This document shows positions 1 to 64,000 of a stretch of DNA of 64,000 nucleotides, piece by piece. Positions within the stretch are counted from its first letter, which is position 1; each line of letters begins with the position of its first letter. The position numbers and the translations under genes are program-made. Under the pieces are notes generated by a model. It was not told the origin of the DNA, made no database searches, and was given only the letters and a program-made list of their open reading frames with translations. This stretch comes from Rhizophagus irregularis (Eukaryota; Glomeromycota; Glomeromycetes; Glomerales; Glomeraceae): assembly GCF_026210795.1 (NCBI RefSeq), contig NC_089450.1, forward strand, positions 2,418,001 through 2,482,000. Direction: 5' to 3'.

Positions 1-80
1 GTTGTTTTCAATTAATGATTGCTATGATATTTTGTTCTAATTTTATTTTATTTTATTGACCACGTCAGGTGATAAATAAT

Positions 81-147
81 AGTTATTGGGTGGAGGGTTG
101 AAATATCACCGAACTGCGAAGCAGTTCAAATGATATACCTAATAACT
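81..147. repeat. Nested hairpin with a perfect 7-bp GAACTGC stem
   Basis: Three paired segments nest around one centre: AGTTATT (81-87) with AATAACT (141-147), ATATCA (103-108) with TGATAT (131-136), and GAACTGC (111-117) with GCAGTTC (121-127) around a GAA loop. The arrangement is seen directly. Whether it is a structured RNA, a transposon end or chance in AT-rich DNA is unknown. Part of the right side (130-161) is repeated inverted at 1139-1158, so an older inverted-repeat element may span this region. Confidence 0.55.
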
Positions 148-202
148 GTGTTATTATGCAGACGTCCAAGAACATGTTCCATATGAAAAGCATAGTAAAC
201 AT

Positions 203-1026
203 AGCATAGCGGACATCCCTATTTTATCACAATTTTGCTGATCATTTGCCGATCATTTATCGATCATTTATTCAATTATATCACATAATAAATGCCGTTA
301 TTAAAAATTTTACATAATAATATATGCTCAAAATTTACAAAAAACTTAAGTTTGGTTATAATTTGTTGCATATTAAATTTTATTTGAATTGGATTGTTAT
401 TGAGTGACTTTTATTAGTAGCAACTTTTTAACTTTTATTATTGTTTTAAATTTTAATAAAAATAATTAGTTAGTAGCATATGTTTTATGGTATTATTTAT
501 TAAATTTTGTGATTTATTTAGTTTCATGGCATCAATTTACTTAATTTTGTGACATTAATTTATGTAATTTCATGGTATTTACTTAATTTTGTGACACTGA
601 TTTATTTGATATTTATTTATTCATTTTGCAAAATTATTTGTTAAATACCTTACTAATAAAAAATCTGTTTAATGGATCGTATCACTGTTTTATTTTTACT
701 ATATATTATATATAAGATAAAGAATATTTGTGCAAAGTTTCAAGTTTCGCCCATGCATATTCACCTTCGTCCATCAATTTTTGTCTGATGATCCGCAAAA
801 ATGACTGAATTATCACATACGAAAAATGTGTTATTGTAATATAAAAAATTATACTAATAATTACATAATTAAAATTATATAATAATTTAGTACTTATCTT
901 GGATTTCCATTATTTTTTTGCCATATTATTTTAAAATTATTTATGGCTTTTCAACAAGTTTTTAAAATCCGGAATTATGTGATCGGCAAATGATCGGCAA
1001 GGTGATATAAGCATGTCCGCTATGCT
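203..1026. mobile_element. MULE-type non-autonomous element (MITE)
   Basis: Terminal inverted repeats begin AGCATAGCGGACAT at 203 and end ATGTCCGCTATGCT at 1026. Subterminal GATCATTTGCCGATCA-like motifs recur at both ends. The element is flanked by a perfect 9-bp direct duplication, AGTAAACAT, at 194-202 and 1027-1035. A 9-bp duplication is the hallmark of Mutator-like elements. The 824 bp contain no coding frame, so the element must have been moved in trans. It lies inside the arms of an older inverted repeat (130-161 and 1139-1158). Confidence 0.85.
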
Positions 1027-1358
1027 AGTAAACATGTGACAATTAATCTATATGACGTAATGCGTCAAAAATATCAAAGATATTTAATTTATCTAAAAAA
1101 TATCAGTATGATGTTAAAAACAACATGATCCTATTCGGCTGCATAATAACTATATCATATAAGGTAAACGTATCATCAAGAATCTCTGTTATTTCTGACA
1201 CCATGAATAAATAATACAAACTTTTATTTAAGTCCGTTGAGTAATTTTAACTGGTAGTGCTGGCCGGAATTGCGCATAATTTCAGCCGACACTATTAATC
1301 ATGTGATTAATTTCTTTACAATTTTTGGTATGCAGTGATTTTTGAATATATAAAATTA
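1027..1358. other. Spacer between MULE element and LINE
   Basis: This holds the right target duplication of the MULE element, one arm of an older inverted repeat (1139-1158), a copy of the dispersed CTGGCCGGAATT motif near 1260 and, at 1344-1358, the left copy of the LINE target duplication GAATATATAAAATTA. I see no gene. Confidence 0.7.
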
Positions 1359-1492
1359 GAAACTCTTTCTGACGATCGTAAAATACCAAAAATTCACAGA
1401 AGAAATTTTCGTTAAAAAACATATTTCTTTATAGACAAGTACCACTTTTTTCACCAGTTTTGGCCTCTACGTTCTCCTCAGAACATTATCAT

Positions 1493-3727
1493 ATGAGTTT
1501 TAATATCGGAAAAAAATTTTCAAAAAAATTCCTTAAAAATATAGAAAAATCTTATCGTTCGGTAACTAACGAAGAAGACATATACTTTACATATTCTTCA
1601 CCAAATACAGTTAAAAATATGTCTAACAGTAAACCTAATAATAATACTGTAACCAATATCGATAAAGTATCTACGAACTGTCCTATGGAAGAAGTAATAG
1701 CTACCTCTTCAATTCACGACCTTTCTCACAACGAAATTGAACTCACATCACATGACTCATTAAAAAATGATACTCACACGCAAACACCAATCAACGAAAA
1801 CTTGACTAATGTGGAGGAAGATCCCTCAAAACCTAATCCAGATAAAGGAAAATCATCAGAATCACAAACAGCCACACAAACAAACTTGCCAAATGCGATT
1901 CCAATGACCGTGCTAACTGATATTTTTACACAAACATCACAAGCTTCTAACAAAGCACACAAAGGATTTATTCCCAGAGATAGTTTTAAACCTGCCCTCT
2001 CTAACAATGAAATCATTAACTTACTAAAAACGGCATTTATCCGTGACAGTAACGCCTTCAAATTTGAATCTAATACAACTTCCACATACAAATATTTCAC
2101 TATATACTTTAGAACACGTGACTCACTTAACCACTACATAGAAAAGAGTCCCGATGACCTTAAACAGGTTAAAATATACGAATTAACCAATGAAGCTATC
2201 AACACATTACTGGATAAAAAATTCGCTAATTTGGACTCAGCAGTTATAAAAATTATGGACATACCTTATAATTACGACACAATAATGCTTATCAAACACC
2301 TCGCTATTAAAACCAACAGCAACATCATAGACCAAAAAGAGCTCAAAAAGCCACCAAGAAAATTACCTAACCGCAATAATCGCGGACGCCCAATTTTCAT
2401 CAAACCTGCATATAAACAACTAATCGTACGCTTCGATAAACAATCTGCCTACGATTATTTCATGAAAGAAAATTATTGGAGCCTAGAAATAGAAAATTTC
2501 GTAGTAAGAATTTTACCGGGCAATCAAAATGACCCTGAGTTTCAAAAGCGCACCAGTAAATATTTTAAAATTACTGGACTACCACTTAACACAACAGCTA
2601 TGGATCTTGATCCACTTATCAAACACATTTATGGACGTACTTGTACGTTCACACAAACTACTCGATATTCAACCATGAAAAACGCCTATATATACGTTTC
2701 ACCAGAAAATTATCCTGATAACGCAACGGGAGGCACGTCGTCACAATTCGAAAACCACACCATCTATATCATCCCAGGGCACATATCAGCCAAAACATGC
2801 AACACTTGTGGATCACCATTACACATTTCTCAAAACTGTGACAATAAGAACTTCAAAACAACAAGAGACAACCGTAAAATCTATAACAAAAGATTCATTG
2901 ATAGAAAAGAAGAAAAAATCACAATTCACGAAAACCACAGAAATAGATACAACCACGTGATTTCCCTTAACGCCAACAAAAATTCAAATTCATCACAAAC
3001 AAACAACAAACGTTCATCACCACAAACAGATAACTGCAATAAAAAACCACAACCTAATAATTTACAATACTCCCGTCAAACAAGACAACCATACAACAAA
3101 ACACATAATATAAACGACATTAATAACTGGGACGAACCCTCCATGTCTACCCCCCAAAACCTACATCAAAATACATCAAATGATGGGATAGACAAAAGAA
3201 TCACAGAACTTGAAAAACAAGTCCAAAGTCTCCTAAAAAATATTAAAACTTTACAAGAAAGTAAAATTACAACGGATAAATCGATCGCTGACATCCATCA
3301 CAACACTAACCTAATGAACACATCACTTACGAATGTGAATACGCGACTAGACAAATATGACACAATCATTGGACATCTCACCACTAACATCAATTTACTT
3401 AGCAAGAAAGAAATTTCATCCGCCCAAGAACGCCCTCGCAAAATATCCAAAAAAGCTACACCATATGATCAAACTTCGTATAAATCAACCAAATCCAAAT
3501 ACAACCTTAGAAATAACAAAGAATATAACAATTCAGCCGAAGATAGTGAATTCGTCCCGGCAACAGAAGATGACACTGACATCCCTGATGACGCTGCTAT
3601 GTCGGATGGTGCCATCTTCAAAGGCATAATTGACAACACACTAGACGAACCCGTGAAAAATGACACTTTCACCGTTAAATCTTATAACCCATTGAACCTC
3701 CTCCCGAGTTTCAACGCAACACGTTAA
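1493..3727 (+). CDS. LINE ORF1: zinc-knuckle RNA-binding protein
   Basis: The ORF1 protein of the LINE, expected to bind element RNA in the retrotransposition particle. I chose the first ATG (1493), which gives 744 residues; the open frame extends only a few codons upstream without an ATG. The N-terminal third is Ser/Thr/Asn-rich and probably disordered. The middle is better folded. Around residues 435-450 there is a CCHC knuckle (C-x2-C-x4-H-x4-C: CNTCGSPLHISQNC). Around residues 570-600 a heptad-like stretch (ITELEKQVQSLLKNIKTL) predicts a coiled coil, as in other LINE ORF1 proteins that form trimers. The C-terminus is acidic. The frame is intact. ORF2 starts 115 bp downstream after a T-rich gap. 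Confidence 0.85.
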   Translation: MSFNIGKKFSKKFLKNIEKSYRSVTNEEDIYFTYSSPNTVKNMSNSKPNNNTVTNIDKVSTNCPMEEVIATSSIHDLSHNEIELTSHDSLKNDTHTQTPINENLTNVEEDPSKPNPDKGKSSESQTATQTNLPNAIPMTVLTDIFTQTSQASNKAHKGFIPRDSFKPALSNNEIINLLKTAFIRDSNAFKFESNTTSTYKYFTIYFRTRDSLNHYIEKSPDDLKQVKIYELTNEAINTLLDKKFANLDSAVIKIMDIPYNYDTIMLIKHLAIKTNSNIIDQKELKKPPRKLPNRNNRGRPIFIKPAYKQLIVRFDKQSAYDYFMKENYWSLEIENFVVRILPGNQNDPEFQKRTSKYFKITGLPLNTTAMDLDPLIKHIYGRTCTFTQTTRYSTMKNAYIYVSPENYPDNATGGTSSQFENHTIYIIPGHISAKTCNTCGSPLHISQNCDNKNFKTTRDNRKIYNKRFIDRKEEKITIHENHRNRYNHVISLNANKNSNSSQTNNKRSSPQTDNCNKKPQPNNLQYSRQTRQPYNKTHNINDINNWDEPSMSTPQNLHQNTSNDGIDKRITELEKQVQSLLKNIKTLQESKITTDKSIADIHHNTNLMNTSLTNVNTRLDKYDTIIGHLTTNINLLSKKEISSAQERPRKISKKATPYDQTSYKSTKSKYNLRNNKEYNNSAEDSEFVPATEDDTDIPDDAAMSDGAIFKGIIDNTLDEPVKNDTFTVKSYNPLNLLPSFNATR

Positions 3728-3842
3728 TTGTTGATAACAAATCCTCAACACATATTTGGACTCACTTACGATTTCTCCCTTTTTTGATTTTAACGTTTAA
3801 ATTCTTTTTTACACATTGTTTTAACTAAAATTATTTTTTTTT

Positions 3843-6800
3843 ATGGAATACACCAAATTTACTAACATGGTTGGCGTCGAAAACCAACCTTCATTTCAAG
3901 TACCTATTAATTTTTCATCTTCTTCTTCAAAAAATATAGAAAAAACACAAAAAAATACATATAATCAAAATACCAAAAACAGATATAACAATAACAACGA
4001 CAACAGTCACCACAGCTCAGGATCTACATCATATACTCCTGATATAAACGACGTACCTAACGAAGAACATATTACTAATTTACACGTCGTTAACACCGAT
4101 AATAATTATTTTATAGATTATCTCAAAATTGGAACCATCAATATTCAAGGGGGCTACAAAACCAAATTAATCGATATTATCAATTATTTTGATACACACA
4201 ACTTTAACATCCTTGGCCTAACAGAAACACAATATTGCCACAAACACGAAAATAATAAATTAGTCGAAAGACACCCTCATCCAACTAATAAAAATTTATC
4301 TATTTACATAATTTTAGACGCTAATGGAGATAACAGGGGCTCTGGCGTCAGCATAATGCTTACTAGTACTTTATACCAACACGTACATCAAATACGTTTT
4401 CACAAAGGTCGCGTCTTAAATATCGAATTGGGCTTCAAACGTGACCATAAATTGAACATTACATGCCTTTATCTACCTGCTGGAAGAGACAAACAAACCA
4501 ACATTATCAAAAAAGAGTGCAACCAATTCATTGACCAACTATTTAGAACACAAAATACTAACGACGATAATCACAAATATTACAACCTCATTATGGGGGA
4601 TCTCAATTGCTACCCAAAAGAAAAAAATAATCTTAATCACCATATAATTCAGATGGCAAAATTAAAAGGCTTTAAAGACATGGCAAAATTCCATGCAGAA
4701 AACCAAACTCCAGATATAACAAGACTCACACACAGAATAGATTATATATTTGGTAATAACAACATTTTAAACGCATCAATTCATACTTTTGCACAAAAAA
4801 TCCCACCATCACATTTCACTAGCGATCATAAAGCAGTGATTACTCTATTACAAAATGACCTTTTCAAACGCTCTCGACATCGTCAAGGTAACAGACGAAA
4901 TGAGCAAAAAGAGAAACCCAATTATTCATTAATGAATGATGATTTATGGGAAAATTACAAATTTCATTCAAAAACATATTTTAAACATCGCTTCCAATAC
5001 ATCGATTTAGACAATATTTTGACACAAGATGAATTGGACCACATTTGGAATATATTTGAACATAGTTTACATAACATCAAAAAGTCAACTATTCCTCAAA
5101 AGAAAATAACACCCCAAGAACACCATCATTTATACCCTTTACACATTCGCCAATTAAACCGACACGTGATTACTTTATATAAAACGAAACAATTCCTAAA
5201 TTTAAAACACATTTATATCAGGAATAAAATAGAAATACCAACAGACAAATCTTTGCTTGTCTCATCTATTCCCGACTCAATGTGGACTTCATATTTTAAA
5301 AACTGGAAAGTTCATCGTGATCATATACAAAAATTAGCACGCTCAATGGATCACGACATTATATTAAATAATTTTATCACGCAAGAAGATTTCTATGCAC
5401 AGAGAACAGAAATCTACAAATTATATAATTACTTAAAACAAAAAAGAAATGATGAATTATCACAATGGAAAACTGAACGTATTGATCATTTCATTAATCA
5501 AAGAAATTTTGATTTATCAAATAATCAAACAAAAATGATTAATTCAATACTTCAACGAAAACCTAGAAAAATTACATTAGACCGATTAATCTTCAAAGAT
5601 AATAATAACGAAACCATATTTACTAACAATCCACAAATCATACAAAAAGAAACTATTAAACATTATCAAAATATAGGTAAACATGATAACCAATTGACGT
5701 ACCACTCTATTGATGACTTACCTCTACCGTGGCGTACGATATATGATCTGGCCAATAATCATTTTAATAGTGATTGTTGGGATACACTTCAACAACAAAT
5801 CGATATTTCCGATGTATTAGCCATCTTGAAAAATTCTCCTTCTAATAAAGCACCTGGTCCTTCACAAATTACCTATGAAGACTTGAAGCACCTACATAAA
5901 GACGTATTAATATTACTTACTCAGATCTTCAACTTATGTATCCATTTAGATACGATACCCACAAAATGGCGTGACGCTCTGCTATTCCCAATACCGAAAC
6001 CACATGACTGGGATAGTAAACTTACGAATACAAGACCTATCACCCTTTTGGAAATGACGAGAAAATTGATGGTTTCAGTTTTTTATCAGAGATTAAATCA
6101 ATCATTAGCGAAATACAACATCCTACAATTCAACAACCGTGCGGGTGTTTTGGGACAATCATGTTTAGAACCACTGTTCCAAATACAACATTTGATCGAA
6201 CATGCACGTATTTACAAGAAACCACTATGGATTGCCATACAAGATTTATCAAAGGCTTATGATAGAGTCGATATTACATTATTACGATTAGCTCTGCAAT
6301 GTATTAAAATTCCGGAAAAGATAATTACTTTTTTCATTAATTTATTTTCTAACCGATACAACTCCATCATCCTACCTAATGGAAACCTAGCATCATACAA
6401 GGTCCTACAGGGTATAGACCAAGGCGAAGTTGTTTCACCGCTTTTATGGAATATATATTACGACCCCCTGTTTTATCACATTAATCAACAATCACATCTT
6501 GCTTATAAATGTGATACTACGAAAATTAAAAATATTTACCACAAAGACTCCGACATTATTCATAATTTTGAATTATCCTTGGTCGGATACCTCGATGACA
6601 CCACCTGGTTTAGTCCTTCTCTAGAAACACTAGAAACTAAATTAGATATCGCATATTCATTTTATGACTTAGCAAAAATTAAAGTGAACATCGACAAATA
6701 CAAAATCCTTACAAACCAACGATTAGGTAATGATAGAAAAACTGTACAACTTACCATCAATGGACAAAACACAGATGTTAATATTGTCTCTAAATATAAA

Positions 6801-6896
6801 GGCACAAGAATCTTAGGATTATACATCAACCCTTTAGATAGACACCAACAAACATTAATTAAAGCGCGTTCGATCATCATGAACCACGTGATATAA
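3843..6896 (+). CDS. ORF2 intact portion: APE endonuclease and reverse transcriptase
   Basis: 1017 residues open from ATG 3843. An Asn-rich leader precedes the endonuclease (residues about 95-335), which shows GTINIQGG (metal and catalytic Asn), LGLTETQ (catalytic Glu), MGDLNC and a terminal TSDHKAV block. These are the expected landmarks of the endonuclease/exonuclease/phosphatase fold. The RT covers about residues 610-960, with NKAPGPSQITYEDL, an RPITLLE block, DLSKAYDRV (first catalytic Asp), a GIDQGEVVSPLLWN block and the YLDD active site near residue 915. YLDD replaces the commoner FADD. The frame ends at TAA 6894-6896, where the homologous reading continues in another phase, so this is a truncated piece and not a natural C-terminus. 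Confidence 0.88.
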   Translation: MEYTKFTNMVGVENQPSFQVPINFSSSSSKNIEKTQKNTYNQNTKNRYNNNNDNSHHSSGSTSYTPDINDVPNEEHITNLHVVNTDNNYFIDYLKIGTINIQGGYKTKLIDIINYFDTHNFNILGLTETQYCHKHENNKLVERHPHPTNKNLSIYIILDANGDNRGSGVSIMLTSTLYQHVHQIRFHKGRVLNIELGFKRDHKLNITCLYLPAGRDKQTNIIKKECNQFIDQLFRTQNTNDDNHKYYNLIMGDLNCYPKEKNNLNHHIIQMAKLKGFKDMAKFHAENQTPDITRLTHRIDYIFGNNNILNASIHTFAQKIPPSHFTSDHKAVITLLQNDLFKRSRHRQGNRRNEQKEKPNYSLMNDDLWENYKFHSKTYFKHRFQYIDLDNILTQDELDHIWNIFEHSLHNIKKSTIPQKKITPQEHHHLYPLHIRQLNRHVITLYKTKQFLNLKHIYIRNKIEIPTDKSLLVSSIPDSMWTSYFKNWKVHRDHIQKLARSMDHDIILNNFITQEDFYAQRTEIYKLYNYLKQKRNDELSQWKTERIDHFINQRNFDLSNNQTKMINSILQRKPRKITLDRLIFKDNNNETIFTNNPQIIQKETIKHYQNIGKHDNQLTYHSIDDLPLPWRTIYDLANNHFNSDCWDTLQQQIDISDVLAILKNSPSNKAPGPSQITYEDLKHLHKDVLILLTQIFNLCIHLDTIPTKWRDALLFPIPKPHDWDSKLTNTRPITLLEMTRKLMVSVFYQRLNQSLAKYNILQFNNRAGVLGQSCLEPLFQIQHLIEHARIYKKPLWIAIQDLSKAYDRVDITLLRLALQCIKIPEKIITFFINLFSNRYNSIILPNGNLASYKVLQGIDQGEVVSPLLWNIYYDPLFYHINQQSHLAYKCDTTKIKNIYHKDSDIIHNFELSLVGYLDDTTWFSPSLETLETKLDIAYSFYDLAKIKVNIDKYKILTNQRLGNDRKTVQLTINGQNTDVNIVSKYKGTRILGLYINPLDRHQQTLIKARSIIMNHVI

Positions 6897-8428
6897 TGCG
6901 CCACAAAAAAATTGCTCATTCTCACGCAATATATATTATTAACAAAGTTATTTTTCCAAAGTTGGAGTATCTCTTCCAGCACACGATCTTAAATTATATT
7001 TAAGTACAGAAACTGGTTGTACCTCTTAAAAAATTATTCAAAAAATTCTTTTCTCTACCACTTAATACGGCAGACAATATCATTTATAATAACATGTATC
7101 CACATATCGACAATTTGATGGATTTATTAGTCAAATCACAATTAAATGCACTATCGGCTCTATTCAATACTGATACCTTAAGACCTATAGCGATCCAAAA
7201 ATTGGATATATTAACTCACGAACTTTGGTATCCAGGAATACCTCGCGACATCAACAAATATATAGGAAAAATTTCTTCACCGAGTTATTTATCAAAGAGT
7301 CTAGCTTTACTAGAACAATATCAAATTCATCTGGATCCCACTATTAGTTATGGCATCATAGGAGGACACACACCAATAGTGGAATATCTTCTGAACTTAT
7401 CTTCTAATGATTACAAATCTTTACGAAACAAAAGGATCATGTACCTCAACCAACTTGTGTCCGCAGATGGTAATTACCTTCTGACCTGAAACAAAGTGAA
7501 ACGTTTAAACAACAACAATTTTAAAGGACCTAAACCAAAATGGTTTAAATTATTAGAAAATGACTTCACCCTAAGTAATTATCGTACTTTAACACACCTG
7601 CTTAACGATAATTACACAATTCCAACACGCTTACAACACATCCCTGATCAATCCTTGGGTAATCACAAAAAACGTAATGAATGGACATATCATTGGGACG
7701 CTAGAATACAAAATTGTATTATTGGAAAAACATATATATAAGATACCGACACGCGTAGTTCCATTACCACCATGGAACATTATTTACCTTTTAATAATCC
7801 TTCAATATTAAATAATGTCACCCCTCAATCACCACGTTCTTTACCTTTAATTTTAACCCCTTGTTCAGGTTGTCATCTTAATGACCATAGTTTAATTTTG
7901 CAAGACGCGTGTATTAAATGTTCAATTTCTATTCGTACGAACCGTCTTTCAACCTTTAACGTTTTTAATCATTCAAACCAAGAACATAAAAGATTTAAAA
8001 ATCTTCCTCTATCTAAATATTATGTCAGCACCAAACCCTTATATCAAATTAGACATAGCGCACACAGCATTTATTTAGCTCAACATAACGTTAACACAGT
8101 AACTTCCACTACTACAACATTAGAACTACCATCTTTACATGATCCAAACCATGTCCTTCGACAATTATCGTCAGTAATAGATTCTGCCCTATTATGTGAC
8201 GACAAAATCAAATTAACTTTAATAGACATAGCTTCAAAATTTCTTTTTTATACTAACTTTCAATTTTATTCAGATGGTTCTGTTTCAGATATAGGTACAA
8301 TTAATAGCAAATCTGGATTTGGCTGGGTACAGACGGATCCCCTTTTACCACAAATTTCTTTTTTGGGTTCTACTATTTTTTTCCCTTCTTCTTTCAAAAG
8401 CGAAACTGCGAAAGCTTTGCTATTTTGA
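6896..8428 (+). pseudogene. ORF2 middle part: RT thumb, Cys-rich region, start of RNase H
   Basis: A single reading phase (starting ATG 6896) carries conserved-looking protein through in-frame stops near 7000, at 7487-7489 and at 7739-7741. Open pieces lie at 7094-7489, 7496-7741 and 7772-8428. The last piece has a Cys-rich motif (CSGCHLND...CIKC) and the first RNase H blocks: FYSDGS, with the first catalytic Asp, and SETAKA, with the Glu. The phase then shifts near 8425 and the remaining RNase H is read in the original frame of ORF2. Confidence 0.8.
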
Positions 8429-9734
8429 CAATTTTATTAGTTTACCTCCCAATGCCACATGTGAAATATTTACCGACTCACAAAATTGTATAGATACTTT
8501 TAATCAACGTCTAGGTTCACCTACTATAAGTCCACGACGCAGGCTTAAACAAAATAATTTCTTAATATGGGATCTTATAATGTGGTTAATATCACAACAT
8601 TACCTCACGGTCCAACTGAGAAAAGTCAAAGGACATAGTAACGACAAGGCTAATGATCAAGCAGATGCCCTAGCTAAACGAGGCAGATATTCGCTCGATC
8701 CAATCATCATCAATCACAAATTTTTTCATCGAAGTTCCTTAGCGCTGTTCAATTACAATCATATCAACGTAATTGATCGAAATTTACGCAAATGGAGCAA
8801 TATACCTATCCAATCTAGAATTTTCAATATGGCCATGAATAACAGCTCACTGTCACCTATTAACTATCAAATTACGTATGGCGACATTGACTGGGTTTAT
8901 ACCAAACAATGGATCAATTTTAATCCTTTTGACATGCCCACGTCGTCTAAATTATCATCCATTCAATCCAACAAACTTAAGAAATCCACTTTTACATATC
9001 CAACAGGCAATATTTTAAAACGCAATTATCCTAACCTTTACCCTCTAGGCCGTATTAATTGCACGGAATGTTCGATAGACGAAGACACCAATGCACATAT
9101 TGGCTTATGCCCATCTCATCATCAATCCATAACGTCACTCCTCACAAAATTCAAAAAGAAACTGATCAATCTTCTTAGGAAAGAACGCACTAGCAATATA
9201 TCTTTTGATATAGAATCAAGGATCAATAACTCTAATATGTTTAAAGTTTTCCCAGACGTCTTAGATGCTGCTCGTCTACCTGATTCTCCGGATCAAATAC
9301 GTATTCCACGAGAACAACCATGGATTTTACTATTACACCACCTTATCCCACGGGATTTAGCTGTATTTTTTGATAATTACTTCAGCAATGCGGTGGAAAG
9401 GTCGCGTTTCCTGATACAGTACGTTACCGATTTTATCTCGGAATTGACAACCATTACCTGGTCATCACGTTCCCGCTCGTTCAAAAAGTGGGAAAAAAGT
9501 CTAGACATTACTTTAAAGAAAAAAAAACATTATCGAAAACACACGATTACCGCTTCTGGTCAAGCGTCTTCATCGGCCGCTACTTTACCTTCTACCGTTG
9601 CCCATAAGCGACGAAGTCAATACACTCGTTACTATCACAACAAAGTATTACCTTATTTCAAACAAAAAGTCAATTTTGACGTGTTTGCGTGTATACGTTG
9701 GATGACCTGTAATTTTTTACATAGTGGTTCTTGG
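8429..9734 (+). pseudogene. ORF2 C-terminal part: RNase H and terminal zinc-binding region
   Basis: Continues the RNase H domain: EIFTDSQNCI (third catalytic Asp), then VKGHSNDKANDQADALAK, whose Asp/His pattern is typical of the fourth acidic residue. Downstream, CTECSIDEDTNAHIGLC (C-x2-C-x8-H-x3-C) matches the Cys/His segment usually found after RNase H in LINEs of this kind. A basic Ser/Lys-rich stretch follows. The frame opens before 8429, at 8319, but the homologous part starts near 8425. The reading is cut by the hAT insertion at 9735. Confidence 0.82.
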
Positions 9735-10706
9735 TAGAGCTCCGCACGGGTCGGGTCGGGTCGGGTTACCTGGTTAACCCGAACCGAAAATTTTTTTTCA
9801 GGTCAGGTCGGGTCGGGTAAACCGTTCTGACCCGACCTGACCCATTTGACCCGAAAGTATTCGTGTCACTTCGGGTAACTCAGGTTACCCGAAGTTTTAT
9901 TATTAAATATTTCAATTAAAAAAACGTTATGTAACGTTTTTTTTTTATTAATTATACAAAAAACGTCAGGTTCGACGTTTTTAATTAAAAAAAAAGATTT
10001 TTTTTAATTTTTATTGAAAAAACGTCAGGTCCCGGTGTTTTACTTTCGTTTTTATATATAAAAACGCCGAAACTATTTGTTTCGGCATTTTTGTTTCGAT
10101 CTTAGATGTAAAAACACCGGAATCATTAGTTCCGGCGTTTTTCATTTTGATTTTACATGTAAAAACGCCGGAATCATTAGTTCCGGCGTTTTTCATATTG
10201 ATTTTACATGTAAAAACGCCGAAACTGATAGTTCCGGCATTTTTTTTTTCAATTTTACATGTAAAAACGCCGGAATCATTAGTTCCGGCGTTTTTCATAT
10301 TGATTTTACATGTAAAAACGCCGAAACTGATAGTTTCAGCATTTTTTTTGATTTTACATGTAAAAACGCCGGAATCATTAGTTCCGGCGTTTTTCATTTT
10401 GATTTTACATGTAAAAACGCCGGAATCATTAGTTTCGGCGTTTTTTTTCAATTTTACATGTAAAAACGCCGGAATCATTAGTTCCGGCGTTTTTCCTTTT
10501 GATTTTACATGTAAAAACTCCGGAACTATTAGTTTCGGTGTTTTTAATTTATTTGACCCAAATATATGTCAGGTCAACGGGTCGGGTCGGGTAGTGACTA
10601 GCACTGACCCGACCCGTGTCAGGTCATGAAATTGATGACCTGACCTGAATATTTCGGGTCAACCCGACGGGTCACCCGATCTGTCAGGTCAGGTTGCGGA
10701 GCTCTA
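9735..10706. mobile_element. hAT-type MITE inserted in LINE ORF2
   Basis: Terminal inverted repeats TAGAGCTCCGCA (9735) and TGCGGAGCTCTA (ends 10706). A perfect 8-bp duplication, GTTCTTGG, lies at 9727-9734 and 10707-10714; both features fit the hAT superfamily. Subterminal regions are built of repeated GGGTCGGGT / ACCCGACC motifs, likely transposase binding sites. The centre is a tandem array of hairpin units (10059-10545). The 972 bp hold no transposase, so the element is non-autonomous. It interrupts ORF2 29 codons before its natural stop. Confidence 0.92.
10059..10545. repeat. Tandem array of about 10 hairpin units of 48-51 bp
   Basis: Each unit reads roughly AAAAACGCCGGAATCATTAG followed by its near-complement TTCCGGCGTTTTT and a spacer ending in GATTTTACATGTA. 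Every repeat can therefore fold on itself. Units differ by a few substitutions (for example GCCGAAACTGATAG variants), often paired so that the stem is kept. Because 48-51 bp units have few stops, open frames appear on both strands; these are by-products of the repetition. The array is internal to the hAT element. Confidence 0.9.
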
Positions 10707-10975
10707 GTTCTTGGGAATCTTATAGAGATAATCTCTTATTTAATTTAGATAATTTCTCCCCTGTACAATCCTTTTTAGATTCACTTAGACCACGTAATAC
10801 TTAGTTCTCTAGCCTTTACTTTGGTTATTTGGGATGTGATGTCGTGTTAGGGACTCCTCCGGATTCGTCAAAAGTACCAGAGTGGCGCTGTCTTCGGGCG
10901 GTTTGATTATAGCTTAGTATCAGATAGCGTTTGACTTTTGTTTTATCTTTTGTTCTTGTCTATCTTTCTGTAATC

Positions 10976-11810
10976 TAGGGATTGGAACCGTCAAAAAAAA
11001 GCTTAACCGGTTAATAACCGGTTAATTAGAGCGTCTAACCGGTTAATAGTCGGTTAATTAATCGGTTAATTAACCGGTTAATTTGTAATGAAGCTAACCG
11101 GTTAATAACTGGTTAATATATAAATTTTATATTTTAACGTGTGTTTAGAGGCCTATTTTTTGTATTTTAACGCGCGTTTAAAGATAAATTTTTGTGTTTT
11201 TAACTAAATAGTATTATTTAAGAGTAATTTCTGGTAAATATTTATATTAAAATGTATACATCAGTAAAAAATTACATACAGTATATTGTAATTACTTACT
11301 ACCCAGTCATGCAGTGGTCACCGGTATCAGCACTAAGTTGAAAAGTTTTTTAATTATATTTTTAGTTCTATCCGAAATTCCATTCCAATCCTGATGGCCA
11401 CTGTAGTATTCAAATTTTTGCATTTTTTCTTATTTAAAATACTATACCCGATCATATGCTGATTTCTGCATAAATCAAGGTTATAACTTTAGAATATTTT
11501 AACATAAATAATGTTAAATTATAAATATCATATGCAATATATTATATTAAAATATAAGATTGCAGGTTTATCATCGAATCTATTAGGGTGGGCAAAATTA
11601 AAGTTAATGCTAGTAAAGTTAAAGTTAGAAGTTGGCTAGGAATTACTAATTTAGGATGATCTGTATTTTAACCGGTTAAGTTAGCCGGTTAATTAGTCGG
11701 TTAATTTAACCGGTTAAATTAACCGGTTAACCGTTTTTTGAGAGGTCTTAACCGGTTAACCGCCTTAACCGGTTAATTAACCGGTTAACCTTAACCGGTT
11801 CCAATCCCTA
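10976..11810. mobile_element. hAT-type MITE in the LINE 3' UTR
   Basis: Terminal inverted repeats TAGGGATTGGAACCG (10976) and CGGTTCCAATCCCTA (ends 11810). An 8-bp duplication, CTGTAATC, lies at 10968-10975 and 11811-11818. Both ends are packed with AACCGGTTAAT motifs in direct and inverted orientation; the middle is plain AT-rich DNA with no coding frame. It splits the LINE 3' UTR: the tail resumes at 11819 and runs into the AAAAAT repeats. This second nested insertion has termini different from the one at 9735. Confidence 0.92.
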
Positions 11811-11874
11811 CTGTAATCTAGTTCACGTGGTTTCAAAAATAAAAATAAAAATAAAAAAAGAATATATAAAATTA

Positions 11875-12335
11875 TTGAAAAAAAAAACTTTGCACTATAA
11901 TGTTCAAATGATTTACGTGACTTCCTTTCATTTTTCGGTTTAAAATCCTTTATTTGACACTTGGTTAATTTTCTAGTGCTTAATGCTGACGTGACATTGA
12001 TGACGGATGAATTATAGAATTAAAATAGTATTCAATAATATTATAAATGGAACATTAAAAGATTATTAATGATAGAGAACTAGGTTTATGCTTGATAAAG
12101 AGTGAATTAAAATCTACTATATAATAATTGTTTTCCGGTGTGACAGTAACGTTTAGATTACATATTTAACCTGTGCACGCCGTGCACCCGAAAGACTGTA
12201 TATAACATTTAACCGTCGTACCGATCACGTGTACGATCATCAAAAATTGCTGCTCTTGAGCCGTAAATATGCATTTTGTTAGAGTATCATGAGTATCATG
12301 TCGGTATCAGGTTCATGCAAATATCTGAATTATTT
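11875..12335. other. AT-rich spacer, no gene seen
   Basis: The stretch after the LINE target duplication holds no convincing open frame, RNA gene or element end. Confidence 0.6.
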
Positions 12336-12439
12336 ATAGTCTGATTGACCCAAGTTAATAGATAATCGATAATTGGATAATTGGCATTAGCACCCTGAAT
12401 TTTTATTAACTTGGGTCAATTTATGATTTACCAGACTAT
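12336..12439. repeat. Small inverted-repeat element, TGACCCAAGTTAATA arms
   Basis: Inner arms TGACCCAAGTTAATA (12346-12360) and TATTAACTTGGGTCA (12404-12418) are perfect inverted repeats of 15 bp. Outer arms ATAGTCTG (12336-12343) and CAGACTAT (12432-12439) extend the symmetry. It is probably a very short MITE or the collapsed ends of one. No clear target duplication was found. Confidence 0.6.
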
Positions 12440-12870
12440 ATTATTACCAGTATTAGACTTATATAATTCACCCTGTTTTACTCGGTTTGTGGCTTGCTTA
12501 TTTACTTAAAATTTTTAAATTTTTTATATTTTCGCCAATATTATTAGTAAACAATAATTAAATTTAAATATCACTGAATTTAATTTTTCTTTCTTAATCT
12601 TTTTACCCACTTATGAAGAGATTACATTAGATGAATTAGATGAGTAACGAAAGACAAAATATAATCACGTGTCCTCCTGTTAAGCCACGTGAGTCTTGAT
12701 AAAAAATGACGTAACTATTTGTTTTATCCTACAGATTAACTTATTAATGTACACTACATTTTGTACCTCATTCTAACTAAAAAAGTCTAAAAACTTTTCG
12801 GAATTTCTTAAATAATTCCGACCAGAATTAATATAAAATTGTCTACGCGAGATCAATTAATAAATTGTTT

Positions 12871-12981
12871 ATAAAAAAATGGTGTGAACACGCGATAATA
12901 AAAGAATAAAAAGTGGACTCATGAGAGATCATAAAAAATGGTGTGAACACGCAATAATAAAGAAAAAAAAGTGAACAAAAT
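12871..12981. repeat. 60-bp tandem duplication
   Basis: A unit beginning ATAAAAAAATGGTGTGAAC is repeated with a 60-bp period (12871 and 12931) with a few changes. There is no coding frame. It looks like a simple local duplication. Confidence 0.7.
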
Positions 12982-13030
12982 TGTTCAGAAACCAAGCTTA
13001 AAAAATTTTTTTATTAACTTATTTTATGTA

Positions 13031-13254
13031 AGGTGACACAATATTAAAAAATTGGTTCTCATAACCGCCGACCAGTTTTAAGAAAATTTACAGGAAAATT
13101 TTGTTAATATTAAATAATTAACAGATTATTTAAAGAAAAAAAAGTTAAAATTTTTTTTTAAAATTTGGGATTACCATTTTACCTTACAAATATATAAATT
13201 TTTAAATAAAAATATTCCGACCTCAAAATTTTAAATCCATGAAACGAGTCACCT
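13031..13254. mobile_element. TA-site MITE with AGGTGAC ends
   Basis: The ends are AGGTGACAC (13031) and GTCACCT (ends 13254), with TA on both sides (13029-13030, 13255-13256), as expected for Tc1/mariner-type insertion. The internal core matches, in reverse orientation, the element at 23704-23919: GGTTATGAGAACCAATT, TTACAGGAAAATTTTGTTAA and GGATTTAAAATTTTGAGG blocks are shared. No coding capacity. Confidence 0.7.
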
Positions 13255-13454
13255 TAAATGTGAAATTTTACAAAAAAAAACCTTTTATTACAATATGTAA
13301 TAAGACATTATTTAAACCATGTAAATAAAATTACGATCTTTATAAATAAAATTACCCAAAGAATAAAAAGAAACTAGTGAATCAAGATTAGCAAAAAAAA
13401 TGAAAATGAAAAAAGATGAAATAAAAGCAACTCGTTATCCCTTTTCTCATTTAC

Positions 13455-13952
13455 CTAAATTTTCATTTATCTAGTTGCTCTGTCTGAGTTGCATCCCTAG
13501 AAAAAGACAAGAAATGAACCGTAGAAAACATTTCTTAAATTAAACAAATAAAAAAATACACACCCACCTCCCTCCTTCCTAGTTTACCTTTAAAAGTACG
13601 GGTTTTACAAAGAAATTGACGCCCCTAGGATAAATCAAGAAATAGAACGTTAAAAACGTCTCTTTAAAGAAAAAAATAGATACATGACATCTCCCTTCCT
13701 AATTTACCTTCAAAAAGTCCGGTTTATATAAAGAACTCGGCGTCCTTAGAAAAAAAAAAAGAAATAAAACGTTCTAAACATCTCTTTAAAGTCAAATAAA
13801 TGAAAAAAATAGACATATGTCACCCCCTTCCAAATTTACCTTTAAAAGTCCGGTTTATATAAAGAATTCGAATCCTAAAAAAAAAGAGAAATAAAACGCT
13901 CTTAAAAGTCAAATAAATAAATAGTCCGGGTTGTATAAGAAACTTGATGTTC
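13455..13952 (-). other. Array of micro-exon-like units (array B), minus strand
   Basis: Read on the minus strand, five short blocks are each preceded by a T-rich tract ending in AG and most are followed by GTAAA: 13922-13952, 13840-13874 (35 nt), 13708-13744 (37), 13588-13624 (37) and 13455-13496 (42). They are separated by intron-like spacers of 47-95 nt. The blocks resemble each other (core TTCTTTATATAAACCGGACT). Exon lengths are not all multiples of three and one unit reads a stop, so the gene may be decaying. The larger exon at 14021-14204 would lie just upstream in the same gene. No known family recognised. Confidence 0.5.
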
Positions 13953-14020
13953 CTAGAAAAAAAAAAATGAAAATGAAACGTTAGAAACATTTCTTTAAAT
14001 CAAATTAAAAAAAATACTTG

Positions 14021-14204
14021 CCTTTCCAGTCCGCCCATTCTAAAACAACATAAATTTGCGTAATAATGCCTAGAATCCATTCGAAAAGGTGCTTCTTCAA
14101 GCTCACGAATAACTCTGTCTATGGCTAGACAATGAAGGACGTTCGTAAATACCAGGATGTCAAGCTCATGAGAATGTGTAGTGAACATGATGAGAAGAAA
14201 TTCC
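14021..14204 (-). CDS. Probable exon upstream of array B, unknown product
   Basis: The minus-strand open block starts after a canonical acceptor (TTTTTTTAG, just above 14204) and ends at a possible GC-AG donor (GCAAGT) or at the GTATTT a few bases further. It encodes about 60 residues containing HELDILVFTNVLHCLAIDRV and RELEEAPFRMDSRHYYANL, with the composition of a folded helical protein and unlike surrounding spacer translations. It precedes the micro-exon units in transcription order. I do not recognise the domain. The gene's 5' end is not identified. Confidence 0.45.
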
Positions 14205-14678
14205 CTAAAAAAAGATTATCAACGTAAGAACAATTGCTCACTTAATTTGATTAACTATGTTATTTGTTAGTTCTTTTTTTGTTTTTCTATTCTATTTTCT
14301 TATTATCATGTCAATACCTAATTCCGTCCTCACGTACTATATATATGGTTAGGAAAAACAATTGCCGAAAAATGATTAAACATAGTCACTCGAGTCGGTT
14401 TTAGTAAAAGTAATAACCCATACTCGCATTAACCCGTATGATTTCGAGTCGACTCGGATAACTCAAATTAGATTGCCGTATTATTTTATTTTTTTTTCTC
14501 AATTCAAAATACTAACTAGGCATTAAAATTTTTCAGTTAAATTATAACTTCGAATATAAAGAAAAAATAATAATTCTAACGCCCAGTATATCAATGTTTT
14601 CTGATAAAATAGACAATGCGAAAACAGATTTCAGAAAATTTTAGCATGTCATATGATAAGAAAAGAATGCATAAAAGG

Positions 14679-14874
14679 TAGTGTTCCGAGGGGGTCGAGT
14701 CGGGTCGAGTTTTGAGGTGTATTCGAACTCGATCCGAGCATCTGTTATCCCGTCAAGTTATATTTAATATAAAAAAATTTTAATTTTTAATTAAAAATAC
14801 TCGACGGGTCGATTTCATGCGAATCCACAACCGAACCTAAATACGAGCCGGGGTTTTCGGAAGTCGGAACACTA
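14679..14874. mobile_element. Decayed hAT-like MITE
   Basis: Inverted ends TAGTGTTCCGA (14679) and TCGGAACACTA (ends 14874), with subterminal GGGTCGAGTCGGGTCGAG and ACTCGACGGGTCG motifs recalling the element at 9735. GCATAAAA occurs close outside both ends (14669-14676 and 14882-14889), separated from them by a few bases, so it may be an eroded 8-bp duplication. No coding frame. Confidence 0.6.
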
Positions 14875-15119
14875 TGCCCTTGCATAAAAAAATTGTGCTG
14901 AAAGTTAAATTTTTTGTGATTGAACGCATTATTTACATTTATTAGATTCATTAATATTAATTTACTATACGTTTTTTTAAAACAAATATAAATTTAAATG
15001 TTATAAATAAAAAAAGAACGTTAATAATTACAGCTTGGATATGGGCCATAGAAAGACGAACCAATTTTAGAAAAAATATTTATATGCGAAAAAATCCGAT
15101 TTCAATCATGGGGGTTATT

Positions 15120-15373
15120 CCCTATAAAAAAAGTAGATACGTATTGTATACTGATAGATACGTCTAGATACGTTTAGATACGGGAAAATGCACAATTACG
15201 TATCTCACATGATACGTTTTTTCAGTGTCTCCGTATACAAAACGTGTCTTGAAAGATACGGAATTGTGCATTTTTCCATATCTCAAAACGTATCTAGACG
15301 TATCTAGACGTATCTCTCAGTATACAAAACGTATCTTTCAGTATAAAAAACCGTATCTACTTTTTTTATAGGG
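15120..15373. mobile_element. CCCTATAAAA-family MITE with GATACGT repeats
   Basis: Inverted ends CCCTATAAAAAAAGTAGATA and its complement ending TTTTTTATAGGG, flanked by ATT on both sides (15117-15119, 15374-15376). The body is almost wholly symmetrical and made of repeated TAGATACGT / ACGTATCTA motifs. It shares terminal sequence and 3-bp duplication size with elements at 41080 and 41434 and partial ones near 34597 and 34983. Confidence 0.78.
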
Positions 15374-15671
15374 ATTATTTTTAATATTCAAATATTTTAA
15401 TCAAATATAATTTTTTTGTAAAATATATCATTTTTTTGCTGGAAAATTTAGAAAAACAATAGCCAAATGATTTATTCTATTCTATTTTATTTTATTTTAT
15501 TACGTAACCTTTTTTTTTTGGTCTCGAACAATGAAATTTATGGTAATAAAATTTCAATTTAAAAAATTCATTAAATTTTTTTTTTTTAAAAAAAAAAATA
15601 AAAAAAAAATGGCGCACTGCCACAAATCCTAGATAGTTCTAGATTACAGGTTGCTGCACTATGCTATAGGT

Positions 15672-15720
15672 GAGCTACTTCTGCTATTGGGAGCTACTTC
15701 TGCTATTGGGGGAGCTACTT
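15672..15720. repeat. 20-bp tandem repeat, about 2.5 copies
   Basis: GAGCTACTTCTGCTATTGGG is repeated at 15672 and 15691 with a partial third copy at 15712. It is short and GC-richer than its surroundings; origin unknown. Confidence 0.7.
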
Positions 15721-16643
15721 CCATAATAATATAGGCGTTTATTCATGCACGACAAAAAGGATAAATTTAGAAATGATCTATCTCTTCTACGCCAAATATA
15801 AATACATATTTTTACTTCTAATCGATTCATCATACAATATATATATACATATTTTAGTAGTTTTTTACATTTAGTGTATAAAATTAAACTTTCATCCGTC
15901 TAATAACCGAAATTTAATTCAAATTAGAGAAATATCGTTCATTAAAAGAAATTATTCATGTTCACACTTATTATATTATAAATCTTATAAATCTTAATTA
16001 AAAACTTTTTTATCTATTAAATTAAAAAAGAAAATAACTGAGTTTAACCAGGAAGAAATTTCCTCGTATAATGTATAGTATATAAAAATACGTATCGTCA
16101 AAAACTTGATACGTGTTTTATTATTAAAGTAAATATTTTCATCATCTCGAATGAAATTCCTTAAAGTCGAAAATAGCATACAAACCTTTTTTTTGGAGAG
16201 AAAATATGAAACTTGACAAGCCATCTGTATTATTTGGCCTCCGATTTAGCGTGATGCGTATGTTATATAAATTAAATAAATCAACACATTTGCCTACTAA
16301 TTGAAAACGAATCTCATTATTCTCGTTCCAACGATTTTATTAATTCCTAAATTAATGATCATATAATCAATAAAATTTTATTCATGTAAAATACCCGTCC
16401 ATATTAATTGAAAAATATTGTACATAGTATTTCATATTATGGAAAATTTAAGCTATATTATGTCATAAATCAAAGCATAGTTGTAACTCTCCTCCAGAAA
16501 ATTAAATTTTCTTAATAATATTACGTAAAGGTCCATTATAGGACATTGTCGTATATATGTTGTTTTATTAACTAATTTAACTAATTACAATATTGTAACT
16601 AATTATTATTAACCTTAATTTTCATATTATATATATTATATTA

Positions 16644-17468
16644 TTAGGTTTGATTTTTATAATAATGTTGATCATAATTAACACTATCGTTATTATCGTT
16701 TTGTAAGCGATGTAAATTTCCTTGAGAAGTAAAACATTGATGTTGAAACGTATTAAATGCTCCCGTTTTAGAATCCATTATACTTTCATATTTGCAATAA
16801 TCTTGAACAAATCTCTTATGTAAATAATAACTTTCTTCGTGAAAGCTTTTTGGCATCAAATAATGAATTAAATCTCTTTTTAAATGAAACTTCAGGTTTT
16901 CCTGAAGAATAACAGAAAATTCTTGTTGCTGCTGATATTCGCCATTAGTGGATTGAATATTGTAAATAATTTTATTCAGGAACTGAAAGATAAATGCATG
17001 TGGAACCATTTTACATGTTACTTGATAAATTTTTTTTATCTCGGGTTGTTCGTGATAAAATCTACAAATCTTGTTACTACGAATGAGGTCTGGATTATTT
17101 ATTAACCGAGCGACAAATTCATAAGATAACGGTATTTCTTCACAAACAATATGATACATTTGAAAGTCGTTATACGGTTTATAAAAGAACGAATATTCGC
17201 TCACAAAAGTAGTTTCTTGATGATGGGTTAATGAACATGGATAAGATGCCAGATAGTCTTGAGTGGGTTGTAAAGAATGACTTGGTGGTATTGCTTGGAT
17301 GTTATTATTATTAAGAAACAATGGATTTTCATTAGATGTAGTAGGAGGCATGGTAATAGGATACATTTGCAATTCATTAGGTCTATTACTAATAAGAACG
17401 GCTGGGATGTCTTGTACAGTATTAGTAATGTTAAGAGTATTAGGTTGAAGACTATATGGAACATTCAT
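16644..17468 (-). CDS. Uncharacterised family A protein, member 1
   Basis: 274 residues, single exon, ATG 17468. Function unknown and no domain recognised. A low-complexity Asn/Pro-rich leader (1-85) includes a TQDY motif and is followed by the core shared with 29878-30510 and 39003-39788: EYSFFYKPYNDFQMYHIVCE (residues about 91-110), IPLSYEFVARLIN (112-124), FYHEQPEIKKIYQVTC (137-152), FIFQFLNKIIY (159-169), QENLKFHLKRDLIHYL (189-204), then a D-Y-x-x-YE motif. The two Cys are conserved in all three copies. No signal peptide or membrane segment is evident, so a soluble protein is likely. The 3' flank is AT-rich. Confidence 0.8.
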   Translation of the reverse strand: MNVPYSLQPNTLNITNTVQDIPAVLISNRPNELQMYPITMPPTTSNENPLFLNNNNIQAIPPSHSLQPTQDYLASYPCSLTHHQETTFVSEYSFFYKPYNDFQMYHIVCEEIPLSYEFVARLINNPDLIRSNKICRFYHEQPEIKKIYQVTCKMVPHAFIFQFLNKIIYNIQSTNGEYQQQQEFSVILQENLKFHLKRDLIHYLMPKSFHEESYYLHKRFVQDYCKYESIMDSKTGAFNTFQHQCFTSQGNLHRLQNDNNDSVNYDQHYYKNQT

Positions 17469-17642
17469 AATTGTCGTTTTAATGAAAGTTAACTTTGATC
17501 AATATAATTAGAGCGAATAGAGTGATTTGTACGTTATTTTTTTTTCGTATTAATTTTTTTTAAAAAATTTTTAAATAAAAAAAAATTGCTTTATAAAAGA
17601 AAATCTTGTGTTAACAGTGTTAATTTTTCGATAAAAAGTTAC

Positions 17643-17759
17643 TGTGCGGATGGCGCACAATTTATTGTGCGGCAAAGTGGTATGGCTATACTACTATAAT
17701 AGGTACTGTAATACATATGCGTCCAATCACATAAGAATTTTTTGTGCGCATGCCGCACA
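17643..17759. mobile_element. Short palindromic MITE-like element, TGTGCGG ends
   Basis: Arms TGTGCGGATGGCGCACAA (17643-17660) and TTGTGCGCATGCCGCACA (17742-17759) are inverted with 15 of 18 matches. More GTGCG motifs lie just to the right (about 17778-17812). The block is far richer in CpG than its surroundings. No clear target duplication. Confidence 0.55.
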
Positions 17760-18464
17760 TCCTTTCTAAAAAAGGTGTGCGCAAAATTCTGATCATGTGC
17801 GCTGCGAACATGAAAAATAAACACTGCTTGTGTATTATAACTCGATATCGTATGATTATACCAATTCCTTAAAAATTTTTTTTAAGTTTTGACTAGACTA
17901 TGTTTATAGCGACTAGATTATGTCTCTAAACTGATATGTTAAAGTTCAATGAAAACATCTGTGTATCAATTGGACAATACGTGCTAAAAAAGGAAAAATT
18001 ACACGTCCATAAATTGTCAAATGGTATTAAAAAATAGACAGAAAAACTGCTATATTAAAATAATATAAATATTTATTTATATATCTAAAATGAGAAAATC
18101 GTTGCGAATTTCGGACAATTGAAATTGCGATTTCAATTGTATTCTAGTAATTCTCTGCCTCGAATAAATTACCATAATCAATAATCAGAGTATGCATATT
18201 ATGCATAGGTTCAAGAAATCCGAGTATTTAATTAAAGTATACAATATGTTTAATATCACACTTTACAGAATAAATTCTTTGGGTTGTTGATCATAAAAAT
18301 GTACTACCACAGGAATGTTTAACCTATAAAAGTATTTATTAACATATAATGTAAATCCTATTTTGTTTATATTCGGCAAAGTTAAATTGCATTGCCGAAT
18401 ATTATATATTATTGTTATACTATGTATTATATTAGTATTTTTGTGTTAATACAATTTCATAATA

Positions 18465-19076
18465 CACAGTGAAATTCGATATAACGGAACCATCCGTTCC
18501 AGTAAAAATATCTGGTATATCGAGACTTCCGATATATCAAAAAATTTCGATATACCGGATTTTATATATAAATCCGATATATCAAGTTTTTATTTGTGCG
18601 ACATGTGCGACGAACATTGAAAATTTAGATTATTTTATTTAAAACATTATTTGAGAAATTTTATACACTGAAATTTACCAAAACTTAAAAAAATTTTGCT
18701 TTTTCTTACTATACGAAATAATTTTTTTATAAAAAAAAAAAATTATCATGTTGCTCAAAAAAAATGAGATTATCTGTATCACGTGAAAATACCGTAATTT
18801 TATTGGTTTTAAAATTGTGAATCGTCACGTGTTCTGGTATATCGAACCATTTTTATTATAACCGTTCTGTTATTTGTTCCGTTACTCCAGTCGTGTCTAT
18901 ATCTTGAAAATAAAAAATAAAAAAAAAAATAAAATTTGTTCCGTTATAGCTATTATCGAGATTTTACTAATAAATTCCGTTATATTTTAATATATGTGAT
19001 TTGGTTCCGGAAAAAAGTTCCGGTATAAGGCCAGTTCCGGTTTATTGGGGTTCCGTTATATCGAATTTCACTGTTG
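18465..19076. mobile_element. pogo/Tc1-like MITE, CACAGTGAAATTCGATATAA end
   Basis: The left end CACAGTGAAATTCGATATAA and the right end, whose complement reads CAACAGTGAAATTCGATATA, form a TIR of about 27 bp. Both ends abut TA (18463-18464, 19077-19078). CAGT-initial ends with a 'GATATAACG' block at TA sites are typical of pogo/Tigger-like elements (family knowledge). Internal copies of the same motif (CGATATACCGGA, CCGTTATA) recur near each end. The 612 bp encode no transposase. Confidence 0.8.
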
Positions 19077-19836
19077 TACGTATACGGGGACACCCATCAT
19101 TTTTACTCAATGCCGAGAGAAACTCGGTAAGATTCGTTATAAGTCAGAATACTGCACCACTGTGCTCGGACCAGTGCCGAATGTACCGAGTTGTCTCTCA
19201 GTATGTCCCGTATATTATGAAATCAGCTGTAATACAATTTAGTAACGAATAATGTTTTCGGATTGTTTATCGTGATTCCCACCGGATATTGAGAACGAGC
19301 TCTTTATCCAATTTTTTGATTGATTATGCCCCAAATTCAATATCATTATATCATAAGTAAAAAAAAGCTTTATTTTTCTTAATAATTATAATAGCATTTT
19401 AATAAAACGTTTCATTTGCATCAAATTTTGATATCTGTGCGCATTAGTTGCTATCTTTTGCCATTATTTCAGAAAACGTCCTAAGAAGAGAGGGGAAAGA
19501 ACCTTTAGGGCGAAGTTTTTTTTTTTAAATGGACTTTAAGATAGCTTTATATAAGGAATGAATTAATCTGTAAATTTCTTGACAATTAATAATATGGTGC
19601 GACCGTACGAGGAAGAACTACCGTTCATACTACCTCTAACTTTTGTAATTATAAGAAGGTAAATGGGTCTTTTTACGCCATGTTAAGTAATTGAGTTTCT
19701 CAAACGTAGATTTTTACTCAACTAAACTCATTATTTATCATCTGTCACATGATTTTTTGGTATTACAAAAATAATTTTGAGTAAAATCTCTTAAAAATCA
19801 CTTCTAACGCAAAGGGCGATATAAATAAATACTATA

Positions 19837-20081
19837 GGTGCCGTCGGAATTGCCGAATTGAAATTACGGCATCACAAAATATGGATTTTACCATTTAAAT
19901 ATTTAACAAATCATCGAGACCAGCATTATAGATTTACGAATTACAAATTATCTACGGTATAATCAGAAAAAAATATGTGTAATTTTGTATTTTTGACATT
20001 AAATAATTATGGCATTACGGCGATTTAATATATATATTACACTATAAAACTTCATATGGCGTAATTAATTCCGACGGCAAG
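19837..20081. mobile_element. TATA-flanked MITE, GGTGCCGTCGGAATT ends, copy 1
   Basis: Ends GGTGCCGTCGGAATT and AATTCCGACGGCAAG are inverted, with TATA on both sides (19833-19836, 20082-20085). The interior matches the element at 32820-33036 in reverse orientation, including ATTTAACAAATCATCGAGAC and ATTATCTACGG blocks. Non-coding. Confidence 0.8.
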
Positions 20082-20085
20082 TATA

Positions 20086-22121
20086 CTAAATACATATTTT
20101 TCGAATTTTCATTATGGGGGTATGATCATCATGACACTAGAGTATTTTGGAAAGCTATATCTGGATAAACTACATGAGCGGGTTACTATGTAGGATCATG
20201 TTTTCAACATTTCCCGTTAACCGTAAGTGCCTTGTAGATCGATAAAAAGGGGATAATATATACATACATATAGCCAAATTATAAGAACGTAACACTACAA
20301 ATATATGAATTTTAGTCACTTGAAATTATTTATAGAATTTTCTATTTTAATATTTTTAAGTCAACAATAAATACCATTTGTCCTTCCAAGAATCCTTAAA
20401 ATGCAGAAATAATAATTGCCCATTTATCCTTTAAAAAAAATTGGATAAATATTATGTATAAGTTTTTCCATAAACATATAAAGTACGCAAACATTCTTAA
20501 CAACTCATACCAAAACGTGTTACCTACTAAATATCTAGAGCATTTTATTGATGATGTCATTTAATTTTTAGTTTTTTTTTACGATTTTACTCCTAAGGAA
20601 TATTGTTCCGTTGCCAAGCTTTTTTTTAGCCACAAAATCCGGTTACAAATTTATGCATGCAAAAGTCAGGTTACTTCACAAAAAATAAAGTATTAACTAT
20701 TAGATGATATAACTTGTGTTATAGTAGTATTAATCCAAAAGAATTCAAAATCGGAATATCCGAATATTCAGAATATTTATCCATAATTCTAAAAAGATGA
20801 CATTTTATGCATATAATTCAAATAGGAATTTTGTATGTGTGTGAAACAAAAAAGTATAATCCAAAACACATGTGAACATAACATGTTTTATACTTTACGA
20901 GTTACCGTAAATTTCCGAAAATTTCGATCGACAATCTAAAAATAGATTTTAAATGATATCTTTTCACATTGTATATTTGATAGAATACATTATCATGTCA
21001 ATTCAAAAGAGAATTTCTAATTTATTTTTAAGTGGGTTACAAGATTTCTTTTATGCACAATGATGTGATCAGAAAATTATGTCGAAATAATTTTTTGGAC
21101 TTTTTCCCTCTCACTGACTTCCGCCCATTATTATTGTTATACCCAATTTTGGTTTAAGGTTTATATGGTTTATGTTAAATAGTATCAAAATGTTTTTTCA
21201 TTTTTGGAACATTATTATCGTTATCTTTGAAATCAACATAAGATAATCAGATGTTTTACGAATTATTTTTTCCGTATAAATTAAATTACATCTGAGTTTA
21301 TTTAAACAACGCTTAAGATATATTTCCTACACGAAATCTCGAAATTTAAATTGACCACTGATTATGCATGTCGATCATTTTTTTTAAGCCATACATGTCT
21401 TTTAGACACTCGTAAATTGGTGAGATTTACTTTTATATTTTTATGTATCAATGTTCTCGGTAACGTTTATTTTGTACTTTTAATAAAAATTAATATCACT
21501 AAACGGAAACCGTTATTAAACGAAGTGCCATTTAAACTTTAAAGTCTTATTGGCCGGACGGACATCCCGTCATCAAGCGGAGTACGTTACACTTCGGACT
21601 AATTAGTATATTCTTTAACTTTAAAATTATCATTGTACTTTTATAGTCAAAAATATGTCTGGTGCCCTTAACCTGTTCTCAAAATAGGTATTTTTAGGAC
21701 ATGTGAGTTTATATAAATGCTAAACTTTATAATTGCTTACGTATTTTTAATAAAAAGAGACGAACTGAAAGTAATCCATATAAGATTAAATAGAAATGTA
21801 TGATTACACAAATTTGGTTTTTTTATCTGTCAATCAACGTGAACTTCGAATTTTTAATTAAAACCGGATTATCAGTTATCCCATTTTTTTGATGATCAAT
21901 ATTTAATACATCATTATGCATAGCTGATTTCATAATAGAGTTTAAACCCTACATTCAAACGCTGAAACGCACCCCTTTATTTTTTTTAAAATTTGATTGG
22001 CTAATTATTTATCAAATAAACACATACGGCTTTTTGGTTATTATTATTATTTTTTTTTTGAACTTGAAATGGCTTTTTAAAAAAGTGTTCTCAAATAAAA
22101 AGACACCAAAATAATAATATT
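20086..22121. other. AT-rich spacer, no gene seen
   Basis: I found no supported gene, RNA gene or element end. A 63-codon frame at 21351-21542 is hydrophobic and low in complexity and is not counted. Confidence 0.55.
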
Positions 22122-22745
22122 TGCGATTTTAAAACCCATACTGAAGTCCAGGTAAACCTAAAAAAGAAAAAGAGAGAACGTTAATAGCGATCTTAATAAA
22201 AAAAAATCCACCAAAATAATAAAAAAACCAAGAAATTCGCCTTCTTATGATTTCAAAGCCCATATCAAGACCTGTGATATTCCTAAAAAAAGGGAAAGAA
22301 AGAAAGAAAACACTGATAGTACTCTCAAATAAAAAAAAGACACCAAAATAACAAGAAACTCACCATTATTTCAAAATCCATACCATTCCTAAAAAAAAAG
22401 AGAGAAAAAACTTTAGTAACATTATTAAACAAAAAAAAGACGCAAAAATAATAAAAAATCAAGAAACTCACCTTTCTACTCATGATTTTAAAGTCTATAC
22501 CAAAGCTCAAGGTGTTCCGAAAAAAGAGAGTGAGAAAGATCTAATAATATTTTCAAACAAAAAAAAGATAAAAAAATAAAGAAACCCACCTTATGATTTC
22601 AAAGTCTATACCGAAATTCAAGGTATTCCTAAAAAAAGAAAGCGTTAATAACGTCCTCAATAAAAAAAAAGAGACGTGAAAATAACAAAAGACAAGAAAT
22701 ACTTATTTTCTTACTTGCGATTTCAAAGTTTTTACCATTTAAAGA
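22122..22745 (-). other. Array of micro-exon-like units (array A), minus strand
   Basis: Six related minus-strand blocks have splice-like borders: 22715 to about 22745, 22590-22628 (39 nt), 22472-22517 (46), 22364-22388 (25), 22241-22282 (42) and about 22122-22157. Spacers of 72-86 nt begin GTGAGTTTC or variants and end CTTTTTTTAG. The 39-nt unit encodes RNTLNFGIDFEII; others read LSFGIDFKIM, NGMDFEIM, NITGLDMGFEII. Decay is visible: the 46-nt block has CG instead of the AG acceptor, the 42-nt block has a GC donor, and the last lacks a donor. LINE-derived sequence lies just upstream and may separate the array from its promoter. No family recognised. Confidence 0.55.
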
Positions 22746-22795
22746 GAGAAAAAATATTATTTTCAAAGAAGGAATATTGCATAGCGGTTGATCAA

Positions 22796-23000
22796 ATTTT
22801 TATTTATTTTTATTTTTATTTTTAAAATATGAGACAAAAGCCGGGACTACAAGCATACGCGTTACAAAAACGATACAAAACTAAACTATTGCGAGTTCGT
22901 CCAACCCCCTAGGCACCGGAAAAGGAGTCGCCCTGCCCATTATTCTCAAAGAACCCTAGGCATGACCAGGCTAATTAACACCAGAAGAAGACGCCGAAAA
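22796..23000 (-). mobile_element. 3' end of a LINE, 5'-truncated
   Basis: On the minus strand a GC-richer segment (ACTCCTTTTCCGGTGCCTAG, then TAGTTTTGTATCG and GTAGTCCCGGC) ends in an AAAAAT-repeat tail at about 22826-22796. The tail type is the same as in the large LINE at 1359-11859, but the 3' UTR sequence differs, so a second LINE family is likely. No target duplication was identified and the 5' boundary near 23000 is approximate. Confidence 0.6.
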
Positions 23001-23703
23001 AAAAGAAAAATTAAATGAAGTAATGTAAAAATCTATATTAAAGAAAAAAGAAAATAATGAAACATAATCTATAAAAGATGAATGATTTCTATAAATAGAT
23101 TGTCGGTCGTGACAATCGTGAATATAACTATTCCAACCACCCGCGTGCAAATAATAGTCGATGCGTAATCGATCGTCGAATCTGTTGGAGTGGCAAAAAT
23201 TACGTTCTTGACCCTCCTCGTATTACTTTCTTGACCCGGTCAAAATATGCGATATGTGATAAACAAGATATTTATATTTGCGTTCATTTAATACTTTTTT
23301 ATTTCTAAATTAAAAAAATTTTATTTTAATTAGTGAAGTACATTAATTAGGTAATAAATACTAAACTACAACCGCATAAAACTAAATATTAAATAAAAAA
23401 AAATAATAAATTATTTTGTCATTAATCATTAATTATAAAAAAAAAAGTAATATATTATTTTTCAATTAATCTCTTTGTGTCTATAAAAGAAAAATAACGA
23501 CGCGTCAATGTATTTTTGCAGATTCCGTATATGAGTATATAATAAATTTTCTAAGCCACGTCCACTTGATATTAGGTTAATTCAATAGAATTTGTCATTA
23601 ATTCAGTGCAACCGGCTGATTATTAGATTGTATCACGCCAAGATTAATTACTACAAATTGTAAATATTTCGCTGACTAATTAATAAATATTACAAATGAA
23701 GTC
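23001..23703. other. Spacer, no gene seen
   Basis: AT-rich with no supported frame. A TATA-like CTATTTATAG (minus strand, about 23092) lies upstream of array A and could be its promoter, but this is speculative. Confidence 0.5.
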
Positions 23704-23919
23704 AAAATTGGTTCTCGTTTCATGGATTTAAAATTTTGAGGTCGGCGGTCGGTATTTTTATTTAAAAATTTTATATATTGTAAGTTAAAAATGGTAGTCC
23801 CAAATTTTTTTAAATTTTTTTTCTTTACATAAACTGAATAATCTGCTAATTATTAATATTAACAAAATTTTCCTGTAAATTTTCTTAAAACTAGATCGAC
23901 GGTTATGAGAACCAATTTT
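23704..23919. mobile_element. MITE related to the AGGTGAC element, different ends
   Basis: Perfect 13-bp inverted ends AAAATTGGTTCTC (23704-23716) and GAGAACCAATTTT (23907-23919). The interior is homologous to 13031-13254 in the opposite orientation. The outermost sequences of the two copies differ, so one copy has lost or gained terminal sequence. It abuts the next MITE within 6 bp. Confidence 0.7.
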
Positions 23920-23925
23920 CGCCTA

Positions 23926-24228
23926 AGGCCACACAAATTCAATTTTTCGGTTCACGTAACATTGAAATTTAAAATCGACCCGGGGACCCGGGGTTTATTG
24001 TTTATTAATAAAAAAAGTTTATATATAAAATCGTGCCATCTGATTGGTTGACTTTTAAAGGGGAGGAATTTATTTTCGCTCCAGAAGTTCTCAGACACGT
24101 GATAAACTTACCCCGCCAATAAAATTACGTTCTGATCACGTAACGTGACAAACTTTATATATATATTGAAATTTGAAAAAGTGACCCGGCGGGGTGAAGT
24201 GAATCGAAAAATCGAATTTGTGTGGCCT
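23926..24228. mobile_element. TA-site MITE with AGGCCACACAAATTC ends
   Basis: Left end AGGCCACACAAATTC (23926) and right end GAATTTGTGTGGCCT (ends 24228), with TA on each side (23924-23925, 24229-24230). The inverted homology extends about 30 bp, including TTTTTCGGTTCAC. Internal CCCGGGG blocks are unusually GC-rich for the window. The right end runs directly into the open frame of the Harbinger Myb-like gene. Confidence 0.75.
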
Positions 24229-24230
24229 TA

Positions 24231-24752
24231 TCAAAAAATTATAAATGAAAACGTGTTACCAGGACGTACTCTTGATCAAATCAGAAATAAGTTTGGGAAA
24301 TTGCGTGAAACGTATTTGCAAAAAAAGAAAAAAGCTAATCCTACTGGTGAAGGTAGTTTAGAATGGATTTGGTTCTCACAAATGGAAGAAATTTTGCCAC
24401 AGAGTAAAGCCATCAACCCGGATTATGTTACAGATTCAACTTCAGATTCTCCTCCTATTTCTGATGGCGAAAATTCAGATAATAAAGAAAATTATAAGGC
24501 TGATGAAACACGAAAAAAGAAAGGAAAATCAACAGGAATTGAAGGTATATCTGGGGTAATTGCAGCAATGGGAGAATCAAGGGATAGATTTCATGAAAAA
24601 AACTAGACTTAGAGGAGCGTGAAAGCCAAAAGAAATTTGAATTGGAGGAAAAGGAATTAATTCAGCAATATGAGCTGGAAAAGAGTAAGTTGGAGATAGA
24701 AAGATTGCGTGCTGAAAATGAGATGTTAAAATTTCGCAAAAATAATGAATGA
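24231..24752 (+). pseudogene. Harbinger Myb/SANT-like gene, 5'-truncated and frameshifted
   Basis: The residues GRTLDQIRNKFGKLRETYLQ and the SLEWIWFSQMEEIL block match the second half of the Myb/SANT-like domain of the accessory protein of PIF/Harbinger elements, which binds DNA together with the transposase. The first helix and any native start are missing; an ATG at 24145 lies inside the adjacent MITE. An acidic Ser-rich linker follows, then a one-base slip in an A-run near 24600. The next phase continues with a charged heptad coiled coil (ELEEKELIQQYELEKSKLEI) to TGA 24750-24752. The gene is convergent with the transposase. Confidence 0.7.
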
Positions 24753-24847
24753 AAATTTTGTATAGATTATGAAGTTTGCCTTACATAATTAAATAAATTT
24801 GTTAAATATAATATAATATAAATATTTTTTTTTGTAAAATTTGCTTA

Positions 24848-25884
24848 TCAATTACTTGTTATGCTACATATTGATTTAACATTCTTTCTCTTTTTAAGTT
24901 CGCCTTCTAATTTTAAAATTTCATCACTTTCATCTTCCCAATCATATCGATCATTATCATCATCATCATCATCATCATCATTTTGATCGTTAATCTTCCA
25001 AATTTCCCCACAAATTTCAAGAAAGTTATACCACAATCTGCTAATTTAATTGCTGTCTTTATATCTTTTACAGATAATTCTTTTAATGCTTTGAATCTAG
25101 CCTTTAATCTACCAAAGGCATGTTCTACAACAACTCTATATTTTGAATGAATAAAGTTAAATTGACATTGTCAATGATTAAAAGGATTTTTAAAAGGAGT
25201 AATTAAAAAGGAAGAGATTGGATATGCTGAATCACCTAACACATAATCATCTCCTTCAATATATTTTGCTGTATTAAGAAAAAAATCTGAATTAGCATAG
25301 ACTCGTGCATCATGCACTGATCCTGGCCATCCTATTATATAATTAATAAAAATTCCTTTAAAATCAACAATTCCTTGACAATTAATTGCGTATTTCTTGT
25401 AAAAAATGCTGTTGGATCTTGTGCAGGTGCCTAATTTGAAATAAAATGAGTCCCTGCATGAACAATAGCATGATTATTATTATTCTTAGGCCATTGAACA
25501 AACTCCAATTTTTTATTTCTAATGGCCTTCATTACATGGTTAATATAAAGAATTACAGTACCTTCACATATTCCAAATCGAGAACAAATACTTAAAATAT
25601 CATCTTTAGAACCTAAACGCCTAAGAAATATTACTAATTGAAATTCAACTGGTGCCTGCGGCTTATTTCCTTTGTTTTGAAAAACTGTATCATTCTGTAA
25701 AACTTGCACTAGCTTGTTAAACTGTTGTCTTTCCATTCGTATAACTTTTTTAAACCGTATATCATTAAATCATTATTATTATCTAATTCATCATCATTAA
25801 AAGAGTCAAAAGAGTCATTTAAATCCTGTATAAATCCTGTATTGTTAATAACGTTAAAGCATATTCAATATCCTTCTTAGACAT
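24848..25884 (-). pseudogene. PIF/Harbinger DDE transposase, decayed
   Basis: The N-terminal part (25736 to about 25431) has a helix-turn-helix-like segment (ICSRFGICEGTVILYINHVM). After a phase change the catalytic region follows: YAINCQGIVDFKGIFINYII with the first Asp, GWPGSVHDARVYANS, LGDSAYPI with the second Asp, and VEHAFGRLKARFKAL with the Glu. These are the blocks of the DDE_Tnp_4 / Harbinger transposase. A TGA interrupts just before QCQFNFIHSK, where a CGA arginine codon is a plausible ancestor. An upstream ATG near 25884 (MSKKDIEYAL) needs two further phase changes. The C-terminus has an Asp repeat encoded by GAT codons. Terminal repeats of the element were not found. Confidence 0.82.
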
Positions 25885-26186
25885 AATTATAAAAAGAAAA
25901 AAATTGGAACAGAATGGAAATAGATTATAACGCGGATTTTTCTGCTCAATTTACGCCGTTTTTGTGAAAATCGGATCAGATCGGAAGCTATTGTTGCACA
26001 AATTTCCAAAAAGGACATGTCATACTGATCGCTTAGTATCATAAGTCACGTGATACGTATTAATTACGACATAAAGTTGCACCAGTTATAAATATTACGG
26101 CGACCAACACTAAAATAAATAGAATGTTAAATTTTTGATCATTGGAATTGCTTTGCCACAAATTTAACGGTGCACAATCAATTAGA

Positions 26187-26293
26187 AACGATTAATCAGA
26201 ATCGAAAATCGAATTTAGAATCGAAATTTGAGAAACGATTAATCGCGATTGATCGATTCTAAAATCGATTCTAATTATGGGAATCGATTCTGG
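26187..26293. repeat. AATCGATT-rich motif cluster, possible hAT relic
   Basis: At least eight AATCG / CGATT motifs in about 105 bp (such as GAAACGATTAATC and GATCGATTCTAAAATCG) after a GGTGCACAATC start. The organisation recalls the subterminal motif clusters of the hAT elements here, but no opposite end or duplication was found. Confidence 0.35.
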
Positions 26294-26544
26294 TGGAGTA
26301 ATTTACAAAAAAATCCATCGGTGTATACTACATAATACCGATGGGATAATAAGATTTATTTTTGTACACATAAACTAATAATGATCGATGCGTGAAACAG
26401 CCAATCTAAAATTTATGCATGCAAGAATCAGGCCACCAATAAAAAATAATGGCCTGATCTAAGTGATAGGTTCAATTTCCCATTGAAAATAACTTTGTAT
26501 TTAAAACTAGATCTGATTATCTGTTATATAATCAAGCCATTTTA

Positions 26545-26680
26545 TTACCGTATACATCCGAAATTAAGCACCCCAAAATAGCACCCTGGCCAGAATTATG
26601 AAAATTATGGCCTACATTATGCTGTTCCCGGCCAGCATTACGGTCAAAAAGGGTGCTTGATTTCGGATGTATACGGTAAT
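26545..26680. mobile_element. 136-bp TA-site MITE with 20-bp perfect TIR
   Basis: Arms TTACCGTATACATCCGAAAT and ATTTCGGATGTATACGGTAA are perfect inverted repeats; TA lies outside both ends (26543-26544, 26681-26682). The inner part has AAGCACCC...GGGTGCTT and a CTGGCCAGAATTAT / CGGCCAGCATTA pair. A diverged relative lies at 56579-56710. Confidence 0.82.
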
Positions 26681-27289
26681 TAATATGATTCAATTTGTAA
26701 TATCATAAAAGAGATATTTTTTCAAATGGTCCCTTTTTAATAGGGGTGAAATATCTCCGTAGATGTGTGAACTAGCAACCCCGGTTTTTTCCTTTTTTTA
26801 TTAGCTATAAATTCTGTGAATTTGCAACATTAATAGTAGAATAACATAAATCCAAAGTTTTAATGTTTTAATTTACTTGATGGCAAATCTTTTAGTTTCT
26901 TCTTTAAAGATTCGTTATGAATGTAACAGAATTTAAATGATGGTTATTTGGCCATCAAATTTTATTCTATTTTATGTTAAAGTTCATATTGTATAAGAAT
27001 TTAAAAAATGATACCCTCCTTAATAGATGAACAAAATATTGTTCATATTTCACATACTTTTCGAACTTTCGAATTACATAAACCTAGCTTACATAAGGTC
27101 ATATATCAAAACGTACGGTTATGACAACATAAGTCTTAAGAGGAGCATTTACATTGCATTTTTGAAAAAAAAAAACTTAAAATACTTTTGTATTAGAATT
27201 CATTATATACTTTTAGATTTCCCGATATATCTCAGAAATTATTGATGTTTTCACTTTTAGTGAATCAAATTTTAAATAATTTATTTTAA

Positions 27290-27540
27290 AAACAGAAATA
27301 TAAATGCATACGGAACCATTTCACATGTTACTTTGTAATTTTTTTTTAATTTCAGGTTTTTTCGTGACAAAATGTATTAATACTGTCATTACGAATGGGG
27401 TTGGGAAAGTCATTGCATGGTTTATAGAAGAACGAATGGTTATTCGTAATATAAGTTTCTTGAAGAAAAGTTACATATGGTGGAGTAGTATATAGTCGAA
27501 AGTTAGAAATGTTAAAAATAGTATTATTAATAAGAAATTA
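27290..27540 (-). pseudogene. Relic of a family A gene with internal deletion
   Basis: On the plus strand, 27300-27410 aligns closely with 16995-17100 of the family A gene (GCATACGGAACCATTTCACA versus GCATGTGGAACCATTTTACA, then TTCAGGTTTTTTCGTGA versus CTCGGGTTGTTCGTGA). It then jumps, leaving out about 70 nt, to a segment matching the FFYKPYND region (TTTATAGAAGAACGAATGG). The frame is destroyed. This shows that family A has lost at least one copy here. Confidence 0.75.
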
Positions 27541-27924
27541 TGTTAAATTAAATATGTTAAAAATTTTTTTTTATGTAATGATGATAGATTAATTTTCAAT
27601 ATAACTATTATAAGTAAATAAAAAAAATTCCAGTTCGTCAGTATGATAGCTGGTTAATATTATATTACAAATCATGCTTTTCATGCTTTTTAGATTATTA
27701 TTTTTTTTTTGAACCTTTATTTACAAAAAGCTGATCTAAAGCATGTGCGTAAAGCATAAGACAGAATAGGAATAGCCGAATAGGCATATGCGATGCACAT
27801 GTATATAATAAATCATCATATCAATCAGTCTAACTATAAACTCTTAACTCTTGATTTAATGTGAGCATCGTATTTTATTAGACTGGGCCGGAATTAAGAT
27901 CAAGTCGGCAATTTTTTCATAATA

Positions 27925-28110
27925 CAGTCGTCCTCCCATATAGTCACCCCCTGTATAATCACAACTCCCTTATAAGCACATTTACATTAATCCCAAGTTA
28001 CTAATAAACTTATTAAAAAAACCTTCCCTTTAATCACATCATATATAATTTTTATAGTCACACCATTTTTTTTTGGTCCCGAAGGGTGTGATTATATGGG
28101 AGGATGACTG
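27925..28110. mobile_element. pogo-like MITE, CAGTCGTCCTCCCATATAG
   Basis: Left end CAGTCGTCCTCCCATATAG and right end whose complement is CAGTCATCCTCCCATATAA, with TA on both sides (27923-27924, 28111-28112). Internal GTCAC / GTGATTAT motifs are repeated. The structure matches pogo/Tigger-like short elements; 186 bp, non-coding. Confidence 0.82.
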
Positions 28111-28112
28111 TA

Positions 28113-29877
28113 ATTTGCTGTCTCATTCAGAACTATACAAATTAAGGTGCAATATGCATGTCTAGTCATCACTTGAAATACCCGCTCATATTTTTTGCGT
28201 GTTAAACTTGTGTGATCATCATGTGATGGTCACTAATATTCTGATTCCTCTTGCATAACGGCAAAAAATTCCAGATTTATTTTTTTTTTAAAAAAAAAAT
28301 AATTCAAAATATTATTGGAGATTATATTATTTTATTTAATTCAGATAACGATAATCTTTTAAAAAGATGGTAAAATAAAAAAAGAAAACCAACTTCAACT
28401 TTAATTTACTGAGAAATATTATATTTTTTTCTTTTTTTTAAAAAAAAAGTAAACGGTAATTATTACACAACATATCAATATTTAACTAAATTAATCATTA
28501 TTTTCATTTTTTTTTTACATTTTTATAATTTTCATAGTGAATTTTATTACGTATCATACTTCCATCGCTTTTTTTTCAATATATATTAACCTTATTTTAA
28601 GTTTAGAATATGCTTTAAGCTTCAAGATTTATGTAAGGCCCAGATCTAAGCTTTTTTATTGGTGGTACCAAAACCTTTTCGGTAGTATGAAGAGTGAAAC
28701 GTTAATTAAAATAATTTATATAATTTATCATTTAAAAATCTGGACCATATTTGGGCATCAAACAAACCATATATTATTGATTTTCATGGTTTAGTATGAT
28801 CGTCAATTAATACTTTGGTACAGTAGTGACAAAAGAATAACACATACTTAATGAAACCTTAATCAGCTAACAAATGGTTATGACATAAATCACCATTGTG
28901 GCATCAAAATATTATAAAAGATTTTCAATATTTAAACAAGAAATCTAAAAAGTTTTTTAGATTCTGCTCCATGCCATACAGAAATCAACGATCAAAAATC
29001 CTTACCGCTAATCCCGAAATTCTCTGTAATTTATAATGCCCTAATACTATGAATGTGAAATACGCATTAAAATACTTTGATATATTACGGTGAATACGGT
29101 CATTATTACTCTAATTGATGTCATGATTAGGATCCAATAATTTATCATTAGATCATTTTGTAAATATATAGAAAAAATACTGTTTTCTGAAAATTTATCT
29201 GTACTAAGGGTTTCTGGAATTCGGAATTAGAGAAGTTCATCTTCAAATTAATACTTAATATACACTGATTAATTTGCAATCTGTAATGATTCTACTGTTC
29301 AAATAAAACAATTTGAGATACATTTAAAATCCTCATTAGACTTGAATTCATTTTTTATTCATAAAATAGTTTTTGTCTACAAATAAATTAAATACGATTA
29401 AAAACAAATAGGTCCATTGTGTTGTGTTCATTTATTAGTGATAGAACTTAATAAATATTTTTATGGATAGTAAAATAAGAGCGATCTATAAAAATCGGTC
29501 AAAACTACAGCCGTTAATCTATACAATTTAAAAATCTATATAATTTATATGATTAAAAAAATTTGTAACATTTAGATTACCTGTATAAATAAATCCTAAA
29601 TTGTGTCACCTTGCTTCCATTGACCAGTCTATTACGTTAAACAAAATTTCAAAAAAGCAAAATTTATATGCCAATCATATAATTCTGGCCAGGATTGCAG
29701 CCAATCCTGGTGCGAAGCAACAACTAGAATTTTAATAATAATTTGTATCGGATGTTATATATGAAATATTTATTGGCATTTATCCAAAGCGAATTTTTTT
29801 TTCATATTGAAATTATGTGAATGTTATTACCTTAATAAATATAAATTCTTAAATTCTTATGTTGGTGTAAAAAAAAA
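28113..29877. other. AT-rich spacer, no gene seen
   Basis: Long homopolymer A/T runs near 28280-28520 and one copy of the CTGGCC motif (29681-29695). An 85-codon hydrophobic frame (28537-28794) has no recognisable feature and is not counted. Confidence 0.55.
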
Positions 29878-30510
29878 CTAATATTGAAAATAATTATTAC
29901 CATAATACTCTTGATTGTATCTATCATTTTGAGAATTAACTGTTGGTGTACTATTAGGGTTAATCATGCCTTCATATGCATAATAATCTTGAATAAAAAT
30001 CTTAAATAAATCAAAGTTTTGTCCATAAGTCGGCGAGCTTGATGTCAAGTAATGAATTAAGTCTTTTTTCAAATGAAATTTAAGATTTTCTTGATGACTC
30101 TTAGAAAATTCTTGCTGCTGATATTCGCATTGAATGGAATGATTACCATAAATGATTTTATTCAAAAATTGAAATATAAGTGTATGTGAAATCATTTCGC
30201 AAGTTACTCGATAGATTTTCTTAACTTCAGGTTGTTGATGGTAAAATTCATAAATATTATTAAACTGAGAACAATTATGAATTGAGTTACTATCAGTATC
30301 GTCTATTAATTGCGATACAAGTTCAAAAGTCAACGGCATTTCCTCACAGAGGACGTGATACAATTGGAAATCGTTGCTTGGCGCATAAAAAAACGAGCAT
30401 TTATTCGTGAAAATATTTTCTTGAGGACGAGCTGATAAAAATGAGTGTTCCTGATAATCTTGCATATATGGCGAAGAGTAATTAGGAATTGTCTGGTTGT
30501 TGGCATTCAT
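29878..30510 (-). CDS. Uncharacterised family A protein, member 2
   Basis: 210 residues, the shortest of the three, single exon from ATG 30510. The Asn-rich leader is only about 35 residues (with MQDYQ). The core follows: CSFFYAPSNDFQLYHVLCEE (residues about 38-57), MPLTFELVSQLID (58-70), FYHQQPEVKKIYRVTCEM (89-106), IFQFLNKIIYGN (112-123), YQQQEFSKSHQENLKFHLKK (130-149), then DLIHYL and a DYYAYE-like motif. It is closest to the 39003-39788 copy (shared NIYxFYHQQPEV and ISHT-FIFQFLNKIIYGN). Unknown function; no transmembrane or export signal seen. Confidence 0.8.
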   Translation of the reverse strand: MNANNQTIPNYSSPYMQDYQEHSFLSARPQENIFTNKCSFFYAPSNDFQLYHVLCEEMPLTFELVSQLIDDTDSNSIHNCSQFNNIYEFYHQQPEVKKIYRVTCEMISHTLIFQFLNKIIYGNHSIQCEYQQQEFSKSHQENLKFHLKKDLIHYLTSSSPTYGQNFDLFKIFIQDYYAYEGMINPNSTPTVNSQNDRYNQEYYGNNYFQY

Positions 30511-32815
30511 ATTATTGACGTGATCCAGGAGAGACCAGGATTGAGCACTTATACGAAATATTTATGAATGAATGAAAGCTGTTGGGTATATAGAATTTTA
30601 ATCCTGTAAATTTTAATTTAATTCTATGAAAAAGAAAAAAAATTCTTTGCCATTATTTATAAACGCATTGATCCAATAAATTGTCTTATAAGGATAAAAT
30701 TATTTGTTGCTTAAATTATAGCACAAACTTTAAATAATGTTATTTTTTTGGTTAATGAAATTAATTCTTTGCATGTATTGTTTTCGATCACAATTTTGTA
30801 ACAAGTAAATTATCTTTGTACTAATCAAATAAAGCAATAATGTTTATAAAAAAATTATATAATCAATTATATTGATGCTTGGCAATATAATTATTAAAAA
30901 TTACAACTTTGAGATTATCTATTATTATTGGCCTTTAAGATAATCTCTTTTTTTTTACACAGTTTGAGCTTATTTAAAATTAAAAATTTTTAAACAATCG
31001 AAAAATTATAACATCCATTGTGCTCTTGGGTGCTTCCTTTGTTTAATAAGCAAATATTTTGTGTTTATATGTGCCGTTACTTATCTCGTATGGTATTGTC
31101 CTAAATCAGTGTTTCAAATTGAAACACATTGTGCAAATTATTTGAGCGACACGATATATTATACATAATCGATATGCCATATTTAAATGAGACGAAATTT
31201 GGCAATATTTGGCCACATTGGTATGGATAGAGTATGTAATTTTATCATTCATGAATTCTAAAAATTTAAATAAATGATTCGCTGCATGCAATTAGAAGAT
31301 TTCCAAATCATTTATATAATTTTGATAAAGGTCTTAAAAAAGAATGGGAAACATGTGCAGTATATCAGTTGGTTAAATTACGGATTATCCTGAAAATACT
31401 ACTGTTTATTCAAAAACTCTGAATACAAACGCGCAACTAAATGTTACAACAATTCCTATACATTCCGAAAGTTTATGCAAGTTTACAAACAATCCTTACA
31501 AATAGTTATGACTCTATGTACCCAAATTTGTAATTATTACAATAAAATTTCTTTTTGATTGCGAAAACTCTGAAATTATGTATTATGTTAAATCTTGTTT
31601 CTTTATATAAATTATACGATAGTCACGCAGTTCTCCTTCAAATAATAATAATAATAATAATAAATTAAATTAAATTAAATTTAAATTAAAATTAAAAATA
31701 AATGAATAAATGAATAATGAACAATATTATCTTACGACGCATAATATTCATATAATCCGTAAATTCGTTTTTATTGTTATTGCGATTGAAACTCTGTATC
31801 AAACTTGTAACTGCCATTTTTAGTAGTGAATAGAATAAGCGTTTTGTTATTATGATTAATTTAGTACATAGAATATTTACAAGATTATTAATCAGAATAA
31901 CTGAACTCACCAAAATATCTTGTTCATTACAAAAAAAAAATTTTTTTTATCGATTACCTGCTTAATTAGGTTAGAACTCTTTTATTTACTTATATGTATT
32001 CATTTTCTTAATTTTCTTATCTGTGACGATCGATAGGTATAGGGAAAACAATTTATCCATTTTAGATTAAAAATTATTTTGTGTTATTATTAAACATGTA
32101 TTAATAATAGCTAATTTCCGGTAACTGAGGTTTTTGAGCGAAAATCATATTACTCGATTTGAGATAATAAAGAAGTCCATTGCTCCGATTCAAAATACAC
32201 ATATAAACAAAAAGATATTCGTTTTTAATCCAATAATCTAATTAATTGCGTGTATAATGCAAAGTCTGCTGTTGTCTGATGCCGATCTCGGATACCCATA
32301 AGTTGTTTAGCATATTAAGTTATATCCAATTCTTTATGGCATTAACGATTTCGGAAAATTTGAAAGTGATAAACCATGCTTTTTTTGGACTAGATGATTA
32401 CATTAAAATTGAATTGATTTTTATAAAACTGTTGTGATTATTAATGAGCATAATGCATTCTGATTTCTCGTTATTATGATTACTTATCGATGCGCCTCTA
32501 TTTTTAACTGGCACAACTGAATTGTTTGCAGTAGTAGACGTACTGTATAAATTACGGATAATTTATGATAGTAATGTTTACTCCTAACCGGTTGCAATTT
32601 GTAAAATAATAAAAGAAAAAATCCAAATCTTTAATGTAGAACCAGAATACTCAGAATACTCAAATACTCAGTTTTATCAGGTTATTTAACTAAACTTCAT
32701 GATTCTCACATAATATTTATTAAAAATACTGACGTATAAATCACGCAATTTTGTAATTGAAGAGAATCATATAATTGCAAATGGGATACGGAGAGACACA
32801 AATTTCACGAGAACA
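30511..32815. other. AT-rich spacer, no gene seen
   Basis: Contains a 10-bp palindrome pair (GAGATTATCT ... AGATAATCTC, about 30912-30949) and an (AAT)n/(AAATT)n microsatellite near 31640-31690. Short frames at 31106 and 31692 (minus) have no recognisable content. Confidence 0.55.
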
Positions 32816-32819
32816 TATA

Positions 32820-33036
32820 CTTGCCGTCGGAATATATTTGCCGTAATGCCGTAATTATTTAATGTCAAAAATACAAAAATTACACAAAGTAAGTAAATAT
32901 TTTTTTTCCAGTTATGCCGTAGATAATTTGTAATCCGTAATCTATAATGCTGGTCTCGATGATTTGTTAAATATTTAAATAGTAAAGTCCATATTTTGTG
33001 ATGCCATAATTTAAATTCGGCAATTCCGGCGGCACC
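32820..33036. mobile_element. TATA-flanked MITE, copy 2 of the GGTGCCGTCGG family
   Basis: Ends CTTGCCGTCGGAAT and GCCGGCGGCACC; TATA at 32816-32819 and 33037-33040. It is the reverse-oriented relative of 19837-20081, sharing the internal GTCTCGATGATTTGTTAAAT block. A few indels shorten it by about 28 bp. Confidence 0.8.
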
Positions 33037-33571
33037 TATACGAGAACAATAGAAGATAACACATCTAAGAATTAAATTTCCGGATTGTAATACGTAAATA
33101 GAAAAAAATTATGATAAATTATTGTTTATATCGATCAGTTGTACGAGCTACTTGTACGACAGTGTATGAATTGTTTAAATTCAGTTTTTTAAGGGATAAA
33201 ATTTGTTGTAAATCAAAACATTGCAACAACAACAACAAATGATACGGTTGGATGAAGTAGGAATTTAGCAACAGTTAAAAATAGAAAAACTCCGATAAAT
33301 GATCATTTTCCTACTAGTTATTATCTGAAAAAGACTCCAACATATGATCAATTTTCTAAAATAGTTTTTATAGAGAGGATATCCAAACATTACATTTTCG
33401 AATGGGTGATATATGGAAAATTCTTTTTTAAGGCTTTTTATTCGAATACATTAATTGGTATTATTATATAAACAATGGAGCAATTGAAAATAAATAATAC
33501 AATCTCTGTTGTATATAGGTATGTATAATTAGTATAGTTCCTTATTTCTATATCAAAATTTATACCATATA

Positions 33572-33835
33572 CAGTCAGCTCTTGATATAACAAACTCGCT
33601 ATATAACGAATTTATCAACACGTGACATTTATAGCCAATCAAATACGTCAAACATCTCTCATTATAACGAATAGTGCTCCAAGACCGGTCTTCAAACCGG
33701 TTTCAAACCGGTTTGGCCTAAAGAAACCAAGACCGGTTTAACTAATTTTTCCTTTTTAGGTAGATTGAAACCGGTCTGAAACCGGAGACCGAAAACCAGT
33801 CTTGGAGCACTAATAACGAATCAGTCAGTTAAATT
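33572..33835. mobile_element. pogo-like MITE remnant interrupted by a hAT element
   Basis: Left end CAGTCAGCTCTTGATATAAC after TA (33570-33571), with internal CGCTATATAACGAA, as in pogo-like ends. The matching right end is eroded: only ATAACGAATCAGTCAG near 33813-33830 remains. The hAT element at 33672-33812 lies inside. Confidence 0.5.
33672..33812. mobile_element. 141-bp hAT-type MITE, TAGTGCTCCAAGAC ends
   Basis: Inverted ends TAGTGCTCCAAGAC (33672) and GTCTTGGAGCACTA (ends 33812), with a perfect 8-bp duplication ATAACGAA at 33664-33671 and 33813-33820. Subterminal AAACCGGT motifs recall the AACCGGTTAA blocks of the hAT element at 10976. Very short and non-coding. Confidence 0.88.
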
Positions 33836-34056
33836 CCTTAAACTCTTCGAATTATCTACACTGTGGGTTATATTTAGGGTTGAATGTTGAAAATACCATG
33901 ACTAACAATGAAGGTCACATCATAATGACATAATCATTATTGTCGCACCGGTATTAATTTTGCATATCACTTAACTAATGAAAATCATCGATTTAAATAT
34001 CCGTGTAATCGATTTAAATTTTCTGCAGATCAGCTAAAATAAACAAATAAATATTG

Positions 34057-34203
34057 ATGCCTGCTAACCCTGCCAAGCCTACTAACATTGCTAAGCCTAC
34101 CAAGCCTACTAACCCTGCTAAGCCTGCCAGCCTGCAAAGCCTACTAATCAAGCTATTGATAAAAAGCTAAGCCTGCTAACCCTGCATGCTAATCCTACTA
34201 AGG
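34057..34203 (+). repeat. AAGCCTACTAACCCTGC repeat with a small Pro/Lys frame
   Basis: About seven imperfect 18-bp periods of CCTGCTAA / AAGCCTACTAA. From ATG 34057 the frame reads MPANPAKPTNIAKPTKPTNP and continues for 37 codons before a stop. The region is far more GC- and C-rich than its flanks. It could be a fragment of a Pro/Lys/Ala-repeat protein gene or a simple satellite; I cannot choose. Confidence 0.45.
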
Positions 34204-34596
34204 ATAAAGTCTATCCCGAAATTCCGATTCAACGGCTAAATCATTAAATTAAAGAAAAATACCGCTCATAAATTGTTATTTACATCATAATATAAATATT
34301 GTATAAATTTGCGTAATATTTATTTCGTGTTTAATTAATTCTCTTTACTACAATAAATGAAACTCATCTCAGTCGATAGTATTACTGCATACAGTAGTAT
34401 ATAATCTCTTTAGTGTTCTTCATTTGGATTACAAAGTCTTATTATGATCCTGGACCAATGGCATTCATAAATATTTTGAATAACTAATAACTATTGGTAT
34501 AATACGTATCATACGGTAAATTTTTACGCATAATTAAAAAAAACAGTATATGGCTTAAAATATTTGCGTATTTTACGTGATTTGTTTGTCTCGAAT

Positions 34597-34687
34597 CCCT
34601 ATAAAAAATTTTCGGAAAATGATCACGTGTCTAAGTTTCTTCGGAATAAAAACTAGAAAAATGATCATTTATCGGATAATTTTTTGG
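34597..34687. mobile_element. Degraded CCCTATAAAA-family MITE
   Basis: The left end CCCTATAAAAAATTTT is followed by GAAAATGATCACGTG and TTCGGAATAA, matching the complement of the complete 72-bp element at 41080-41151. The right end is eroded (about ATCGGATAATTTTTTGG). Confidence 0.6.
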
Positions 34688-34982
34688 ACGGTAGCGCATG
34701 TCTCCCGCTCCGCAGAATGTTTTTCCTGAAGGGTGGGTCTGATTCGATGAGTTTTGGATAGGTATTATAGCTCAATTTTTAATAGTCAGTATGGTCGGAC
34801 TTGTGCCGTTCCTGTGAAATAGATTGACTAGAATAACCGCCCTTTTTAAAGTAAAATAAAATTTATCAGAGATTTTTTTATAGGTAATATTAAGTATGGC
34901 AACAAACTTAGAAATTTAAAAATCTCCGATATTATTAATTATTACATACACTCATCATTACTATGAATTTTTCTGGGAGTAT

Positions 34983-35130
34983 CCCTATAAAAAATTTTAT
35001 CCGTTATTTCTTTAAAAACTCCGTAAAAATGAGCTTTCACGGATCCATTCACAGAAAATGTAAATAATTCGATAAATTCTGTGATATAAGGCTATAGACT
35101 CCGGAAATATTTGCCTTTTACGGGAATGTA
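34983..35130. mobile_element. Partial CCCTATAAAA-family MITE
   Basis: Starts CCCTATAAAAAATTTTATCC, then CTCCGTAAAAATGAGC and CACGGATCCATTCACAG, resembling the larger family member at 41434-41632. The opposite end was not found. Confidence 0.5.
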
Positions 35131-35958
35131 AAAAACAGTTCAACTTTGTAATAATTTGTGTCAGCCGTCGGGAGAGAGAATTTAATATAAACATTGCAAA
35201 GATTAATTAATAAGTGCATTATACTAATTTAATTTATTTGCGAGCTTAAATAATCAGATATAATTTAATTAACTTAATCTCTGCAACTTTGATATTCTTT
35301 TCGTCTCACGCGTAATATTGTCGCGAGTTTTATCCGACAAATATCTAAAATAAGTTCGAGATAGATATCTTAAATAATATTCATGTTATCTAAATAAATA
35401 TTTGTGTTTCAAATGAATAATAAGGATGATAAAAAATTTTATCCAATATTCCGTTATAGATATTTTCTGTTATAGGAAACCTAATTATAAATTCTGTGAT
35501 TGTACTACATTTACGGAAAACTTGGTACGAATAAATAAGTTTGAAACAGTAAATTTTTTCATTATTAATTTTTTTACTTAAAGAATATAAAGTCTAATAC
35601 AAACCGTTTATTTTTTATAGCAATTAATTAAATTAGTTGAAAAATTAATTTTGAAAAGAATTTCTGGAAAAAATTCCTTTTTATTCTGACGAGATAAAAA
35701 TTTTTATAGATAGTAAATAATGAATATTCATTATCTTACGAAACAGCGAGGCTATTTAATTATATATAATTAATTCTTGATTAAGTATCAAACTCAATTC
35801 ATTTTGACTCTTTATTCGCTAGAACCACGTGATCAGGAGGTCTAAATTGGGTTAATTAATTTTTTACGTTCACGGACGATTGATTATGTATAAGCTATAA
35901 TTAAAAATGCACCATAATAATTTGGAACCAATCATGGCTAGGTCGTAGTAAAATTATA

Positions 35959-36237
35959 CTAATTCTGGCCGAAATTATTATTATGATTATATGACTTATG
36001 ACTGAGTTCTAAACTAGGGTCAGGGAGATTAGGTTCTACTGCTGGCCGACAACACTTGTGATAAAGGTTATACCACCTAAAAAGGCTGCTTCTGTACCAC
36101 TGCTGTTCACTTCCTATCCTAATGGTCACTAGTTCTTGGACTTTTGTTTTTGGTAAATTCATATAATTATCTGAACATATAATTTCGAATTTATTAATTA
36201 ATTGCCGTGAATTATTAATGGTTACGGTACATTTCAC
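35959..36237 (-). CDS. Unassigned open frame cut by a MULE-like element
   Basis: 92 codons with amino-acid composition unlike AT spacer (VQELVTIRIGSEQQWYRSSL, YNLYHKCCRPAVEPNL). The first residues (MKCTV) lie within the terminal repeat of the 36220-36978 element, so the native N-terminus has been displaced. Across the element the frame continues for about 15 codons before a stop. The C-terminus ends in the dispersed GGCCAGAATTA motif. It may be an old gene fragment; no family recognised. Confidence 0.3.
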   Translation of the reverse strand: MKCTVTINNSRQLINKFEIICSDNYMNLPKTKVQELVTIRIGSEQQWYRSSLFRWYNLYHKCCRPAVEPNLPDPSLELSHKSYNHNNNFGQN

Positions 36238-36978
36238 CGAAGGGATGTTTCGCCAAAGGAACGTTCGCCGAAGCCATTTCGCCGAAAATGATAGAAATGA
36301 TAGCGATTATCACTTTATAAAAATATTAATCGCGTAATGAAAATAAAAAAATTTTATTTATTTATTTATTTATTAAATTACATCAGAAACCTTAATAGAT
36401 ATTCTGATTTACACTCCAATATACAAATGACAAATGTATAAATAAAACTTAGACGTTGAATAATATCTTCGATTCTTGATTGAGTACTTTAATATTTTCA
36501 TTTTTTAGTTTTTATATTACATTCTTTTGCCACGTCACCTATTTTTGCAATAAAAATAAAAATTAAATAAACGTTTAAACAAAAAAATTCTTTTTATTTT
36601 TTAAGTGTCTTTTCTTCTATGATATTATCACTTTGACATTCAAGTAACTGATATTAATTGTTAAAGCAACGAATAAATAAATAACTTTATTTTCCTGAAA
36701 ACATTTATTCAGTAAAAAATGATTAATATATTATAAACAACAAGACAAATTTAATAAAAATTAGCTAATTCAAAAATTTTTCTAGAAAAGATTTCTTCAT
36801 GTATTTAGTATAAAACAATAAAGTAAACAAATGTAATAAATAATGTTTCGGCAAATGTCCATTCGGTGAAATGGATTAGGTGAAATGTCCATTCGGCGAA
36901 GCGTCCCTTCGGCGAAACGTCCCTTCGATAAAACATCCCTTCGGCGGCGAAATGGCTTGGGCGAAATGTCCTGATACC
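36220..36978. mobile_element. MULE-like MITE with TTCGCCGAAGGGA repeats
   Basis: Terminal repeats GGTTACGGTACATTTCACCG (left) and, as complement of the right end, GGTATCAGGACATTTCGCCC. A perfect 9-bp duplication, ATTATTAAT, lies at 36211-36219 and 36979-36987. Both ends carry a series of TTTCGCCGAAG-type motifs. The AT-rich centre shares GATATTATCACTTTGACATT-like sequence, inverted, with the element near 44055-44690. Non-coding. Confidence 0.82.
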
Positions 36979-36987
36979 ATTATTAAT

Positions 36988-39002
36988 ACTTATCGAGCAT
37001 TGATACCTTTCATGTGTTCAATTCCTGGTACACGTTAGGTACTGCATATCAATATTGGCTTTAACAGTCAAATCACTACTTGTATTTACGATTGTAAGTT
37101 ACCAGGGGCCTTATGGATTTGTCTCTTGACCTCTCAAAGGGGCATGTATTTAGGAGGCGATGACTAGAGAATTGTTTAGAGGTGTTAGATCTTATAACTC
37201 AGAGTAGTCTCGAGTTTTAATGCTGGCCGGAACTATCGTAATGTCGGCCTACACTACCGTTAGAGCGAAAAATCAAAAGATTTGGAGCAGCAAGAGCAGG
37301 AATCACAACAGCAAAATCGGAAAAGACAACTGCAGCAACCATATGAACCCTTAAGAATACAAAGTTTCTTAATTTTCTCAATTTTAACCATATTGGGGAG
37401 TCAAGCCCATCAATCAATAATTATTATTTTAAACTTTGGTATTAATGTTTCTAGCACCTCTAGTTAAACATTATCGACTACCCCAGCAACCTGAAATAAG
37501 TCACGAAATGACCGGCATTATGCAACTTGACTGAAATTAAGTGTGGTGTACATGTGACGGATAGTGCGTAACGAGTAGGATTTTGTTACTAAAAAAATTC
37601 AAAAGTCCCAGATACTGTGGTAGTGGTACCACTGGTAATTATGTGACGCCGGAAATGTCACGTGATTTTTCGTGACATTTCCAGAAAAATCAATATTATC
37701 TTACTGCACCTTCAATATAAAATTGTGTTCTGTATATTATAAGAGGATTATTTCGAAAGCAACAATAAATTTCAAAGCAAGCAAATACCTGAATTAAGCT
37801 TCTTATAGTCTTTTTTCTTACGTTCTTTGTGTCGAAGGTTAATTTTCTCTTTCATTTCTTTCATTTCCAGTATTATTGGCCATATTCTAATATATTTTTG
37901 GGACAACGAGTAAACTGACACAGATATAACGCTAGTATTAACCGACTTTTATGACACTTAAGTGGAGTCAGTTCTGATGCGCCGGTAACATACTCCTAGA
38001 CACTTACTAGGCGTTTTAGTAATAGGACCTATATCCTTTGTAATAATTGAGTGTGTAGGGGAAGCAGCATGACCGTAAAAATAATAAAAATGAAAGAAGC
38101 CAACTTAGAAGTTTCGGACTACTACGTAACTAAAATATAGTTTGCACATGTCCTTATTGAAATATTAATTTAATTTTAAGACATTTTAAAACTAAACAAT
38201 TTATAACAAATATATCATAATTAATGCATATTTAAAGAAATAACAATATAATAATAAGGCGATATAAAATTAAAAAATTAGTTCTCATATCAAAATTTGC
38301 TTTAAGTTGATGCGGGCACGCGGATTACAAAAAATTTTAAACCAATAAAAATTTGAGAATTGAGATAGCGTCAAATGACAGCCTTTATATAAATTTAAAA
38401 AAATGTATTGTATATTTATTCAATTTAATAAATATAATATGGCTTGACGTTGGAATCATTTTTTAAATATATGAACTATAGAGATTTTTGTCCAAAAAAT
38501 ACTCATTTTTTAAAAAACGAATTTATAAAGCAAACATGATTGCATACTATTATATTAGAAACTAAACGATCATTTGGGTTTCCTCTTTTGACTGCGCCCT
38601 AATATAATATCGTTAATATGAGAAATTTAAAAACGCGTCAAGATATACTTTATATGAATCTTTTTTTTGAACATGCTGTTTGCATATAAAGATTTAATTT
38701 AGTTTATTTCTTACTATGGTAGTTGAGCGTTAATGCTTGAAAGACATTTTTCTTTTAATTTCGTGTTTAGCAACGCCGCAGCATCAACGCAGTATGTATG
38801 TTAAACATTTTAATAAAGTTTAAGCATAAAAGTTTAAACAAAGTTTAAAGTTTACAATTGAGCACAACGAACATTGGTACATTCATGTGATTTAAAAGTG
38901 AAGCATTTTTATTGGTTATCATAAAAAAAAAAAAAATTTTGGAGACAAGAAAGCCAATTTTTGACTTCTTCTCTCTTAATCAAAAATGTAAAATTCTTAA
39001 GA
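36988..39002. other. Spacer, no secure gene
   Basis: Contains the CTGGCCGGAACTATC motif (about 37221), a Gln-rich open stretch on the plus strand near 37264-37345 (EQQEQESQQQNRKRQLQQP) that may be a gene fragment, and a 12-bp hairpin at 37651-37682. Nothing else is supported. Confidence 0.5.
37651..37682. repeat. Perfect 12-bp hairpin GGAAATGTCACG
   Basis: GGAAATGTCACG (37651-37662) and CGTGACATTTCC (37671-37682) are separated by 8 bases. Too short to assign; possibly a collapsed MITE. Confidence 0.6.
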
Positions 39003-39788
39003 TTATTGGCTAAAATTCCCGTCATAATAACTTTGAATGTAATTATCACTTCCATTTTGAATAGTATAAAATTGACAACTGCTATCTTGATTAAAAGGAA
39101 GAATATTCGTATTGTAATTCTGATAATTATCATAATCTTGATAAAATAAATCACAATTTTGTTCATGAATCTGTTTTGGTGTTAAATAATATGTAAAGTC
39201 CCTTTTCAAATGAGATTTGAGATTTTCTTGATGCCTATTGGAAAATTCTTGTTGCTGATGCTCACATTGAGTGAATTGATTACCATAAATGATTTTATTT
39301 AAAAATTGAAATATGAATGTATGTGAAATCATTTTGCAAGTTACTTTATAGATTTTCTCAACTTCTGGTTGTTGATGGTAAAACACATAAATATTATTAA
39401 TTGAGCTATTGTCAGTGTTGTTTATCAATTGTGATACATTTTCAAAAGTCAGTGATAATTCTGTACAAGTAATATGGTATATTTGAAAATCGCCGTATGG
39501 TACATAAAAGAACGAGTATTCATTCGTAACAGGTTCTTGAAGATATTCTAATGGAGATAAATCAGAAGGTATCTGCTGATAATCTTGAATGGGTTGCATT
39601 TCCTGGATGTTAACTTGTAACGGCTGATTTTCATCTGGTACAGTATATGACGTTATTGTAGGAGACATATTGTCAAGAGCTGCAGTAGCATTTCCACTTG
39701 ACGACATGCTAATATTATTAGTATCAAATTGAGGACTAGATGAAGAAAAAATTGCTTGTTCATCGAGATTTTGCATTTTGATAATCAA
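39003..39788 (-). CDS. Uncharacterised family A protein, member 3
   Basis: 261 residues from ATG 39788; a second Met at codon 5 is an alternative start. The leader (1-88) is Ser/Asn/Gln/Pro-rich with a PIQDYQQIP motif. Core: EYSFFYVPYGDFQIYHITCT (residues about 90-109), LSLTFENVSQLINN (111-124), VFYHQQPEVEKIYKVTCKM (135-153), ISHTFIFQFLNKIIYGN (154-170), QENLKSHLKRDFTYYL (187-202), then a DLFYQDYDNYQNY tail. The charge pattern of the core is conserved while the leader varies, as expected for a folded domain after a disordered region. Function unknown. Confidence 0.8.
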   Translation of the reverse strand: MIIKMQNLDEQAIFSSSSPQFDTNNISMSSSGNATAALDNMSPTITSYTVPDENQPLQVNIQEMQPIQDYQQIPSDLSPLEYLQEPVTNEYSFFYVPYGDFQIYHITCTELSLTFENVSQLINNTDNSSINNIYVFYHQQPEVEKIYKVTCKMISHTFIFQFLNKIIYGNQFTQCEHQQQEFSNRHQENLKSHLKRDFTYYLTPKQIHEQNCDLFYQDYDNYQNYNTNILPFNQDSSCQFYTIQNGSDNYIQSYYDGNFSQ

Positions 39789-41076
39789 CGAAAATTTTAT
39801 TTAGTCGAAGAAATAAATTTGGATTTAAATGCAAAAACAAATAAATATTCAATTTATAACAAGCCGAAAACAAATTTTAAAAAAAGCTTTATTTATATAG
39901 TACACGAGAAAGAAATCAATAGAGGAAGATAATAATATAATTGATAAAATTGATAATGATAGATAGTACTAGGTTACACCAATGATAGATAACAATTAAA
40001 ATCCGAATTTTATTCTTTAGTTGTAAAAAACTTTTACGGTATTAAATAACTATTATACACTTTACATATTTATCGAGTTACTATTAACAGTTAAGTCTCG
40101 TTCGCTGTCGTCATCGATTTCATTCAAATTTCTAATCTTATCAATTCATTGGAAATAATGATGATTGCCAATTGATTTATTCCTAAATTAGGAAATCAAA
40201 TTTAATATGACTTTTTTTAGTTTTCAATGAATTAAAACATTAATAATGAAATTAATTTATCCAAAGCAGCTTCTTATTATCAACGATGAAAGCGATAATC
40301 ATACAAAAAAAGAATATAATAAAATTTCCATTCAAAAATAATTCAATTGGTTCGGTACATGATGTAATGAAAGTTAAATGAGTAGGAATGAACCTTAATA
40401 AGTAATTAATTCACTGTATTAAAAAAAAGATATAAAAACAACTACTCTAGTCGTTGAGTAATCTTTTACGACGATCTAAAGTATAATAATTTATCATAAC
40501 TTGATAACGCTTGGGATTTTTAAATACATAGTAATATTATTAGCAATTTATATTCTTCCAACAACTGAATAAAATAAAGTATTAACGTGTATAATACTTA
40601 TCATTGATGAAATTATGATACTCTTCCATCCAAGTTTTACAGTATTTTGATTTGGAGTTTTTTAGTAGATACATTATTGGTTGATGATTGGTTAGTAGTG
40701 TGATCGATTGATTAATTCGACTGAAGAATTCGGACATCGACTACTAATCAAATTGATCGACCAAAAATTCAGATTTTGATCGATTAAAAAAAAAAATCGT
40801 AGAATAATTGAAATCTGGAGGAACGAACCTGTATTTAGAGTCTAACAAGTTATATGTTTTGTATCCGAAAATTTTACCAACTCACTACAAACATGTAGTA
40901 CGATAACGTAAAAATGCTGTACTTTACCATTACGCAACATTGGATATCCATTTTTTCTACAAAATAACACAAAAAATTAATTTACCTTATATAAATTATT
41001 TACCAGCATATAAATAATATTTTAATAAAAAATATTAATTTTGTGATCGGTATAATTCTTGTAATTATTGTATAAT
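39789..41076. other. AT-rich spacer, no gene seen
   Basis: Upstream region of the family A gene at 39003-39788. A-rich runs and ATCGATT-like motifs near 40700-40800; no frame or element end supported. Confidence 0.55.
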
Positions 41077-41079
41077 ATA

Positions 41080-41151
41080 CCCTATAAGAAAATTCTTCAT
41101 TCCGAATAATCTCAAGCACGTGATCATTTTTCTGAAAAATTTTTTATAGGG
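41080..41151. mobile_element. 72-bp CCCTATAA-family MITE
   Basis: Ends CCCTATAAGAAAATTCTTC and AAAAATTTTTTATAGGG, with a 3-bp duplication ATA at 41077-41079 and 41152-41154. It contains CACGTGATCATTTTTC. Complete, very short and homologous to the degraded copy at 34597. Confidence 0.8.
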
Positions 41152-41433
41152 ATAACGTTTTTAAAGACTGGAATCCAGCGTCACTAAAGAAAATATTTAT
41201 ACAATATAGAAATTTTCGACGAACCTTTAATTCCCTCTTCATACTGGTTGTAATACAAATTTGGCTAGTTACTTTCCACTAATTTGTATAACATCGTAAC
41301 CTTAAATGCTAAGTATATGTTGATCAAACTTGCGAAATTAATATATGATGATGCAAATTTATCATTCAATATACTTCAGAACATTATTCTATAACATTTT
41401 TAAAAGAAAATTCTGAACAAATTAGCTCAAAAA

Positions 41434-41632
41434 CCCTGTAAAAAATCTGATCCGTGTTTTATCTTTCCATGTTTTTTCCGTGAATGTATCATTTTCATGG
41501 AATTTATAGCCTTAAATCATGGAAATTTTCATCTCGCTAACACGGATATCCGTGAATGTATCATTTTCACGGAATTTTTACGGAAGACACGGAGAAATAA
41601 TGGAAATATTCGGATAAAAATTTTTTATAGGG
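41434..41632. mobile_element. 199-bp CCCTGTAAAA/CCCTATAAAA-family MITE
   Basis: Left end CCCTGTAAAAAATCTGATCC; right end whose complement is CCCTATAAAAAATTTTTATC; AAA on both sides (41431-41433, 41633-41635). The interior repeats GTGAATGTATCATTTTCA twice and contains CACGGA motifs. An 83-codon frame over it is accidental. Confidence 0.75.
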
Positions 41633-41635
41633 AAA

Positions 41636-43343
41636 CCATTCAAGGGATAATTATTTGCAAAATGATTCCCCGAAAGGTATTAGTAGTTTCACTGGTTCGG
41701 AGACGTTTGCTGCTTGTAACAATTTCGTTCTTAATTTCTGGAATTTGAATTAATCCAAAAAAAAAATAATCCTGTTTTAAGAAAATGACTCTTTATACTT
41801 TGTTATGCACCATACATCAAAAATTTATAATACCTCATTTGAAATGACAACACGTTTGTGAATCTTATGTCGAATATTATTCAACAATTAAAATGTACAG
41901 TATATACTGTATATATGTTGTAGGTGGAAACGGAATCTATGTGGAATCCACATATGTGGATACGGGATGTTGGCCAGAATTAAAGTATAGTGCTAGACTA
42001 GGATTTCGTAATGCTTGACAAGATCCGGTATTCAGAAACCACATACAACATATGTTTATATGAATATTCTATTAAATAATAACTTATTAGTAATGTAAAT
42101 ATTATAGTATTTTTTTGAATGAAATGATATTCTGAATCTTTGTTAAATTTTGTATTAATTCCTTAATGAGTATAAATAACGAAAACATAAATGCGCTTAT
42201 TATGTAGTGAAAATGAACGACCAAAATCAACCAAGTTGCTAAGATATAGAATATATATAATTTTTTTGTTTAGTTTGTATCACCGCTGCTGTATTTTGAA
42301 TCCTAATCAAAATCCTGAGAAATTCCATTGTTCCATTTGAGTAACAAGTAACAACAAAAATATTCTCTATTGATGTATCAAAATACTAACTTTGAAGGCA
42401 TATAGTAGAGTCTTTGAATATATTTTATATTATCCTATATATCGTCGATCATGAACTTTCTTCTTTTAAAGTATAAGCACATAAACCAGTTTAATTAACA
42501 ATTTATAAGATTAAGCTCAGATAAGAAATATGTATAGTAAAGAATAGAAAGAATAGAAAGAAAATATTTTAATAAAGTTTATTATTTTTTTTAAAAAAAA
42601 AGAAAAATACTCTCGTATATATTAGATAAGAATGATTAACTTTTTCCCGATGCATAGAAAATTCCATTTCACTAAGTTTGAGACCATCTTCTTTTTTGGA
42701 ATTTGGATTACGTACTTATCTAATAATATACTGCACAATAAATACTTGATACGATATATTTTGCATATATTTATTAGTTAGAGCAATAAGAATTTATTAC
42801 GTAATATTCAGGGGGTGAGGACGTGAGGTCTATATATGGTGTAACATGGGGTATTAACAGGATATTGCGTAATAAATGTATGCATCATCATAATATAATT
42901 GATCGTAACAAAAAAGATATCAGTTTAATAATGGTAAAAAAATAATAAAAAAAAAGTATTCGAAAAGAAATTTACATTTTCGTATGTTTATATTATTCAA
43001 ACGCCCAATAACGTAAGTGATATAAAAATAGAAAGGACCATTTCGGTATTTACCGTAATCGGAATAAATTTTTCCATTATTCCGTTTTTCTCATTTATAA
43101 TCGAATTTTACCCCATTTTTTTTTCAACTGTTTTTAACAACATTGAACTGCGCAGTTATAGAGTTTGAAAGATAGATTTACTAAAAAAGATTTTCACAGA
43201 AATTTCTTTGTGAGCCAAAAATAAAGTATCTTGTATGCACGTAATACACTAATACACCTTAGTAAGCTAGATTACTCAATCAAATGATGTACGATTAACC
43301 TACGTCAAATATTAAATGTCACTATTATTGTATAATCATAAAT
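41636..43343. other. AT-rich spacer, no gene seen
   Basis: Has a TATGTGGATTCCACATA-type palindrome around 41937-41961 and the TTGGCCAGAATTAA motif (about 41970). No coding region supported. Confidence 0.55.
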
Positions 43344-43461
43344 TTATTGTGTATAAACTTCCTTAAAGAGCGATAATGCAAAAAAGAAGAAAGAAAATCT
43401 GATTATTATTGTGTATCCCCCTTAAGGAGCGATAATGTAAAAAGAAGGAAGAAATCTGACA
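43344..43461. repeat. 62-bp tandem duplication
   Basis: TTATTGTGTATAAACTTCC... at 43344 is repeated as TTATTGTGTATCCCCCTT... at 43406; both contain GAGCGATAATG and an A/G-rich end. Local duplication of unknown meaning. Confidence 0.7.
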
Positions 43462-44054
43462 TTTTATATGTGAAATAATAAAAAAAAAAGAAAAAAGTTC
43501 GCATTCTTATATTACTTTCATTTACTGCGCCTTAGCCAAATTTTATAATTAAATTTCACCCCACGTGACCGGTGACATTTAAAGGGATGTGAAAAAAAAT
43601 AATTTTGGAGGCAAAAAAAAGTCCCTCAGATAAATATAAACATGCCGGTGATGAATATTATTGACATGTGATTTATAATGTTTATTTATAATTCTGGTCA
43701 GATTTTATAATTCTGGCCTAAATTATTATTTTCTCTGAAAACGGGGTTATGCCAAACTGCCAAACAAAGAATTGAGTTGGAGTGGCCTTTAATAATTCAA
43801 TATTGAGTGATTCATACTTTGATGTGTTGATGAAATTAAAGGTTTTCTCTATGAATGGAAATTATTCTGCACGTGTTTCGTTGTTTTGCAAGTCGGCTTC
43901 TCGAGTGATCCAGCATTTTAACATTTGGATAAAATTCAAAACTATAAGCCATTATTAGGGGATAGTTTTTATGGTTTGGGAAATCGAGAACAACAAAAAA
44001 TATGTAACTTGTATTACTTGTAAGGTTAAAATTATTTTACCAGCTAGTATATGA
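43462..44054. other. AT-rich spacer with CTGGCC motifs
   Basis: Two adjacent ATAATTCTGG(T/C)C motifs (43689-43715) follow a CATGTGATTTATAATG segment. No gene or other element is supported. Confidence 0.5.
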
Positions 44055-44690
44055 AACCAGTTCACCGAAACCAATTTCACTGAAGACATTTTTGTCGAAA
44101 TGAGGTTCCGCTTCACTGAACATTTCACTGAACGAAAATTTTGCCGAACCCTTTCCTGAATGATCCATTTCGCCGAATCCCATTTTACTGAAAATGGTCA
44201 TGATTGTGAATCTTAATTTTCTTTTTTATTTATAAGGTTTGTAATGAAGAGATTATCGCATTTTTCAGAATTCTGTGTACGTTGTGATTACTGAGTGATT
44301 ATAATTACAGGACGATTACAGGACAACATTGTCCAATTTTTGTCCGGTAATCGTCCTGTAATCTAATAATTTTTTAGGGGGTAGCACAATTTTGAAAGCT
44401 CAATAATTAATTTATTCGATCATCAGTTTTTTAAAAAAAGAAAATAGGATAAAAATAAAGTTATTTGTTACTTGAATGTTAAAGTGATAATACTCCGAAA
44501 GAAAGATATTTTAAAATTTAAAAAAATATTTATTCCTTAAAAATTTTTATCGAGCGCATTTGAAAATTTTTTATAAAATGTTGATCGCTACCATTTCGGC
44601 AGTGAAACGTTCGATTTTTGACGTCACTTTAGTGAAATAACTTTGGCGAAATGAGTTTCAGTAAAATGACTTCAGCGATATCGAATTTTA
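44055..44690. mobile_element. TTCACTGAA/TTTCGCC-repeat element, relative of 36220-36978
   Basis: Left part: CAGTTCACCGAAACCAATTT and repeated TTCACTGAA / TTTGCCGAA motifs. Right part: complement reads CGCTGAAGTCATTTTACTGA and CATTTCGCCAAAG. The centre contains TACTTGAATGTTAAAGTGAT, homologous in inverse orientation to the centre of 36220-36978. Boundaries are approximate and no target duplication was secured. A 59-bp hairpin (44304-44362) lies inside. Confidence 0.65.
44304..44362. repeat. 59-bp hairpin, ATTACAGGACGATTAC arms
   Basis: ATTACAGGACGATTACAGG (left) pairs with the right arm ending GGTAATCGTCCTGTAAT; GGACA/TGTCC extend the stem. It sits inside the 44055-44690 element and may be a nested micro-MITE. 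Confidence 0.75.
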
Positions 44691-45242
44691 CATGATAGTA
44701 AATTTGAAATGAAATTATGTTTTGAAAAGTAAAGAACTTGCTTGATGTATTATTAATTTCTTTTAATATAGCAGTGTATGAAAAATAATCGGACTGATTT
44801 TTTGTTATTCATTTGTAGTCTCAGCTCGTATCCAAAACTCAAAACCTGATAAACTAGTTTTCAGCCATAGTTTCATCAGCAGCTATCAAAATTTCGATTT
44901 TTATAAATGTTCCGTCTGGCAAACTCTTAAACTAAAAAAAAACGTCAATATATAATAGTAATTAAGCATTTATTATGATATATGATAAATAAAACATTTA
45001 CGAAAATCGTAAAAATACTAATAAACGAGCCACAATTTGAAATTTCAATTAATCAATAAAGAAAGTACATGTCTTACGCATTTTATAACATTTTATTTTA
45101 ATTTTTGAGTGAATAAATTTGCGAATACTATGTACTAAATGATGTAACCGATGTAAAAAAATTTCTATTTACAAATGTTGGTAATTATGAGAATTTTATA
45201 CAATTTAAAGTTATAATAAAAGAAATTTAATATTAAAAAGTT

Positions 45243-45539
45243 TTAATAAAAAGAAGCTCCATTGGAAAATTGATCTATCAATGAAGTATTTATTTGTTGA
45301 GGATGAAAAGAAGTTTCATTGAAAGAATGGTCTATTAATGAAGTATTTATTTGTTGAGAGTGAAAAGAAGTTCCATTGAAAAATCCATTAACCAACGGAT
45401 TTTCTTTATTTTCTTGTCGAGGAAGGGTCGCGATACGATTTAGTGTATCTTCGTTATTATTATTATTGGATTTGTTTAGTTTGCGTCGAAGTCTACGTCT
45501 ATCGATACTTCGTTGTCGATTTCTTTGTGAAATTTGCAT
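45243..45539 (-). CDS. Small basic family B protein, member 1
   Basis: 98 residues from ATG 45539. The N-terminus is very basic (RNRQRSIDRRRLRRKLNK), then an Asn run, then the family motif: LNRIATLPRQENKENPLVNG followed by FFNGTSF. The tail repeats a 20-residue unit (NGTSFHSQQINTSLIDHSF, NETSFHPQQINTSLIDQFS) made by a 60-bp tandem duplication and ends NGASFY. The basic N-terminus could serve nuclear localisation or nucleic-acid binding (inference). A TATTATATAAAC box lies on the minus strand about 100 bp upstream. Shares the motif with 55275-55502 and 60608-60931. No known family recognised. Confidence 0.72.
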   Translation of the reverse strand: MQISQRNRQRSIDRRRLRRKLNKSNNNNNEDTLNRIATLPRQENKENPLVNGFFNGTSFHSQQINTSLIDHSFNETSFHPQQINTSLIDQFSNGASFY

Positions 45540-47459
45540 TTTGATTACAAGTATTTAGTTTCTCAATTAATTGATTAAAAAAAAATATTAAACAATCTTA
45601 TTTTGTTCTGTAAATACTAAATCTAATCGCGTATGTTTATATAATAGTGGAAACATAGTGGAAAGTACGACAGAATAATTAAATATTCTAGAATCTTGTA
45701 ATTATTAGAATTCGAGCTTTCATTCAACGCTAAAAATAGTGATTTGATTTGCAAAGTGTAAAACAAACATTGATATTCTACTAATCGAAAACATTTCTAG
45801 AAAAATAACAAAAATAATTGATTTGAAACATCAAATATAAATAAATTTATAATATATAGTATGTTGATATTCAGTTTAATTGATTATAAAGTTTAATAAT
45901 TTATGTTTTCGAATAAAGAATTCAGGGAAAATTTCTTTTTACACAAATAAACATAAACCTAATCAAATTTTAACAATAAGCCACGTGCAGTTTCAAAATT
46001 ATAGATTTGTGGATTTGTTTGCTATTATGGTTCATTGTACTTTATTTTGATTATCTTACATTTTAAATGGATAAATAAATTTCATTCAATTCTCGGAGTT
46101 GTCAATCCGTTATAATGTGAATGATAATAAACAAGATAAACAAGGGGATACCAAAAATATACTCTTATGTAATATGTAATCAGTATCAACCTACGTTGCA
46201 CAAAATTATTTTAGTGGAAATTCCTTTGTAACGGGACAAAAACTCCGACAGAATTAATAATCACATGATACGTGAAACGGTGAAGCAGTATTAACCTTAA
46301 TAGTCAAACGTTAAAAAGTCGGGATATCACGTGAAATTTAGGTGATCATTTAAATAATTGTTCGATATGTGATATTAATTAAAATTTGAGAAGTCTTAAG
46401 TCTTTAACAAATATTGTTTCTCAGATGATACTGACAGCTTCAATTTGAAACAAGATATTTTACCTGCATAAGTGTTAAATGTTAAATAACAACCATCCAA
46501 AACGTGTCGATCTCGTGCGCCCACGTTTTCGCACGAGGCATTTGTCACATGCCACCAGCAAAAATTGGCGTTTGAATACGATCATCCAATGATCATATGA
46601 ATTTTTGCTTATGGAATACAAGAATACAAATTTAGATGTTTAACAAATCACAAAAGGTTCATACAGCACAATCAGCTAAGTTTTGTTAACCATCACTACT
46701 ATTAATGAATCTAATTTTTACAATAAATATTCGACATATTGGCACAGCGCTGTTGCATTATACGAAAGAGTAATTTTTATGTTTTTTATTATGAATTTAT
46801 AATTTTTTTATTGCAGCAACAAAGGCCCACATTTATTGTATTTATATGTTCCTTTTAAACTTTCTTGTTGCATTTCCCATTTATTTAGAAAAACGCAGAA
46901 CATTTTGAATATATTGTTACAGTACAGTACATAAAAAAATCGTTTCTATTTTTCAAAAAAGAATGTAATCAATTAATGAGAAATTTAATTCATGATAAAT
47001 AAAACGAAATAAGATAATAAAATTTTGAAAAATTTGGAAAATTTCTAAAAATCGTAACTTAAATTTTAAGGGGGTATTTAAATATATATGTTTATTTAAA
47101 TTTAATTTTTTTTTAAAAAAATAGAGGGAGTGGAGTTCGTTAAACAAACAATTAATTAATTTGGAACGACCTAAATGTATAGGGAATAAATATTAAGTAA
47201 AATTATCGTATAACAAACAGATAAGGTGATGCTAATATATGGTAAATAATTACATATTTACATATTGTATGAAGAATTTTACGTCAAAATAGACGATCTT
47301 GAGGGAGAAATAAATCATAAAAAAAAAAAAAAATAACGAATAAAATTTAGATAGCAACTGAAATGGTGTCACAGTAAATTTTTCCGCAGTACATAAAATA
47401 ATTCAAGTTTCAGTGAATGAATATTATTGAGTTTACTGAATTGAATATTTTGATTTTTT
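45540..47459. other. AT-rich spacer, no gene seen
   Basis: The 5' part holds the likely promoter of the minus-strand gene at 45243-45539. A GTGCGCCCACGTTTTCGCAC hairpin-like block sits near 46516-46535. No other support. Confidence 0.55.
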
Positions 47460-47645
47460 CTTTGTTAGAAAGAAAATCCATTGAAGAATTGATATATCAG
47501 TGGGTTATCTGTAACTTGCCGAGGAAGGTTGGAGATACGATTCAACACGTCGTCATTATTAAAGGATGCATTGCGTCTTCGATATATTTTATTTATAATT
47601 CGTTTTCTTCTCAATTGATTTCGTTTTCTTTGAAAAGACATTATT
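47460..47645 (-). pseudogene. Relic of a family B gene
   Basis: The plus strand here follows the same order as 45370-45535: GAAAATCCATTGAAGAATTG versus GAAAATCCATTAACCAACGG, then TGCCGAGGAAGGTTGGAGAT versus TGTCGAGGAAGGGTCGCGAT, then GTCTTCGATAT and TCGTTTTCTTCTC versus GTCTACGTCTATCGATACTT. The minus-strand frame is broken by indels. It lies about 2 kb from the intact gene, so a local duplication followed by decay is likely. Confidence 0.65.
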
Positions 47646-49372
47646 ATATATTATTGATTCTTTATTCGTAAAATAATTGGTTCAAATTATGGAGTTTCGG
47701 ATAAAAATCATCGAAATATAAATGTATTTAAGGAAATAGACGAATTATTATTTTAAAAATCGACATATATATATATTGTTAAATAACGTTTCCAAAATCA
47801 GTTAATAACACGGGACATTTACGATTCCTACCGATACAAAAACTTTTATATATAAATCAGGAATAATTCAGTAAAACATCTAAACGCCAAATACCTCAAA
47901 AAAAAGTGAGTCATTTCAAGTTTTGCCACTTTTTTGTCATTCCTTTCTGATTTTAATTATTCCTCAATAATAACATTCTTTTTTTCTTTTTCTTTCCTTT
48001 TTTTTTTGATAGTGAAACGTAACATTTTTATTAACGCTTGATTACGAGAACAATCAGTTGTGCGTAATCCGTCAAAATCTGTAATAATGACTATAAATTA
48101 AAAATGTTTTGTATCATTTTACTTTTTTCATATATTAAAAAATTTTTAAGATTAAACAAAAAAATCAATATTTTTAATAGATTAATTTGAATTAAACGAA
48201 TTAAACGTGATAGAAGTTCGTGCATACTTATATACCTTATTACTGAAATCAATAAAAAACATTATCGAAAATTTCGAAAATTTAATGTATTTTTGTATTT
48301 ATGTGTTAAGAAAAAACTTTATCTGCGCATTTTTTTTTTTTTGTACAAAAATTGCTTATATAATGTAGTACTGCATTTGTTTAAGATATTGGCGTTTGTA
48401 TTTTAGTTCCAGAAAAGAAAATTCAATTTCAATAATAAACCATTTTAAGTTACATTTTGATTAGCATACACGTACTATAGTGATAAGGTATTGTGAGTGG
48501 TTGATGACGACGGCGGGGATGACCGTGCATACATATGCATCAAACTATTTGTGTGTTACATGTTTATACCTTTCAAATTTATTTGCTTCTACGATTAGAC
48601 CCCACAATGACATGGTTTGTTATGGTTTGATTCATATACTATTTAGAAATTCCAAAGAATAATTCCGTTCACTTTCGGAAAGATGGCCTTTGAAAATGAT
48701 TTGATAATGTAAAAAATTCGCTTCAAAGAATTCATGGAATAATAGCATTTATGAATAAGGGAGTACATGTACAATATAATATATTAAGTATTAAACCAAA
48801 CTAATTATTTTAAGAATAGCTTGAAGACAAAGAAAACGAATATAATACGGCTTTGTCCGGCTATATATATTAAACATTTTATTTTCTTTTAATCTTAATT
48901 CAGTTGGAAGTAAACTATAATATTTTAGACACATTAAATATTTTTATTACAAACCTAATCGATTAAAAGCATCAAAGAATATCATTATTATTTGGCTTGA
49001 AAGAAAGAATGCAATAACTATTTTCAACAGCGCATATTTTTTACTAAAATTTGTTCATTTTTCTATTTTTATTAGTATTATTTGGTACATAAAAAAATCA
49101 GAAATCATATAAATGTAATGTTTAATTACAGTATATCATATATAAAACTTTTAAGTATGTAAGTGAAATTTTTTTAAAATAAATATTACATAATCTTTAT
49201 CGTAAGATCGTGTAGGTCGTTACAAAATTTACATAAATTTTTTCTCATGGTAAAAGTTATTTAGTTACAGTATATTAATTTCAAGGTGCTCTATACGAGC
49301 CTGGTGTAACTCAACTGGGTCCGTCTCGACTCGATTATAGGTTAATTCGGGTCAAAACTCGAATTTAATATA
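47646..49372. other. AT-rich spacer, no gene seen
   Basis: No secure gene. At about 49286-49370 a GC-richer patch with CTCGACTCGATT and ATTCGGGTCAAAACTCGA resembles decayed hAT subterminal repeats (compare 14390-14460 and 14679-14874). Confidence 0.5.
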
Positions 49373-49569
49373 CAGTCAGACCTCCATAATTGCACACCCC
49401 TTGGGACCATATGCATAATTTTCAAAATAGTGCATTTAAAGAGAGTGTGCATTTATAGAGGTAAAATAATTAGAGATCATATAAGCTTGGGACCGAACCA
49501 GAGGGTGCATTTAGAGAGGGTATACATAGTGGTGCAATTATGGAGAGTGCAATTATAGAGGTCTGACTG
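49373..49569. mobile_element. pogo-like MITE, CAGTCAGACCTCCATAATTG
   Basis: Left end CAGTCAGACCTCCATAATTG and right end whose complement is CAGTCAGACCTCTATAATTG, with TA outside both (49371-49372, 49570-49571). Internal GTGCATTTA-GAGAG motifs repeat three times. 197 bp and non-coding; same type as 27925-28110. Confidence 0.85.
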
Positions 49570-49571
49570 TA

Positions 49572-52569
49572 TAATGTATAATATTTTTTTTATTTTTTGT
49601 CTAATTTTTATGATCGTCAAATTGCGTATACTGTATGCGTTTGTTTAATAACTTTATACTGTAATAGAGATTGAATTATTAGTTTTTTTTTATACTAACG
49701 AAATTGATTTAGTAATGAAAAAAATTTTTCCTCTTTATTAAATGAATTTATTAGAATAATATTAATTATATAAATAGATAATGTCAATAACCTGGTGGAT
49801 ATTGCTAAGTAACTTGCAGCATGATCATCGTTTGATTTGTCATTTTTTTATCACTTTTAAACACACAATAGCCATAAGAAAATTGAACCCGAGCTTATGA
49901 AAATTATTCATCATAATGTTATGGAAAGTTAATCTTGTTTGGCTCATCATTTCGTCAATAAGTAAAATAAGTAAGAACCATGATTATTTGTAACAAATAT
50001 ATTTTTTTTGAAAAAAAAATCCCGCCCAGACATAATTTTATTTACTTTTACTACCTAATTCCGGTTTTAAAAAGATTATGGCCTTTCCTAGCTAATTTCG
50101 ATAAATTTCTTATAAGGCGCAGATCAGATTTTATTCTGCGGTTTATGTAACACTATTTTTTGCGTAAATAATAAATATATTAGGCCAGAATTATGAATTT
50201 TGGCCAAAATTTATAAATAAAAATTACAAAATCACATGATACGGCATATGACTAATTATAACTCTGGCCGACAATATTATAATTCTGGCCATGTTTTTGT
50301 CTCAGACTCAGTTATTCGTTATGTTTAAGAAGCGGGCCTTAATCATTAAACAAATTTCAAATTTAAAGTATAAAGTAGAGAAATAAAAATATAAAAAATT
50401 TATTCTCTACTGATAATCCCTTATAGTACAAGATACTCCAGTTATAACACAAAATGCCTGGTCCAAAATTATATTGTACTTCAAAGTACATCATAATACA
50501 AAAGAATTTAATATATGACTTTTTTTATCAACAAACGGTGGATACTTTATATAGTGGTCATTCTCAAAGGGGGATATTTTGTGCGGTGTGGTACAGTAAC
50601 TATTTGAAACTATCAATAAATGTGTACAGTTTCTATTTTATGTACATATACAAATTTTTAAGTTTTTTCCTATTTTATCCATCCAACAATCAAATAGGTA
50701 TTCTTTAGTAAAGGATAATAATTATTGTGTATTATTAATGTCGTAAATTGGTTTGGATGGTTATTTTTGCAATTTCTTTCCCCTTTCTATTTGAACCAAA
50801 TATTTTTTCATATATTTGTAATTTCTATTATCACATTTTCGCTCTAATTGCCATAAATGATCATCGTAATCATAGTAATGAAATTTGAAATTCGAGTCAT
50901 CCCGGATAACACGGGTATGACTCGAACCCAGGTCATGCGGGTCACGAACCATATAAATTTAAAATTTAGGTTATGGGAAATTGGGCCTTAATTTTAGTAT
51001 TTACCAACCATTGTCCAACTATGTAGATCTCAATTAACCTGAGTCGAATTCCCGAGTTTACTTTGATCGGCACCATTTAGTACACGATTACGCAACCTTT
51101 ACCTGGCAGAGAATTTTATATGTATTTATTTATCAATTCCTAGAAGAATTTGTAGTAAGAATTAACTATTGATTATATTATAATAGATGGCTTTGAAATT
51201 TTTTCTTTTTTCAGAAAGATTTGTAATCTTTCAAATGAGAAAATTTTATATTTTTTTATAATATCACTATTCTTTTCAGGTGTAATAGTTCTGAAGTTTT
51301 ATTAAATTTTTACTCATTTTTTAAAATGGTCAAAATAAATAAAAAAAATAAGTAGAAATAAACAATAAAATATACTATATTTATACTCACTGATGATAAT
51401 GATATACGGGACATCGGCCGATCATTTGTGTAAAATTCAAAGAATGATATAATACCAAATATAAAAGTTTGTCCATCGAATAATATACAACTATACTAGT
51501 ATGACATCACATTATCCCGACAATTAAATTAAGCAAATAGTATTTATTTAAATCAGCCTAAACTATCATCCGAACAACAGAAATTAGATAAAACACAATG
51601 TATGAGAAATTGGTATGGATAAAAAAGACAAGATATAATCATTTATTGGCTACTCGGAATTCAAAGATATGTTTCCTTAAAAAGTAACAGTATGACGCAA
51701 AGAAAAAATTTTAAAAGAATACATTAAAGTATTAATTACTACGTTAAGTATTTCACATTGATTCCTTCCCAAAAAAAGATGGCTTGTTACACGATTTCTT
51801 TGTTGCACAATAACGTAAGTGGCAAGCTTTCATTCAAATGTAACGATTTTAGGAAATTTTTAATTTATCAAAGTATTTTTCTTCTTAGAAAAAATTATTT
51901 TAAATGTAATGCCTAGAAAATAATTAAATAATTAACTATGATTGCTATTTACATTATTTATTATTTCCATTATTTTGATGATAAATATGATATCTTACGG
52001 TTGAAATTTTTTTTATTTTCAATTAAAGCAGTATTTAAGAAGACTGAAATTGTAAACTTTGCCAAAATTTTATAATAATAAAATTATATCTCTAGAAAAG
52101 CAATTCATATCATTTTAATTGTTTAAAGATAAGATAAAATTGAAAAAAAGATGATAAAGGTTCTTTGTACATTTCAATTTCGAAATTAATATTTGAATTA
52201 TTAAAATATTAATGTAATTAGGAAATATTTTTTATATTGGGTAAATATTATTTATTATTTATGGCTTATTTTGTCATTTCCTAATTTGAATAATGGATTA
52301 ACGAATTTATCTCATCATTTAAATAATGCATTTTAGGTTTAAATTTTGCAAACTCTTTGCCAAAAATCCATTCTACTGTTGGTTTCGCTCTGGACGATTA
52401 GAATCATAACACAATTAACATGATGTAAATACCGTCGCAGCAGTTACAATTTCATAGAGATAATCATCATCCTTCTTGGATGCATCATCTATTTTTCGTT
52501 TCCTCTTTTAGTTTGGTAGGCACCTTCGCATTGTGGATTTTGATAAATGTGTATTGATTTCATAATCAG
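49572..52569. other. AT-rich spacer, no secure gene
   Basis: Contains four CTGGCC/AGGCC-AGAATTAT motifs clustered at 50182-50292 with a CACATGAT segment. At 50880-51070 a GC-richer patch (GGGTATGACTCGAACCC, CATGCGGGTCACG) may be a decayed element. An upstream exon of the 52570-53163 gene may lie near 52516-52550. Nothing else supported. Confidence 0.5.
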
Positions 52570-53163
52570 GGAGCATTAATATTAATGTCGTCCAAAATCA
52601 ACGTCTAACTAACCAAACGTATAGTCCAATTGTTAATTGTGAACGGATACATCAAAGATTTTTACCACACAAACCTTATTTGAGGTAAGTAATTTTCCAC
52701 TCAAAATTATCTTAATCGAAAAAAGGTTTCCAAAATTTGTCCAATTTCTAATTATATTTCATTATTTGTATAAAAGTCATCAGCCTCATCCATTCTTGGA
52801 ATGTAGAAAACTTCCAGAAAATTTCATGAAATTATTTTCTCATTATATGAAAGAAATGATTCAATAATAGGTAAAACCAAGAAATGAAAACATTCAACTC
52901 ATGGTCAAATACAATTATTCTTAAATCGGTTTTACAATTTGAGGATCTATTTTGATAAGTCGGCCTCATTAATAATATAAACATCGAAAGAACTTGTCCC
53001 GGTTTAAAGCCTCAAAAAGTGGATCTTTACCGTCTGGCGGAAATGAGAAGTTACTATCGCAAAATAATGGCGTGAGTATTATTCCAACTTTTATAATTAT
53101 TGAATATTGTTGACTACTGACTATATTGTAAATTATAGCATGAATTTGCGGTGTGTCAGTTAA
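52570..53163 (+). CDS. Probable intron-containing gene, unknown product (partial)
   Basis: Exon-like blocks: 52570-52684 (after CAG; ends at donor GTAAGT), about 52777-52870, 52960-53071 (ends at donor GTGAGT) and 53139-53163 (after TTATAG, ending TAATAA). The introns of 92 and 67 nt have GT-AG borders, and the last has a GACTACTGAC branch-like site. Peptides are not spacer-like: YSPIVNCERIHQRFLPHKPY, then HQPHPFLECRKLPENFMKLF, then CPGLKPQKVDLYRLAEMRSY. The second and third blocks join in phase only if the second is read in its other open frame, so an indel or a misplaced border is possible. The 5' end is unknown. A hAT element begins 4 bp after the stop. Confidence 0.45.
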
Positions 53164-53166
53164 TAA

Positions 53167-53420
53167 TAGGGATAGGAATCAACTCGCTCGATCCGTTCCG
53201 GTTCTGACTTCTGAACAGATACTATTGAGCGAACCGACTTAAGCCAGTTTGAATTGGATGAATCGGTTCCAGTTTTATAATAATTCGATTTGGTAATTTC
53301 AGTCCAAAACTGAATCAGTTCATATCAAAAATTTATCAGAACCTGTCGGAACTGAAAGTACCAAACCGAACAGGAACGAACCGACTCGAACCGCTCAACC
53401 GCGAACCTTTCCCATCCCTA
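53167..53420. mobile_element. hAT-like MITE, TAGGGATAGGAA ends
   Basis: Ends TAGGGATAGGAA (53167) and TTTCCCATCCCTA (ends 53420). The interior carries repeated GAACCG / CGGTTC and GAACCGACTC motifs near both ends, as in other hAT elements here. Flanking octamers GTTAATAA and ATTAGTGA agree at 5 of 8 positions, consistent with a decayed 8-bp duplication. Confidence 0.72.
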
Positions 53421-55218
53421 ATTAGTGAGTCGTACTTGAACCGAATGGCATTTATATAATTATTAACTGATTTGAGATAATAAAATGGATGCAAATCTGT
53501 TCATAAAGACCGAAAATAGATTAAAATTACTTTAAGTTAATTATTTTTAACGTTATTCTGATTTCTTTTATACTTACATTAATTAAATATATTTTTTTCC
53601 GCTTGGATGCCGGTAAAATAACCTTTATTTAATTTTTTGGTCGGAACAAATAATAAATCTGCAGTAGATCTAAAGATTGTATAACGTAAGATTGCATTTT
53701 TATTTGTTTACTTTTATCATTATGCCCAAATTTATGTTAAAATAATTCTGAGGTTAAGACCTTTATAAGACGAATGTAAGAATTTACGAATTGACGAATT
53801 GAAAAATCGGAATGGTAAAACAGGTAAACACAACTTTATTGAAAACAAAAGTAAAAAAACGAAGAAAACATCTGTACGTCTAAACCAAAAAAAAAAAATA
53901 TTTAATTTAAAATGTTTATTAAATAAAAATGCATAATGATGCAATTTCATTCACCGATACGGAATTAAAAGGATAATGACTCCATTTATCAAGACCGGAA
54001 ACAAAACTGGACTTTGGAATCCGGTATAATCCGGTTGATCATCATAACGCAGCATCTTTTTTACTTTTTTATTTTTATCTACTTTGTCAGTTTTAACTAT
54101 CCGAGAGCAATCCAATCGAAATTTAATATTCTGCTTTATTATTACAGTAATTATTATATTTATCTGTCTTGTATTTTATTTTTTGTTTTCTTTTTTTATT
54201 TTATTTTATTTTATTTTATTTTATTTATTTATTTTTTTTTTGTGTTAGATTAACTTCATAAGGCGCAGTCCCATGGAATTTTTTGGTTAGAAACTTTGTT
54301 GTGAGAAAAAAAAAAAATTTACATAATCATACTTACCAGATATGGAGCAAAACGCCATCTATATAATACTTTGAATTAAGGTTAAAGTTTGGTGGTAACT
54401 GAAAAAAAAATTCGATACAAGATAAGAACAATGGTTTATTTTTTTTTTATTAACTTTACCGTTTTACAATTAGTAGTAATCCCAATATTTTTGTTGCATT
54501 TTCAAAATGTATGGGCTGAGAAAAAGATGAAAAGATGGAAAATACATTTTCAAAAAATCAAATGTTTCACTGCAATTACTTGACATTTCAATGAAAACTT
54601 TAAGGATAAATTAAAATCATTAAGTGAGTAAACCCCAAAAATTGTTTTTTTTTTTTACTAAAAGAAACCAAAGATAGAATATGCGATTAAATAGAAACGA
54701 ACCTTTTTAGTTTATTATACTAAAACTTAATTTTTTTATTGACTTATAATAGATTTAAGTACAAAGCCGCGTTAGCACTTATGAATTCACATGTCAAATA
54801 GCTTTATTCCCCTTATTGACTATAAAATAGGCTCACTGATTTATAGTGTGATCGTGAGAGTCTATTTAATAAGTTTATGTCTTTAGGTAATACTCTGCTC
54901 AGTAATTGGACGCCAAGTTAAGTGACACATTTGAGCTTGTTAAATGTACTATAAGTATATAATATGTGACAAAAGAGGTTCAATCGTTTATATTAGCTAA
55001 CAAAGAAACTGTAAATAACTACTGATAATGCATTTCCATGGGAAAAAATTTTTTAATTTTTCTAAAATAAGAAATATAATGATATCTTTTACACATCGAT
55101 GAGAATTAATATGTGTATATTTATTAGATTTCAATAAGTTTCTGTAGAAACAGCTGATAGAGATAATCTGATTTTATTTTTCTAAGTAGCCTAATAAAAC
55201 TGATAGGTGCCGATACGG
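53421..55218. other. AT-rich spacer, ATTTT microsatellite
   Basis: An (ATTTT)n tract at about 54196-54236 lies inside a Phe/Tyr-rich frame that I do not count. No gene supported. Confidence 0.55.
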
Positions 55219-55229
55219 TATATATAAAG
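55219..55229 (+). promoter_or_regulatory. TATA-box-like TATATATAAAG
   Basis: TATATATAAAG lies 46 bp before the ATG of the family B gene at 55275, in a GC-richer context (GATACGGTATATATAAAGCC). Position and sequence fit a core promoter; inferred only. Confidence 0.55.
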
Positions 55230-55274
55230 CCCCAGAAAATATTCTTCATTTTTCACTTTATATATTAGTCAAAA

Positions 55275-55502
55275 ATGAAGGATTTAGCCTTAAAAAAACT
55301 TAAATCTAAATCATTTCAACGAACTTCACAAAATTTAAAATATCGTAGAATACTTATTAAGTATCTAAGAAAATATAAAAACCGTACTAAACATGATATA
55401 ATTGTTAGCAATCAAAAAAGATTGAACCAGATAGAATCTATGCCACCTCAAAATACAGATGACTCAAAAGCTTCCGAATTTTATAACGGCTACAACTTTT
55501 AG
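55275..55502 (+). CDS. Small basic family B protein, member 2
   Basis: 75 residues from ATG 55275. Strongly basic: LKKLKSKSFQRTSQNLKYRR, then YLRKYKNRTKHD. The C-terminal part LNQIESMPPQ...EFYNGYNF aligns with LNRIATLPRQ...GFFNGTSF of the 45243-45539 protein, with the NPLV block lost or replaced (DSKASE). A good TATA box lies upstream. A frame continuing past the stop in another phase is hydrophobic and not counted. No signal peptide. Unknown function; possibly nucleic-acid binding, given the charge. Confidence 0.62.
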   Translation: MKDLALKKLKSKSFQRTSQNLKYRRILIKYLRKYKNRTKHDIIVSNQKRLNQIESMPPQNTDDSKASEFYNGYNF

Positions 55503-56578
55503 TAAAATTGGCAAAAGAAACGAAAAAAAAACAAGGGCATATAATTGGCGATTCTTTTTTTCTATTATTTTTTACTCATTATTCGTATATCGTTATGTAA
55601 TAATCTTTTCTGTGTATTTCAATTTTTATCTCGGCTTCTTGGTATTCGAATATGTATTAACACGTACATATCAATTTTCTTTTAATTATTTTACCGACTA
55701 TTTTGCAGTAAATCAATATAAATTCATTTTTAACTTATCGATTTAAGAAAAAATATGATTTTTCAAGTTTTTTTTTTATTAATATACGATTAGTGTATTT
55801 AGTATTTTTCCTTCCTTTTGTTAGGATAATATTTTTTCGTTATGAGATATATCCTTTTTTGGCAATTTTTTTTATACAATAATTTGCCGATCTTTGCCAA
55901 ATTTTCTAATTCTCTATTTTTTTTTTGATTTTTTTCCATTTTTGGCGTAAACCTTTTTGGGCCATATTATAATACTTTCAAAGACCGTATAATATGCGTA
56001 TTTTCGACTGCTTTCCAATTTTATTTAGTATATCAAAAAGGGTTTAGAATACTGGGTTTGACTTTTAAAAACAAAATCCTTTATTTTATATAGATTTTAT
56101 TTTTATTTTATTTTTATTTCACAGGGAAATATAATTCACTCTATTTTATATAAGATTTTATTTGTTTTCCGAATATAATTAAATAAAATCACGTGCAATA
56201 TTTATTATATAAACTGCGGTGCAAAATAAATTTTGTAAAAATGTACACAACTTTTTTAAATATTTTTAGAGTATCAGTAAATTAATCTAACCATTTTTGT
56301 GAAATAATAGGTATAATTTACAAGACAAAATGGTATTCAACTTCTCCTTCGGTCATTTTAATTAACCATATAATTAAAACTTGTAGAGAAACTTTGTGTT
56401 ACGATATTACCGGATAGTCTATTGGCCGTTAGATAATTTTTAATTTGACGGAAAACTCAATTATCGGAAAACCAAAATTATTATTTTAATGTATTAGAGA
56501 CAATAGATTGATGATCAAATTTTTACAAACAACGTAAGGTAAATAAGAACCAATAAAATCAAAGACCCTTATCATCGT
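55503..56578. other. AT-rich spacer, no gene seen
   Basis: T-rich DNA downstream of the family B gene, with no element ends or supported frames. Confidence 0.55.
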
Positions 56579-56710
56579 ATTTTGTGGTTATTAAGCACCC
56601 CCCGAAAATAAACACCCCTGGCCAGAATTATGGCGATTTTGGTCAGAATTATGGAGATCTTGGCCGGCATTAAGTGCAAAAAATAGGGTGCTTGTATATT
56701 CCGTAAAATA
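56579..56710. mobile_element. Diverged relative of the 26545-26680 MITE
   Basis: Left TATTTTGTGGTTATTAAGCA and right TATTCCGTAAAATA with inner AAGCACCC / GGGTGCTT match the arrangement at 26545. The centre has CTGGCCAGAATTATGG, TTGGTCAGAATTATGG and TTGGCCGGCATTA in a row. No coding frame. Confidence 0.65.
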
Positions 56711-57050
56711 TGGTACAATGTACAATAATCGGCAAATGATTTTTTAGGGGTAACCCTTGCTATTGTTTAATCCATTTCCGGGATAAACTATTATATTCTA
56801 GGTGATCATGCCCTTGTTTATAATTAATGAAAACATTGTTTTTTTTTTTACTATAGAATACCTTGTTAATATCACGTTTTATATATTTAAAAATTGTAAT
56901 AATTATCAGGCAAAAGACTTAATTATTTTCAAAACCAATACTTTGTTCGTGTTAATTAAATAACGAGAGTATTTTATTCCTTCCCATTTTTCCAGTTTTT
57001 ATACATGTTGATCAATTTACAAAAATGTTTACCTATTAAAAGTATTATAT

Positions 57051-57468
57051 TTGGGCAGTGCTTATCTCTCCATAATAATCATAATAATTTGTGAATGTGA
57101 ACAAATTAATGAACTGTTAGAAAATTTATTAAATTGGGATAATGATTGGAAAAATTACCTTAACAGAAGAGGAGTTAGAGAAGTATTTATAAAAGAAGAG
57201 AATTTTGAGTTGAAAATATGTGATGAAAGTAAAGTTCGTCATGTCAAAATTGTCAAAATTATTTTTCTATTTCGTCATTTGCATTTTGGTCAATTTTAAT
57301 AATAGAATAATTTCGTTATTTCGTCATGTCAAAATGTTCGAAATTATTTTTACCATTTCGGCAATGGCCTTTTTATTTTCGGAAGCAACTTTAGATGAAA
57401 GTGGAAGAGTTGTAGATAATATGGTTATTTTAGAAAAAGATTTGGGTAGTAAGAAAGATAAAGAATAA
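57051..57468 (+). pseudogene. Possible decayed gene, unknown
   Basis: Plus-strand peptides with gene-like composition occur in two phases: INELLENLLNWDNDWKNYLN and VREVFIKEENFELKICDESK (57051-57239), later ATLDESGRVVDNMVILEKDL before a stop at 57468. In between, a unit TTTCGTCATGTCAAAAT is repeated at about 57233 and 57320, which could be an expansion that broke the frame. No family recognised. Confidence 0.25.
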
Positions 57469-58852
57469 CATAATTTGATGTTGAAGAAAATTATTTCTTT
57501 TTAATTCAGTTGAATTTGAAAGAACCTTTAATAATTTTTGTGAAAAATTATATTTGTGTTTATTAACAGGTATAACATCCAGATATTACAGAAAATAAAA
57601 GAGGACGGAAGCAATTCTGTGTAACTTCAGGTATAAACGATTCAAAGGCGATCATTTGTAATACCATAATTGCTTAATTGCTGCAAAGTTCATTACTTAT
57701 GTCTTGCTTTATACCGTTTTTTTTGAATTTCCCTATTTCATAATTATTAATCATCAATTTTTCATAAATACACCCATAGCCAATATTGATTTTTTTTTTA
57801 ATCAAATTATTTCAGTATCTAGATAAATACGTACGCAATAATTTTATTAGAGAATCTTAATATTTAAAAGAATCAATAACTTTGATAGTTTTATAAAGTT
57901 TCAGAGAAATCTTACTTACATATTATGCATATATATATATATATTCGATATCTTATTCTTTTTGATGAATGCTTTTGGAATAAAAGGTAACCTTTCCGTG
58001 GACGGAGGTGTAAAAATAAATAACGATCCAGGCTTTTTACAAATAATAATATAAAATTAGTATATAAGTTCCTCTTAATTAGGATATTGAAAGATTCAAA
58101 AGAAAAATTAATGAGATATGAGATAAATTAATATTTACAATTACCACAGAAGTAGCATTCATTTGAATTTCCATGAATGAAGCTTCAACTATTAAATGCA
58201 CGGCCAGCACAGAATACCGACAGTCTTAACTCTCCAATCATTTGTAAAACGCTGTTTAATCATATCATTTTCTAATTAAAAGGAACTTTCCCATAAAATT
58301 AATATGCTAAACACCTTTTTTGCCCTATTTAAATTATTAATTATAATATTGATTAAAAAAATTAGAAATCAAATTAATAATTTACGAAAATAATTTAATA
58401 AAAATCACTAAAAATGAAAATTAATAGATACCTGAACTTTTGTGATAAAAATTTTCATTGTTAAGGTTAACCTCATTATCATAAAATGTTTTAAACCATT
58501 TTGAATATTGTTATGAAATTGCTACCATATACAGTGTGAGAAATCTAGCTCAAATATGTATGATATTGAGAATTAAGCCACCAATTCTGATCATTGATGA
58601 TTACAATATCGTAATTATCAAAATACTATTATATAATTTTTAATAAAAATTGGAGAAAATGCAAAAAATCCTATATATTTATATAAAATCAAAAAAAAAA
58701 ATGTTAAATGTAATGTTAATTAGAATGGAATACCAAATTATTAAAATATATTATAATTTTCTTAACTTTTTAAGAGTAGATTTCAACAATGCTTCTTATT
58801 TTACAGTATGTGTTAAACTATTTTATATTAAAGTTTGGTGGTTTTCGACCGG
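57469..58852. other. AT-rich spacer, no gene seen
   Basis: No supported gene or element; a short (AT)n tract lies near 57930. Confidence 0.55.
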
Positions 58853-59135
58853 CACGATTAACTGTTAATTTTGTCGTAAATATCTAAGGCTTTCTGCTTA
58901 GTTTCGATCAATTAATATATACCATTGAGCTGCTGCCTATTACCGCAATGGATTCTTATGAATTATCCTTTACAAACAGTCCATCCAGCATGGACTAGTT
59001 CCAACACGATTAACTGTTAATTTTGTCATAAATATCTAAAGCTTTCCGCTCAGTTTCGATCAATAAATAAATATCATTGTGCTGCTTCATGGATTCTCAT
59101 GAATTATCCTTTACAAACAGTCCAGCATGAACTAA
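58853..59135. repeat. 152-bp tandem duplication
   Basis: CACGATTAACTGTTAATTTT begins at 58853 and again at 59005. Both units share ATCTAA-GCTTTC-GCT, AGTTTCGATCAAT, GCTGC and GAATTATCCTTTACAAACAG. The second unit has small deletions. A 60-codon frame starting in the second copy (59099) has no recognised domain. Confidence 0.8.
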
Positions 59136-60326
59136 AGCCACATAATAAAAGAAATGAAATAATGACCCTATTAGAAAATTATTATTTTACAAAAGATGAT
59201 TATTTAGAAAATATCATTCTATATTTGAAAATTATGAAGGAAAATTGTTATAAAGATGTGCGGATGATAACTATAAATTAAGTTCAATATTGACAAATGA
59301 ATATAACATAGTTAACATACCTATCATGACTATTTCAAGATTTGCATTCACTCTTTGATGAATTTTCTATGTAAATTACAAATGTTTTAATAATCCCTCT
59401 GGGAGTGTTGATTGCACCTCAATAAAGAATATGGACTTGCTATCATTTAAATTATTATTGAGGTTTGAAAATTAAAAAATTGGGTAGCTTCTATTAAAAA
59501 TATGGACTCTTGACCCTTCTGTTTCATGTTAGATACTTTCGGAATTTTCTATTAAAATTTTAATTCTCATAAAGGTGAAATGGAATTCACTTGATGGAAA
59601 TTTAAGATAGTCTGGTGGAAGGCTCGGCTCAAATCCCTAAAATTTCTAACCCCTTCTTGAAAAGTTGCAATGATGAAGTAAAATTTGTAAAAATACATTG
59701 CACACATACACAACAGATTTTTTGAATGACTTTTGGTAAATCATTTGAGAATTCTCAATGAAAAAATGGAATGCCGCAAGAGGAACAGAACCATTCATTG
59801 TGTTACATCGCCGATCGTTTTGTCAATTTATATCTTAAAATGAATAAATATATAAAAAAAAAAAATTTTTTTTTTTATATTATCAATCGAAATTTCATTT
59901 TTAGAAAAATAATTTCATTTGTCACACGTAAAAAAAAGGGGTTAATAACCTTATGTAATTTTAATTGTTGGAAAGTTATTCGGAATCAGATTCGGCCGAT
60001 GTTCCGAACAATAATGAATAAAGTGAATAGGAAATTTTCATCGTATAAATTTATAATATTGCAATGCATCATTTTTTTAGCATATAATTCGTTTAACTAG
60101 ATTAACCATAAATAAAACGTGTTTAATAGTTAGATACGGCGCAAAATTGATTATTTCATATTTTATTTTACATTCCGGAGTAACTTGAATTGTGTCACAT
60201 AACACAAAAATTTATAATAAAGAGCACGTGGCACGGCGCAAAAAATGGAATTTATTTTCAATTAAAATAACCTATATAAATATTGTTATTACACAATATT
60301 GATATACACGAAAAATCATACATTCT
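59136..60326. other. AT-rich spacer, no gene seen
   Basis: A 109-codon frame at 59771-60100 is dominated by Lys/Phe/Ile from A/T runs and is not supported as a gene. Confidence 0.5.
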
Positions 60327-60406
60327 TATATTTGAAGGTAAAACGAAATCTTATTAAATAAAAATGTATATTTGAAGGTAAAAAGAAATCTTATTAAATA
60401 AAAATG
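60327..60406. repeat. 40-bp tandem duplication
   Basis: TATATTTGAAGGTAAAACGA with its continuation is repeated almost exactly with a 40-bp period. It lies about 200 bp downstream of the minus-strand family B gene. Confidence 0.8.
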
Positions 60407-60607
60407 AAAATTTGTATGCTTAAGAAAAAAAAGTATGTATAAAAGGAACAATTAATTCATAGTTTCATACATTAATGAAGTGTACTATATTAAAGAAAGA
60501 AATTCCATAATGTATAAAGTGAGATCTAAAAAAGGCAACACAATGATTAGAGAAAGTTACATAAATTTAACTAATATAAAAACCTTCCTTACTTTTCAGA
60601 CTTGTTC

Positions 60608-60931
60608 TTAATAGAACGAAGCTCCCCCGAATAAACCATCAACTAAAGGATTACCGGTACTTTCTTGAGGGTTAAGCTCTGCCGCTAGATTAGATAGACT
60701 GGGTGTTACACTAGCTCGAGCATCACAATACCGACGTCGTCTAATCCTTCTGCTCGTATTTGGTTGCCGTGAAGCTGCTTGCATCCTATAAATATTGTGC
60801 GAAGGTCCACCAGGTCTTACCGCCGGTGCAATAGTTTGATGCTGAGTTGGTAAGTTGGCTTGAGCTTGCGCAGCCTGAACTTGTGCTGCTCTTGGCCTAT
60901 TGGGCTGATTTTGTTGGTTAACTTGGCTCAT
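60608..60931 (-). CDS. Small basic family B protein, member 3
   Basis: 107 residues from ATG 60931. The N-terminal half is Gln/Ala/Pro-rich (AAQVQAAQAQANLPTQHQ) and probably disordered. A basic block TSRRIRRRRYCDAR follows, then LSNLAAELNPQESTGNPLVD and GLFGGASFY at the C-terminus. The last part corresponds to NPLVNGFFNGTSF and ends in SFY like the 45243 protein. Base composition is richer in GC than elsewhere, typical of selected coding DNA. A TATATATA box lies upstream (minus strand, about 61040). No signal peptide; role unknown. Confidence 0.75.
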   Translation of the reverse strand: MSQVNQQNQPNRPRAAQVQAAQAQANLPTQHQTIAPAVRPGGPSHNIYRMQAASRQPNTSRRIRRRRYCDARASVTPSLSNLAAELNPQESTGNPLVDGLFGGASFY

Positions 60932-63900
60932 TATTAGCTATCTCATGAAAAAGAATAGGTTCTCATTAAATTTATTTTATTTGTAACAATTATAAGCGTA
61001 GCATAAAGTTTTTTAAGATGTTTTTAAAGTATTTTAAGGTTATATATATATAAAAAAAAATAAAGAAATAAATCTTTACCTTTTCATATGAATTTCTTGA
61101 GAAAAAAAAAAAGATATTTTTGTTTATTCTTGAAATCGGTCCGTTATTCCCGTTCTTTTTTTTTTAAAAAAAAAAAATTTAATTGTTACATGTTACTGTT
61201 ATCTACACCAATTGTATCAGTAAGATAAGATTATTTGATTGTCCAACTTATAATTTAATCATATAAGCTTAGAGCGAACGAACATGATTGTGTTAATAAA
61301 AGATATTGCAGTTGATTTTGCGTGAAATAGTATAAATTGAACTAGACGCGTGTTACCTTCTCAGGAAAATGTTTACTCATGTGAAATATTTCTCATAAAT
61401 CAGTTTTGATAGATAATCTTTAAACCTTTTTTTTTTTATTTTATAAATAAATAAATAAAGATAAAGGAATACAGTATGATCATGCATCTTAATAAAAGTT
61501 TTCCTATTGTTTCTATTGTTCTTATCTTAATCAACAATATTAATAACGGGACGGGGTAATTTTATAAATTATTTCATGTGAAGATAAACTTAATCTATGG
61601 TGTACATGATAATTATAAAATTATAGAGTACTATATTGATTATATATTGATTATAAATTATAAAGTAAAAGCAACATCTATAGTATTATATTATTAGATG
61701 TAACATTGAATATATATGAGGTAAACAAAAGTAAACGTAAATTATACAATTGCATATATACATCTAAAAATAACAGTAAAAGTAACTTTATTCGCGGTCC
61801 AGACTTATCTCCTAAAATAAGTGATGTGGGTATCAAGTATTTACGTGGTTCATTTGATTAACATTTTTTCATGATAATCATTGATTAATTATTATAACAG
61901 ATATAAATTGAAAATCCCTTAAATAATATTTTAAAATGTTTGTGTATATATATATATATATATACAGTATGTATTATATATATATATATATATGTATGTA
62001 TTATATATGATACTGTATCTAATAATTATTTATACTATTAAAGTTAATATTAATTGAAAAATTAAATCGGGAATTTTGGGTATTGTAGTCATTATTTGTG
62101 CAGTTAATGTAACATTGGGCGTAGCATGTATCGCTTATACTATGCAGAGACACTATTCCGTACTATTCCGTACTAGTTATTATGTCATTATTCACAGCCT
62201 CCTCTCTTTGTGGCGGAAGTGGTTCGGCAAAATGACTCTTCAATTTTGTTTGCATTGCATGCTAAATCCGATTTATGAAAACTTATATATTGTTCACAAG
62301 CAATTTTAAATAGATAAAATATATATATATAACAAAATAATAAAATAGAAAATAATTATTTGTTTTGTTTAAAAAGGGTGAATTCTGTGTTTTCATCCCA
62401 TGATTAAATATATTATATAATTAATTCACTCTTTGTTGCTAAATAAGTATTTTTTTATGTCATAGTTATATTCATATATTAAAAAAGAGCTTTGTTTTCT
62501 TTACCGGGCTTTTAAAAAATTGCTATTTTTAACAATGAAATTTAGTTATAGCGATATAAAAATCTCAAATGAATTAAATGAATTAATCAAAACAGTGAAT
62601 TAATATAGATGACTTTATCCTGATACTTTTAGTCTTCGTTACTAGAATAGATAAAATAATAATGTAAGTTACGCCAACGTCAGATGATTGTCACTTTGTT
62701 AAAATTGCCTTCCTGAGATCATTTATGCAATATTACGATATTTTTATATTAATTTTTACCTAAACTTACTATATAAGATAAGCTAAGTTAGTACTTTGTA
62801 GCTTTGTTCAAAAATAACAAAATAATTTAGAACATAAGATTAAAAAGTCTAACTAAAATGTATAAGTTTTTGAATTACTTTTTAGGTATACAATATGTAA
62901 GTAATGATCTGATGATCGAAATCGACGTTACACACCAGCTACGTAGAGTTTAGATTACATTTTTTGGTTATTTTTTTAACAATTCAGCCAGTCTTTTCTT
63001 AGAAGGTATGTAACATTAAAAAAAATTGACAGATGATGTAAACTAACTACTCAAAATATCAACAATTCGGCACGCGCTAATTATGTTATCCACTTCTTCG
63101 ATCGTTGATTAGAAACTGGGTACTTGTTGTAAGTCACGTGTTCATTTGAAAAATACCCTTCGCACGGATCTACAAATTCGTTAATTCACTTAATTTTTAC
63201 AGAAATTTAAACCAGCAGTATAACTTAAGAATATGTTATGCAGAAAATTTCAATAATTATTTACTTACTAAATGCACCATAGCATTGTTAAAAAAGAATT
63301 ATTTGAAAAAAAAAGTCGAAAATATTTCATTTTTATGAAAAATGTTCTTGTTAAAAGATTAATTAAAAATTGGAATAAATAATATTAGAGTGGTATCGAA
63401 TTCGAAATTTAAAAAATTACTCCGGTTACACTGCATATATATTATTTATCCGCATTATGTTTTGATATTTTGAATGTCGCTAGTTACACAAGATCAAATT
63501 TCAAGCCACTTAACTTTTTTTTATACTATTACATGTTCAAAATATTTTCACTTTTTTAATAGAGAGGCTTCATATACATATATCTTTAATAGTTATAAAT
63601 TATAAGTTTCAAAAAAAATTATATTCTATAAATTTAATATTAAGAAAGTAATCCCGACGACCTAGCTAATTTATTAATTTTAATTTTAATTGTATATTTT
63701 ATAATATCTTTGATAATTTCATAAATAAACTGCTGTTACAGTCTTACAGATTTACAGTATATCATTAATTATTTACCTTTTTCATATTTGATATATTTTT
63801 CTTTAATATATTATATTCTTAATAATTTTGAAAACGATCATCATATTTGTATAATTTGAACCTTAATTTATTTTATTTGTGTCGTTCTTTACTAATCATT

Positions 63901-64000
63901 TTTTTTTTAAAAAAAAAAAACTGACTAATTGCTTTAAAATGGTCGAGTTAGACCATGTTTTAGAACATATATTCGAACTTAATTAGAAAACAAAAGGTCG
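60932..64000. other. AT-rich spacer to window end; (TA)n microsatellite
   Basis: An interrupted (TA)n tract spans about 61938-62000. Homopolymer A/T runs are frequent. A 77-codon hydrophobic frame near 62076 has no ATG start and no recognisable feature. No gene or inverted-repeat element supported. Confidence 0.55.

Follow-up and report, generated by a model that had tools for sequence, protein, structure and literature searches.

An unnamed family of about 200 small Arg-rich proteins with a common C-terminal tail in Rhizophagus irregularis

Closest described systems and the four window members

Hairy carries a short C-terminal docking motif, WRPW, and its partner is Groucho. The proteins described here, found in a window of 64,000 nucleotides (the whole stretch of R. 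irregularis DNA that was analyzed), resemble this type in that a constant short C-terminal peptide stands behind a basic or DNA-binding part; this is an analogy only, and no sequence relation is expected. Within the group, Manley et al. 2023 (PMC10234402) describe a burst of lineage-restricted genes in arbuscular mycorrhizal (AM) fungi and report that the genes dating from the origin of Glomeromycotina include many F-box genes. The F-box proteins of Glomeromycotina (F-box-like, PF12937) have a counterpart in five relatives on C22, whose first exon matches PF12937 below cut-off and is homologous to proteins with frames of 607–632 residues, whereas the window proteins have no F-box and the fused relatives carry an Arg-rich segment and the tail in place of the remaining F-box protein. 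The Rhizophagus HMG-box/MATA-HMG expansion may be echoed in a W...LA domain in the C11/C12/C7/C21/C2 branch of the family, a domain that the window proteins are without, and these proteins give no HLH match of the kind expected for bHLH factors despite a modeled basic helix with two short ones after it. SP7-like nuclear effectors of AM fungi are described (PMC11333574) as a Glomeromycotina-specific family acting at nuclear condensates; SP7 proteins are secreted, whereas the window proteins begin with charged or polar residues and by eye have no hydrophobic N-terminal stretch. The endogenous giant-virus region of R. irregularis, which is reported (PMC10640383) to be 1.5 Mb long, of 36.6% GC and found in strain 4401 only, was considered as a source of the window and rejected; measured every 2 kb, the GC content of the window is 24–37%, for the most part under 33%.

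A tail HMM was made from 19 family copies that all lie outside the window. Scanning the window with it gave four matches (next best E 0.05), and the best score among 40 residue-shuffled windows was 14.3 bits. The features are as follows.

45243..45539, minus strand: B1, a single ORF of 98 residues, Arg-rich segment then tail (67.9 bits, E 4.2e-20)
45360..45455, minus strand: tail proper of B1, residues 29–60, NEDTL...TSFH (HMM domain 34–65 of the reading frame; coordinates from codon count)
45246..45359, minus strand: two extra degenerate repeats of the tail end in B1, residues 61–79 and 80–98 (three HMM domains in frame; visible in the translation)
45636..45643, minus strand: TATA-like element about 100 bases 5′ of the B1 start codon (from sequence and family-wide enrichment)
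47465..47641, minus strand: B2, an intact ORF of 58 residues (50.0 bits, E 1.7e-14; helices predicted at 2–26, 29–37 and 47–53)
47468..47557, minus strand: tail of B2, residues 29–58 (tail HMM)
55275..55502, plus strand: B3, 75 residues, with the most diverged tail in the window (16.8 bits, E 4.2e-4)
55410..55499, plus strand: tail of B3, residues 46–75 (tail HMM)
55219..55228, plus strand: TATA-like element about 50 bases 5′ of the B3 start codon (from sequence)
60608..60931, minus strand: B4, 107 residues, with a Gln/Ala-rich N-terminus, an RRIRRRR segment and a diverged tail (26.0 bits, E 5.2e-7)
60611..60706, minus strand: tail of B4, residues 76–107 (HMM aligns residues 84–107; start placed by eye)
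61040..61050, minus strand: TATA-like element about 110 bases 5′ of the B4 start codon (from sequence)

The original prediction had placed three ORFs, of 98, 75 and 107 residues, where B1, B3 and B4 are found, and all three score above the shuffles with the window-free HMM. The tails it called alignable do outscore shuffled sequence in the 75- and 107-residue proteins, none of 2000 tail shuffles having matched the real score in either case. B2, which it had taken for a degenerate copy, is intact and outscores two of the three. B3 is the family's weakest member and was not listed at E ≤ 0.01 by genome searches using other members, and B4 as a genome query found only four places at E ≤ 10, itself among them. 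The motif first put forward, NPLV[ND]GxFxGxSFY, fits the 98- and 107-residue proteins only; the family as a whole ends in xNQFFNG[ST][SP]F. That the proteins belong to no named family is congruent with our searches: the best Pfam match of the four window ORFs had an E value of 0.054, with no F-box, HMG_box or HLH match, the best NCBIfam match reached E 0.0061 (17 bits vs a cut-off of 91), and none of four core spellings of the motif was found in the literature text searched.

Larger proteins that carry the tail

The tail is seen on Arg-rich stubs, behind F-box-related exons, possibly behind an HMG-box-like domain and, by eye, behind a charged coiled-coil-like stretch. Since it stands behind F-box-like and other larger parts, it looks like a reusable docking piece, and the family illustrates the reuse, inside one genome, of one terminal exon with N-terminal parts that are unrelated to each other. 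The two roles originally suggested were nuclear and partner-binding; the latter appears more likely given the same tail behind F-box-related and other larger parts, whereas a nuclear role would have the Arg-rich segment as its sole basis.

In seven C22 genes a same-strand upstream exon joins the tail exon in frame via a predicted phase-2 GT-AG intron. These introns are predicted from sequence, and several acceptors are possible per gene, of which the one nearest to the donor was taken, the L016 joint being determined separately. Each of the seven upstream exons either is the F-box exon of L066 itself or resembles it in sequence. Five of them match PF12937 (E 5.5e-5 to 0.016), all below the Pfam curated cut-off, in a scan that covered six C22 first exons plus L128, the L004 exon lying outside it; the exon of L006 (L065) and that of L128 gave no F-box match in this Pfam scan. 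Compared mutually, five of the seven upstream exons show dN/dS of 0.30–0.48, with synonymous sites near saturation (pS 0.48–0.58). Four of the seven fused genes (L001, L002, L003 and L016) need an upstream exon, because their tail frame lacks an ATG ahead of the tail. The F-box part has seven relatives whose frames run to 607–632 residues, and in the fused genes the tail therefore occupies the place of the protein's remainder. The fusion argument comes from relatives, because in the window no F-box exon was found near the family copies (best E 0.025, inside a retroelement). The window's "family A" ORFs (near 16650, 29884 and 39006) were compared with the F-box exon and rejected as relatives (hhalign P 0.68).

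In the domain of the C11/C12/C7/C21/C2 branch, W...LA are spaced as in HMG helices 2–3. Profile against profile, it scored 20.4 with the genome's own HMG boxes, and 200 column shuffles gave no more than 14.7; hhalign returned a probability of only 6.5 (P 0.0057); single-sequence HMG scores hardly exceed shuffles (best 10.6 vs 10.0 bits), and none of 20 long relatives matched Pfam HMG_box at E ≤ 1. An HMG-box-like domain may stand in front of the tail, on weak evidence. On C31, the frame of copy L142 has the look of an HMG box, but it was rejected as one (no Pfam match; 9.7 bits vs 10.0 for the best shuffle). The family tree was built on 90 columns without L117, L127, L072, L084, L092 and L113, and its bootstrap has not settled.

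The tail and its possible roles

The family consensus of the tail is N-x-D-T-L-x-R-I-x-x-L-P-x-Q-x-T-N-N-P-[FL]-x-N-Q-F-F-N-G-[ST]-[SP]-F. It was checked in 131 loci, window copies included, of which 128 passed and L026, L035 and L140 did not; L041–L067, L129–L132 and L139 (HMG boxes, upstream pieces and second fetches of the same copies) were left out. Of the 128 tails found, 111 were aligned; the G of the tail end is present in 110 of these, and the final F in all 102 that reach that position. AlphaFold modeling of the four window proteins, based on these 4 sequences (mean pLDDT 75.5, with values of 58–76 in the tail; pTM 0.35), predicts helices at 2–26, 29–37 and 47–53, that is, a basic helix and then two short ones. 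Tail comparisons covered this genome, protein-family libraries, a structure library and the literature. The best PDB match of the tail profile was a phage collar protein (E 0.022 over 19 residues), which was taken as chance, and a structure search with a long form returned nothing better than E 0.16.

We tentatively read the window ORFs as coding for members of a large family, amplified locally, in which the tail would be a modular docking peptide. The most likely make-up is a docking tail of this kind plus an Arg-rich segment acting in the nucleus or on nucleic acid, through a mechanism that we infer. The tail, of some 30 residues, would bind one conserved partner and would fold as two short helices linked by a P-x-Q turn, while the Arg-rich segment before it would bring the protein to the nucleus or to nucleic acid. 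What then becomes of the partner would depend on the N-terminal part, in the F-box forms by way of ubiquitin transfer through SCF, and the short window forms may serve as adaptors or compete for that partner surface. Local duplication would give rise to new forms, as would the splicing of the tail exon to an exon upstream of it. An extension that we hold to be fairly improbable is a lineage-specific decoy-and-destroy network, in which the docking tail would link about 200 small Arg-rich proteins to F-box, possible DNA-binding and coiled-coil proteins, the F-box–tail forms targeting either the partner of the tail or each other for degradation, with the stubs competing for that partner or protecting it. 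Such coupling of F-box proteins to small nuclear proteins by the tail, if real, would reveal a regulatory network peculiar to these fungi.

It is possible but doubtful that the tail, rather than docking onto one regulator, acts as a C-terminal localization or stability signal, an address label or degron. An address label would suit both the tail's occurrence behind unrelated N-termini and its position, the frame ending no more than five residues past the HMM match in 94 of the 128 tail-bearing loci. However, a peptide of some 30 residues, with two helices predicted in a low-confidence model, is long for a signal, the residues beyond the last F vary among aligned tails, and a free C-terminal end is not needed, since in the C11/C12 branch a further conserved stretch, ESLILPxG, follows the tail.

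The proteins had been described as motif-ended, which is borne out family-wide by a tail at or near the C-terminus but not by the 98-residue protein, where the motif end is repeated twice more after it. Such tandem repeats of the tail or its end, present in B1 and in L127, would favor an oligomerization motif, with tail–tail self-association assembling paralogues and F-box forms; the predicted helices of 7–9 residues are, however, short for a classical dimer, and we regard this as unlikely.

Copy number, selection and promoters

Copies elsewhere, which the original prediction entailed, are numerous. Four six-frame genome searches with single-protein queries gave 198 distinct places at E ≤ 0.01, a rough count that includes three of the four window copies (B3 being absent), a few stop-interrupted matches, and the place C11:4749320, where only the N-terminal part of the query matched. 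Another copy lies within 50 kb of 83% of these places, vs 13% expected. Positive net charge was found in 70 of 74 short family ORFs, a set that counts the window copies and four ORFs following an F-box-related exon (L004, L006, L010 and L069). The original reading, in which the proteins are short and basic, end in the motif and belong to no named family, is supported, but it had missed the size of the family as well as calling an intact member degenerate. A compact family of some 200 genes here shares one defined conserved peptide, in fungi rich in lineage-restricted genes without a handle; because that peptide is defined, the search for a partner is simple (one peptide, one pull-down). Gene callers easily overlook ORFs this small, so the family may be under-annotated.

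The tail is under purifying selection and conserved at the protein level. Pooled dN/dS was 0.29 for the tail (bootstrap 0.19–0.44) and 0.45 for the N-terminal part (0.33–0.61) over the same 11 pairs of short copies, which were hand-picked from 28 close pairs and partly share ancestry. Among single pairs, dN/dS was near 1 in L073/L083, L089/L116 and L101/L120, and the tail of L086/L112 gave 1.5. Upstream, ATAAATAC is present in 23 of 88 regions vs 1.6 expected, and TATAWAW matches peak 80–99 bases ahead of the ATG; this set also holds L069 and long forms. These data bear on the proposal that the short ORFs are functionless relics, last exons of decayed larger genes. In its favor, the short C11 copies L098 and L145 by eye keep the apparent last helix of the larger form, three close pairs evolve at dN/dS near 1 as noted, and 13 of the 128 tail-bearing loci have no in-frame ATG ahead of the tail, four of them being the F-box fusions L001, L002, L003 and L016. 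Nevertheless, the other 115 do have one, a stop interrupts only 6 of 141 matches in the genome search with the 61-residue L081 (150 of its 167 candidates scored), and both the selection on the tail and the TATA-like elements common to copies argue against decay, making relics quite improbable.

A transposable-element origin of the ORF, which would explain the high copy number and would agree with a non-LTR retroelement seen by eye in the same window, is highly improbable, as copies lie in local clusters (median distance between neighbors 10.4 kb) and the flanks of the 11 pairs, for most copies a few hundred bases, diverge on average like synonymous sites (0.25 and 0.26 vs 0.24 and 0.26), as expected of ordinary duplicates.

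Tail family in the window and across the genome

Members of the family share a conserved segment of about 30 residues at or near the C-terminus, here called the tail. Its copies in the window are:

45243-45539, minus strand: B1, 98 residues
47465-47641, minus strand: B2, 58 residues
55275-55502, plus strand: B3, 75 residues
60608-60931, minus strand: B4, 107 residues

The three ORFs of the original prediction are present as described; the copy that it considered degenerate is an intact ORF of 58 codons (B2). A tail HMM trained on 19 copies from outside the window, and on no window copy, ranked these four ORFs first among 1936 six-frame window segments (E-values of 4.2e-20, 1.7e-14, 5.2e-7 and 4.2e-4), the fifth-ranked segment having an E-value of 0.051. 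The best score in 40 residue-shuffled windows (14.3 bits) was below the lowest of the four ORFs (16.8 bits). The predicted alignability of the tails was borne out: B3 and B4, the weakest copies, each outscored all of 2000 shuffles of the tail. Scanning of the window proteins against Pfam gave a best E-value of only 0.054, and against NCBIfam nothing near cut-off (best E-value 0.0061, 17 bits versus 91). The tail end is repeated in tandem within B1 (three end copies, 45246-45455), and a protein at C22:2482950-2483950, on the contig of the window, possesses LMEKLPPQQTTNNPLID twice, a tandem duplication of the tail or of its end.

The genome searched, in which the window is C22:2418001-2482000, comprises 146.7 Mb in 32 contigs; Manley et al. 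2023 (PMC10234402) report 32 chromosome-scale scaffolds. Its AT-richness and its large set of HMG boxes (scores were obtained for 150 of 275 candidates, and every one listed exceeds the Pfam cut-off) also suit R. irregularis. Six-frame searches with four family proteins (E<=0.01, matches merged) located the copies expected elsewhere, at 198 distinct places on 25 contigs, the richest being C22 (43), C11 (27), C6 (22), C17 (21) and C15 (16). The median distance to the nearest copy is 10.4 kb, and 83% of places lie within 50 kb of another copy, where 13% would be expected from random placement. B3 is missing from the 198 places and a search with B4 returned only four places at E<=10; half of the window copies are therefore outliers.

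The HMM confirmed the tail in 128 of 131 loci checked (127 fetched, four in the window). An in-frame ATG precedes it in 115 of the 128, and the ORF ends within two residues of the HMM match in 87 and within five in a further seven. Among 111 aligned tails of at least 24 residues, Gly is near-invariant (110), the Gln of P-x-Q is found in 103, and the second Phe and the Asn of QFFNG in 102 and 101, respectively; the final Phe is present in all 102 tails that reach this position. An AlphaFold model of B2, using the four window proteins, predicts helices at residues 2-26 (arginine-rich), 29-37 (NDDVLNRIS) and 47-53 (PLIYQFF), with a mean pLDDT of 75.5 (tail 58-76) and a pTM of 0.35; a plausible fold for the tail is a pair of short helices flanking a P-x-Q turn. 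Sequence comparison with solved structures gave no relative with a credible E-value.

Expanded families with a shared tail are known in principle. No occurrence of FFNGSSF, FFNGTSF, FFNGSPF or NQFFNG was found in the main texts of the openly accessible journal papers searched, nor did a description of the tail family come up there in searches on R. irregularis gene families or on F-box, lineage-specific and arginine-rich families. It appears new to the literature, and is known here from one genome.

N-terminal parts joined to the tail

The shared terminal peptide, under selection at the protein level, sits behind several unrelated N-terminal parts. The stand-alone short form, the type found in the window, consists of a variable N-terminus, an arginine-rich segment and the tail; 70 of 74 short ORFs carry a net positive charge. 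Seven copies are closely preceded, on their own strand, by an F-box-related exon, which a predicted GT-AG intron (phase 2, 69-110 bases) links in frame to the tail exon:

C22 near 2417235, 2486023, 2490087, 2492661, 2519772, 2983116 and 3321068: seven fused copies
C22:2416624-2417402: one of these seven, 0.6 kb left of the window

Each of the seven upstream exons matches, or itself is, the exon of locus L066, and in four of the seven the tail frame has no ATG ahead of the tail. Five of six first exons scanned (that of L004 not among them) match PF12937 at E-values of 5.5e-5 to 0.016, all below the Pfam cut-off; the exon of L128, adjoining the window, gave no PF12937 match. The F-box part has seven relatives with frames of 607-632 residues; in the fused genes, therefore, the tail seems to have replaced the rest of the protein. 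A candidate eighth fusion (C22 2537397) is similar by eye but does not match the L066 exon, and at C22 3337296 the frame is open straight through.

A longer form (20 frames of 134-201 residues counted from the first ATG, on C11, C12, C7, C21 and C2) carries the domain LTGKDLLK...IIDLATNEIWNSxLTxSQRxxFxxLANxANxIN ahead of the tail; an ESLILPxG-like stretch follows the tail in most of these frames. Compared with the genome's own HMG boxes, this domain scored 20.4 versus a maximum of 14.7 in 200 column shuffles; hhalign returned a probability of 6.5, single sequences scored barely above shuffles, and none of the 20 matched Pfam HMG_box. We class the domain as putatively HMG-box-like. Two short forms on C11 (L098, L145) apparently, by eye, retain the last helix of the domain, so that the short form there seems to be derived from the longer one. 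A charged coiled-coil-like stretch (EEKHLI..K..LWRR) shares a single frame with the tail in L121 (C2), and in L131 and L132 (C6) a frame of this kind precedes that of the tail; none was seen by eye in the C16 loci L129 and L130. The stretch is a further N-terminal part combined with the tail, putatively so in L131 and L132.

In a rough tree (98 rows, only 90 columns), a branch with 100/99 support separates the long forms plus nine short copies from the other 69 rows. Six of the seven F-box fusions fall into a 16-member group with stand-alone copies and B2, at a support (84/90) below the program's own star. The topology is compatible with a widespread stand-alone form and local F-box fusion in one cluster.

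Tail function, constraint and upstream elements

Docking is our tentative reading of tail function, held at somewhat under an even chance: the tail would dock to one shared partner, the arginine-rich segment would direct the protein into the nucleus or to nucleic acid, the N-terminal part would set the outcome, and stand-alone forms would compete for the partner. In F-box proteins the substrate-binding part is usually located where the fused forms have the tail, which suggests an SCF substrate as a possible partner. Among alternative roles for the tail, an address or stability signal is rather unlikely, and self-association more unlikely still.

Pooled dN/dS over 11 pairs (a selection among 28 close pairs, each locus used once) is 0.29 for the tail (bootstrap 0.19-0.44) and 0.45 for the part N-terminal to it (0.33-0.61); mean divergence of the flanks is 0.25 and 0.26, comparable to synonymous sites. 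Against this trend stand the whole-ORF values of L073/L083 (1.00), L089/L116 (0.91) and L101/L120 (1.07), and the tail value of L086/L112 (1.5). A genome search with L081 revealed internal stops in six of 141 matches. Upstream of 88 copies, TATAWAW peaks 80-99 bases 5' of the ATG (45 hits) and again at 120-139 (32 hits), ATAAATAC is found in 23 versus 1.6 expected from shuffles, and AATACGTC in eight versus 0.27; TATA-like elements also precede B1, B3 and B4. Protein-level constraint, few stops and upstream TATA-like elements speak for real genes. That the short ORFs are relics is accordingly improbable, the pairs against the trend notwithstanding, and a transposon ORF is very improbable indeed.

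The shared upstream sequence is a putative core-promoter element longer than a plain TATA box. Several stand-alone copies (L005, L007, L070, L094, L106 and L111) have TATAAATACGTC in common upstream, in place of which L089 has the variant ATAAATACGAC before its ATG.

Other features of the window

16650-17498, 29884-30561 and 39006-39776, all minus strand: family A, a second multi-copy family (FYHQQPE..KIYKVTCKMISHTFIFQFLNKIIY)
1382-9737, plus strand: non-LTR retroelement, by eye only
10011-10629: near-identical short repeats
24136-24606, plus strand: presumed Myb/SANT-like frame
25431-25769, minus strand: adjoining frame, presumably resembling the start of a Harbinger-type nuclease

Searching the genome with the third family A ORF yielded 110 matches (E<=0.01), with C22, C25 and C19 holding many of them. 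The family has no significant Pfam match, and profile comparison showed no kinship with the F-box exon. The Myb/SANT-like and Harbinger-like pair is probably a decayed DNA transposon. By eye, the retroelement is split into several frames, among them a large ORF1-like frame, an endonuclease-/reverse-transcriptase-like frame and an RNase H-like frame. In the short repeats, three frames (133, 185 and 203 codons) are open simultaneously.
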